Positions 1 to 45,281 of a stretch of 45,281 nucleotides of DNA are shown here, piece after piece. The notes under the pieces are model-generated. The model was not told the DNA's origin. It worked only from the letters and a program-made list of their open reading frames with translations, and did no database searches. Source of the DNA: Arcicella sp. (lineage in GTDB: Bacteria > Bacteroidota > Bacteroidia > Cytophagales > Spirosomataceae). The position numbers and the translations under genes are program-made. The stretch spans positions 1 through 45,281 of the forward strand of contig JALONS010000011.1 of assembly GCA_025454855.1 (NCBI GenBank), in the 5' to 3' direction. Position 1 is the first letter of the stretch, and each line of letters begins with the position of its first letter.

Positions 1-87
1 AGGGGCTAAGAAAAAATAATTTCACTCACAAGTTATTACTAATCAGTAAATTAAGTCATTTTCGTGGGAAGTTTGCCCCAAATTTAA

Positions 88-369
88 GTGAATCGCCAAA
101 AGTGGTTTCAGGGCTGGAACGCCACACCCGAAGAGCAACGGGTTAAATTTGTGAGTATTGCCCGATTTGTGAAAGAACACCCCAATTTTAATTCTCATTA
201 CGTGAATAATCCTGATGTGCAAAACAGAGATTTAGCTTTGATGAGAATGATTAGCGATGCCATTAGTAAACAGCGTAGAAGTGAACTGGAACTCTACAAA
301 TTATACATAAATGACGGAGCATTTAAAGTAGCATTAGAAGATTCAATCAGGCGAATGGTTGAGGTGTGA
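88..369 (+). pseudogene. Possible C-terminal remnant of a type I restriction subunit (HsdR-like)
   Basis: A 93-codon frame from a GTG, with a TAA directly before it and two more in-frame stops in the first 54 bases. The sequence is hydrophilic and helical. The stretch NPDVQNRDLAL followed by QRRSELELYKLY and a final basic helix resembles, from memory, the extreme C-terminus of type I restriction R subunits. That family is about 1000 residues long, so at most the last tenth would remain. Context fits: hsdM and hsdS lie at the other end of the window, and if the molecule is circular this fragment sits where hsdR would be expected, just past the transposase. It could instead be an unrelated small protein of unknown function. 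The family call is from recognition only and is the weakest part of this entry. Confidence 0.4.
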
Positions 370-377
370 TAATGAAT

Positions 378-1760
378 TTAAACCAAGTCGTCAATCGTCA
401 TCCCCAACTTATGAGCCAGCGGTAGAAAATCCATTTTAATTTTAGCAAATTCTGTTGGATACTGCTGGCTCATGTAATCTAAACTATACGCTTGAAAAGT
501 AGCTCCTTCTGAGAAGTTTTGCAAGAAATCTTTTTTTGAATTCTTATCGCCTTTAAAGCTATTCAATGCCAATTCCGCTAAAAATGTTGGTTTATCAGAC
601 ACCACATCAGCTTGTAACTGTTTCATGATTTTTTTCATAATTTGCCCATTCGTAGTAAAAATTTGATTTACAAAATCTATTCTTTTCTGAAAATAGGTCT
701 TCCTTAAATCATCTTTTAGACGGTCTATTGCCACGATTTGCTTTTCAACTGCTTGTAAATCAGCTTGTTGTTTTTTCTTTTTTTGGAGTGCCTGTTTTTT
801 TACTTCTCCAGAGTCAATAATATTCGGCACTGCGACCATCTTTTGAAGATATTTTCCCATATCTTTCACCACTCCCCTACCGTATTCCTTTATGCTGTAT
901 AAAACACCGTCTTTAATTTGTTGGTAGGAGTATTTTTTGAACCAAGAAAGCACCACTTTTTCCCCTACAAATTCTTTAACTAATACCGTAATTTCCTCAA
1001 TTTGTTCATGATTCAAAGAATCGTTTTGTACATCATTATTCTTCGAGTTTTTATAGATAAAGAATTTTAAGCGAGTCACCTTTTTTCCAACTTTAATCTC
1101 CTCAAAATCAAAATAAAGTTCTGAGTTCTTGATTAATTCAGTTCTTGCCTGATTAACAACTTTGAGTTTAAAATCAAAGTAATTTTTATATCTATCTGTT
1201 AAACCAAATTTCTCTTTCAACTCTTCAACTTCAAACTCAAACGTTCTAAACCGTTCAAATTCTTTGCAAAATTCATAAAAACGAATGGCGTAAATACTGT
1301 CCAGATACATAATATTACGAATATCTAAAACCGTAAAATTATCTTTAATCTGAAGTAGAAAAGGTTTTATGTTTTTTGAAAATTCAAAAGTAAAATAGCC
1401 TTCTTTTTTATGATAGACAATTGAACTAAAAAAATTGGCTTCTAATCTGATTCTATCGTCTTCATAATACAAATCCTTTTTACGGAGTTTCGTTAATTCC
1501 TCTTGCAAATAGGTATGTATATTTTTAGCTTTCCCACCAACGAACTCCTGAAATTCTTTAATGGAAATACTAATTTCAGGCATTTCGTCACCACTTTGGT
1601 CAATGGAAGCAACCACTTTCAAAAATACTTTCATTTGAACCGCCGTAATATCAAACTTTGCGTTGATGATTGGATTGGTTTTAATTAATCTATAAGGATC
1701 TTTAGAAATAGCTTGTAATGCCATTTCTCTTTTTTCAGCGGGTAGTGAGGGGGTATCCAT
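378..1760 (-). CDS. repB: Plasmid replication initiator, Rep_3 (RepB/RepE-like) family
   Basis: A 460-residue protein with the usual Rep_3 order. A first winged helix spans about residues 25-150, starting near NPIINAKFDIT and including the EISISIKEF segment. A second winged helix spans about 150-245, including TVLDIRNIMYL, YAIRFYEFCKEFERF and the VEELKEKFGL helix. A long basic, probably coiled-coil tail follows from about residue 315. Family members bind iterons as monomers to open the origin and bind inverted half-sites as dimers to repress their own promoter. Both kinds of site lie directly upstream, between 1831 and 2367. The ATG at 1760 is preceded by a TAnnTTTG-type box about 35 bp away. 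The tail makes it longer than minimal Rep_3 proteins (250-350 residues). The family call is firm; the role of the tail is unknown. Confidence 0.9.
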   Translation of the reverse strand: MDTPSLPAEKREMALQAISKDPYRLIKTNPIINAKFDITAVQMKVFLKVVASIDQSGDEMPEISISIKEFQEFVGGKAKNIHTYLQEELTKLRKKDLYYEDDRIRLEANFFSSIVYHKKEGYFTFEFSKNIKPFLLQIKDNFTVLDIRNIMYLDSIYAIRFYEFCKEFERFRTFEFEVEELKEKFGLTDRYKNYFDFKLKVVNQARTELIKNSELYFDFEEIKVGKKVTRLKFFIYKNSKNNDVQNDSLNHEQIEEITVLVKEFVGEKVVLSWFKKYSYQQIKDGVLYSIKEYGRGVVKDMGKYLQKMVAVPNIIDSGEVKKQALQKKKKQQADLQAVEKQIVAIDRLKDDLRKTYFQKRIDFVNQIFTTNGQIMKKIMKQLQADVVSDKPTFLAELALNSFKGDKNSKKDFLQNFSEGATFQAYSLDYMSQQYPTEFAKIKMDFLPLAHKLGMTIDDLV

Positions 1761-1795
1761 CGCAAAAACGACTATTGTTTTAGAGTGTCGTAATT

Positions 1796-1803
1796 CAAAG
1801 TTA
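1796..1803 (-). promoter_or_regulatory. Candidate -7 box of the rep promoter
   Basis: Read on the minus strand this is TAACTTTG, an exact match to the Bacteroidota -7 consensus TAnnTTTG, about 36 bp before the rep ATG. A TTTG lies upstream but only about 15 bp away, closer than usual for a -33 box. The inverted half-iterons at 1831-1860 lie just upstream, where bound Rep could repress. Confidence 0.35.
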
Positions 1804-1830
1804 CAAATATCATTTTAACAAATTTAATAA

Positions 1831-1860
1831 AGACGACTTTATTTTTACGGAGTCGTTTTA
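1831..1860. promoter_or_regulatory. Inverted half-iterons between rep and the iteron array (putative Rep operator)
   Basis: The left part reads GACGACTTTA, the reverse complement of the iteron core TAAAAGTCGTC/T. The right part reads GAGTCGTTTTA in iteron orientation. Such a facing pair of iteron halves beside the rep promoter is the standard target of Rep dimers in Rep_3 plasmids. The role is inferred from that analogy. Confidence 0.5.
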
Positions 1861-1862
1861 AA

Positions 1863-1967
1863 CCCTATAAAAGTCGTTTTTAAACCCTATAAAAGTCGTT
1901 TTTAAACCCTATAAAAGTCGTTTTAAACCCTATAAAAGTCGTTTTAAACCCTATAAAAGTCGTTTTT
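1863..1967 (+). repeat. Five tandem iterons
   Basis: The unit CCCTATAAAAGTCGTTTT starts at 1863, 1885, 1907, 1928 and 1949. The spacing is 22, 22, 21 and 21 bp, so the copies fall on one face of the helix at two turns each. The only differences are one extra T in some spacers. This matches Rep-binding iterons. Confidence 0.92.
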
Positions 1968-2158
1968 AAGCGTACAGTAAATTGAAAATCAATTAGTTAC
2001 GACTCACGAAAGATAGAAAGAAAGAAAAGAGAAAAGAGTAACAAACAAGAAATCTTTATTACTAAAAATAATAGTGTTAAACTTTGGAAAGAATAATTGC
2101 TCTTCAGTAAACTTTTATACATACATTTTGATATTAAAACCATTGCAATGTTGATTGA

Positions 2159-2367
2159 CCCTATAAAAGTCGTTTTATAATTCTTTAAAACAATTTACTT
2201 TTTTGATATTGTAAAGAATCTTTTAGAAAGTGATAAAATACTCATACCCTATAAAAGTCGTTTTATAATTAAATCTCCTTTTTATTATAAAATACAACAT
2301 ACTGATTATCAGGTAGTTAATATGTGTCAGAAGGTTAGTGAATATTTACCCTATAAAAGTCGTTTTT
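2159..2367 (+). repeat. Three further dispersed iterons
   Basis: Exact copies of the same core lie at 2159-2176, 2247-2264 and 2349-2367, in the same orientation but 88 and 102 bp apart. The stretches between them are very AT-rich. They may form part of the origin or act as extra Rep-titration sites controlling copy number. Confidence 0.88.
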
Positions 2368-2443
2368 AGAATTTCATAGGATAAATCACCATAAAAATAG
2401 ATACAAATAGTACTATTTTTTATTATAATGATAAATAATTATC

Positions 2444-2451
2444 TATTTTTG
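2444..2451 (+). promoter_or_regulatory. Candidate -7 box for parA
   Basis: TATTTTTG matches TAnnTTTG. It lies downstream of the first possible start (2428) and 21 bp before the ATG at 2473, so it favours the later start. No TTTG is visible at the -33 position, only T-rich DNA. Confidence 0.4.
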
Positions 2452-2472
2452 TTTAAAAATATACAACTTGTT

Positions 2473-3417
2473 ATGTTAAATCAAGATATTGTACTTCGTT
2501 TCTTGCAGATGAAACCAGCTTTAAACCATTCTCAAATAGAGAAAGAAGCGGGATTACCTTCAAAAACACTTTATAAAGCTCAAGGAGGACTCATTAATCT
2601 CAATGAAAACCATCTTTCAAAACTTTTGCCTGTTTTGCGAGGCTATGGTTATTCAGAAGAGTTATTTAGTAAAGCGAAAGTTATTTCAGTAGTAAATCAC
2701 AAAGGAGGTGTGGGTAAAACAACATCAACCATCAACATTGGAAAGGCATTGAGTCTGATGGGAAACAGAGTTTTAATGATAGATATTGACTCGCAAGGAA
2801 ACTTGTCTCAATGTTTCGGGATTCATCGCCCTGTGAGCCAATTAATTGATGCTCTTTTGGACAAAACACCTTTACCAGTTATTGAAATTGAGCCAAAGTT
2901 GCATATTGTTCCATCCGATATTCAAATGGCTTATCGTGAGTTGGAATTGGTGAACTCAATCGGTAGTGAAAAGAGACTTTATAATAAGCTGGTGCCTTAC
3001 TTAGATAAATATGATTATATTCTTATTGATTGCCCACCATCACTTAATATTTTAACTACCTGTTCATTGGTAGCTTCTCATGAGTGTTTGATTCCAATTC
3101 AACCCGAAGCATCTGCTTATCATGGTGTTGAGAATCTTTTTAATAGGATTTTTGAAATTAGAGAACATCTTAATTATTCCTTGAAAGTGAAAGGGATTTT
3201 TTTTACAATGGTACATAAAAATCAAAGTGTTCATCGTGGAATGATTGACCATATTAAAGAAGTATATTCCCACTTTACCATTTTCGATACCCTGATTGAG
3301 GTTTCGACCACCATTAAGCAATCACAGGTTGCAAAGAAGGATTTATTTACTTATTCTGGTAAATCAGGGTCGGCAAACCAGTACATGGAATTAACAAAGG
3401 AAGTAATTAAACTTTAA
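2473..3417 (+). CDS. parA: ParA family partition ATPase
   Basis: A 314-residue protein. Residues about 5-45 look like a small helix-turn-helix (HSQIEKEAGLPSKTLYKAQGG). The deviant Walker A KGGVGKTTS lies at about 77-85, DIDSQGN (Walker A') at about 104-110, and the Walker B segment YILIDCPPS at about 182-190. ParA ATPases bind DNA non-specifically as ATP dimers and move ParB-bound plasmids. An N-terminal DNA-binding segment suggests this one may also repress its own operon, as in type Ia systems. An in-frame ATG at 2428 would add 15 residues, but the candidate promoter lies between the two starts, so I use 2473. parB follows after 11 bp. Confidence 0.92.
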   Translation: MLNQDIVLRFLQMKPALNHSQIEKEAGLPSKTLYKAQGGLINLNENHLSKLLPVLRGYGYSEELFSKAKVISVVNHKGGVGKTTSTINIGKALSLMGNRVLMIDIDSQGNLSQCFGIHRPVSQLIDALLDKTPLPVIEIEPKLHIVPSDIQMAYRELELVNSIGSEKRLYNKLVPYLDKYDYILIDCPPSLNILTTCSLVASHECLIPIQPEASAYHGVENLFNRIFEIREHLNYSLKVKGIFFTMVHKNQSVHRGMIDHIKEVYSHFTIFDTLIEVSTTIKQSQVAKKDLFTYSGKSGSANQYMELTKEVIKL

Positions 3418-3428
3418 TAGAATTAACG

Positions 3429-4274
3429 ATGGCAAAAGACTTTATGACTGGTTTAAAATCAGTTACAGCTCAATTACCTAATTCCACTTTTTCGGAGGTA
3501 GAAAAGATTAAAAAGGAATTGATAATTGTTGAAGAACTTAGACAATTTATTACCCCTTTATCGAGTGAAGAATTCAAAAACTTAGAATCAAATCTCTTAA
3601 AACAGGGATGTAAAGATCCTCTGGCTATTTGGGAAACGTCACAAGGTGTATTAGATGAAAATGCTCAAAACCCTGATGAATCCGCTTTCGTACTGATTGA
3701 TGGACACAATAGGTACACTATTTGTCAAAAATTCGGATTAGATTTTAAGATAGTTCTTCTACGGTTTGAAAGTATAGAACAGGTTAAGGATTATATGATT
3801 GACTATCAATTAGGTCGTCGAAATCTAACACCAGAGCAGATGTCATATTTTAGAGGATTGCGGTATAATCGAGAAAAAGGGAGCCAAGGAAAGTACGATA
3901 GAACCGAAAAAGATGGAGATTTCTCTGAAATTTTAGCCGCCGAGTTTAAAGTAAGTCCAAGAACGATTAAGAATGATGGCAATTTTGCAGCAGGAATAGC
4001 GAAGTTAGTACCTGAACTTCAGCAACAAGTTTTAACTGGAAAAATTAACCCAAGTCGCTCATTGATACAAGATTTGGGACGTAAGGAAGAAATATTAACT
4101 GGAACATTATCATCTTTAAATCTTGTTTCTGAACAAGCTGAAGATAAGACAGTAGAAGATAATGAAGCTCTTATTCGTAAAAAAGAAATAGCACGCTTAG
4201 TGATAAATATATCAACAAAATCTGATTATCTGAAATTAGTTCAAAAAGTCAAAGATTTAAAAAAATTTTTGTAA
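3429..4274 (+). CDS. parB: ParB family partition protein
   Basis: A 281-residue protein with a ParB N-terminal nuclease-like/CTPase fold at about residues 34-125, containing the family motif DGHNRY at 91-96. The segment LGRRNLTPEQ follows at about 128, then a helix-turn-helix at about 165-186 (SEILAAEFKVSPRTIKND). The C-terminal region from about 215 is helical and presumably dimerises. It probably loads on a centromere site and is moved by the ParA encoded 11 bp upstream; the two form one operon. Candidate sites are the inverted repeat just after this gene (4290-4332) and the GTAACGTTAC palindromes near 36980. The residue numbering is approximate. Confidence 0.88.
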   Translation: MAKDFMTGLKSVTAQLPNSTFSEVEKIKKELIIVEELRQFITPLSSEEFKNLESNLLKQGCKDPLAIWETSQGVLDENAQNPDESAFVLIDGHNRYTICQKFGLDFKIVLLRFESIEQVKDYMIDYQLGRRNLTPEQMSYFRGLRYNREKGSQGKYDRTEKDGDFSEILAAEFKVSPRTIKNDGNFAAGIAKLVPELQQQVLTGKINPSRSLIQDLGRKEEILTGTLSSLNLVSEQAEDKTVEDNEALIRKKEIARLVINISTKSDYLKLVQKVKDLKKFL

Positions 4275-4289
4275 TATATTGATTTTCAA

Positions 4290-4332
4290 TTAATTAATCA
4301 TAAGTGCAAAATTTGCACTTATGATTAATTAA
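4290..4332. terminator. 21-bp perfect inverted repeat after parB: bidirectional terminator or centromere
   Basis: The arms 4290-4310 and 4312-4332 are perfectly complementary around a single base, with the central part GTGCAAA-A-TTTGCAC. The repeat starts 16 bp after the parB stop. The right arm is followed by a short A run on the top strand, not a T run, so it is not a classical terminator for parB. A site this long and perfect could equally be parS. Confidence 0.5.
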
Positions 4333-5176
4333 AAATTACTTCAATTGCAATTATGATTTAAATTTTGGTGCTGATATTGGTAAATTTCCGCTATTTATCA
4401 TCGACAGGAATAATTTATTTCAAAAAGGCATCAATAAAACAGTAGATGACCAAGGTTTTATCTGATAAGTTCTCTATTTCATGTAGCTTTATGATTTGAC
4501 AACCCCAAATTACTATGAATAGGCGGTTTCATCAAATGTATAAGATAGCAAGTTAATTTAAGAAGGTAAACGGTAAAGCTATCAATCATTATAACTACTC
4601 GCAAATTTTTAATTAATAAAGGTCAAGCATTCTTGAAAATTATCAATAAGATTATTGAGGATAAGTGATTGATTAGTAAGAGAGTACATTGTACCGTAAT
4701 GTCCATAGATAGGCAAACTACCAATAACTTTTAAATAATGGAATTGAGAATTTACCGATTTTATCATTGTTAATATGTTTAATCAACGTTACCAGTAGTC
4801 TTTTTGTATTTTCATTAATAAGTGTATAGGTCCGAATTAGAATAAAGCTTTTATCAAAATTGATGCAAACCATCTCTCGTGACACTTAGTTTATAAAGAA
4901 TTAAAGACTAATGAGAATCCAGATTTACTTGTGAATAAGTCAGTAGACTCAAAAATCCAAAGTAACAAGTATATGTTTGGGGGATCTTCGAACTCATGAG
5001 TAAACGAGTCAATATTACCCTAAAGATTAGGTTTTTACCAAAAGTGATAAATATCCTGACTTACTTTAATACTTTTATTAAAACAATGTTAAGCGAAGAA
5101 AATATTTTTGGAACATTTTTTGTTACAGACTTTAATTAGTATTAATAGTCCACAAATCTCTTTTAAACAACTACCC
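4333..5176. other. Non-coding stretch with gene debris
   Basis: About 840 bp without an intact gene. A short frame at about 4355-4463 on the plus strand (containing GADIGKFPLFIIDR) ends in two stops and has coding character. The minus strand holds a broken frame at 4612-4873. Nothing else is recognisable. Confidence 0.5.
4612..4873 (-). pseudogene. Broken small gene of unknown family
   Basis: From an ATG at 4873 about 50 codons read well (MVCINFDKSFILIRTYTL and onward to GKFSIPLF), then stop. A one-base shift at about 4728-4735 opens a second frame (KVIGSLPIYGHYGTMYSL and onward) that runs to about 4612. The two halves join smoothly, which suggests a frameshifted gene of about 85 codons or the end of a larger one. 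I do not recognise the family. Chance open frames in AT-rich DNA cannot be excluded. Confidence 0.3.
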
Positions 5177-5845
5177 ATGAAAAGGAATATTGCAACTACA
5201 CAATCCTGTTTACCGACGCTAACCATAGCATTATCTGATAAATTAAAGGCAGAACTTATCATCTTACTTGAATCTAAGAAGATGTTCAAAGTAAAAAAAG
5301 TATTAGCTTCCAATTCGAATGTATTTGAGGACATTGAAACTTTAGAATCGGATTATTTACTCATTGATACAGATTTTCCCTGTGAGGGTGGATTTGGTTT
5401 TTTAAAAAAATTATCTCGGATAAAACCCCGAACTAAAGTCATCTTGTATTCTAATTCAACAAATCCTGACCTTTTAAAGATATTCCTGAACTCTCCTGCA
5501 CAAGGATTTATACAAAAAGGGTGTAGCCTAAAAGAATTTATAGACCATCTAAAAGCAATTTTTGAAGGAAGAAGAATTGTGTATTCTAAAATTGAACCAT
5601 CCAATGAGGGGAAGCAATTCAAAGAGAACTGTAAATCTATGGAGATAACGTATGATTTATCAGTTTTAACAGAACGAGAATTGGATGTTTGGGAATTACT
5701 GTCGGAAGCAAAAATGGAGAAACAAATTGCGGAAAGTTTGTATATAAGTTTAAACACCGTTAAAACTCACAAAAGTAATATTTCAAAAAAATTAGGTATA
5801 AAAAACGATAGGCGATTATCCACTTTTGTTATGCAAAATATATAA
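5177..5845 (+). CDS. LuxR/NarL-type response regulator
   Basis: A 222-residue protein. Residues about 14-130 form a receiver-like domain with a probable phosphoacceptor Asp64 (LLIDTDFP), a Ser at about 92 in the VILYSNS strand and Lys114 (FIQKG). The usual N-terminal acidic pair is reduced to one Asp (ALSDK), so phosphorylation may be weak or altered. Residues about 164-215 are a LuxR-type helix-turn-helix (LTERELDVWELL, then ISLNTVKTHKSNISKKLGI). No sensor kinase is nearby. The ATG at 5177 is preferred over 5108 because the receiver begins soon after it. A strong hairpin follows. It may control the large surface-protein genes downstream; that is inference from position only. Confidence 0.85.
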   Translation: MKRNIATTQSCLPTLTIALSDKLKAELIILLESKKMFKVKKVLASNSNVFEDIETLESDYLLIDTDFPCEGGFGFLKKLSRIKPRTKVILYSNSTNPDLLKIFLNSPAQGFIQKGCSLKEFIDHLKAIFEGRRIVYSKIEPSNEGKQFKENCKSMEITYDLSVLTERELDVWELLSEAKMEKQIAESLYISLNTVKTHKSNISKKLGIKNDRRLSTFVMQNI

Positions 5846-5892
5846 CGTATATACAAAAGAGTTATAGTACTTTAGAGTGAACTCTAAATGCT

Positions 5893-5933
5893 ACTAAAGT
5901 ATGATTTTATGATTTGTAAAATCATACTTTAGT
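5893..5933 (+). terminator. 17-bp stem hairpin after the response regulator
   Basis: Arms 5893-5909 and 5917-5933 pair perfectly with a 7-base loop. The 3' side is followed by GCGATTTT. A second small inverted repeat (TTTAGAGT-GA-ACTCTAAA, 5871-5888) precedes it. This is a likely transcription stop; an operator role for the smaller repeat is possible. Confidence 0.6.
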
Positions 5934-5960
5934 GCGATTTTACACAAAAAAATAATTTTA

Positions 5961-5968
5961 TAGCTTTG
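5961..5968 (+). promoter_or_regulatory. Candidate -7 box upstream of the GIGT-repeat genes
   Basis: TAGCTTTG fits TAnnTTTG exactly and lies about 140 bp before the ATG at 6108. The -33 position is only T-rich. It would leave a long leader. It could drive all three GIGT genes, which are spaced 23 and 36 bp apart. Confidence 0.45.
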
Positions 5969-6107
5969 TGAAAAAACTAAGCCTAATTAACTAACTGCAT
6001 TTTATTTTCCTTTCTTTACTTAGAACTAATGTGTTAAGATTAATGAGCAATAGTTTGCATTCTTGGTTCTAACACAATATACAATACATCTTTCTATCCA
6101 TATACCC

Positions 6108-9086
6108 ATGAATAAAATTATTTTCTTTTTACTCCTTATAATTTTGCCTTATCAATTGATTTCGCAAACAAATATTTTTCCATCCACGGGCAATACTGGA
6201 ATAGGAACGAGTACACCATTTAGGCTGTTTACTTTGAGGTCTATTACTGATGATACTACTACACTAAGATTTGAAGCCAAAAATTCTCCAACAGACTATT
6301 TCACAGAAATTAATAACCTCCATAATTCCTCAGAACCTTTTTATATTAATAATAGTGGAATAAAAATTTTAACCCGTAAATCAATAGGAATTGGTACTGG
6401 TGAGCAAACCACCATACTAAATGGATATAATCATTTAGGGCTTTCTACTGGTGCTTTTGACCCTTCTTTATCTTCTGTAAGACTGTTCATTAACAGTATT
6501 GGTAATGTGGGTATTGGTACAACTGCGCCAAATGAACCACTTGAAGTAGCAGGAAGGATATTTGTTGGTAACGGTGCTGGTGCAACACGAAAAGGTTTAT
6601 TAATTGATGGAACCAGTGATGGTACGTTTGTGAGGCTACATCCATATGACTATGCTGCAAATAAAAGTGTTAATCTAGTTATTTCTCCATTTGGAGGGGG
6701 CAATGTAGGCATTGGTACAACAACCCCAAATGCTAAATTGCAAATTGGTGAAAATATACCGATCTCAAATAGGCTCTCTTTATTCACGGGATATTCTGAT
6801 AACGCACCACTAACTGAGTGGGGCGATGGAGGACAGGTGTTTACCAAAATTTTCAGAACCAGCAGTAATGCTATGAAAATGGTAACTTCTAATTATGGTG
6901 GGATATCTTTTTCATTTGTAGGTAATTACGATTTTACTGGAAATGTAGGCATCGGTACAACCACACCACAAGGAAAATTAGAATTAGGAGATTTAAGAGA
7001 TGGTAGCAAATTTAAAATTGGTGATAATGATGGAAATGTTCATCATTTAAGTTGGAATAGAGCTGCGGTGTTTAATGTACCAGACCAAGGAAATGGTAAC
7101 CCTATGTATTATTTTAGAAAGACAGAGTTTGGGAATATAAGTAATTTTACTAATTTATTTGAAATCTTCAATACTGGTACTATCAAATCAATGGGGGATG
7201 TAATTGCAAATGGCAATGTTCGTATTAATGGTTTAGCCAATACTTCTGCACCAGTATTAAGACCTTTGGCTGTTGATAAAGATGGAAATGTGATTGTGGG
7301 AAGTAGTAACTCAACAATTGGTTCAGAAGATATTGTTTTTTTTAATAATACATATATTGGTAATACTCCCAAATTGATTAGGGGAGTTGGGAATGGAGGT
7401 GCTATCAGATTTGCTTCAAATCATGCTACAACCGAAAATAGAAATTTAGATTTGGGTCAGGCTGATAATAATGGTACTTTTTACCCAAGATTAACGGTTC
7501 AAACTGAAAGTGGTAATATTGGTATTGGTACCACAAATCCAGTAGCAAAATTAGACATTAAAGGTAATAATCCAACTGGTATTCAATATTTAAGAACAGA
7601 TGCACAAGATGCAAGAATTTCAATAGGGGATAATTCAGGAAAAATATGGTCTTGGGCTACTGGATGGGGCGGTGGAACGGCAGGAGATTTCTCTTTGATT
7701 GAAGAGGGCATAGCTGGTGATAGAATTTATGTTAAGAAAGGTAATGGTAATGTGGGTATTGGAACAATCACACCATCAGAAAAGTTAACCGTTTTTCACA
7801 ATGGTAGCAACACACCATTTGGAGCAATGGGCATAGATGTTACTTCATTCTCAACAGCTACAAATGCCTCTGATAGTTACTATTTCCGTGTGAGAGATAT
7901 TGGAGCAGGAAATTATGTTCCATTTATTATTAAAGGTACTGGTTCTGTGGGTATTGGTACAACAACTCCCGAAACAAATTCTATTCTTCATATCAATGGT
8001 GGTCATGGTAATACTGGCACACTTTTACAACTTCCCGCTTCTGCAAATGCGAATAATACGGGTGATATTTTCTTGAAAACATGGGTATCAGAACCACTTA
8101 TTTCTTGGGAGGGAACTGGTATTGGTGCAAACATCAACAATGTTGGATTAAAAAGATTTAATAATTCCATGAGTTCCTCTTACATCCGTTTTGTTCCAAA
8201 TCCAACTTCTGGTTTTATTTTATTTTCAACAATTGCTGGAAATGGTACAAAGCATGACAATGTAATGGCAATAGTTGATGATAAGGTTGGTATCGGAACA
8301 TCAACTCCAACAGGAAAATTTGAAATATCAGCTTCAAACGGAACCGCAAAATTTAAAATAGGTGATGCCTCTGGCAATAGCACAAATCATCTTAGCTGGA
8401 ATACTGGTGCTGCCATAAATGTTCCCGACCAAGGAGGTGCAAATCCTCTGATTTATTTTAGAAAAACTGATTATAATAATTTGAATAATTTTACCGATGT
8501 TTTCCAAGTAAAGAGTGATGGTTCTATTCAAGCTGCTGGGCAAGTTAGGGGTGGAGATTTAGTATCGTTAGGAACAAATTCTTGGATTTTCCATACAAAC
8601 GATGATGGCAGAAAAAGTTTGAATATAGCCCCTGGTTTAGGAGCTTCAGACGGGTCTGCTGGTTGGGATTTCAACAAAGGATTAATATTGGATAATACTG
8701 GTGAACTAAGGGTTCAAGGAAATTTAGGTGTTGGATTAGCTTCTACAAAGGGGATTCCCACAGGTTACAAACTTGCCGTAGGTGGAGATGTTATCGCTGA
8801 AAGAGTAGTGGTAAAACTTCAAACCAATTGGCCTGATTGTGTCTTTAAAACGGGTTATTCACTTCGTTCGCTTTCAGAGGTTGAGGCTTTTGTGAAAACT
8901 AATAGCCATTTGCCCGATGTACCCTCGGAGGCTGAAATCAAAGAAAAAGGTATTGATGTAGAACAAATGAATGCTACACTCTTGAAAAAAGTGGAAGAAC
9001 TGACTTTGTATTTGATTGAGATGAAAAAAGAAAATGAAAAACAAACTCAAGCAATTGAAAAGTTAAAACTCCAAGTGAATAAATAA
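6108..9086 (+). CDS. Secreted GIGT-repeat (tail-fibre-like) surface protein 1
   Basis: A 992-residue protein with a signal peptide (MNKIIFFLLLIILPYQLISQ), which fixes the ATG at 6108 rather than a TTG 45 bp earlier. It carries about nine or ten copies of a G-N-V-G-I-G-T-x-x-P turn, spaced 40-150 residues apart and each starting a new beta-rich segment. This pattern is common in Bacteroidota proteins annotated as tail-fibre-like. Two segments (nt about 7000-7190 and 8340-8530) are internal duplicates sharing KFKIGD, HLSWN, VPDQG and YFRKT. The last 110 residues (GGDVIAERVVVKLQTNWPD, then SHLPDVPSEAEI and a coiled coil) are nearly identical in the next two genes. I infer a trimeric fibrous adhesin. 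No phage structural genes are nearby, so a phage origin is not supported. Confidence 0.75.
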   Translation: MNKIIFFLLLIILPYQLISQTNIFPSTGNTGIGTSTPFRLFTLRSITDDTTTLRFEAKNSPTDYFTEINNLHNSSEPFYINNSGIKILTRKSIGIGTGEQTTILNGYNHLGLSTGAFDPSLSSVRLFINSIGNVGIGTTAPNEPLEVAGRIFVGNGAGATRKGLLIDGTSDGTFVRLHPYDYAANKSVNLVISPFGGGNVGIGTTTPNAKLQIGENIPISNRLSLFTGYSDNAPLTEWGDGGQVFTKIFRTSSNAMKMVTSNYGGISFSFVGNYDFTGNVGIGTTTPQGKLELGDLRDGSKFKIGDNDGNVHHLSWNRAAVFNVPDQGNGNPMYYFRKTEFGNISNFTNLFEIFNTGTIKSMGDVIANGNVRINGLANTSAPVLRPLAVDKDGNVIVGSSNSTIGSEDIVFFNNTYIGNTPKLIRGVGNGGAIRFASNHATTENRNLDLGQADNNGTFYPRLTVQTESGNIGIGTTNPVAKLDIKGNNPTGIQYLRTDAQDARISIGDNSGKIWSWATGWGGGTAGDFSLIEEGIAGDRIYVKKGNGNVGIGTITPSEKLTVFHNGSNTPFGAMGIDVTSFSTATNASDSYYFRVRDIGAGNYVPFIIKGTGSVGIGTTTPETNSILHINGGHGNTGTLLQLPASANANNTGDIFLKTWVSEPLISWEGTGIGANINNVGLKRFNNSMSSSYIRFVPNPTSGFILFSTIAGNGTKHDNVMAIVDDKVGIGTSTPTGKFEISASNGTAKFKIGDASGNSTNHLSWNTGAAINVPDQGGANPLIYFRKTDYNNLNNFTDVFQVKSDGSIQAAGQVRGGDLVSLGTNSWIFHTNDDGRKSLNIAPGLGASDGSAGWDFNKGLILDNTGELRVQGNLGVGLASTKGIPTGYKLAVGGDVIAERVVVKLQTNWPDCVFKTGYSLRSLSEVEAFVKTNSHLPDVPSEAEIKEKGIDVEQMNATLLKKVEELTLYLIEMKKENEKQTQAIEKLKLQVNK
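8761..9020 (+). repeat. Conserved 260-bp 3' module, copy 1
   Basis: Encodes the shared C-terminal domain from GYKLAVGGDVIAERV to the coiled coil LLKKVEELTLYLIE. The other copies are at 11301-11560 and 14625-14884, all the same length with few, mostly silent, changes. Confidence 0.85.
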
Positions 9087-9109
9087 AACTGGTTTATTAA
9101 ATCAAACCC

Positions 9110-11620
9110 ATGAAAAAACGACTACTCCTTTTCTTTTGTCTTGTGTTAATGGCAAAAAAAGGTACTTCACAAACAATAACCAAAACAACCGATTACAATG
9201 GTTACAAAACATTTTATACAAGTGGTATGTCGGCGTCTGCTACACAGGCAAAAAGGTTTGAGGTTGCCAGAATCTTTACTGATGTAGCCAATTGGAGTGG
9301 AACTGCACCCGTGGAGATTGAATTGAATGAAATAGGTTATGCTTCGGGTGCTTCAAGAAAATATAGAGTTTATTTTGGTTATTTAAACACTGACGGAGTC
9401 GTAAACCAAGTAGAAGTAAATGATATAGCTCCCTCGAGTGGCTCGGTAGGGGTGAGCAACTTTCAATTAACTGTTGGTCCAGCGGTAGTAGTTAATGGTA
9501 CTAACAAGTATTTGCCTATTTACGTGGATGTAAAATATTATGCAACTGTAAAAGCAGTCATAAAAACCTCTCGTACAATTGCCATAACCAATACAGGTGC
9601 AGGTAGTGGTACTATTTATGTAAATACAGACCCTACTGGAGATAATTTAGTTGACTTTGTACCCAGTAATGATGTTGAATATGCAACTGCAGGAAGTAAT
9701 AGTATTTTTAAGGGTAATATTGGTATAGGAACAGTTACTCCCAGAAATAAATTAGAAATTTTTGCAGAAAATAAATCTGGTTTAACATTGAAAGGCTTAG
9801 GAGCTAAAGCTACAGAAGATTGGCAGGGTGTCAATAAACCCTTAGCCATTAATGCCAGTGGTGAAGTAGTAGTAGGAACAAGTGCCAACAATGCACCCAC
9901 CATTACTTTTGAAGTTAAAGGAGACGGAGACAAATATTATCCAGTAGTTTTTAAAGAAACAGAAGATGTGTGGGCAAATGATATTTCGGAGTTTACTTTA
10001 TCTCATGCAAATGTTCATAGAGACGCTGAATGGTGGGGTTCAGCAGTGGCTAAATTTAGATTTCACTCTAACCGATGGGGGCATGGGTCAAGTTTTGTAG
10101 AGCCATCCGTTTATCAATACAAACCTAATCAATGGGTTCCTGCTAAACTCTTGATTGCTGGATGGAAAGAAACCCCTTATGCGTATGAGTTAATTGTATG
10201 GTTGAGAGGAAAGACTACCTATTCGTTCAAAGGAAATACATTAGCACCCGCAGTATTTGATGGAATACAAAATCCGTTACCTTATAAGGAATTTAATGGA
10301 GGAACAGCCAATAATTATCAATACTTAGATCATAATCCTAAAACTACTATAGATCCATATGTTGAGGAAAGTGCTGAACCTACTTGGAAGAGACAAGGGG
10401 CTAATATTTTTACTGCTAATCCTGGCAATGTAGGGATTGGAACAACTACGCCCACAGAAAAATTGGAAGTTAATGGAAATGTCAAAATTGGAACGGGTAT
10501 AAATAATTCTTCAGTTGTTCTGAGAAATAATCAAGGTGATGTGTTCAAAAATGATTTTTTAATTTCTGGACAGTTGGGCTATACTTATTTGGGTAATTAT
10601 CAGAATTATCCACTCGGATTTTATACGAATAATACCGAAAGGTTAAGAATTTCAGAAAATGGTAATGTGGGTATTGGAACAACAACACCACAAGCTCTAT
10701 TAGACGTTAATGGTCGAGGAGTTTTCAAAGCTGACCCCAATAACATTGGACTTCAAATTTTAAACAATTCCAATAACATTGCTCAGATGCAATTTGCCAA
10801 CATCAACTCAGGAAATCATTGGTACATAGGTAATGAGAATGGAAAGTTTAATTTTTACAGTGGAAAAGTAGGCGGGGTAGGATATGCGATGTCTATTTTA
10901 GATAATGGTAATGTAGGAATAGGTACAATCAATCCAACGGAGAAATTAGAAGTACATGGGCATATGCTTCTCAAACAGGAGGCAAATGCCAATTTAATCA
11001 TAGAAGGGACAGGGTCTTCAAATTATGCGGGAGGAGCTTTACTGCTAAGGGCTGGAGACGTACAAGTAAATGATAAATTTAACCAATCAACTATCGTGAC
11101 TGAAAGAGGAACAACAGGTACGGCAATGTTTTCAATCCAAAGAAGATATAATAATGTTTACAACGGTCAATTATTAGATTATAATGATATTAATGGGTGG
11201 AACTTTTACACATCAAATGGTAGGGCAGATGCTACGACCTCTTCCAAATTTACAATTAATACAACAGGCAATGTGGGTATAGGTACAACACTAATTCCCT
11301 CAGGTTACAAACTCGCCGTAGGCGGAGACGTTATCGCTGAAAGAGTAGTGGTAAAACTCCAAACCAATTGGCCCGATTATGTCTTCAAAACGGGTTATTC
11401 TCTCCGTTCGCTTTCAGAGGTTGAGGCTTTTGTGAAAACTAATAGCCATTTGCCCGATGTGCCTTCGGAGGCTGAAATCAAAGAAAAAGGTATTGACATG
11501 GAACAAATGAATGCTACACTTTTGAAAAAAGTGGAAGAACTGACTTTGTATCTGATTGAGCAACAGAAAGAACTTGATACACTTAAGGAAGAAATAAAAC
11601 AATTAAAAGATAAGAAATAA
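9110..11620 (+). CDS. Secreted GIGT-repeat (tail-fibre-like) surface protein 2
   Basis: An 836-residue protein with a signal peptide (MKKRLLLFFCLVLMAKKGTSQ), 23 bp after the first GIGT gene. It has an N-terminal beta-rich domain of about 190 residues that is not shared with its neighbours, and about five GNVGIGT-type turns. Between the first and second turns lies a non-repeat insert (about residues 265-440) with the segments ANVHRDAEWWGSAVAKFRF and YELIVWLRGKTTYSFKG. That insert looks like a compact, possibly ligand-binding domain. The C-terminal 110 residues are the shared module. The different middle domains on a common stalk and base suggest a set of adhesins with different specificities; binding targets cannot be read from sequence. 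Confidence 0.75.
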   Translation: MKKRLLLFFCLVLMAKKGTSQTITKTTDYNGYKTFYTSGMSASATQAKRFEVARIFTDVANWSGTAPVEIELNEIGYASGASRKYRVYFGYLNTDGVVNQVEVNDIAPSSGSVGVSNFQLTVGPAVVVNGTNKYLPIYVDVKYYATVKAVIKTSRTIAITNTGAGSGTIYVNTDPTGDNLVDFVPSNDVEYATAGSNSIFKGNIGIGTVTPRNKLEIFAENKSGLTLKGLGAKATEDWQGVNKPLAINASGEVVVGTSANNAPTITFEVKGDGDKYYPVVFKETEDVWANDISEFTLSHANVHRDAEWWGSAVAKFRFHSNRWGHGSSFVEPSVYQYKPNQWVPAKLLIAGWKETPYAYELIVWLRGKTTYSFKGNTLAPAVFDGIQNPLPYKEFNGGTANNYQYLDHNPKTTIDPYVEESAEPTWKRQGANIFTANPGNVGIGTTTPTEKLEVNGNVKIGTGINNSSVVLRNNQGDVFKNDFLISGQLGYTYLGNYQNYPLGFYTNNTERLRISENGNVGIGTTTPQALLDVNGRGVFKADPNNIGLQILNNSNNIAQMQFANINSGNHWYIGNENGKFNFYSGKVGGVGYAMSILDNGNVGIGTINPTEKLEVHGHMLLKQEANANLIIEGTGSSNYAGGALLLRAGDVQVNDKFNQSTIVTERGTTGTAMFSIQRRYNNVYNGQLLDYNDINGWNFYTSNGRADATTSSKFTINTTGNVGIGTTLIPSGYKLAVGGDVIAERVVVKLQTNWPDYVFKTGYSLRSLSEVEAFVKTNSHLPDVPSEAEIKEKGIDMEQMNATLLKKVEELTLYLIEQQKELDTLKEEIKQLKDKK
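11301..11560 (+). repeat. Conserved 260-bp 3' module, copy 2
   Basis: Same module as at 8761-9020 and 14625-14884. It is closest to copy 3 (both have Tyr in NWPDYVFK and Met in GIDMEQMNATLL). Confidence 0.85.
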
Positions 11621-11656
11621 TAATCTCTATATCATTTTGAATTTAATACAAAAAAT

Positions 11657-14600
11657 ATGAAAAAGTTTCTATTAATATTGACACTTACGTTACCATCTAT
11701 TAATGTTTTTGCACAAGCACTTGGGCAAGAAGTTTTAAGCTATTCTAACGGGTGTGCCAATCCATTAACTGAAAATAGTGGTGTTGTTATCAAGACAAAA
11801 TATCCTTATTCGTCAGCAAGGTATATGCCTACTGTAATTATTGAAGGGCAAAACTTTGGCACGAATCAGACAATTGGACTAATCATTAGCTGGTATGTTT
11901 ACAGTAGTGGTATAGGTCAAGATGAGTATTTTTATTCAAAAACAATTTCTTCTTACGGAGGGTATGCTCCAGATGTTTATTTATACAATGATGGTGGTTT
12001 CGTTTCAATATTTTTACGAAAAGGTATAGAAAGTCAATATTGTATTTCATTTAAAGTGCGGTCTTGGTTAAGAATTCCAAATGATAGTGGAGCCGATGCT
12101 TCGTGGTACACAAACTGGTCTGCTGTCACAATAGATGCTACTCCAAATCAAATAAATGATAACTCTAAAATGACTTATAATAATACTATTGGGAATGCAA
12201 CGGTTATTGGTAGTCGCCCAATAAAACTAAATTCAGCATTAGGAAGTGTTAATATAAAAGCTAATACGGGAGGCTGGGCAATGAACTATGGATTTTTGGG
12301 GAGTAACAATACTGATATGGGAGGTTTATGGGGATACGGTGCAAATGATGCCCTCGATCAGTGGAGTATAGGTAAGGCTTACACAGATAAGTTATTTGTA
12401 GTAAAAAATTCTGGTAAAGTAGGTATTGGAACTGATGCTCCAGATGCAAAGCTTGAAATTTATGGAAATACGAGTGGGGGATCTAATTTTAGAGCAACGG
12501 GTAATAATGCAAGATTAGTTGTAGATTATAATGGGTTAGGACAAAACTACTATGATGCAGGCTTTCATATTTTTAGAGACTTCACAGGATCAGAAAAAAT
12601 GAGATTAGATGGTAATAGCGGTAGAGTTGGTATTGGTACTTCGAATCCAAATTCAAAATTAGAGGTAAAAGAAGGAAAGATCATTGCTGGAACAAGAACA
12701 GCTGTTAATGGAGCTACGGTTTTAGAAAGCCAATATGAACAGGGAGGAGCTAATGGTTCATTATCCATATTAGGTACGAATACCTCCAGTGGTGGCTGGG
12801 CTATGGGATATGGCGTACATCCTAAAGCAAATGAATATGATAAATTCACCTCATCAACACCACTTTCATTAGGACGTTCAGCTATCATGGTAGAGTCTGA
12901 TGTAAGATTTATGACCGCTTCTGAACAATCAGTACCTATTGGAAATGGTATTACACTGACTGAAAAAATGAAAATTGCTAATAATGGCAATGTAGGAATC
13001 GGAACAACAAATCCCACCCAAAAGCTGACTATAGCAAATAATAATGCAACAGTATTTAGATTAGAATCTATTGACAATCCAACGGCATATTACACTGAAT
13101 TGATAAATAATTATAATGGAGCTAATAGATTTTCAATAAATGTTGGTGGAGATTACATTTTGGGGCATAAAGTAATCAGAAACGATGAACAGGCTCATAC
13201 TTACTTAAGTGGTCGTTATGGAATTGGTTTTGCAACAGAAGTAGGTGTACCTTCAGCCATAGGTGATGGAGTGAAAATGTTCATTGCTCCTAATGGTTAT
13301 GTGGGTATGGGGACTTTAACTCCAACAAATACCCTAACTATAGACAGTAAATCAAATGCTAAATCAGGACTCACATTTACGGGTTTGTCTAAAAAATTAG
13401 ACGGAACATCTTTTGCTCCTGACTTACTGAGAAGTTTAGGTGTTAATAGTTCCGGTGAAGTGGTTGTAATTGATGGTACTGTTGGAACAGGTGATATTTG
13501 GACAAAAAGTGGAGATAATGTTTATCGAAATGCAGGAAATGTGGGTATTGGGACAACAACACCAACTGAAAAATTAGAAATAAATGGTACAGCCAAAATA
13601 AACACACAATTGTATGTAGGAGATAAGTTTTCTTCTTACACTCCTTTCAATGTAAGCCAGAATGGTGGGTATCCCTATAGTGCCATATTTGCTCATTCTG
13701 ACCCCACAATCGATAGAAGGCTCGTTGTTGGTCAATTTGGAGATCAAAAAGTTATGGGATTGCAAGCATCTACACATACGACTGGAAACTTGACAAATTT
13801 GAGCTTAAATCCAGGCGGTGGTAATATTGGTATTGGCACAACAACGCCAAAGGCAAAACTTGATATTAATGGAGATATAGTTACTTCTACCACTCAAAGC
13901 GAAGACTTGCATAGTGTGGCAGAAAGGACAACTCGATATATAGGACATAAATCCGGTATTACAGGAGATGGTTTTACAGGGATGAAATTAAATGTTAGTC
14001 AAAGTCCAAAATGCGGGAATAGGAGCAGTATAGCATTTCAAACTTGGGGTTGTGGTGTATCCGTTTCTCGTGATGTAATGGTAATTGATGAAGAAGGCGG
14101 AGTTACAATGGGGGTCGGAATCAATAATTCTGGTACTCACCCTATTGCACCTTTACACGTTGTAGGTGGTATAAACTCTGGAATTAGACTTTCAGGAGGC
14201 AGTGCAAGATTTACTATTACTGATAATATTACTAATCTTTGGAATATAGATAATGCAGGAGGAACACTAAGATTTTTTCGTGAAGATTATAACGCAAATA
14301 GCTTTGGACCGAATGGCTCTGTTAGCATGGTCATTTCAAAAACTGGTAATGTAGGTATTGGTACAGATAATCCTTCGTCTCAATTGCAAGTAGCAGGTAG
14401 TTTTAATCTTAATGGAGTCCTTAAAAATAATGGTTATGGAATATCGGTCGAAGGTGCAAGTGCTGGACTGTTTTTCTATGGAGAATCGGATGCTAAAAAT
14501 CGTCAATATGGACTTTATCATGTAAGATCATCCGAAGAAACAATCCTTCGGGCTAATAATAATGACAATGCCTTCGTACTTAATAAGGAAGGCAATATCA

Positions 14601-14941
14601 GAATTGGAACAGCCACAATGCCCGCAGGCTACAAACTCGCCGTAGGTGGAGACGTTATCGCTGAAAGAGTAGTGGTAAAACTCCAAACCAATTGGCCCGA
14701 TTATGTTTTCAAAACGGGTTATTCTCTCCGTCCACTTTCAGAGGTTGAGGCTTTTGTGAAAACGAATAATCACTTACCTGATGTGCCTTCTGAGGCTGAA
14801 ATCAAAGAAAAAGGTATTGACATGGAACAAATGAATGCTACACTTTTGAAAAAAGTAGAAGAACTGACTTTGTATTTGATTGAGATGAAAAAGCAAAACG
14901 AAACACTCTTGAAACGGGTGGAAAATTTGGAGAAGAAGTAA
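11657..14941 (+). CDS. Secreted GIGT-repeat (tail-fibre-like) surface protein 3
   Basis: A 1094-residue protein with a signal peptide (MKKFLLILTLTLPSINVFAQ), 36 bp after the second GIGT gene. It has a unique N-terminal beta domain of about 170 residues, including SARYMPTVIIEGQNFGTNQT. About nine GIGT/GMGT-type turns follow, separating segments of 45-150 residues, then the shared C-terminal module with its coiled coil (LLKKVEELTLYLIE) and a terminal basic helix. The three genes form a likely operon. Two Gly-Gly-Trp-Ala-Met segments (near nt 12270 and 12795) show internal duplication. Assembly as trimeric fibres, with the C-terminal coiled coil nucleating folding, is an inference from the repeat pattern. 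Confidence 0.75.
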   Translation: MKKFLLILTLTLPSINVFAQALGQEVLSYSNGCANPLTENSGVVIKTKYPYSSARYMPTVIIEGQNFGTNQTIGLIISWYVYSSGIGQDEYFYSKTISSYGGYAPDVYLYNDGGFVSIFLRKGIESQYCISFKVRSWLRIPNDSGADASWYTNWSAVTIDATPNQINDNSKMTYNNTIGNATVIGSRPIKLNSALGSVNIKANTGGWAMNYGFLGSNNTDMGGLWGYGANDALDQWSIGKAYTDKLFVVKNSGKVGIGTDAPDAKLEIYGNTSGGSNFRATGNNARLVVDYNGLGQNYYDAGFHIFRDFTGSEKMRLDGNSGRVGIGTSNPNSKLEVKEGKIIAGTRTAVNGATVLESQYEQGGANGSLSILGTNTSSGGWAMGYGVHPKANEYDKFTSSTPLSLGRSAIMVESDVRFMTASEQSVPIGNGITLTEKMKIANNGNVGIGTTNPTQKLTIANNNATVFRLESIDNPTAYYTELINNYNGANRFSINVGGDYILGHKVIRNDEQAHTYLSGRYGIGFATEVGVPSAIGDGVKMFIAPNGYVGMGTLTPTNTLTIDSKSNAKSGLTFTGLSKKLDGTSFAPDLLRSLGVNSSGEVVVIDGTVGTGDIWTKSGDNVYRNAGNVGIGTTTPTEKLEINGTAKINTQLYVGDKFSSYTPFNVSQNGGYPYSAIFAHSDPTIDRRLVVGQFGDQKVMGLQASTHTTGNLTNLSLNPGGGNIGIGTTTPKAKLDINGDIVTSTTQSEDLHSVAERTTRYIGHKSGITGDGFTGMKLNVSQSPKCGNRSSIAFQTWGCGVSVSRDVMVIDEEGGVTMGVGINNSGTHPIAPLHVVGGINSGIRLSGGSARFTITDNITNLWNIDNAGGTLRFFREDYNANSFGPNGSVSMVISKTGNVGIGTDNPSSQLQVAGSFNLNGVLKNNGYGISVEGASAGLFFYGESDAKNRQYGLYHVRSSEETILRANNNDNAFVLNKEGNIRIGTATMPAGYKLAVGGDVIAERVVVKLQTNWPDYVFKTGYSLRPLSEVEAFVKTNNHLPDVPSEAEIKEKGIDMEQMNATLLKKVEELTLYLIEMKKQNETLLKRVENLEKK
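14625..14884 (+). repeat. Conserved 260-bp 3' module, copy 3
   Basis: Third copy of the shared C-terminal-domain DNA. It differs from copy 2 by a small number of substitutions, for example Ser to Pro in YSLRPLSEVE and Ser to Asn in NNHLPD. Confidence 0.85.
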
Positions 14942-15018
14942 ACGCAACATCAACCTTAAATTCTTAAAAAGAAAATTAGTCGTATGATTTTCATACCACT
15001 AACAACCCCAATATCTCT

Positions 15019-16440
15019 ATGAAACGCAACTACACAAAGTTTTCGCTCGTTTGGATGCTTCTTTATGGTTTATCTTTTATGAATGGTTTTGCCACTATTT
15101 CTTCCGAAGAAAAAGGTAAAGAAAAAGATAAAAAACAAGTCAAAGGTGAAAAATCAAGAGATGAAAAATATCCCTTAAATCCAATGAATAACATTGGAAT
15201 AAAACCCTTTCAAACACGATTGGGAAAGACTTCTATCCATAAAATTATGGGGGCTGACCCTTTCATTTTCACAATTACCTCTTCAAAAGATTATGCTGGA
15301 GTTGGTGAAGAAGTGGAATTGACCATAAAAGTTTCATGGGCTGATTTTGGGGTAAATAATGGGGTAAAGTTTTTACCAGAATGGTATTATTATACCCTTA
15401 AAGTAGTTACACCCAAAGGCTTCTCTCAAACGGGGGGAGACTATTATGATTATTGTACAAAATTAGTAAATGCCCAAAATCCCACAGCAACTTTTACTTT
15501 GAAAGGGCAATTTGAATACAATGACAACAATGCAGTTTTTACGGTCTTGCGTGGTTTTGAAGGAGCAAATGCTGCGAGCGAATTTATTTATAAAACCGAA
15601 AAGAAGTTCACGGTCAATCAGATGTTGCAGTATAATTCACAGATGGGAATAGGGCTGAGTAATCCTAAAATTGCATTTGATGCCCTGCCCAGACCACCTA
15701 AAAACAAATCCGCTAAAACGAATGGGGCGGGTGAAGATTGTGAATTGAGAGTAGCTTACGAAGACATGGAAGACCTCGATCCCAACGAAAACATTGCTCC
15801 TGTGGGTTGGGAATCAGTCAATGGCATTGATGTGCAGGTGTCTGGCACAAAAAATATGTTTGATGCGGGTATCAGAAAATACCTCGCCCAAGCCACCGAA
15901 GACTATTTTTATTATCCTAATATTCCCGGTACACTCAAAGGGAATTCTCCTAATCAAGTGGCGGGATTTGTTTCTACGGGTAAGGTATCGGTTTATCAGG
16001 AATATATCATTAATAAGTTTCAGTTTACGGTGGGAGCAAATTATTATTTAGAATTTGAACAGGCAGTAGTTGCCAATGCCGACAAGAACGATAAACCCTA
16101 TTTTGAAATCAGAATTGGCGATAAGGTTTTCAAATCTACGCCCATGACGGATCATAATGGTTTTATCAAACAAAAATTTGGACCGTTTAACTTTAATTCG
16201 GCGGAACAAATTGTGAAAATTACGGGAATCGCTCCTTCTTATTATAGCTATATGTTACTGGATAATTTCAATATCTACAAACTGGCAAGTAATGATATTG
16301 TGAGGACTGCCCCCATTACCGCAAGCACTGTCGATGAAGCCTGTTTGCAAATTATCCTAAACCCTGGGTTTGATTCTCAAACCAATAGTTCAGCGGCTTC
16401 AAAGCAAGAATATCGCACGAGACTTCACGGACAAAATTAA
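15019..16440 (+). CDS. Truncated secreted paralogue of the giant toxin protein
   Basis: A 473-residue protein with a signal peptide (MKRNYTKFSLVWMLLYGLSFMNGFA). A Lys/Glu-rich linker follows, then a domain at about residues 75-190 that is clearly homologous to the N-terminal domain of the giant protein. Shared marks are GADPFIFTIT/GPDPFAFTIT, FGVN, FLPEWY, PKGF, QTGGDY, DYCTK and FTVLRGFEG. A C-terminal jelly-roll-like domain at about 240-430 includes PVGWESVNG, FTVGANYYLEFEQA and YMLLDNFNIYKL. The frame ends abruptly after CLQIILNPGFDSQTNSSA without a terminal domain, and the 142 bp before the next start hold open but unrelated frames. I infer a sister toxin gene that lost its 3' part, although it may still be expressed as a secreted protein. 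Confidence 0.6.
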   Translation: MKRNYTKFSLVWMLLYGLSFMNGFATISSEEKGKEKDKKQVKGEKSRDEKYPLNPMNNIGIKPFQTRLGKTSIHKIMGADPFIFTITSSKDYAGVGEEVELTIKVSWADFGVNNGVKFLPEWYYYTLKVVTPKGFSQTGGDYYDYCTKLVNAQNPTATFTLKGQFEYNDNNAVFTVLRGFEGANAASEFIYKTEKKFTVNQMLQYNSQMGIGLSNPKIAFDALPRPPKNKSAKTNGAGEDCELRVAYEDMEDLDPNENIAPVGWESVNGIDVQVSGTKNMFDAGIRKYLAQATEDYFYYPNIPGTLKGNSPNQVAGFVSTGKVSVYQEYIINKFQFTVGANYYLEFEQAVVANADKNDKPYFEIRIGDKVFKSTPMTDHNGFIKQKFGPFNFNSAEQIVKITGIAPSYYSYMLLDNFNIYKLASNDIVRTAPITASTVDEACLQIILNPGFDSQTNSSAASKQEYRTRLHGQN

Positions 16441-16582
16441 TTTTTAGAAAAACGGACTTAATTACTCTTGTCGAGATTAAAATGCTGATTTACAGGTGTT
16501 TAATTTCGACAACATGGTGGCTCTTTGGGCTATTCTGGAAAGAGCACATCATAAAAACATTAAACACAATACCCTCTTGGTC

Positions 16583-19500
16583 ATGAAAAATTTCTACTTC
16601 CAACTTTCATTATTCCTTTTTTGTTTATTGATGGGTACATCTTTGGGGGCTACTAACGCTATATACTCAGAGGAAGTAAAAACCCCTGTGAAGGATAAAA
16701 CTAAAACAGAAAACCTTGTTCCAAAAGATAAAAAAGAGGGCAGGAATAGAAACGACCGACCCAAAAAAGAGGACGTACCTTTGAATACCGTCAAACTCAA
16801 GAAAAAAAATACGGTTGTAGCATTACCCACACTTTCCACTCCTTTGAAAGAAGAAGAGGAAAGAACGCTACCTGTAGAATTACCACTACTGACCAATAAA
16901 AATATTCAATTGTTATCTACCAATTTGGGGATTCAAAAAAACTTGGGACCAGACCCTTTTGCCTTTACGATAACTACTGATAAAGATAGTGTTGGTATTA
17001 ATGAAGAATTTGAAGTAAGCATCAAAGTAAACTGGGTGGATTTTGGCGTAAATAGCAACATAAGGTTTTTGCCCGAATGGTATAAATATGTGTTGAAAGT
17101 AGTGATGCCCAAAGGCTTTTTACAAACGGGAGGCGACTATACCGACTACTGCACCAAACCCGTAGATGTCCAAAACCCAGAGACAATTTTTACGATAAAA
17201 GGAAAGTTTGAATACCAACCCGCAGAAGCGAAATTTACGGTATTAAGGGGTTTTGAGGGGAGTAATGATTTGAGTGGGTTTGTTTGGAAGGGGGAGAAGG
17301 GGATTGATTTCATTAAAAACAGTTGGGAACAAGATCAATGTACAAATGGAAAAAATCTTAGAATAGCATCTTCATCGGAATATAAATTTGCAAAACTTTT
17401 CAAATATTCATGCGGAGATGAAAGGTACATTTCTGGCGAAATTGAGTACACTGGCGAACTATCAAATACTTCGAATCAAATAGATATTACTTTTCATGCC
17501 CGAGGTAATTGTTATGGTTCAACAACTCCAGGTACTGGTAGTTTACCCAGTCCAACCACAGACCCAACTGTTTCGATAATTTTAGATAACAATACACAAA
17601 AAAAATCTTTTTTATTACAATTTAATAAAAATGTATTTATTGATGCAGATAAAGTATTTAATGGGTTACTACCAGGGGCAAACCATTTAGATATCAAATC
17701 ATTCTTTGAAGATATGGTATATTGTGGAATAGCTGGAAATGGGCTTCCAGTTACTTCAAGTACAGCACCAGTAGCTCACATAACTGGCACTTTATTTCCT
17801 GAAATAAGTGCCACAGGGTGTCCAGGCACAATTACTTGGGATGATGGTACAAATAACCATCAAAACCCAAGGTCAATTTCTGCTGATGATACGAAAACAT
17901 ATAAAGCAACGTGTACTTATTTAGGTTGTACAAGCGGTTTATCAAATGGCGTAAAAATCGCAAGAAGCTCAACCCCAACTGATATTTCAATTCCTGCCAA
18001 TACTTATTGCGGAAGTAGTATTAATCTGACAGTCGTAGGCTGTGATGAAACAAATAAATCACGTTGGTACACTCAAACAAATGGTGTTTATAATACTACT
18101 TACACAGATATTGACCAAACCATTTCTTCTTTTAGTCTTCCTGTTTCTTACAATGGTAATGTGAAAGTTTATTGTTTGGCAGGTAGCACAACCAGTGCCA
18201 CATTCAAGGAAAAATTAATCAATGCCACTGCTATACAGACAATTCCTAAGCCTTCGATTACATTTAGTGCAGATCCTGTGGACAAGGATGCTAATGTAAA
18301 AATAACTGTTAGCGGCTGTATGGATAATACAGTTCCTGCATGGTCAACTGATAATATTACTTTTACCACCCTTCCATTAGGATATACTAATACTTCTTTT
18401 GCAGCAAGTGTTACGATATATGCTCAATGTCAATACTCTATTAGTGTTCCAGGTGGTGTAAATATATGTCCAAGTGCAACAGTTGATAAGCTCTTAAATG
18501 TTAGACAACCACCGGTAGATCCATGCTTAACTTCACCATTAACACTTTCTGTTGTACCCACAGATGCAACTTGTGGAAATTATAATGGGCAAATCGTAGC
18601 TACTGCTGGCGGGAGTTCACAATATCAATTTAAAAACGGTGCATCTGGAACATACAGTACGCTTTCCACTACAACAATAAACACCTTCTCAAATTTGGCA
18701 GCAGGAAGCTACACTATTTTTGTGAAAGACAATCAAGGCTGTGAAAAATCTGAAACAAAGTCAGTTGGAAATGCTAATGGACCTAATGAACCAACAGATG
18801 TAGCAGGAGGGAATAGTAGAGGTGCGGGTACGATTAATTTAATAGCTACCTGTGCTTCGGGGACAATAACTTGGTATGATGTAGCTGTCGGCGGAGATCC
18901 TATTGGTACAGAAAGCCCATTTCCTCGATACTTAGTAACAGAGGGAGATCACTATTATTATGTAGCTTGTAGAAATACCGCCATTTCGTGTGAAAGTGGC
19001 AGAATAAGAGCCACCGCCACAATTTTACCAGTCATTTCAGACCCATGTATCGGAAATCCATCATCACCAAGCACCACAGGTGACAACCGTGAAGGAGCAG
19101 GAGCAGTAACAGTAAGAGCAAATTGTACTACCGCAGGTTCTACGGCAAAATGGTATGCCAGCAATTCAAGCACAGAAGTACTCTGGTCAGGTAGTGATTA
19201 TTCAACTAACATATCTTCCACAAAAACCTTTTTCGCTACTTGTAAAAATGATGACTGTGAAAGTAGTAGAGTACCAGCAACCGCTACTATTAATGCAATT
19301 AGTAACCCCTGTGCAGGCAATGCCCCTCCTGCTCCTTCGCCTACAAGTGGTAGCAGAGAGGGTGCTGGTTCAGTAAGTATATATGCTTCTTGTGGTAACA
19401 ACATCACACTTTGGTATGCGTCGGCTTCTGGAGGGGGTATCTTGAAAACTGCCAGTAGTAGTCAAGACGACCAGTTTAATACGCCTAATATTAGTGCAAC

Positions 19501-22500
19501 AACCGTTTTTTATGCGGCTTGTGTGAATGCTAACGGTTGTCAGAGTGGTAGAGTGGGAGTTGTGGCTACTATATTGCCAGCGTGCTCCACAAAACCCATA
19601 GCTCCTGCCGTTACCAGTACCAGTCGTGAGGCGAGTGGTAGTTTGAATATTTATGCCAACTGTAATGTTGCGGGACAACAAGGCTGGGGTAATGGCTACA
19701 TTACTACAAGGTTATACGATGGTTCAGACAGATTAATTCAAACTTCTACCCAAGACCAATTTACGGTTAATGTAAACACTACAACCACTTTTTATGCCGC
19801 TTGTTACAACTCGGCTACCAACTGCGAAAGTAATAGAAATCCCGTAGTGGCAACGGTTAATCCGTGTAGCACACCCACACCAAGCACTACAAATAAAGCT
19901 AATTGTGGCCCTGGTACATTTAATATTTGGGCAAACTGTAACAACACCAGTCTATTGGGAAGATGGTACAGTTCTGCATTAGGAGGGGAATTACTCAGGG
20001 AAAATGACCATAATAACAATGGACTTACTGTAACATTATCATCTTCAAGACTCTATTATACAAGCTGTTACAACCCCTCAAACGGTTGCGAAAGCCAGCG
20101 TGTGGGCGTTTGGGCAATTATTATCCCATCATCTATTTCTACAACATCTGATGTAGAAGTTTGTGAGGGTAATCCCATCAATCTACAAGTTACTAATACG
20201 GAGACATTTACCTTTTCTGGATTTGCTCAACCACTTTCAAAAGCTACAACTTATGAGTGGAGAGGACCAAACGGCTATGTAAGTAGCGACCAAAATCCTA
20301 CCATTCCTTCGGCAGTGCTTGGAAATATTGGCTCTTATACTTCAAAGGTATCACATCAATATTCTCATTTTTTATTGAATAATGGAGGTCCATTATGTAC
20401 CGCTACTACGGTTGCAGAAGTTATGGTTTACCCAAATCCAGCTATTACACCAGTGATTGACTTTGACCCCGTTACAGCAACAGTATGTCAAGGAAAATCC
20501 GTTGGTTTAAAAGTTAATAATTGTGGAGCAAATGATGTACTTTGGTATAATTCTTCGACCTCATCTACTGCTCTTGGCAACGGAATCCGCTTTACGGTAA
20601 GTGTCCCCATGGGTGATGCCAGTGCTACCTATTACGCAGCGTGTAGCTCTAAACCAGAATTGGGTTGTAATTCTATCCGAAAAGATAAAATCATTACGCC
20701 AATACCAGCACCAGCAGCCCCAACCAATGCCAAGGTAAACAAACCTAATACCTGCATTGGCAGTAGCGTAACGCTCAGTGCCTCTTGCCCAACTGGACAA
20801 ACTACGATTTGGTACACAGGAAACGCCAATAACGACCCTTCGTTTACCACACTGACTTTCAACTTACCAGCGGCGGGAACTTATAAATATTATGCCGCTT
20901 GCAAGGCAGGTGCTTGCGAGACACTCCCTGCTAACCGTGCTGAGGTGAGTGTTACCGTAAACCCATACCCTACCGCCCCCGTATCAGTTACACCAAGTGT
21001 AAGCACAATTTGTACAGGCGATGCCTTTAACTTTGCAGAAACCTGCCCCACTGGACAAACCCTTCGTTGGTATAGCGATATGGGCGGTATCATCACCACT
21101 ATCCCTGGCACTTATGATTATTATTTGGCTTGCCAAAACAATATTGCACAGTGTGCTACGAAGGTGGAGGATAGACTCAAAAAGACTTTGGTGGTGAATT
21201 TGGCTACACCTGTGCCTGTTTTGCGGAAGCAAGGGGATGCCACAGAAATTAGTTCTATTAATTTATATACTACTCAATCGGTCTATTTAGAAACTAAAGG
21301 TTGTGAAAACTGTAAAGTTGAATGGTATGAGCAAGTTGGTTCTACTTTTCAATTGGTTGCAGGTGAAAATACTTCTTTGCTTTTTGTAAAGAAGTATCAG
21401 ACGGGTACATATACATATAAAGCTAAATATGTAAATGTTACTTGTTCAAGTAATTTCTCAAATGTAATTACTATAACTGTAAACAACTGCCCTGATGTTG
21501 CCATTAAAGAAGTTGCTCCAATATACGCTTGTGGAAGTGGTACAACTCCTCTGTCAATCTCAACAACTCAAATAGGTGACGGTATAAATTATGAGTGGTT
21601 TCAAGAAACACAAGATGGCAATGGATATACTTCTTTTACCTCAACAGGTGTAAAAGAGGCTATTTTTTATGCTCAAAAAGGAAAATATATCGTTAAATCC
21701 TGTTTGGCGGATAATCAAACCTTTGGGCAATCTATGCCGCTTGAAGTACAAAGTTTTGAGGTTAAAGCGGGTGTTACTTCTTCAAACGTAACAGTTGAAA
21801 CGGGGACTACTTTGACCTTAACAGGAAGCGATACTTCTCCAATAACTACCGGACAAACACTTTCTTATTTATGGACAGAACCAACTGTAAGCAGTGCCGT
21901 TAAAACGAATACTACCCTTACGATTCCTAATGTTACTACGGCTAATCAAGAAGGTAAATATACTTTTACGGTTAGTAAGCGAGTGGGGGCTAAGGTTTGT
22001 ACAAATACTGCTACAGTTGATGTGAAAGTGAACCCTACGGGCTGTACAATTGATTTTGTAGCTATCCCATCTTTTACTTGTAAAAAAAATATCGGAGAAA
22101 TAACGGTAACAACCCCAGTAAAAACTATTGGTAAAACCATCTACTACCGTATTAATGGAGGAGATTGGCAAACTGAAAATGTTTTCTCTGACCTCGCTCA
22201 AGGAGTATACCTTGTTGAACTGAAAGAGACAGCAGAAGGCTCTACTGAATATGGTGACGGAGGAACTACTTGCTATGCTATCTCAGGGGCAAAAACGGTA
22301 AATTTAGATTGTAGCCTTTTGCCACAAACGGAATGTTCTGCCCTCTATACCGAAGAAAGTGCTACCATTAAAGAAGGAGAATCATTGAAATTATCCGCTA
22401 CGGGTTGCCCCGATAATGCTAAACTTATTTGGGCAGAAATTGGAACACCAAATATTTATCAAAATAATGAATTAGTATCTCCTACTCGGAATACAACGTA

Positions 22501-25500
22501 TGAAGCTAGTTGCTCAGGCGTATCTGTTATAAGTGATATCCTTAATAACGGATTAGTAGATGATATAGCAAGCCCACAACAAACTTTCTCTTGCCAAAGT
22601 AGAATGGCGGTGAATGTGATTGCCTCTGGATGTGAGAATTTTTATGCAGGGGATGATGTGACGATTTTTAAAGGAGAATCTACTATATTGAAAGCTGTTA
22701 ATTGTTCTGGAACCGTTCGTTGGACTGATAGTAAAGGTAATCTAATAGGAAGTCTTCCCAATCTTTCAACACCTACTGTATCACCAACAATTACAACTAC
22801 ATATTCAGCATTTTGCTACAGAGGTGCAGGATTGCAAGATTGTGACAGGGTTGTAAAAGTAAATGTTAATGCTAATAATTGCTCTGCAATTAAGAAATTT
22901 GAATCTGATAAGAAATTAGTGAAAACTTTGGATGAGAAAATTACATTTTCATATATTTTTGCTCCCGAATATAATTTTTGCACAAAAATATACCGAACAC
23001 AACCAGCATATCAAGGAGGAACATATAATGAACAATACATACTTGCAAATACAATAGAAGAGCCAAATTCATTCCAAATATCATTCAATGAAATTCGTAA
23101 AAAAGTGAATGTTTTTCATATAAATGAAACATATCGACTAATGTCTCAAGCTGAATTGGAATCTTTAAACACTTTTTTCTTTGATTATAATAATCCGAGT
23201 TGGTGTACTCGACAGACGAAAGTTAAGTATCTACCCTATGAATGTTCCAAATTTAAAACAGAACCTGTACATATCATTACATCAGGGCAACAAGTTGTTT
23301 TAAGTACAACGGGGTGTAATAATGAAATTACTTGGAAAGATATTACTAACAATACAGTTCTTCCTGCTGGGAATCCAACTGTAAGCCCTACAGTAACAAC
23401 TGAATACACTGCAACTTGTCATGTGGGTACTGGTGCATCTGAGGTTTGTGTTGTGAACAAGACATTTTATGTTCAATGTAGTAGTAGTGAGTTAGACGCT
23501 ACAATTGCAAATAATGCAAATTGTAACAAGATTTTAACCATTACTGGTTGTACAGGGGGTACAAAGAAATGGATGATTCCTTCTGTTTCGACAGTTATGA
23601 ATTCTTATACTGAAGGTGGTACTTCAATCCAATATAGTCAAATCAAACCTGCTGATGTTTTCGTATTTTGTATAAAATCAAACCCCACTCAATCGTGTGC
23701 TTTAAAATTACCAAAACCTATTCAGTGTAATGCCGAATGCATAAATTTAACCGATATGTACCGTTCTACTTTTGTGCCCTACACAAGTGATGGTAAACTT
23801 TGGTACGGTTATTTTGATAATAATCAACTATTTAATGTAAATGTTGATAAAGTGAAAATTTATAAAGGAACAAATACGTCTTTAAGTATTAACGTATTTG
23901 GTTGTAAAAATAGTCAAATTAATTGGATAGATTTAAAAACAGGTAATACTATAGTATCAGGATTTAATTATATACTCAGTTCTGAGGGACTTTCATTCCC
24001 CCCACCCTACACGTTAAGTCCAGCAGTTATTCCAACTGAAACCCAAGACTATAAGGTAGAATGTGTTTTTGCTAATGGAGAAAAATGTTCATCTAATTTT
24101 ACTGTTGAAGTAAAGGAAAGATGTGACGACTTTAAAGTTACAGCTCCTAAAAATGTCATAAATCAAGGTAATTCCGTTACCTTAACCGCTGAGGCTTGTC
24201 CAGCAGCAAATGTGCTTTGGAATACTGGAAATCCTGCTGATGATGGTAAATCTACTTTAACCGTTAGCCCAAGCGTTGCAACTACCTATACCGTTGGATG
24301 TACTTGGAAAGATGCAAACGGAAATAATTGTGCTAACAAAACTATTACGATTGGCGTTGGCGTGGACTGTGATTTATTTAAAGCCAAAGCCTTAACTGAG
24401 GCTATATCGGTTGGAGGCTCTGCAACGCTTAAAGCAGAAGCCTGTATAGCCCCAGCGACCTTGACTTGGAGTACAGGAGAAACCACAAATACCATAACGG
24501 TATCGCCTATAAAAAATACTACTTACACAGCCACTTGTACATTAGGAGCATTCTCTTGCGATAAAAATGTATTAGTCAAAGTAAATTTAGAAGGAAATGC
24601 ATCTGATTGTGCTGCATTTCAGTTAAAATCTACGCCCGAAAATGTGATTCAAAGTGGTGCGATAACCTTAGAAACTACTGGTGTCGCTGATGCCAATACC
24701 ATTAGTTGGGATAATAATTTAGGAATAGGCAGTAGTAAAATAGTTTACCCTTCCGACAATACTACCTATAAAGCTACGGCTAATTTAGGTATTCAAGGGG
24801 ATTATCAAAGGGTTTGTACTCGTAGTTTGGATGTAGTAGTAGCTTGTAATTTTACCACTACTGCCTCACCCGCAACTTTACAGGCGGGCGTTAGTGCCAC
24901 TGCTACTCTATACGCAATTGGGTGTTCGGGTAAAGTTTCTTGGTATGATGGTAATAATTTATTGACTGGAACAAACCCAGTAGTACAACCCACCACCACC
25001 AAAACATACGATGCCGTATGCGACCGAGGTAAATCGGTTTGTACCAGCAAAGTTACTGTAACGGTATCTGCCAACAACTGTTCGTCTTTTGCTATTCAAA
25101 TGCAACCTACTTCAACAGCTTCTTCGCCAGCACAAGTGAAGTTTGGTGAACCAGTAACTTTAAATTACACAAACTGTACGGGTAATGTTACATGGAGTAA
25201 TGGTAAAACGTCTGACAAAGATGGAAAAACACTCACTGTATATCCTAATGAATCTACTAACTATACTGCCACTTGTGATGCTACTGGCTGTGTGGCAATG
25301 GCTGCGGTTCAGGTAGGCAAAACCACTTGTGATGATTTTAAAGTAACGGGAAATACCAGTATTAAAGTTGGAGACCCCGCTAATGTAGTTGCCACTGGTT
25401 GCACAGGTACGATTACTTGGGATTGGTCACCCAAAACTACTGAAACTCTGCCAACCAATCCAACCGTTACTACTACTTATATTGCTATTTGTAGAAATAC

Positions 25501-28500
25501 GGGTGGAAGTTTATGCCAGAAAAATTTAGTAGTTGAGGTGAGTTCTGCGGCTTGTTTTGGAGTATTCAAAGCAACTGTTGATAAACCTCTTGTCAATAAA
25601 GGTGAAAATATCATTCTCTCTACAACGGGCTGTACGGGTACAGTTACGTGGAGTAACGGAGTGGCTTCTAACACTGCTTTCAAACCTGCCGAAACTACCG
25701 AATACACTGCCACGTGTAGTAACCCTATTTGTACAAGTAAGATTAGGAGTATTGTAAATCCTTCTTTGAAAATAAAGACCGCCACGAAGGGCAATTCTGT
25801 AATCTTAACTGTAATAGGCTGTGAAACAGGTTCATTATTATGGGAAAACGATTTGGGTACTGCAAGTATCATCACTGTTTCGCCCAAAGAGCAAACAACC
25901 TATACCGCTACTTGCTACTATACAGATGGAACAAATGAAAAGGTAAGCACACAGGTAATACCGCCATGTACAGATTTTAACCTTGATGCTCCACAAAAAG
26001 CCAATAAGTTTGATGAAATTTCAATGTCTGTTTCAGGCTGTACCAATGGTGTCATTAAATGGACTACGGATAACAATAATAGTTTGCGTACAACAGTTGG
26101 TTCATATAATTCTGACCGACCTCAACAAACCACCACTTACACAGTTCTTTGTGAACAAACAGGTTGTAAAAGCGAAAAGATAGTTGAAATTTCTCCAATA
26201 AAACTCGCTTGCCCTGATTTATCTATAACTGTAAAACCAGAGAAAATTAATACAGCATGTCCTGGGGTAAATAGAAATGTAAGCGTGAGCATAAATGGTT
26301 GCGTGGGGGGTACAACCACTTGGAGTAAAAAGATAGAAAATAATGCTTATGTCCCTATTACTCCTACAAATAATCAATATAATGAACAGCCTTCGACAAC
26401 AACAACTTATAGAGTTGAGTGTAATTATTTCGGAAATCTTAGTTCACAAGAAAAAACAGTTACAATTTATAGTTCAGCCTGTGGGATAAATTCAGGAGGT
26501 GAACAAGACCCATGTAAGGGGTTAAATGCTTCTTTTAGTCTTAACATTACAGGTAGTTCCCCTAATCCAACAACTGCTTGGGTAGGTCAATCAATCAACC
26601 TAATTGGTTCTTGTGGTTCAGGCTCAGTAGTAATAGATGATAATTTTGGAAACCAGTACAATAATTTTGCAATAATAAAATTATCATACTCTGGAAAATA
26701 TAAGTTTAGATTAAAATGTAAGTTTAGCAATACTTTCTGTAACAATGTAAATATTGAAAGAGAAATAGAAGCAAAAGATTATGTTTGCAATAATGTTGTA
26801 GGAGAAGTTTGTGCAATGGGTTCAGCAGCAACAGACCCCAATAAATCTTTAACAGCAATTGGTTGTCCTGGAGATATTTCATGGTATGATTATTTGTCCC
26901 GTTTTATAAAAAATGGAGACAAAATATACATGAGTGAAATCAATAAAAGCTCTTCACCAAATGTTCCGTTTGTAAAAGCTAAGTGCAATACATCTTGGGG
27001 AAAAACCTGTGATAATCATTTAACTCTTAATTTTAATTATACCTGTACTTGGACAAATAGCGGTCGCATAGCTGCCCCAGAGGCTGCTCCTTGTGCAGAT
27101 GATTCATTCTCCTTCCGCACCATGATGAAAGGGTATATCCAACAATTCTTAACAGAATTTGATAAAAAGAATGGGAATACCCCCAGAACAGAAGCCCAAG
27201 GGCAACGTTTGGCAAACTGTATCATTAATCAATTGAAGGCAAATACCAACTTCATGAAATACCAAGGCACTATATTCTCGCCTAATGTAACAGCTTTGGG
27301 CAGTGCTTTTTTGAGTACTGGTAGTACAGGGTTTAATAATGCCCTTGCAACATCATTTCTTGATATTCAGATTAAGCAATCGGAATACAATGCAGATATT
27401 CAGCCAACTTATGAGATGTTTAAGAAAGATGTGTTGGCTTGTGTGTTCCCAAATACCACAGGACCAGAGGAATTGAAAATTGATAACCCTTACCGTTGCA
27501 ATGTGAGTACCAAAAGTATAAACTTTGAAGGCAAGACAGTCTTTGTGGGCTTTGATGGCAACTCAATTGATATTACGGCTCAGGGCAAACCCGTTTCATT
27601 TTATGGTGCCGAACAAGTAGGGCATGAAGGACAGATTGCTTCATTTATGTTAGATGGTAAATTTTATAGAACCTTTACAGATGTTAATGATAATTTTGTT
27701 TATTACGGATATACCAATGCTTCTCCACACGGAGCTAACAAAGATTTGTTTTATACAAGCCAAATAGAACGCTATACCGTAACGGGTAGTACGAGTGTTA
27801 CGCCTGTATTACTCAAAACAAATTCGTTTGGTAATTATATCATGGTAGAAGGAGCAAATTCACGTGAGGTCAAAAACACCGCAGGACAAAGTGTTTTGAG
27901 TGATTGTAGATTTTTGAAAGAGGATAAGTGTGAATTTAATTCTGAAATAGCCAAATTAATTCCTGATAAATATAGTCAGGCTTCAAAAGAAAAAATATTC
28001 AAAATGTACAACAGTGTAGGAACTGATAGCTATGGTGCACCATTAAGCTATTGGCCACCACTAAGTATTACCTTCCCTTGGGTATCTATTTGTAAAGAAG
28101 GAGGCTACCCAACTTTTTCTCAGTTTATTCAAAAGAGGGGAGTCGAAATAAATAGAATAAAAGCTAAAACTTGTAACTTGTGGTCTCAGAATGAATTGAA
28201 CATCATGTTGATGGAAGACCTTTTGGATGCTACCCCAACTTGTAAAGCTCAATTAATCACTAAAATAGCCAGTAAGACATTAGGATTCGGCTGTGATGAA
28301 CAAGGTGGTTGTGAGGGAGTCGTATTAGAACTTTTGAAAAGTGGTAAAGGTACAGAATCGGCTCTTCTTGCAGCACTCAAAACAGAAACCTCCATTGAAG
28401 CAATTGAAAAAGGTCTTGACGATGCAAACGGTGAAGATAACTATACAAAAGCCATAAATATTTTATTAGATTTAAGTAAAGTAGCCTTTAAGAATACTTA

Positions 28501-30910
28501 CAACCAAACGACTGTCAAAGCAACCTTTATTTTAGGAAAAGGAGCACTTGGCTCTTATCCAAACGAATTCTATAATTATGCCAAATTAGGAGATGGCTTT
28601 GATTTAACTGGAAATACCATTTCAGTAGGTAAAATTGATGTTTTTGAGCCAAAGGTTGAGATTTACTCTTACATGGTAGATCCTTCACCCGAAATACGAT
28701 ATGCTTCAAGATATATCAAAGCTGATGAAATTGGGGCAAATCAGTTACCCTCAATCAATATAATAGCATTGGATATTTATGACCCTGTTGCTATTCCATT
28801 TACTGATAATGTATCCTTCTTGGAAGATGTTGGAGGGGCAAATGATATTCCTACTGGTACAGTTCCCGCTTTTTATATCCGCTATCTGAAACGTAAGCAA
28901 CAAACCGAACTGTATGAAAAAAGAGCTATCAATACAGCAATTGTTGCTTCTTATGCCTTGGGAATTGGAGAATTAGCCACAGCGTTAAGAGTTGGCTCAA
29001 CAGCAAGAACTTTCTTTGCAGTGGCAGATATTGGTTCAGCTATTTTTACAGACGTTACTTCAACCCAAGATTTTGTTGATTTCTTAGTCGAAAATTATAA
29101 TCTTGGACCAACCCGAGATGCTGAAATAGCTAAGGCGAGAGAAATACAGACAAATTGTCAAAGGTTTGGGATTATTGCTCAACTGGGTACTGCGGCAGGA
29201 AGTTTAAGAGAAACCATGAAGGCACAAGCTGCCAATGAAGCTCTCGATGCGATGGATGATTACGCCAGAGCTACACGTCCTGCAAGAAACCTTGCTAATA
29301 CAGAGCAAGCAAGAAGAACAAACGTAATAGTAAAGGGTTGGATAGAAAAACATTTACAAAAATTAGGCAAAAGAGCTCGTATTTTATTCATGAATAATTT
29401 ATCTGACATAGTTGCTCGTATTAATAGAAGTACAAATATTACTGACTTTATTGCAGTAGTAAATGCAACAAACAACAGAATCATTAACATATCAAGAAGA
29501 ACTGGCTCAATACCGATTGCACAATTGGAAGATAATGTTTTAAGATTAGAGAAAACAACTTCTCCTATTCCTCCAATCGATTTAGTTGATGCTACAGGTT
29601 CTTCTACCGCCCTACGTTTAGAGGAAGTTGCACAAGTGGAAATAGACGGTATAAGATATACGGCTGATGATGTTGAACTAACCAAAGCTGGTGCATCGGC
29701 TAAATGCGGAGCAAATGGTATAGCTTGTTTTGTGGCGGGTACTCCCGTAAAGGTAGGCAATGTGTCTAAGCCAATAGAGAGTTTAGAACTGAATGATACG
29801 GTGAGTGCTTTTGACCATACTACTTCTCAAAATACGTTGAGCCGTGTAACTAAACTGTTTAAGAAAGAAGTTAAAAAGCTTGCCAAAGTGGTAATTGGTG
29901 GGGCAATGATTATTGCTACTCTTGAACACCCCTTCTTTGCCAATGGACACTATACACCAGTAAAAGACTTACAAAAAGGTGATAGTGTTTTAACCCAAAG
30001 TGGCAAACTCGCAGCCGTTGAAAGTGTTAGTTTTATTGACTCTACCGCCACGGTTTATAATATAGAAGTTGCCGAACAACACAATTATTTTATTGGAGAA
30101 GCAGGTTTGCTGGTACATAATAAGTGTTTAATTACATCATTAACCGAAAAATTAGGAACAGAATGGAATAAGTTACAAAATACTTTAATTACTTTAAATG
30201 TTCCATTAGACCAACGTGTAGCACTATATAAAGCAATTGATGCCCTTGATGCAAATAATGCCAAAGCATTCACCAACACATTCGCAGTCGATACAAAGTT
30301 TGCAAAAGGAATAATAGCCGAAGTGATTTTGATTGATATTTGGAAAATAAATCAAAGTATAACCAGTATATCCATACTTAAATCGTATAGAAGTATTCCC
30401 AATACTATTCAAACACATCTAAAAGTAAGAGTTCCTAATCCACAAAGAAGAGATATAATTGGTTGTCATGACGCAACAAAATGGGATAATAATACAATTG
30501 TCAAAAAAGAAAGTTTAGTTGCAAACCCAACTTATACAGTACCAAGTGGTTTACCATTAAACCACGCTTCTGTTCCAGAAGTAGTTATAATCAGTGATGT
30601 AGCTCATCCCTCAATAAGTGGAGTACGAGTAGTAACTTATAGAGTACCACAACTTACAGGTAGTAATTTGACCACTGGTCTTTTAAAAGGTGGAGATCCT
30701 TTTACAAAAACCATATATAACCCAACTATTTGGTCGGATAACGCATTAGAAAATGCTTGTAAGGAAGCGTTAAAAGATGCGTATTCTACAGGAAATCTTG
30801 TAACTTCGGGTAGCAGTATGAAATTTAATGGCTTGACTAATTCAGGAATTGCTATTGAAGGTTATTTTGATTCCACAACAAAAATTGTAAATACTTTTTA
30901 CTTTAAATAA
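16583..30910 (+). CDS. Giant secreted polymorphic toxin: Ig/SprB repeats, Hint domain, EndoU-like C-terminus
   Basis: A 4775-residue protein. The ATG at 16583 starts a signal peptide (MKNFYFQLSLFLFCLLMGTSLG), so a GTG 87 bp upstream is not used. In order: Lys-rich linker; N-terminal domain shared with the preceding gene (about 120-242); a SprB-type repeat (about 646-731, LAAGSYTIFVKDNQGCE) and a second SprB-like one near 1820-1910; a very long array of Ig-like domains to about 3480, many with the pattern C-TGTVTW-S-N-G then TTYTATC; a mixed helical region (about 3500-4350); a Hint self-cleavage domain (4382-4513, CFVAGTPVKVG to LLVHN); and a 262-residue C-terminal domain that resembles bacterial EndoU RNases (GCHDATKW, KTIYNPTIWSD, final NTFYF). 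It has no type IX C-terminal domain. The frame is intact over 14.3 kb, so it is under selection. The immunity gene starts 2 bp later. Confidence 0.85.
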   Translation: MKNFYFQLSLFLFCLLMGTSLGATNAIYSEEVKTPVKDKTKTENLVPKDKKEGRNRNDRPKKEDVPLNTVKLKKKNTVVALPTLSTPLKEEEERTLPVELPLLTNKNIQLLSTNLGIQKNLGPDPFAFTITTDKDSVGINEEFEVSIKVNWVDFGVNSNIRFLPEWYKYVLKVVMPKGFLQTGGDYTDYCTKPVDVQNPETIFTIKGKFEYQPAEAKFTVLRGFEGSNDLSGFVWKGEKGIDFIKNSWEQDQCTNGKNLRIASSSEYKFAKLFKYSCGDERYISGEIEYTGELSNTSNQIDITFHARGNCYGSTTPGTGSLPSPTTDPTVSIILDNNTQKKSFLLQFNKNVFIDADKVFNGLLPGANHLDIKSFFEDMVYCGIAGNGLPVTSSTAPVAHITGTLFPEISATGCPGTITWDDGTNNHQNPRSISADDTKTYKATCTYLGCTSGLSNGVKIARSSTPTDISIPANTYCGSSINLTVVGCDETNKSRWYTQTNGVYNTTYTDIDQTISSFSLPVSYNGNVKVYCLAGSTTSATFKEKLINATAIQTIPKPSITFSADPVDKDANVKITVSGCMDNTVPAWSTDNITFTTLPLGYTNTSFAASVTIYAQCQYSISVPGGVNICPSATVDKLLNVRQPPVDPCLTSPLTLSVVPTDATCGNYNGQIVATAGGSSQYQFKNGASGTYSTLSTTTINTFSNLAAGSYTIFVKDNQGCEKSETKSVGNANGPNEPTDVAGGNSRGAGTINLIATCASGTITWYDVAVGGDPIGTESPFPRYLVTEGDHYYYVACRNTAISCESGRIRATATILPVISDPCIGNPSSPSTTGDNREGAGAVTVRANCTTAGSTAKWYASNSSTEVLWSGSDYSTNISSTKTFFATCKNDDCESSRVPATATINAISNPCAGNAPPAPSPTSGSREGAGSVSIYASCGNNITLWYASASGGGILKTASSSQDDQFNTPNISATTVFYAACVNANGCQSGRVGVVATILPACSTKPIAPAVTSTSREASGSLNIYANCNVAGQQGWGNGYITTRLYDGSDRLIQTSTQDQFTVNVNTTTTFYAACYNSATNCESNRNPVVATVNPCSTPTPSTTNKANCGPGTFNIWANCNNTSLLGRWYSSALGGELLRENDHNNNGLTVTLSSSRLYYTSCYNPSNGCESQRVGVWAIIIPSSISTTSDVEVCEGNPINLQVTNTETFTFSGFAQPLSKATTYEWRGPNGYVSSDQNPTIPSAVLGNIGSYTSKVSHQYSHFLLNNGGPLCTATTVAEVMVYPNPAITPVIDFDPVTATVCQGKSVGLKVNNCGANDVLWYNSSTSSTALGNGIRFTVSVPMGDASATYYAACSSKPELGCNSIRKDKIITPIPAPAAPTNAKVNKPNTCIGSSVTLSASCPTGQTTIWYTGNANNDPSFTTLTFNLPAAGTYKYYAACKAGACETLPANRAEVSVTVNPYPTAPVSVTPSVSTICTGDAFNFAETCPTGQTLRWYSDMGGIITTIPGTYDYYLACQNNIAQCATKVEDRLKKTLVVNLATPVPVLRKQGDATEISSINLYTTQSVYLETKGCENCKVEWYEQVGSTFQLVAGENTSLLFVKKYQTGTYTYKAKYVNVTCSSNFSNVITITVNNCPDVAIKEVAPIYACGSGTTPLSISTTQIGDGINYEWFQETQDGNGYTSFTSTGVKEAIFYAQKGKYIVKSCLADNQTFGQSMPLEVQSFEVKAGVTSSNVTVETGTTLTLTGSDTSPITTGQTLSYLWTEPTVSSAVKTNTTLTIPNVTTANQEGKYTFTVSKRVGAKVCTNTATVDVKVNPTGCTIDFVAIPSFTCKKNIGEITVTTPVKTIGKTIYYRINGGDWQTENVFSDLAQGVYLVELKETAEGSTEYGDGGTTCYAISGAKTVNLDCSLLPQTECSALYTEESATIKEGESLKLSATGCPDNAKLIWAEIGTPNIYQNNELVSPTRNTTYEASCSGVSVISDILNNGLVDDIASPQQTFSCQSRMAVNVIASGCENFYAGDDVTIFKGESTILKAVNCSGTVRWTDSKGNLIGSLPNLSTPTVSPTITTTYSAFCYRGAGLQDCDRVVKVNVNANNCSAIKKFESDKKLVKTLDEKITFSYIFAPEYNFCTKIYRTQPAYQGGTYNEQYILANTIEEPNSFQISFNEIRKKVNVFHINETYRLMSQAELESLNTFFFDYNNPSWCTRQTKVKYLPYECSKFKTEPVHIITSGQQVVLSTTGCNNEITWKDITNNTVLPAGNPTVSPTVTTEYTATCHVGTGASEVCVVNKTFYVQCSSSELDATIANNANCNKILTITGCTGGTKKWMIPSVSTVMNSYTEGGTSIQYSQIKPADVFVFCIKSNPTQSCALKLPKPIQCNAECINLTDMYRSTFVPYTSDGKLWYGYFDNNQLFNVNVDKVKIYKGTNTSLSINVFGCKNSQINWIDLKTGNTIVSGFNYILSSEGLSFPPPYTLSPAVIPTETQDYKVECVFANGEKCSSNFTVEVKERCDDFKVTAPKNVINQGNSVTLTAEACPAANVLWNTGNPADDGKSTLTVSPSVATTYTVGCTWKDANGNNCANKTITIGVGVDCDLFKAKALTEAISVGGSATLKAEACIAPATLTWSTGETTNTITVSPIKNTTYTATCTLGAFSCDKNVLVKVNLEGNASDCAAFQLKSTPENVIQSGAITLETTGVADANTISWDNNLGIGSSKIVYPSDNTTYKATANLGIQGDYQRVCTRSLDVVVACNFTTTASPATLQAGVSATATLYAIGCSGKVSWYDGNNLLTGTNPVVQPTTTKTYDAVCDRGKSVCTSKVTVTVSANNCSSFAIQMQPTSTASSPAQVKFGEPVTLNYTNCTGNVTWSNGKTSDKDGKTLTVYPNESTNYTATCDATGCVAMAAVQVGKTTCDDFKVTGNTSIKVGDPANVVATGCTGTITWDWSPKTTETLPTNPTVTTTYIAICRNTGGSLCQKNLVVEVSSAACFGVFKATVDKPLVNKGENIILSTTGCTGTVTWSNGVASNTAFKPAETTEYTATCSNPICTSKIRSIVNPSLKIKTATKGNSVILTVIGCETGSLLWENDLGTASIITVSPKEQTTYTATCYYTDGTNEKVSTQVIPPCTDFNLDAPQKANKFDEISMSVSGCTNGVIKWTTDNNNSLRTTVGSYNSDRPQQTTTYTVLCEQTGCKSEKIVEISPIKLACPDLSITVKPEKINTACPGVNRNVSVSINGCVGGTTTWSKKIENNAYVPITPTNNQYNEQPSTTTTYRVECNYFGNLSSQEKTVTIYSSACGINSGGEQDPCKGLNASFSLNITGSSPNPTTAWVGQSINLIGSCGSGSVVIDDNFGNQYNNFAIIKLSYSGKYKFRLKCKFSNTFCNNVNIEREIEAKDYVCNNVVGEVCAMGSAATDPNKSLTAIGCPGDISWYDYLSRFIKNGDKIYMSEINKSSSPNVPFVKAKCNTSWGKTCDNHLTLNFNYTCTWTNSGRIAAPEAAPCADDSFSFRTMMKGYIQQFLTEFDKKNGNTPRTEAQGQRLANCIINQLKANTNFMKYQGTIFSPNVTALGSAFLSTGSTGFNNALATSFLDIQIKQSEYNADIQPTYEMFKKDVLACVFPNTTGPEELKIDNPYRCNVSTKSINFEGKTVFVGFDGNSIDITAQGKPVSFYGAEQVGHEGQIASFMLDGKFYRTFTDVNDNFVYYGYTNASPHGANKDLFYTSQIERYTVTGSTSVTPVLLKTNSFGNYIMVEGANSREVKNTAGQSVLSDCRFLKEDKCEFNSEIAKLIPDKYSQASKEKIFKMYNSVGTDSYGAPLSYWPPLSITFPWVSICKEGGYPTFSQFIQKRGVEINRIKAKTCNLWSQNELNIMLMEDLLDATPTCKAQLITKIASKTLGFGCDEQGGCEGVVLELLKSGKGTESALLAALKTETSIEAIEKGLDDANGEDNYTKAINILLDLSKVAFKNTYNQTTVKATFILGKGALGSYPNEFYNYAKLGDGFDLTGNTISVGKIDVFEPKVEIYSYMVDPSPEIRYASRYIKADEIGANQLPSINIIALDIYDPVAIPFTDNVSFLEDVGGANDIPTGTVPAFYIRYLKRKQQTELYEKRAINTAIVASYALGIGELATALRVGSTARTFFAVADIGSAIFTDVTSTQDFVDFLVENYNLGPTRDAEIAKAREIQTNCQRFGIIAQLGTAAGSLRETMKAQAANEALDAMDDYARATRPARNLANTEQARRTNVIVKGWIEKHLQKLGKRARILFMNNLSDIVARINRSTNITDFIAVVNATNNRIINISRRTGSIPIAQLEDNVLRLEKTTSPIPPIDLVDATGSSTALRLEEVAQVEIDGIRYTADDVELTKAGASAKCGANGIACFVAGTPVKVGNVSKPIESLELNDTVSAFDHTTSQNTLSRVTKLFKKEVKKLAKVVIGGAMIIATLEHPFFANGHYTPVKDLQKGDSVLTQSGKLAAVESVSFIDSTATVYNIEVAEQHNYFIGEAGLLVHNKCLITSLTEKLGTEWNKLQNTLITLNVPLDQRVALYKAIDALDANNAKAFTNTFAVDTKFAKGIIAEVILIDIWKINQSITSISILKSYRSIPNTIQTHLKVRVPNPQRRDIIGCHDATKWDNNTIVKKESLVANPTYTVPSGLPLNHASVPEVVIISDVAHPSISGVRVVTYRVPQLTGSNLTTGLLKGGDPFTKTIYNPTIWSDNALENACKEALKDAYSTGNLVTSGSSMKFNGLTNSGIAIEGYFDSTTKIVNTFYFK
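29726..30121 (+). other. Hint (Hedgehog/intein-type) autoprocessing domain within the giant protein
   Basis: It starts with Cys4382 (CFVAGTPVKVG). It contains the block-B-type segment ATLEHPFFANGHYTPVKDL with the conserved His, and ends with YNIEVAEQHNYFIGEAGLLVHN. In polymorphic toxins this pretoxin Hint domain cuts at its C-terminal Asn to release the toxin. Both the Cys and the final His-Asn are present, so it should be active. Confidence 0.88.
30122..30910 (+). other. C-terminal toxin domain, EndoU-like RNase candidate
   Basis: 262 residues after the Hint junction. The first about 100 are helical. The last about 155 carry His4629 (GCHDATKW), His4661 and His4675, Lys4709 (FTKTIYNPTIWSD) and a final aromatic strand (NTFYFK). 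EndoU enzymes use two His and one Lys, and bacterial toxin forms end in a similar K-T-x-[FY]-x-P then helix then aromatic strand. Which His pair is catalytic cannot be settled by eye. Another metal-independent nuclease of the same general shape is possible. Confidence 0.55.
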
Positions 30911-30912
30911 TA

Positions 30913-31353
30913 ATGAACTGGAAAATAGAAAAGACAAAAATTTCCGAACGGAAAAAAGGGATTGTATTAATAGCAGACTGTCCATTTGACCATTTTTTTG
31001 ATAGTTATGATTTATTTCAATGGAGCAACATAATAGATGCAGCAATCGAAGAAGGAAGATGCGGAATAGAAGATGTATTAAATCTATTCTATCATAACTA
31101 TTTAGATTGGTTTGACATAAATGTGACGGGTATTATATTTCCAGAAGATAGTGTTATGGTACGTTTAACATTAATCGGTAAACCTGTGGAAGAAGCTACA
31201 ATGAAAAAAAAAGATTTTGAAATAATGCTTCTTGAGTTTTCAAAAACACTTTTAGAAATACATCGAAATAATCATGCTTTACCCAATAATTGGGGCGAAA
31301 AAATGGAAGATAGAATACATAGATTAGAAGGTAAACTAAGTAGTTATTCTTGA
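30913..31353 (+). CDS. Probable immunity protein for the giant toxin
   Basis: A 146-residue soluble acidic protein without a signal peptide, starting 2 bp after the toxin stop, as expected for translational coupling and for cytoplasmic immunity. Visible features are a strand-rich N-terminal half (KGIVLIADCPFDHFF), the Trp/Asp-rich loop LDWFDINVTGIIFPED, and a helical C-terminus (FEIMLLEFSKTLLEIH). I do not recognise a named immunity family. The assignment rests on its position, size and lack of export signal. The 3' flank holds palindromes and a hairpin but no second immunity gene. Confidence 0.65.
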   Translation: MNWKIEKTKISERKKGIVLIADCPFDHFFDSYDLFQWSNIIDAAIEEGRCGIEDVLNLFYHNYLDWFDINVTGIIFPEDSVMVRLTLIGKPVEEATMKKKDFEIMLLEFSKTLLEIHRNNHALPNNWGEKMEDRIHRLEGKLSSYS

Positions 31354-31652
31354 AAATCCTTATGCCGATTGGAATAAATACCCCCTTCCGCTCTTCGAGT
31401 TTAGGTCAATACGGCGAAAGTTTCCCCACAGTCGCTCGGCTCTTGCCGAGTGACACATATGATTAAGTCCTCTGGGCGTTGTTGGAATTGGAAATAAATT
31501 AAGATTAAAGCAAAGAAATATTCCGCTCTTTGAAATGTTCCGTAAGGCATCTCGAAGAGCGAAATTTATCAGAAACAGCAAAAACAAAAATTCCAAGCCT
31601 AAAAAAGACTTGGAATAGCGTAAGGGTATTAATTTTCAAAAACAACTAAAAT
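31354..31652. other. Intergenic stretch with hairpins and coding-like debris
   Basis: No intact gene. A 33-codon plus-strand frame directly continues after the immunity stop (ENPYADWNKYPLPLFEF). Another at about 31465-31617 (PLGVVGIGNKLRLKQRN and onward) ends at a stop. They may be remnants of a displaced toxin or immunity cassette. An imperfect GC-rich hairpin sits at 31431-31454 (CTCGGC-TCTT-GCCGAG core). Confidence 0.4.
31590..31616 (+). terminator. Hairpin downstream of the toxin/immunity genes
   Basis: ATTCCAAG (31590-31597) pairs with CTTGGAAT (31609-31616) around an A-rich loop. There is no clear T run after it on the plus strand. On the minus strand it follows the Rpn module array and is followed by TTTTTGTTTTTG, so it may end that transcript instead. 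Confidence 0.4.
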
Positions 31653-31823
31653 CTAATGGAGAGAATTTTTCAAATCTTTGATAATTTCTTCAATTTTTTG
31701 GATAGATAAACCAAAAGATTTTGCTATAATTTCGGGAGCAATACCATTCTAAATCAAGCCCTTAACGTAATACAATGTTACGTTTTCAGTGGCTTCCATA
31801 CGGATGCGTTGGTCGGCTGTCAT
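31653..31823 (-). pseudogene. Rpn C-terminal module, broken copy
   Basis: 56 codons from an ATG at 31823 (MTADQRIRMEATENVTLYYVKG) to a TAG, with one in-frame stop at codon 25 (31749-31751). It aligns over its full length with residues 255-310 of the Rpn protein encoded at 32009-32947, but is diverged in its second half (IIAKSFGLSIQKIEEIIK). It is the outermost of three tandem units with starts 178 and 184 bp apart. Confidence 0.7.
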
Positions 31824-31830
31824 GGCGATA

Positions 31831-32001
31831 TTATGGATTGGAGTCTTTTATTTTTTGGATGATGTCTTGTACTTTTTTTATGGGAAGTTTGAAGGCTTTT
31901 GCTATTGTATCAGCGTTAAAACCTTCTTCTAACATACCTTTAATATGATTGAAAGTGGTAAGCTCAGTAGCTTCTATGCGGATGCGTTGATCGACTGTCA
32001 T
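31831..32001 (-). CDS. Free-standing copy of the Rpn C-terminal module (possible small antitoxin)
   Basis: 56 codons, intact from ATG 32001 (MTVDQRIRIEAT) to TAA. It is nearly identical to residues 255-310 of the neighbouring Rpn nuclease, differing mainly at ELTTFNHI for ENVTLQYI and one Val to Ala. It is predicted to form two or three helices with a short helix-turn-helix-like part (FNADTIAKAFKLPIKKVQDII). It starts 8 nt after the Rpn stop codon, on the same strand. In E. coli, Rpn genes also make a small protein from an internal start that blocks the full-length toxin; this frame could supply such a protein separately. That role is inference. Confidence 0.5.
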   Translation of the reverse strand: MTVDQRIRIEATELTTFNHIKGMLEEGFNADTIAKAFKLPIKKVQDIIQKIKDSNP

Positions 32002-32008
32002 AACGATA

Positions 32009-32947
32009 TTATAGATTGGGATTGGAGTCCTTAATTTTTTGGATGATGTCTTGTACTTTTTTAATAGGAAGTTTGAAGACTTTTGCTATTGTGTCAGCAT
32101 TAAAACCTTCTTCTAACATACCTTTAATGTATTGCAATGTTACATTTTCTGTGGCTTCTATACGGATGCGTTGATCGACTGTCATAAATTTTTGTGTTAC
32201 GATGGTTGAAACTTTGGTAAAAATAATCATTAACTCGTTAGTTGTCAAGTCTAACGTATTGTTCATGTATAAAATTACAGTTTCCATATAATCATCATCT
32301 TGCAGAGCCTCAACTGATTTGAGGCAATCCACAATGATTGATTCGATGGCTAACAATTTCTTTTCTTCGTCTCGGCTATGTTTCATCAACAAAGCGGCAG
32401 TACGAAGAAAAGCATTTTTAAATTCTGTAATCTGTTTATCCGAAAAATCATTCAACGAAACCAAGATGTAGTCAAACTCAGGCAGAAAAGGCAATAAACT
32501 GGCTTGAAGTTGTCCAAAGTATGATTGTATCGGTACTTTTTTCCAAGTTGAATCACCGTGATGGATAATGATGGAAATTACCAAAGAAGGTTTTTGCTTC
32601 TGTTTTTGTTCTAATTCCCAAACGTTGGTCATATACCGCAACAATTGCCAATGAGGAAAAGAATCAATATAGGATTTGTGTTCAAAAAGTAAAGTTATTA
32701 AAACTTCCTGCCCTTCAAATGTAGTTTTATAAACCAAATCCGCCAGATGCTCTTCGAGGGATGTATCAATGAAAGAGTCTTTGGAAAGTACCAAATTTTG
32801 AAGATTTATTTTGCTTTTGTACTCCACGGGCAAAGTTTCTTCAATGAAATTTTGGACTACCTCTAAGCGGGAGAAAGTTTCCTTGAAGAATTTATCGTGA
32901 ACATTGGTAATATTTTGGGATTCTTTGGTTGGTTTCTTTTTGCTCAT
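32009..32947 (-). CDS. Rpn family recombination-promoting nuclease / PD-(D/E)XK protein
   Basis: A 312-residue protein of the YhgA-like/PDDEXK transposase-like family. The N-terminal HDKFFKETF helix (about 17-25) is typical. The putative nuclease residues are Asp70 (EHLADLVYK) and Glu89-x-Lys91 (LLFEHKSY), followed by the family segment HWQLLRYMTNVWE. The C-terminal 58 residues from Met255 (MTVDQRIRIEAT) form a small helical module. That module is repeated twice more directly downstream as its own reading frames. Rpn proteins are DNA endonucleases reported to promote recombination and, in E. coli, to act in phage defence with an intragenic antitoxin. The gene lies between a secreted toxin locus and a divergent secreted protein gene, with 68 bp to the latter. 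Confidence 0.85.
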   Translation of the reverse strand: MSKKKPTKESQNITNVHDKFFKETFSRLEVVQNFIEETLPVEYKSKINLQNLVLSKDSFIDTSLEEHLADLVYKTTFEGQEVLITLLFEHKSYIDSFPHWQLLRYMTNVWELEQKQKQKPSLVISIIIHHGDSTWKKVPIQSYFGQLQASLLPFLPEFDYILVSLNDFSDKQITEFKNAFLRTAALLMKHSRDEEKKLLAIESIIVDCLKSVEALQDDDYMETVILYMNNTLDLTTNELMIIFTKVSTIVTQKFMTVDQRIRIEATENVTLQYIKGMLEEGFNADTIAKVFKLPIKKVQDIIQKIKDSNPNL

Positions 32948-32990
32948 GAAAGGATTAATATTTTTCTAAAATTACACAAAAAATCATTAA

Positions 32991-32998
32991 TATTTTTG
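32991..32998 (+). promoter_or_regulatory. Candidate -7 box for the type IX secreted protein gene
   Basis: TATTTTTG fits TAnnTTTG and lies 17 bp before the ATG at 33016, giving a very short leader. It sits in the 68-bp gap between divergent genes. Confidence 0.35.
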
Positions 32999-33015
32999 AA
33001 CATAATAATAGTACA

Positions 33016-34941
33016 ATGCCTCACACCAAATCATATCGTTACCTTTTGATAATCCTGATGTTTTTCACGTTCAAAAATCAGGTTAGAGCCGAGCATATTT
33101 ACGGAGGTAATCTTTATATGGTTCAAACGGACAAGGATGCAGGCAAGTTTAAAATTGCCCTCAATATGTTCGTAGATTTTATCATCATGCCTTCCAGTGA
33201 AGATACTTACTTACAAAAAACACCCGTAACGATTCGGATATTTAGAAAAAGGGACAACTTGCAAATTCAAGAAATCTCAATGCCCTTCGAGGTTCTCCAA
33301 GATTTGGTTTATGATAACGCAACCTGTGCCAGAGTCCGCAACCTCAAAACTCGTGAATACCGTTATGCCAAAGAAGTAACCCTCAATTTAGATAATTTCA
33401 CCGATGCTGGGGGCTATTATATCGCTTGGGCAAAATGTTGTAGAAATTCACAAGTGGACAATATCGTTAGTCCTGGCATTTCAGGCATGACTCTCTATTT
33501 AGAATTTCCAGCCCTCAAACAAAATGGGCTTGCCATCACGTATTCATCGCCCCTCTTCAACCAACCTAACGGAGACTACATTTGCAACAAAAAGCCCTTT
33601 CAATACAATTTGAGTGCGGTTGATAAAGACACACTCAACGAATTGAGATATAGTTTGGTTACACCATATAGTAGCCACAACGCCATCACCAATGCCAGCG
33701 ATAAAGCCAAGCCAGCCCCTTATCCTCTTACGCAATGGTTGCCAGGATATTCTGCCAGTATGACCATCAAAGGCAGTAAACCCATGAGTATTGACCCCAA
33801 AACTGGGCTTATTAGTCTTATAGCAGACGAAGTAGGTTTATTTGTATTTTCCGTTCAATGTGAGCAATACCGTAATGGACAAAGAATTGGCTTAGTCAGA
33901 CACGATTTCCAGCTACCTGTAGTAGATTGTAGTAACAATACCCCATCAGCTGGTAAAATTACTCATGAAGGCATAGCTGTAACAGAAGTAAGTATCTGCC
34001 CAGGCGAAGCCGTTAATTTGGATGTAAGTGCCACGGGAGGAACATTCAACTTTCAATGGCAAAAAGACGGCGATAATATAGCAGGAGCCAACACTCCCAC
34101 CTACAAAGTAACTCAATTAGGAGATTATACGGTAGTAAAAAGTTTTAAGACGGTCTGTGCCAACGATACAACTTCTCAGGTAGTGAAAGTAAAACAAGTA
34201 GTTTTGGTAAAAGTAAAATCTCCCACCGCTGCACTTTGTGAAGGAGATTCTGTACAGATAGAGGCTATTCCCCAAAGAAGCACCGTAGCTTTGGTATGGA
34301 ACTTAGCAGGTACAACATTGAGCAATAAAGCCAAATATCACGCCAAGAAAGCAGGTAAATATTACATTTTAGGTAGTATCACGAGTCCCAATTGTGAAAG
34401 TAAAGACAGCGTAGAGATTACCCAAAGAGCGTCTCCCAAACTTACGCTTGATAGTAGAAACATCACACTACCGTTGGGGGAAAGCCGAACCTTAAATGTA
34501 CAGAGCGATAATGCTTCGACCACCTTTAAATGGTCGCCCCCGAAGTGGATAGACAATGTTTCTATCAATAATCCGAAGATTACACCCGAAGACCATATCG
34601 TATATAGGGTAATAGCAAGTACGCCCAATCTTTGCCCCATGAAAGATTCTGTGGTAGTGTTTGTCACCAAAAGCATCCTGATTCCGAATATGTTTAGCCC
34701 CAACGGCGACAACATAAACGACACTTGGGAGATTTTTGGGATTCAGAATTTCAGAGATTGCGAAGTAAGTATTTTCAACCGTTGGGGCGAAATTATTTAT
34801 TACTCAAAAGGTTACACAAACCCTTGGGACGGTAAATACAAAGACCAATTAGTATCAGCAGGACAGTATGTTTATGAAATCCGAGGAGCTTCACAACGAG
34901 AGGGGTTTGTGTATGTGGGGGTGTTGGGTGTAGGGTATTAA
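33016..34941 (+). CDS. Type IX secreted surface protein with gliding motility-associated C-terminal domain
   Basis: A 641-residue protein with a signal peptide (YRYLLIILMFFTFKNQVRA). The N-terminal domain begins EHIYGGNLYM, typical of large Bacteroidota surface proteins, and includes a Cys-Cys pair (WAKCCRNSQVDN). About three Ig-like segments follow between 310 and 550 (VSICPGEAVNLDVSATGG; LCEGDSVQIEA). The final about 85 residues are the type B C-terminal sorting domain: IPNMFSPNGDNINDTWEI, FNRWGEIIY, NPWDGKY and GQYVYEI. That domain directs export through the type IX system and surface attachment. No type IX machinery is encoded here, so the host must supply it. It could display or assist the neighbouring surface proteins, but no direct link is visible. 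Confidence 0.88.
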   Translation: MPHTKSYRYLLIILMFFTFKNQVRAEHIYGGNLYMVQTDKDAGKFKIALNMFVDFIIMPSSEDTYLQKTPVTIRIFRKRDNLQIQEISMPFEVLQDLVYDNATCARVRNLKTREYRYAKEVTLNLDNFTDAGGYYIAWAKCCRNSQVDNIVSPGISGMTLYLEFPALKQNGLAITYSSPLFNQPNGDYICNKKPFQYNLSAVDKDTLNELRYSLVTPYSSHNAITNASDKAKPAPYPLTQWLPGYSASMTIKGSKPMSIDPKTGLISLIADEVGLFVFSVQCEQYRNGQRIGLVRHDFQLPVVDCSNNTPSAGKITHEGIAVTEVSICPGEAVNLDVSATGGTFNFQWQKDGDNIAGANTPTYKVTQLGDYTVVKSFKTVCANDTTSQVVKVKQVVLVKVKSPTAALCEGDSVQIEAIPQRSTVALVWNLAGTTLSNKAKYHAKKAGKYYILGSITSPNCESKDSVEITQRASPKLTLDSRNITLPLGESRTLNVQSDNASTTFKWSPPKWIDNVSINNPKITPEDHIVYRVIASTPNLCPMKDSVVVFVTKSILIPNMFSPNGDNINDTWEIFGIQNFRDCEVSIFNRWGEIIYYSKGYTNPWDGKYKDQLVSAGQYVYEIRGASQREGFVYVGVLGVGY

Positions 34942-35039
34942 AATTATGTAATTAGGTTACAACTAAAGAAAAGTTGAAATTTCTCACGACTGAGGTGGTT
35001 CAAAAAACGGCACACTTTTTTGCATAAAAAGTGCAAAAA

Positions 35040-35366
35040 ATGGAAGTGAAGAAAACCAAGAAATCATACACACGTTATGAGGATGATTTCAAAGAAGAAC
35101 TCCTGCGGATGCTAAATTCAGGTAAGAGCGTTGATGAAATATCGAAGACCTCTGGGATTTCACGAAATGTTCTTTATACTTGGAAAAGCAAATTTCAAAT
35201 GAAGAGTAAAACCAAGACTTCTGAGGAGCAAACGAGCTATCATCCGAGGCTCATTTCAGAGAACGAACAACTCAAAAAAGAGAATGCTCACTTACAGTCT
35301 GAACGGGACATTCTAAAAAAAGCTCGGCAGGCGCTCCTGTTGGTTCTCTTCAGCACGTCCAGCTAA
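35040..35366 (+). CDS. IS3-family transposase OrfA
   Basis: 108 residues from the ATG at 35040 (a GTG lies three codons upstream). It has the IS3 OrfA helix-turn-helix (YEDDFKEELLRML, then SVDEISKTSGISRNVLYTWKSKF) and a leucine-zipper-like tail (LISENEQLKKENAHLQSERDILKK). The A7G run at 35315-35322 is a typical -1 slippage site. The -1 frame continues as an OrfB start (LRDIYELILSFSKDYSV), so a fusion transposase was once made. The last residues after the run are frame-0 tail. Confidence 0.75.
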   Translation: MEVKKTKKSYTRYEDDFKEELLRMLNSGKSVDEISKTSGISRNVLYTWKSKFQMKSKTKTSEEQTSYHPRLISENEQLKKENAHLQSERDILKKARQALLLVLFSTSS

Positions 35367-36237
35367 GAGACATTTACGAATTGATACTATCATTTTCAAA
35401 GGACTATTCGGTTGATTTTTTTATGTTCGTTATTTGACGTGAGTAGAACGGCATTTTACCGCTACAAACGTGGAGAGAGTTATAATGCAGACCAAAAATA
35501 TCATCGCCCTAAACACGAAGTGCGGTTAGAGTTTTTAAGAAATTTTAAACGCTATGGTAGTCGTAGAATAAAGGCTTCTTTGTTTAATATCTCGCCAAAA
35601 AGTAGCTGAATTGATGCGAGAAGAGTGTTGACGAGCCATTCAGCCACCAAAATTTGTTCCCAGAACGACTGATAGTAAACATGGTAAAAGGGTTTGTGAA
35701 AATTTATTATTGAATCAGCCTAAACCTACAAAACCCAATCAAGTACGGGTGTCAGACATCACTAATATACCCCTAAAGAATGGTCAATGGGCGTACCTGT
35801 GTACATGGACTGGACGTCCCCGATGGACTTATTCACACGAGTAATTGTAGGCTGGTCAGTGGATGATAATATGCAAGAATCATTTGTCAGAGAACCCTTA
35901 GAGAAGGCACTTTTGAAGAGAAAACACAGCCAAGATTATAATCGTACATTATGATAGAGGTGGGCAGTATTTATCCGATAAAATGAAAGAATTAGTCCAC
36001 ATATTTAAACTCAAACAGAGCATGAGCCGAGCTGATGACCCATATGATAATACCTTTGCAGAATCGTTGTGGAGTAGGTTGAAAACTGAGTTAGAAATGC
36101 CGAAAGGAGGTTACTAAAACTTATCAGTATTGAGGAGCATTTTGTTTGAATTTATTGAGAGTTATTATAACAGACAACGACTACATTCAAGTTTAAATTA
36201 CGAAGTCCCGAGTCATTTTGAGAAAAAAGTGGTTTGA
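35321..36237 (+). pseudogene. IS3-family transposase OrfB, broken
   Basis: Recognisable pieces in changing frames: VSRTAFYRYKRG and KRYGSRRIKASLF (35440-35585), QPKPTKPNQVRVSDIT (about 35720), KNGQWAYLCTW (about 35775), HYDRGGQYLSDKMKELV (about 35950) and FAESLWSRLKTELEMPKGGY ending in a stop (about 36055-36115). The C-terminal YYNRQRLHSSLNYEVP follows. The DDE residues of the integrase core can be traced, but at least three frameshifts and several stops separate them. It cannot encode an active enzyme. Confidence 0.8.
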
Positions 36238-36971
36238 AAAGAATAGGTAAAAATAGAAATGTTAAAAAACAAAACTCGCAAAAAGTGTAAACCAAAAATA
36301 GACCACCCCAGAGTTTCATCATTCAGAGCGGTTTTGAGGTGTAATTATCTTACAAATTTTTCAAAATATTATTAGCGAATGGTTCCATATCCAAAACGGT
36401 CATGAAAGTGTCTAAAAACTGCTTGTTACTAAGTTAGTACTAAGTTGTTACTACTTTATTACTAAGATGTTATTAACCTATTTCAAAAACGCTGTTTCGA
36501 GCGATTTTAAGCGAAAATATTGAGATTTTTAGCAGTTTCAAAAGGTTTCAAAAGGCAAGCGGTGTTATTGTTATCACACTAACGGCTCTCAAGATTCGTA
36601 TTCTCAAAAAGCAACAATAGGGTCTCATCAAAAATAACAAAAAAAACTTCTGCAAGGTGTCATTTAAGAAGTCCAGAAAGGCATTTTCTTATTTTCCTCA
36701 CGATTTGGTTGGTGATTATTAGCGAAGAATAGAGTTAAACTCTGTTTAAAATCATGGATGATTTCGGGAGAGATTTATCGGGCTTTAAGGTGGTTGTTTT
36801 TATACCATTACCATTTATGTAAGACTTAATCCAAGATCAGGGGGTATTTGGCAAAATACTAAATATTATTATTCCATGAAAACACAATGTAAAAGGTTAT
36901 CAATTTTACAACTTAATAGATGGAATGACAATGGACTGACAATATTGATAAAAATAGTTTCAAAACATCTT

Positions 36972-37004
36972 GTAACGTTACGTAACGTATCTCCGTAACG
37001 TTAC
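36972..37004. repeat. Paired 10-bp palindromes GTAACGTTAC
   Basis: Perfect palindromes at 36972-36981 and 36995-37004, 23 bp apart, with a further half-site GTAACG at 36982 and GTAACGC at 37019. Two helical turns of spacing suggest binding of a dimeric protein. ParB or a serine recombinase are the obvious candidates. Confidence 0.6.
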
Positions 37005-37087
37005 AAATGGATTGGTTGTAACGCAAAGAGCTGTATTTTAAATGTATCACTTGGGTATCTTGTTAGTGATTTTTGAAAGGTATCCCT

Positions 37088-37280
37088 AATAATCAGTTAT
37101 TTATGCTCGGTAATCCTTATGGTAAGCTTATTGGTAATCCTTGATAATTAGTTATTTATGCCCGTAATCCTTATGGTAATCTTATTGGTAATCCATAATA
37201 ATTACTTAGCGATGCTTGGGTATCCAGTCGAATATCCTTGATAATCAATTACTTATGCTCGGATACCCAGTCGGGTATCC
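37088..37280 (+). repeat. Four tandem units of a TTGATAATYA...TATGCTCGG...TATCC repeat
   Basis: Units at about 37088-37140, 37141-37194, 37195-37237 and 37238-37280. Units 1 and 2 share a GTAATCCTTATGGTAA insert, and units 3 and 4 share a CCAGTCG-ATCC segment. Each begins with a variant of TTGATAATTAGTTATTTATG. A diverged inverted copy is found at about 39280-39343, beyond the recombinase genes. Confidence 0.65.
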
Positions 37281-37460
37281 AGAGGTATAACTTTGATAAG
37301 TAGTTAATTAAATTCAGTAATTCTTGAAATCCTGTTTGATAAATAATTCCTCCTAAATCTGATAACAAAATAAAATTAGATGCTTGTAATATGAGTATTT
37401 TCAGTGATAATATATTCCGACCCTATGGATATTACTCCCGCTCAATTCTTGAGCCTATTC

Positions 37461-37574
37461 CGTTTACAGATAGTCCTCTTGGGTGAATTTGCATTTACAG
37501 GGGTTAAGTGGCTGGTTTACAAACGTGTACAAACGTAAACGCCCCTGTAAACGAGACCGTTTACGAGCGTTTAC
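37461..37574. repeat. GTTTAC/GTAAAC cluster with nested hairpins
   Basis: CGTTTAC or its complement occurs at 37461, 37534, 37547, 37558 and 37568, with variants at 37493 and 37514. TTTACAGGGG (37494-37503) pairs with CCCCTGTAAA (37542-37551). GTAAACG-AGAC-CGTTTAC (37547-37564) forms an alternative stem. The cluster lies 120 bp from the 3' end of a recombinase pseudogene. Confidence 0.6.
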
Positions 37575-37694
37575 ACTAAGAAAACAGAAAAACACTCCTA
37601 TTCGTAAACACTCATTAATGAGTGATATTTTCTCATAAGCGTACCAATATTCTCATTACCATTGAATAAAAAGAGTGGGGTCATGCTAATTTTT

Positions 37695-38288
37695 TTATAC
37701 GTCCATTTCATTATTCTTTAAACGATAATTGTAAACCGTTCCGTAAGCAATTCCCAATGTTTTTGAGATTTTATTCATGGATAATCCTTCTCGTTGTAGT
37801 TCTATGATTTTTGCTTGAAGCTCCTTGGTAATCGGTGGACGGGCAATGTGTTTGCCTTGTGCTTTGGCTCTTGCCATTCCTGCTTTTACTCGCTGACTAA
37901 TCAACGAGCTTTCAAATTGTGCCAGTGATGCCATCACATGAAATATCAATTCACCCGTTGGGGTGGTAGTATCAATATTCTCCTGATAGGAAATAAAGTC
38001 AATGCCTAAAACTTTGAAATTCTTTCAGAGTATTCACCAACGCCTGAGTGGAGCGAGCAAAGCGGTCATATCGCTAAACTAACACTACATCAATTTTACG
38101 CTTCTTGGCAGCTGCCATCATCAACTTGTATTGGATTCTGTCCTCACTTGTTCCTGAAGCGTAGTCAATAAATTCTGAGACTACTTCAAAGTTTCGAACT
38201 TGGGCGTACCCTCGTAATTGGAATAATTGAGTTTCGGAGTCTTGACCTTTATCAAGCGTTGAAACCCATGTGTATAGAGGTTCTTCAT
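37695..38288 (-). pseudogene. Serine recombinase (resolvase/invertase), inactivated
   Basis: Three lesions can be read. (a) Two extra bases near the start turn what would be MKNLYTRVST (ATG at 38288) into an out-of-frame LYTWVST. (b) A TAG replaces the Trp of VLVWRYDRFARS near 38074. (c) A one-base shift near 38025 separates TQALVNTLKEF from LGIDFISYQENIDTTTPTG. After repair it is a normal small serine recombinase with catalytic Ser (in RVST), the RYDRFARS arm, FHVMASLAQFE and a C-terminal helix-turn-helix (ISKTLGIAYGTVYNY). It has a different lineage from the intact neighbour at 38350. Confidence 0.88.
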
Positions 38289-38349
38289 GCAAATCTGCGG
38301 AAAATTCACTTTTCAAACCGCAGCGGCGACCGCCAACAAGTCAGTTGAG

Positions 38350-38913
38350 TTATTTACTCTCAATACTTTTCTTGTACCTCTTTACGGACGATATGCTAAT
38401 TCCTGTGAGTTTGACAATCTCCGACACAGACATCTGTTTTTGTAATGCTACCTTCACCTTTTCATAATTAACTTGGTTAAGACCCGTTGGTCTCCCTATG
38501 TGCTTTCCCTTGGCTTTGGCTAACAATTGTCCAGCCCGAGTTTTTTCTAAAATAGTTTCTCGGTCAAATTCCGCCAAGGAGGCAAAAATGGACAATATGA
38601 GTTTTCCTGCGGGTGTGGTTGTGTCAATCCCCACATCAAGGGCTTTGAAATTTATTTTCTTTTTGGCAAAGTCATTGACTAAATTAATCAGATGGTCTCT
38701 GTTTCTTCCCAACCTAAAAAAACGTGCAACAACAACCGTATCACCCTCCCTCAAAACGGAAAGCATCTCATCTAAGGCGAGTCGCTGAGTGGTTACTCCA
38801 GAAATCTTATCCTGAAAAATTCTCTCACACCCAAATTTTTGCAAGGCTTCAATTTGCGTATCAAGATTTTGGTCGATTGTTGAAACACGAGCATATCCGA
38901 AGATTTTATTCAT
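38350..38913 (-). CDS. Serine recombinase (resolvase/invertase family)
   Basis: 187 residues from the ATG at 38913, chosen because FGYARVSTIDQNLDTQ follows at once; a start 24 bp further out adds nothing conserved. The catalytic Ser lies in YARVST. The second catalytic region reads ARFFRLGRNRDHL, in place of the more common RLDRLGR. DTTTPAGKLILSIFASLAEFDR and the long E-helix follow, then the DNA-binding domain with GKHIGRPTG and an HTH (VSEIVKLTGISISSVKRY). Such enzymes resolve plasmid multimers or invert DNA at sites usually next to the gene. Repeat-rich DNA on both sides could hold its sites. It appears intact. Confidence 0.9.
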   Translation of the reverse strand: MNKIFGYARVSTIDQNLDTQIEALQKFGCERIFQDKISGVTTQRLALDEMLSVLREGDTVVVARFFRLGRNRDHLINLVNDFAKKKINFKALDVGIDTTTPAGKLILSIFASLAEFDRETILEKTRAGQLLAKAKGKHIGRPTGLNQVNYEKVKVALQKQMSVSEIVKLTGISISSVKRYKKSIESK

Positions 38914-39279
38914 AAAGCGACCGTCGCACGGTATCAAAAAGTTAGTTTCACAAATATAAATGGTAGTTTTTTATTGAACCTACTTTTTGGACTATATTTT
39001 TAAAAGATGTAATTGAGTATTTCAATTAAAATGGATGGTTCAGTAAGTTACGACTTATTGGACGGCAAGTGCATTCTGTGTTTTTTATTCACAAGTCATT
39101 CCTAACCCAGTCAAAAAATGCTTGTGATATTCGGGCATTTGTTAGTATCTACAATTAGTAAAATAGTTTTTATAAATGTTAAATATTTCATAAATTCCTA
39201 AGTGGTGTTATTGTTATTAGCTTAGTAATTCCTAAGTGTTGTTTACAGGAGTATGGTATTTTTGAAGATAACTTACCAT

Positions 39280-39343
39280 TTAGATAACCTTCTGGATAAC
39301 CATTAAAGTAACAACCACTAAGCGATTGATTATCAAAGCTATC
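39280..39343 (-). repeat. Inverted, diverged copy of the 37088-37280 repeat family
   Basis: Read on the minus strand it contains TTGATAATCAATCGCTTAG and then GGTTATCCAGAAGGTTATC. These match TTGATAATCAATTACTTA and GGGTATCCAGAGGTATAAC of the last plus-strand unit. The two sets flank the recombinase genes in opposite orientation. Confidence 0.5.
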
Positions 39344-39701
39344 TATGAAGAATTCATTAGGACAATCAAGTATCATTTTAGATGGAGTTTTGTATTGACA
39401 AGCATATTATTCCCAAAAAATGTCAATGGAATTCTCAATGATTACGCCCCTGTTTATCAAGGGTTTGAATCTAATTGGAACAACGAACTTTTTAAGTGGC
39501 AGGTCAATATGCTTTAGCGTAATTTTGTCGTATTTGAAAAATCTTACGGAAGTCGTTATAAATTTTTGACGTTTCCTTTATTTCAACCAACTTTTCCCGA
39601 TACTTTTCTAAGTTTAATGGAATTCCCTTTTAACACCAAAACTCAATCTCAACGGGTGTCATTTATGCTTTTCTACGTCCAAAAATGTTAGCTATTTTAG
39701 C

Positions 39702-39709
39702 TATATTTG
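39702..39709 (+). promoter_or_regulatory. Candidate -7 box for the hsdM operon
   Basis: TATATTTG matches TAnnTTTG, 40 bp before the hsdM ATG. It overlaps the direct repeat TAGCTATTTTAGCTAT, which could be a regulator site. No clear -33 TTTG is seen. Confidence 0.4.
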
Positions 39710-39749
39710 AGCATAAATTCATATTCCCTCTTATTTTTAATCACCCCTT

Positions 39750-42098
39750 ATGAACACCGCTTCCCACAATAAAATTGTTTCCTTTATTTGGTCTATTGCT
39801 GATGATTGTCTCCGAGATGTTTACGTTCGTGGTAAATACCGTGACGTAATTTTACCCATGGTGGTTCTCCGTCGTTTAGACGCTCTACTCGAAATCTCGA
39901 AGGCTGAGGTATTGGAAGAATTAAAATTCCAGACTGAAGAAGCTGGCTTTACCGAATTAGACGATAACGGTCTCCAAGAGGCTTCTGGTTACGTTTTTTA
40001 TAATACCTCGAAGTGGACTTTACAGCTATTACATGATACCGCAACCAATAGCCAACAGTTGTTAGAATCTAATTTTAAAGAATATCTCGACGGATTCAGT
40101 ACCAATGTGAAGGAGATTATTACCAAGTTTAAACTCCGCAGTCAAATAAACCATATGGCTAACAAAGATGTTTTGCTGGCTGTTTTAGAAAAATTTACTT
40201 CTCCGTATATCAACCTAACTCCTTTTGAAAAAAATGACCCCGAAGGACGGAAACTCCCACCACTTTCTAATTTGGGAATGGGCTACGTTTTTGAAGAGTT
40301 GATACGAAAATTTAACGAAGACAATAACGAAGAAGCAGGCGAACACTTTACACCCCGTGAAGTAATTGACCTGATGACGCACGTAATTTTTGACCCTATC
40401 AAAGACAATCTTCCAGCCGTAATGACGATTTATGACCCTGCTTGTGGTTCGGGAGGGATGCTCACGGAGGCTCAAAATTTTATCAAAGACGAAGAAGGAC
40501 AAATTCAGGCAACTGGTGACGTGTATCTCTACGGAAAAGAAATCAATGACGAAACTTATGCCATTTGTAAGTCTGATATGATGATTAAGGGCAATGACCC
40601 AGCCAATATCAAAAACGGCTCTACACTGGCAACTAATGAGTTTTCGGGTATTCATTTTGACTTTATGCTTTCTAATCCTCCCTACGGTAAATCTTGGGCA
40701 AGTGAGGTAAAATATATTAAAGACGGTAATGAGGTAATTGACAAACGTTTCTTAGTAAAACTCAAAAACTATTGGGGTGAAGAAGAAGACGTGGAAGCCG
40801 TACCACGTTCATCGGATGGGCAATTACTGTTTTTGATGGAAATGGTTGATAAAATGAAGCCTGCCTACATTAGTGCAACGGGTTCTCGGATTGCGTCTGT
40901 GCATAATGGTTCGAGCCTTTTTACGGGTGATGCTGGCGGGGGCGAAAGTAATATTCGTCGATATATCATTGAAAATGATTTGCTCGAAGCCATTATTCAA
41001 TTACCTAATAACCTCTTTTATAATACGGGAATTACCACTTACATCTGGATTTTGGGCAACAATAAAAAAGCCCACCGTAAAGGGAAGGTACAGTTGATTG
41101 ATGCAGGACAATTGTATCGTAAACTCCGTAAAAATTTAGGGAATAAAAATTGTGAATTTGCCCCTGAACATATCGAACAAATTATTGATGTTTACCAAAA
41201 CCTAACCGCTGTTGAACGTTTGGGCGATGAAGGAATTGCCAGTAAAATATTTGATAATCAAGATTTTGGTTATTATAAAGTTACCATTGAGCGTCCAAAA
41301 CGCTTGAAAGCCCAATTTTCAGCGGAACGCATTGCTGATTTGCGTTTTGTGAATAACCTCCGTGAACCCATGGCTTGGGCATACCAGTCGTTTGGCGAAA
41401 GTATTTATACCGATTTACCCAAATTTGAAAAGAAAATCATGGATTGGTGCGATGCTCAGGAGTTGAATCTTTCTCGAAAATTGCAAGAAACCTTAGTCAA
41501 TCCGCTAACGTGGAAAAAGCAACAAAGTTTATTGGAAATGGCAACAGTTTTAATGGAATCCATTGGAACAGACGAATACAATGACTTTAATATTTTCAAG
41601 AAATTGGTGGATGATGAGTTGAAAGCTCGTAAAGAAAAGCTATCGGCTTCGGAGAAAAATTTAATCCTCAATGCCGTTTCTTGGTACGATGCCGCTGCCG
41701 AAAAAGTCATCAAAGGCACAAGCAAGTTTACGCCCGAAAAACTCAATCAATTATTGGAGCGTTTGGGCTGTACTGAAAGTCAATTAGCTGATTTTGGCTA
41801 TTTCTCGACCGCTAAAAAATTAGAATATCTGGAATACGAAACGGAATCTGATTTGCGGGATACTGAATATGTACCACTGAAAGAGTTGATTTATCATTAC
41901 TTCGTCAGAGAGGTAAAACCGCACGTTTCGGAGGCTTGGCTCAATCTGGAAGCCACCAAAATTGGTTATGAAATCAGTTTTAACAAGTATTTCTACCGTC
42001 ATAAACCTTTGCGTGATTTGGAGGAAGTTTCAAACGATATTTTGGCTTTGGAAAATGAAAGTGATGGCTTGATTCGGGAGATTTTAAACTTAATTTAG
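39750..42098 (+). CDS. hsdM: Type I restriction-modification methyltransferase subunit
   Basis: A 782-residue N6-adenine methyltransferase. The N-terminal HsdM helical domain (IWSIADDCLRDVYVRGKYRD) is followed by GEHFTPREVIDLM (about 195-207), motif I DPACGSGGML (Asp229 onward) and motif IV NPPYG (Asn309 onward). IASVHNGSSLFTG and RRYIIENDLLEAIIQLP then follow. It is longer than classical HsdM (about 500-550 residues) because of a 250-residue C-terminal helical extension, as seen in several Bacteroidota type I systems. It should form a modification complex with HsdS, encoded 1 kb downstream in the same operon. The next gene starts 7 bp after the stop. Confidence 0.95.
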   Translation: MNTASHNKIVSFIWSIADDCLRDVYVRGKYRDVILPMVVLRRLDALLEISKAEVLEELKFQTEEAGFTELDDNGLQEASGYVFYNTSKWTLQLLHDTATNSQQLLESNFKEYLDGFSTNVKEIITKFKLRSQINHMANKDVLLAVLEKFTSPYINLTPFEKNDPEGRKLPPLSNLGMGYVFEELIRKFNEDNNEEAGEHFTPREVIDLMTHVIFDPIKDNLPAVMTIYDPACGSGGMLTEAQNFIKDEEGQIQATGDVYLYGKEINDETYAICKSDMMIKGNDPANIKNGSTLATNEFSGIHFDFMLSNPPYGKSWASEVKYIKDGNEVIDKRFLVKLKNYWGEEEDVEAVPRSSDGQLLFLMEMVDKMKPAYISATGSRIASVHNGSSLFTGDAGGGESNIRRYIIENDLLEAIIQLPNNLFYNTGITTYIWILGNNKKAHRKGKVQLIDAGQLYRKLRKNLGNKNCEFAPEHIEQIIDVYQNLTAVERLGDEGIASKIFDNQDFGYYKVTIERPKRLKAQFSAERIADLRFVNNLREPMAWAYQSFGESIYTDLPKFEKKIMDWCDAQELNLSRKLQETLVNPLTWKKQQSLLEMATVLMESIGTDEYNDFNIFKKLVDDELKARKEKLSASEKNLILNAVSWYDAAAEKVIKGTSKFTPEKLNQLLERLGCTESQLADFGYFSTAKKLEYLEYETESDLRDTEYVPLKELIYHYFVREVKPHVSEAWLNLEATKIGYEISFNKYFYRHKPLRDLEEVSNDILALENESDGLIREILNLI

Positions 42099-42105
42099 TT
42101 AAACA

Positions 42106-43122
42106 ATGGAATTAATCAACCCCACACTTCTTAGCCAAATAAAGGCAGTTATCAAAGATGCTCAGGAAAGAGCAGTTCGGGCTGTTGACCACGAACGTAC
42201 ACTTATGTATTGGCATATCGGGAAATACATTTTTGAAGAAGAACAACAAGGAAAAGACCGTGCCGAATACGGAAAATACCTCATCAAATACCTTTCTCTG
42301 CAATTAGAACCAGAATTTGGTTCGGGTTTCGGTATTAGGCAGTTAGAACGATTTAGGCGGTTTTACAGGCTTTTCCCAATTGCGTCCGCAGTGCGGTCGC
42401 AATTGAACTGGACACAATATAAATTGCTCATCTCCGTAGATGATGCTGATAAAAGAGCCTTTTATATCGCTGAAAGCACTAAAAATCATTGGACTTCACG
42501 GCAACTTGAACGCCAAATTAATAGCCTTTTGTACGAACGTCTTTTAATGAGCAACGATAAAGAAAGTGTGTTGGCTGTGGCTCAGGGTGAAAAACAGGTT
42601 TCGGAAGTAAAGGAAATTATAAAAGACCCCATGTTTTTAGAATTCTTGGGACTTAAACGGGAAAGTAGTTATTACGAGAAAGATTTGGAACAAGCCATCA
42701 TAACGCATTTGCAGGAGTTTTTACTGGAAATGGGTAACGGATTTTCGTTTGTAGCTCGGCAAAAACGCATTTTATTGGAAGATGATGAATTTTTTGTGGA
42801 TTTAGTATTTTATAATCGTCTGTTGCAATGTTTTGTAATCATCGAAATTAAAACGCACAAATTAACCCATCAGGACGTAGGACAATTGCAGATGTACGTC
42901 AATTATTATGACCGAGTGGAACGATTAGCCCACGAAAACCCAACGATTGGCATTTTGTTGTGTACCGATAAAAATGATACCGTGGTAAAATTTAGTTTAC
43001 CCGAAAATCAAAAACAGGTAGTGGCAAGTAAATATGAATTGATTTTACCTACCGAAAAACAGTTAGTACAAGCCATTGAAACCAAATTACAAAAATTACC
43101 TAACAACCAAGATGAACAATAA
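42106..43122 (+). CDS. DUF1016/YhcG-type PD-(D/E)XK nuclease domain protein
   Basis: A 338-residue protein. The N-terminal DUF1016 helical domain (about 8-150) includes YWHIGKYIFEEEQ, GFGIRQLERFRRFY and SQLNWTQYKLLIS. The C-terminal nuclease fold (about 175-325) carries the active-site pattern Asp232 (VDLVFYN) then Glu247-x-Lys249 (VIIEIK), followed by HQDVGQLQMYVNYYD. These genes often sit inside type I restriction-modification operons, but their exact role is unsettled. Here it lies between hsdM and hsdS with tight spacing and an 11-bp overlap with hsdS. It is the only complete nuclease gene in the operon, since hsdR is missing. Confidence 0.9.
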   Translation: MELINPTLLSQIKAVIKDAQERAVRAVDHERTLMYWHIGKYIFEEEQQGKDRAEYGKYLIKYLSLQLEPEFGSGFGIRQLERFRRFYRLFPIASAVRSQLNWTQYKLLISVDDADKRAFYIAESTKNHWTSRQLERQINSLLYERLLMSNDKESVLAVAQGEKQVSEVKEIIKDPMFLEFLGLKRESSYYEKDLEQAIITHLQEFLLEMGNGFSFVARQKRILLEDDEFFVDLVFYNRLLQCFVIIEIKTHKLTHQDVGQLQMYVNYYDRVERLAHENPTIGILLCTDKNDTVVKFSLPENQKQVVASKYELILPTEKQLVQAIETKLQKLPNNQDEQ

Positions 43123-44428
43123 CCTACAAAAATATACCAACTATAAACCCTCTGGCGTAGAATGGCTGGGTGAAATTCCTGAACATTGGGAGGTGAAGAA
43201 GTTAAAATATTTATTAAATGGCAAACTAAAATATGGAGCTAATGAAAGTGGTATAGAATATGATATTTCTTTACCGAGATATGTAAGAATCACTGATTTT
43301 GGATTTAATGGAAAATTAAGTGAAACGAATAAATTATCACTTTCATGGCAACAAGGAGGAAATTATTTATTAAAAGATGGCGATATTCTCTTTGCAAGAA
43401 GTGGTGCGACAGTTGGAAAAACTTATCAATTCAAAAAATCTATGTCTATTGAGTCAAATTATTGCTATGCTGGCTATTTGATTAAGGCAGAAACAGATGA
43501 AAAAAAGATTTTGAGTGATTTTCTATATTTATACACTAATTCTGATTTTTTTAATAGATGGAAAGATTCGATTTTCATAAAAGCAACAATTGAAAATATT
43601 GGAGCAGATAAATATTCTCAATTAATTATTCCAATCCCCCCACTAACCGAACAAACCCGCATTGCTGAATTTCTTGACCGTAAAACCGCCCAAATAGACC
43701 AAGCCATTACGATAAAAGAAAAACAAATTGCCTTGTTAAAAGAACGTCGCCAAATATTGATTCATCGGGCGGTAACTCGTGGCATTAATCCAGACGTAAA
43801 ACTAAAACCCTCTGGCGTAGAATGGATTGGAGATATTCCTGAGCATTGGGAGGTGAAGAAGTTGAAGTATATTTTGATAGAAAGGAATGAAAGGTCTGTT
43901 GCAGGAGATGAACCTTTATTAATGATGAGTCAAATTCATGGATTAGTTGTAAGAAGCGATTTTCATGAAAAAGCAGAAGTAGCACAAAGTTCAGTAGGTA
44001 ATAAACTTGTTTACAAGGAGGATTTAGTTTTTAATAAGCTAAAAGCTCATTTGGGCGTTTTCTTCAAAAGTAGTATTCCACAAACTGGAATCGTCAGCCC
44101 AGATTATGCAGTATATTATTCAAACGGAAAAATTAAGGATTTAAAGTTTTTAGAAGTATTGTTTAAAAGTCCATCTTACATTAGAGAATTTATTTGTAGA
44201 GCCACAGGAATAGTTGAAGGGCTGATTAGACTCTATACAGGTGATTTATTTGATATTTCAGTACCTGTTCCTCCGAAAAGTGAACAAAGCCTAATTTTAG
44301 AGCATATCGAGAATATATCCGAAAAAATCGCCACCGCAATAACTTTAAAAGAGCAAGAAATTGAAAAATTAAAAGAATATAAAAGTACCTTAATCAATAG
44401 TGCCGTAACGGGTAAAATACGGGTTTGA
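43112..44428 (+). CDS. hsdS: Type I restriction-modification specificity subunit
   Basis: 438 residues from the ATG at 43112, which overlaps the previous stop by 11 bp; an earlier in-frame ATG at 43076 is less likely. Two target-recognition domains each open with the same block: KPSGVEWLGEIPEHWEVKKL at about residue 12 and KPSGVEWIGDIPEHWEVKKL at about 232. Each ends with a Pro-rich segment (IPPLTEQTRIAEFLDRKTAQ; VPPKSEQSLILEHIENISEK) and a long spacer helix. Both domains look complete, so a bipartite recognition sequence is expected. The 66-bp DNA repeat at the two openings (43145-43210, 43805-43870) could allow domain exchange. Confidence 0.93.
   Translation: MNNNLQKYTNYKPSGVEWLGEIPEHWEVKKLKYLLNGKLKYGANESGIEYDISLPRYVRITDFGFNGKLSETNKLSLSWQQGGNYLLKDGDILFARSGATVGKTYQFKKSMSIESNYCYAGYLIKAETDEKKILSDFLYLYTNSDFFNRWKDSIFIKATIENIGADKYSQLIIPIPPLTEQTRIAEFLDRKTAQIDQAITIKEKQIALLKERRQILIHRAVTRGINPDVKLKPSGVEWIGDIPEHWEVKKLKYILIERNERSVAGDEPLLMMSQIHGLVVRSDFHEKAEVAQSSVGNKLVYKEDLVFNKLKAHLGVFFKSSIPQTGIVSPDYAVYYSNGKIKDLKFLEVLFKSPSYIREFICRATGIVEGLIRLYTGDLFDISVPVPPKSEQSLILEHIENISEKIATAITLKEQEIEKLKEYKSTLINSAVTGKIRV
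43145..43210 (+). repeat. hsdS internal repeat, copy 1
   Basis: 66 bp encoding the opening of the first recognition domain. It is nearly identical to 43805-43870, with a handful of substitutions. Confidence 0.85.
43805..43870 (+). repeat. hsdS internal repeat, copy 2
   Basis: Opening of the second recognition domain, 660 bp after copy 1 in direct orientation. Recombination between the copies would delete one whole recognition domain in frame. Confidence 0.85.
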
Positions 44429-44452
44429 GCCTACGGGTTGGCTCTGCTACTA

Positions 44453-44557
44453 CTACGGAATGAATTCCGTAGATAAGAAATTGGTCGTCCCGCTGGGACT
44501 ATGTAGTAGGTCAAATGCCGTAGGCATGACCGAGGTCTCAGCAACCGATTTTAATCG
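44453..44557. repeat. Palindrome cluster upstream of the RAYT gene
   Basis: Four stems in 105 bp: CTACGGAAT-GA-ATTCCGTAG (44453-44472), GTCCC-GCT-GGGAC (44487-44499), ATGCC-GTA-GGCAT (44515-44527) and CGATT-TT-AATCG (44546-44557). The third is the inverse of the palindrome repeated downstream of the gene. These are typical REP-like sequences next to a RAYT. Confidence 0.75.
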
Positions 44558-44594
44558 ATTGAAAAATGTAACATCATTAAATCAAAAACAAATT

Positions 44595-45056
44595 ATGGCA
44601 AATACATACCATCAAATGTATGTTCAAACTGTTTTTGCGGTAAAATACAGAGAAGCAGTAATTGATAAAGCATGGAAATCAGAATTATTAGCGGTTATTG
44701 GCAATTTAATAAACGAAACAGGATGTAAAACTATCATCGTAAATGGTGTAGAAGACCACGTCCATTGTTTTTTTAAACTAAAGCCAACTTGTTGTGTTTC
44801 AGATGTGATGAAAAGTGCAAAAGCAAAGTCCTCTAAATGGCTCAATGAAAGCGGATTACTTTCACATAGATTTGAATGGCAAATTGGTTTTGGTGCGTTC
44901 ACATATAGCAAATCCCATGTCGATAAGGTTTACAAATACATTCTAAATCAGGAAGAACATCATAAAAAGCGAATCTTTAAAGAAGAGTATTTGGATATGC
45001 TCAAGAAATACGAAATAGATTACGATGAAACCTATCTATTCGAGGAATTGATTTGA
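44595..45056 (+). CDS. REP-associated tyrosine transposase (RAYT), IS200/IS605-like Y1 family
   Basis: 153 residues from the ATG at 44595 (MANTYHQMYVQTVFAVKYRE, the usual start of the family). An upstream in-frame extension runs through the palindromes and is not expected to be coding. The HUH motif is His55-Val-His57 (EDHVHCFFKL). The probable nucleophile is Tyr115 in VYKYILNQEEHHKK, with the family's Gln and His-His following. WQIGFGAFTYS is also typical. These enzymes cut and join single-stranded DNA at REP palindromes. The gene lies between hsdS and the hsdR-like remnant if the molecule is circular. Confidence 0.9.
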   Translation: MANTYHQMYVQTVFAVKYREAVIDKAWKSELLAVIGNLINETGCKTIIVNGVEDHVHCFFKLKPTCCVSDVMKSAKAKSSKWLNESGLLSHRFEWQIGFGAFTYSKSHVDKVYKYILNQEEHHKKRIFKEEYLDMLKKYEIDYDETYLFEELI

Positions 45057-45063
45057 AATTTCC

Positions 45064-45281
45064 AATTGATTAAAATTGGTTGCTAATATATCATTCATGC
45101 CTACGGCATTTGCGTAATGTGAAAAGCTCACAACCGATTAAAATAGGTTGCTAATATATCATTCATGCCTACGGCATTTGAATAATGTGAAAAGTCCCAT
45201 TGGGCTACTCACAACCGATTAAAATAGGTTGCTAATATATCGTTCATGCCTACGGCATTTGCGTAATGTGAAAAGTCCCAT
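45064..45281 (+). repeat. Three tandem REP-like units downstream of the RAYT
   Basis: Units start at about 45064, 45132 and 45213 (steps of 68 and 81 bp). Each has an AACCGATT-AAAATAGGTT-type inverted repeat, then CTAATATATC, then the palindrome ATGCC-TAC-GGCAT (45097, 45165, 45246) and TAATGTGAAAAG. The second unit adds CCCATTGGGCTA. The window ends inside the third unit. Confidence 0.85.

Follow-up and report, generated by a model that had tools for sequence, protein, structure and literature searches.

REP-like two-hairpin units around a TnpA-Y1 subclass 1.2-type transposase gene on a probable Arcicella plasmid

At the end of a contig from a draft genome of Arcicella sp., a small Y1 transposase gene is surrounded by short palindromes that lie in inverted orientation on its two sides. 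Are these palindromes the ends of an insertion sequence, independent repeats beside which the gene inserted or survived, or REP-like partners of the transposase itself? A sequence-only reading had named the locus a RAYT with tandem REP units on a plasmid. Here, we analysed the whole stretch of DNA, hereafter the window, which is 45,281 nt long and constitutes the entire contig C40 of the 474-contig draft genome G000 (84% complete), together with related genes and genomes. Our main reading, to which we assign a probability of roughly 70%, is a REPtron-like locus of TnpA-Y1 subclass 1.2 with its own bipartite, two-hairpin type of REP, residing on a probable plasmid.

The gene, tnpA-Y1 (44595..45056, + strand), encodes a 153-aa HUH transposase of subclass 1.2 type, as identified by PF01797, motifs and Foldseek. 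The PF01797 (Y1_Tnp) match, with an E of 1.5e-25, was scored on a longer frame starting at 44460, the start given in the sequence-only reading, but the conserved start is the ATG at 44595, because the alignment of relatives begins at MANTY. The gene is apparently intact, as had been proposed, and DHVH (HVH being residues 55-57), WQ (residues 95-96) and YILNQEEHH with the catalytic Tyr 115 are all present. The label RAYT did not hold: the protein passes the NCBIfam model transpos_IS200 (62.3 bits, cut-off 55), has the signature Y---Q--HH and falls far below the cut-off of REP_Tyr_transpos (22.4 bits, cut-off 80). Its nearest PDB neighbours by sequence and by fold are the IS608/ISDra2 TnpA proteins, and a Foldseek search with the predicted model (mean pLDDT 78, C-terminal helix predicted at 128-138) returned ISDra2/IS608 TnpA as best match (E 7e-9), with TnpAREP (4er8) at rank 30. 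That the locus is a class 2 RAYT or REPtron in the strict sense, to which the inverted flanking units and dispersed doublets described below would also fit, is highly improbable in view of this fold rank, the score below the REP transposase cut-off and a catalytic Y---Q--HH in place of Y---NP.

The Y---Q--HH signature was found in 113/113 TnpA sequences, comprising the window, 30 family loci, 80 named loci and 2 plasmid relatives, and in 0/4 references (three IS200 and E. coli RayT). Among the 113 sequences, 107 are distinct; six family loci duplicate named ones (L026=L057, L027=L059, L029=L065, L030=L064, L031=L072, L033=L078). In a TnpA tree of 36 rows, the IS200 references form a separate clade with a support of 100/100, and the window falls within a clade of 21 rows supported at 97/100. 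Judged by its sequence, the window TnpA is a HUH/Y1 transposase nearest to the IS200 type and carries the signature of TnpA-Y1 subclass 1.2. Quentin 2018 (PMC6006769) characterises this subclass by DH[IV]H, WQ and Y---Q--HH, a length of ~148-150 aa, low copy number and occurrence in Bacteroidetes; the paper describes its genes as generally lacking typical IS200 terminal structures and as not sharing IS properties, and its Table 1 gives REP as 'no'. The window TnpA resembles the subclass in its motifs (DHVH, WQ, Y---Q--HH), its 153 aa and its low copy number with diverged copies, and departs from it in that the subclass is listed without REPs, whereas the genes here are flanked by a defined repeat unit. 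According to the same paper, the automatic REP search demanded one of the tetranucleotides GTAG and GTGG, and short hairpins additionally needed a stem base rich in GC; REPs were probably missed because many of the units would fail these criteria.

The repeat is a bipartite unit of 47 nt, composed of a 13-nt hairpin B (5 bp and a 3-nt loop), a 14-nt spacer with a consensus near GACCNATNTTGTAR and a 20-nt hairpin A (~9 bp), and its strand is given as the direction from B to A. The window holds five units, an inverted pair before the gene and three in tandem after it. Upstream are U1 (44453..44499, - strand; B GTCCC-AGC-GGGAC, spacer GACCAATTTCTTAT, A CTACGGAATTCATTCCGTAG; 51.7 bits, E 1.8e-11) and U2 (44515..44561, + strand; B ATGCC-GTA-GGCAT, spacer GACCGAGGTCTCAG, A CAACCGATTTTAATCGATTG; 39.0 bits, E 2.8e-8), and downstream, all on the - strand, are U3 (45063..45109; 33.5 bits, E 6.5e-7), U4 (45131..45177; 43.6 bits, E 2e-9) and U5 (45212..45258, followed by the contig end; 45.0 bits, E 8.7e-10). 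The scores are those of covariance model R2, whose alignment A2 comprises 30 units from 27 named loci and 0 from the window, and which, run unfiltered and with matches admitted up to an E of 1, recovered exactly U1-U5 in the window. The sequence-only reading had reported one copy of ATGCC-GTA-GGCAT before the gene (44515-44527) and three reversed copies behind it (45097, 45165, 45246), along with matched AACCGATT-type palindromes (44542, 45063, 45131, 45212). All of these are present, and its picture of a Y1 transposase gene between REP-like units of opposite orientation (U2 against U3-U5) is borne out, but the two palindromes are halves of one 47-nt unit and not separate elements, and the upstream unit it recognised is joined by a further one with different stems at 44453-44499.

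When up to 2 mismatches are allowed, ATGCC-GTA-GGCAT has 5 matches in the window against 0.57 expected, a number reached by 0/100 shuffles; the fifth match, with 2 mismatches, lies at 23730. The AACCGATT-type palindromes have 7 matches counting both strands, and none of the shuffles had that many. The left and right flanks of the gene contain inverted repeats of 50-54 nt that are 83-86% complementary. U1 and U2 form an inverted doublet in the order A-B-15 nt-B-A, 62 nt from start to start, and the 26 units listed for the congener G005 include 11 doublets of the same order. The downstream units are spaced 68 and 81 nt apart in tandem, which may result from slippage or repeated strand transfer. 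Between U4 and U5, a degenerate GTCCC-ATT-GGGCT hairpin (45194..45206, no strand assigned), read directly from the sequence, may be the remnant of a hairpin B of U1 type. Because the contig stops at 45281 inside this repeat array, the number of downstream units is a lower bound (at least 3).

In single-stranded DNA folds, hairpin B is formed in all five units, while hairpin A is complete in U1, has an internal mismatch in U2, is weak in U3 and comprises 5 bp with a large loop in U4 and U5 (10 nt in U4). The U1 fold reaches a z of -5.2, with 0/200 shuffles as low, and the 109-nt U1-U2 pair a z of -4.0; the folds of U2-U5 are only 0.8-1.8 SD better than shuffles (U3 z -0.8). The tags at the foot of hairpin A read TTAT, TCAG and TTAG in the window and not GT[AG]G.

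The unit is enriched beside related genes. For the named relatives, which are the best 80 of 582 and whose loci were retrieved, double hairpins occur <750 nt from the gene in 70/80 loci and at 2.5-3.25 kb in 9/77. Structure-defined double hairpins number 265 in 116 kb near the genes vs 14 in 103 kb far from them, i.e. 2.28 vs 0.135 per kb, a 17-fold difference; the 265 include some B hairpins paired with a neighbouring unit's A, and the far control was handled alike. A 13-mer repeat cover >0.2 within 250 nt was found on the left in 59% (n=79) and on the right in 63% (n=78) of the loci, and in 0-4% of loci in each bin past 2 kb; cover is highest at <=250 nt from the gene and near background by ~1 kb. 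An exact-frame unit lies <750 nt from the gene in 64/80 named loci, on both sides in 30. Left-right repeats in the named relatives are more often direct (45/77) than inverted (30/77), with 1/61 of either kind in the control, and neighbouring units in the arrays are oriented -+ in 27, ++ in 23, -- in 15 and +- in 5 cases. As a sole criterion, left-right inverted repeats were set aside, since besides the window only 10/30 family loci score >=36.

The anatomy of the unit is likewise conserved. Alignment A1, the basis of model R1, contains 50 units, of which 3 come from the window and the other 47 from 40 named loci, and 98.3% of its pair cells are paired; perfect stems were the criterion by which the 47 were chosen, so these counts carry no independent weight. 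The independent evidence for the unit is its fixed spacing together with the conservation of spacer and tag. In 176/253 units with a 13-nt B, hairpin A is centred exactly 24 nt past the end of B, the runner-up distance occurring 18 times. A GTAA or GTAG tag, which was unused in selection, is found in 112/176 units of relatives, in 54 of them as GTAG. Across 156 distinct units, the spacer, which also was not part of unit selection, is conserved at G14 (97%), A19 (96%), T20 (94%), T22 (93%), T25 (90%) and A26 (89%).

For less closely related family members of subclass 1.2, proximal repeats occur in 15/19 loci vs 0/19 at 900-1500 nt, and the unit model gives weak partial matches in 3 of these loci and none in 16; as these loci have repeats that scarcely match the unit model, the type of repeat seems to follow the TnpA clade. 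Three of the distant loci (L044, L051 and L054), examined by eye, show a B-like hairpin without hairpin A. On a Persicobacter plasmid (L170), a TnpA relative of 36% identity has a two-hairpin unit on its left (R2 24.2 bits) and, by eye, an inverted similar arrangement on its right flank.

Units are also dispersed in related genomes. The genome G007 falls in the same genus as the host, and its tnpA locus is identical to that of the named record L078, Arcicella aurantiaca DSM 22214, for which reason the host is taken to be Arcicella-like. Scoring was confined to the best 150 candidates of each genome, so that counts are possibly low; at least 89 units were found in Arcicella aurantiaca (G007), at least 68 in G156, at least 29 in G005, at least 15 in G027 and at least 2 in G004, and none among the best 150 candidates in the congeners G001, G002, G003 and G006, of which G002 and G006 are <90% complete. 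In G000, the 5 units among the best 150 candidates are all inside the window, so that no unit of this host has yet been located off the plasmid contig; the missing dispersal is a weak result because the draft is 84% complete. The sequence-only reading had proposed counting the repeat elsewhere and taken an absence from related genomes as the mark of an ordinary IS200-like element; this refuting condition does not apply, as units are dispersed in congeners, although those found in the host itself are all within the window.

In the two congeners examined, the dispersed units are mostly inverted doublets. Listed neighbours <250 nt apart are inverted in 11/11 pairs in G005 (best 26 of 29 units) and 25/25 in G007 (best 76 of 89, minus 11 in the gene-side array), i.e. 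in 36/36, one of the G007 pairs overlapping. The sense of the doublets differs by congener, being A-B-B-A in G005, with 62-79 nt from start to start, and B-A-A-B in G007, and units in the array beside the G007 gene are direct neighbours. At one G007 doublet site the doublet is missing in 5 aligned congeners (G000, G001, G002, G004 and G006), and at one G005 site in 2 (G000 and G003); neither was accepted as a clean empty site, the intergenic DNA at both being too diverged to fix the insertion ends.

Several simpler markers were tried and rejected. The exact 13-nt palindrome matched 9/59 relatives' genomes and proved misleading, with 7 of the 9 having 1-2 matches that resemble coding sequence; G020 has 9 exact copies, and reading placed 8 within repeat units, from which the two-hairpin architecture was recognised. 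A fifth exact copy in G000 (C416) lies within an 899-codon open frame and is part of no unit. The hairpin-A core GGATTNAAATCC, used as a counting word, gave counts mostly <10 per strand that were often, not always, above the control. Separately, G004 and G000 lack a ~180-nt stretch that lies at ~2157-2334 of L135 (G007:C2), the gap having flush ends in both; segments of this stretch match numerous other positions in G004, where they account for most of the 38 whole-query matches, and it is another small repeat family in the genus.

These observations bear on the possibility that the locus is an ordinary IS200-type insertion sequence, with the gene mobile as a unit and the flanking palindromes as its LE and RE. 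The protein does score as IS200, and IS608 and ISDra2 TnpA, of the IS200/IS605 group, are its nearest relatives in both PDB fold and sequence. However, tnpA copies are few and diverged, with 2 matches in the 84%-complete draft G000, the second only 38% identical to that of the window and no near-identical copy found, while units number in the tens per genome and in G007 lie mostly off-gene (65/76 listed). Typical IS200 ends are single LE and RE hairpins in one orientation, in contrast to the arrays and inverted doublets here. No tnpB-sized frame is present from hsdS to the contig end, 225 nt past tnpA. Together with the description of subclass 1.2 as not sharing IS properties (Quentin 2018), these points leave the insertion-sequence account improbable. 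The second TnpA gene of G000 (L002, G000:C205) is flanked left and right by a long AGCGAGGGATTTAAATC-type hairpin, which is a different unit.

An alternative of another kind is that the units are independent repeats, such as RNA hairpins, terminators or parts of another mobile element, beside which tnpA inserts or survives; insertion sequences targeting REPs are reported (PMC1525189). Co-occurrence across genomes speaks to this. In 296 genomes of the phylum, a TnpA relative (E 1e-10) is present in 26/33 unit-positive vs 107/263 unit-negative genomes (Fisher p 5.5e-5), and of those with a TnpA of >=200 bits 9/9 are unit-positive vs 24/287 others. Among 150 family genomes, 12/12 with the closest TnpA are unit-positive vs 20/138 others, and those ranked 13th-15th (G144, G117 and G088) are unit-negative. 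The bit thresholds were picked after viewing the lists and the tests ignore shared ancestry; per genome, the best 20 (phylum set) or best 41 (family set) candidates were scored, so unit counts are possibly low. Within the top 12, G007 and G017 share seed loci of the model (L078 and L057, respectively), and unit matches at these two loci arise by construction because both supplied seeds; a third is the window's own genome. The unit model is limited to one clade, since TnpA relatives also occur in 107/263 genomes in which it finds no unit.

The independent-repeat account draws support from the 7/33 unit-positive phylum genomes without a TnpA match at E 1e-10. One genome, G027, has at least 15 units (best 150 candidates) and no TnpA match at E 1e-10, and its units are possible orphans after gene loss. 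G005 has at least 29 units, yet its better-scoring TnpA match is 52% identical and has a different local repeat. Against this account, all genomes with the closest TnpA are unit-positive, the type of repeat apparently tracks the TnpA clade (15/19 near, 0/19 far), and an Rfam scan of the window region at E up to 1 returned no family; among eight relatives, the sole Rfam match was to Flavo-1, in a single relative and well away from its gene. We regard independent repeats as unlikely, and a REPtron-like locus remains our preferred reading.

The contig itself is likely plasmid-derived, in agreement with the sequence-only reading. It encodes a Rep3-family replication initiator (378..1760, - strand; PF01051 E 5e-29), whose counterpart on an Emticicia oligotrophica plasmid of 58,952 bp shares 54% identity with it over 98%, followed by 8 iteron-like direct repeats with a CCCTATAAAAGTCGTTTT core (family D5; 1851..2372, + strand), probably the origin region as far as function can be inferred, and a ParA-type partition ATPase (2428..3417, + strand; PF13614 E 2.5e-49). 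TnpA relatives match in 10/72,556 PLSDB records, with >=80% of the query covered in 2, which weakly favours the idea that plasmid carriage is unusual, the denominator being all records and not Bacteroidota alone. The tnpA/unit locus starts 25 nt past a type I specificity gene (hsdS). Before it, hsdM, a DUF1016/PDDEXK gene and hsdS are consecutive (39750-44428), and hsdR is absent among the nine frames domain-searched. Elsewhere on the contig, frames of 473 aa and 4804 aa followed directly by one of 146 aa (15019-31353), a layout of a big repeat-rich frame and then a small one, suggest a polymorphic toxin with a possible immunity gene. A near-identity search of 30900-39700 against plasmids gave no match.

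In relation to known systems, the locus resembles the REPtrons of RAYTs (TnpAREP, class 2) in part; RAYTs and REPINs are defined in PMC2817692, PMC3116915 and PMC3733652. Common to both are a HUH/Y1 gene, inverted flanking units (U2 vs U3-U5), dispersed units with inverted doublets (REPINs) in the congeners G007 and G005, and a GTAR tag at the hairpin foot, seen in 112/176 units of relatives; different here are the class 1-like protein, the two hairpins per unit at fixed spacing, and a tag that is often GTAA and degenerate in the window. The CGTC-tagged REPs (Di Nocera et al. 2013, PMC3733652) have Bacteroidetes among their phyla and form mainly head-to-head dimers, but are set apart by their description, with no transposase, 8-9 bp stems and 4-5 nt loops. 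No description of the 47-nt unit or of REPs for subclass 1.2 was found in the openly licensed PMC main texts searched, and the unit sequence as a search word returned unrelated papers only. In the passages retrieved, PMC12306157 includes two Flavobacterium genomes in a REP-count table and mentions neither RAYT nor TnpA, and in PMC11194056 'RayT' serves as an annotation label for Chryseobacterium, with no analysis of REPs.

By analogy with IS608/ISDra2 and TnpAREP, we infer that TnpA would transpose the units. The protein would bind folded single-stranded units, e.g. on the lagging strand, and a GTAR-like tetranucleotide, located where hairpin A has its 5' foot, may act as the guide that chooses the cleavage site. 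Hairpin B, 14 nt upstream of A, is a putative further docking element. TnpA would then cut and rejoin strands, as in the strand-specific single-stranded reactions described in PMC8266576 and PMC6006769, with doublets copied or moved in trans and the tnpA gene itself seldom moving.

With this locus, a subclass described without IS features or REPs gains a candidate substrate, a 47-nt single-stranded unit of fixed spacing, and with such a concrete unit the activity of subclass 1.2 becomes directly assayable. A plausible, if tentative, extension is that subclass 1.2 as a whole is a second lineage of REP transposases, one that descends from class 1 (the IS200 side), has an origin separate from that of the class 2 RAYTs and possesses bipartite two-hairpin REPs and doublets of its own across Bacteroidota, and that plasmids like this one carry the gene and starter units to new hosts. 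If true, the IS200 lineage would be a further starting point for the domestication of Y1 transposases into REP systems, and some of the intergenic hairpins in genomes like those of Arcicella and Flavobacterium would receive a named source.
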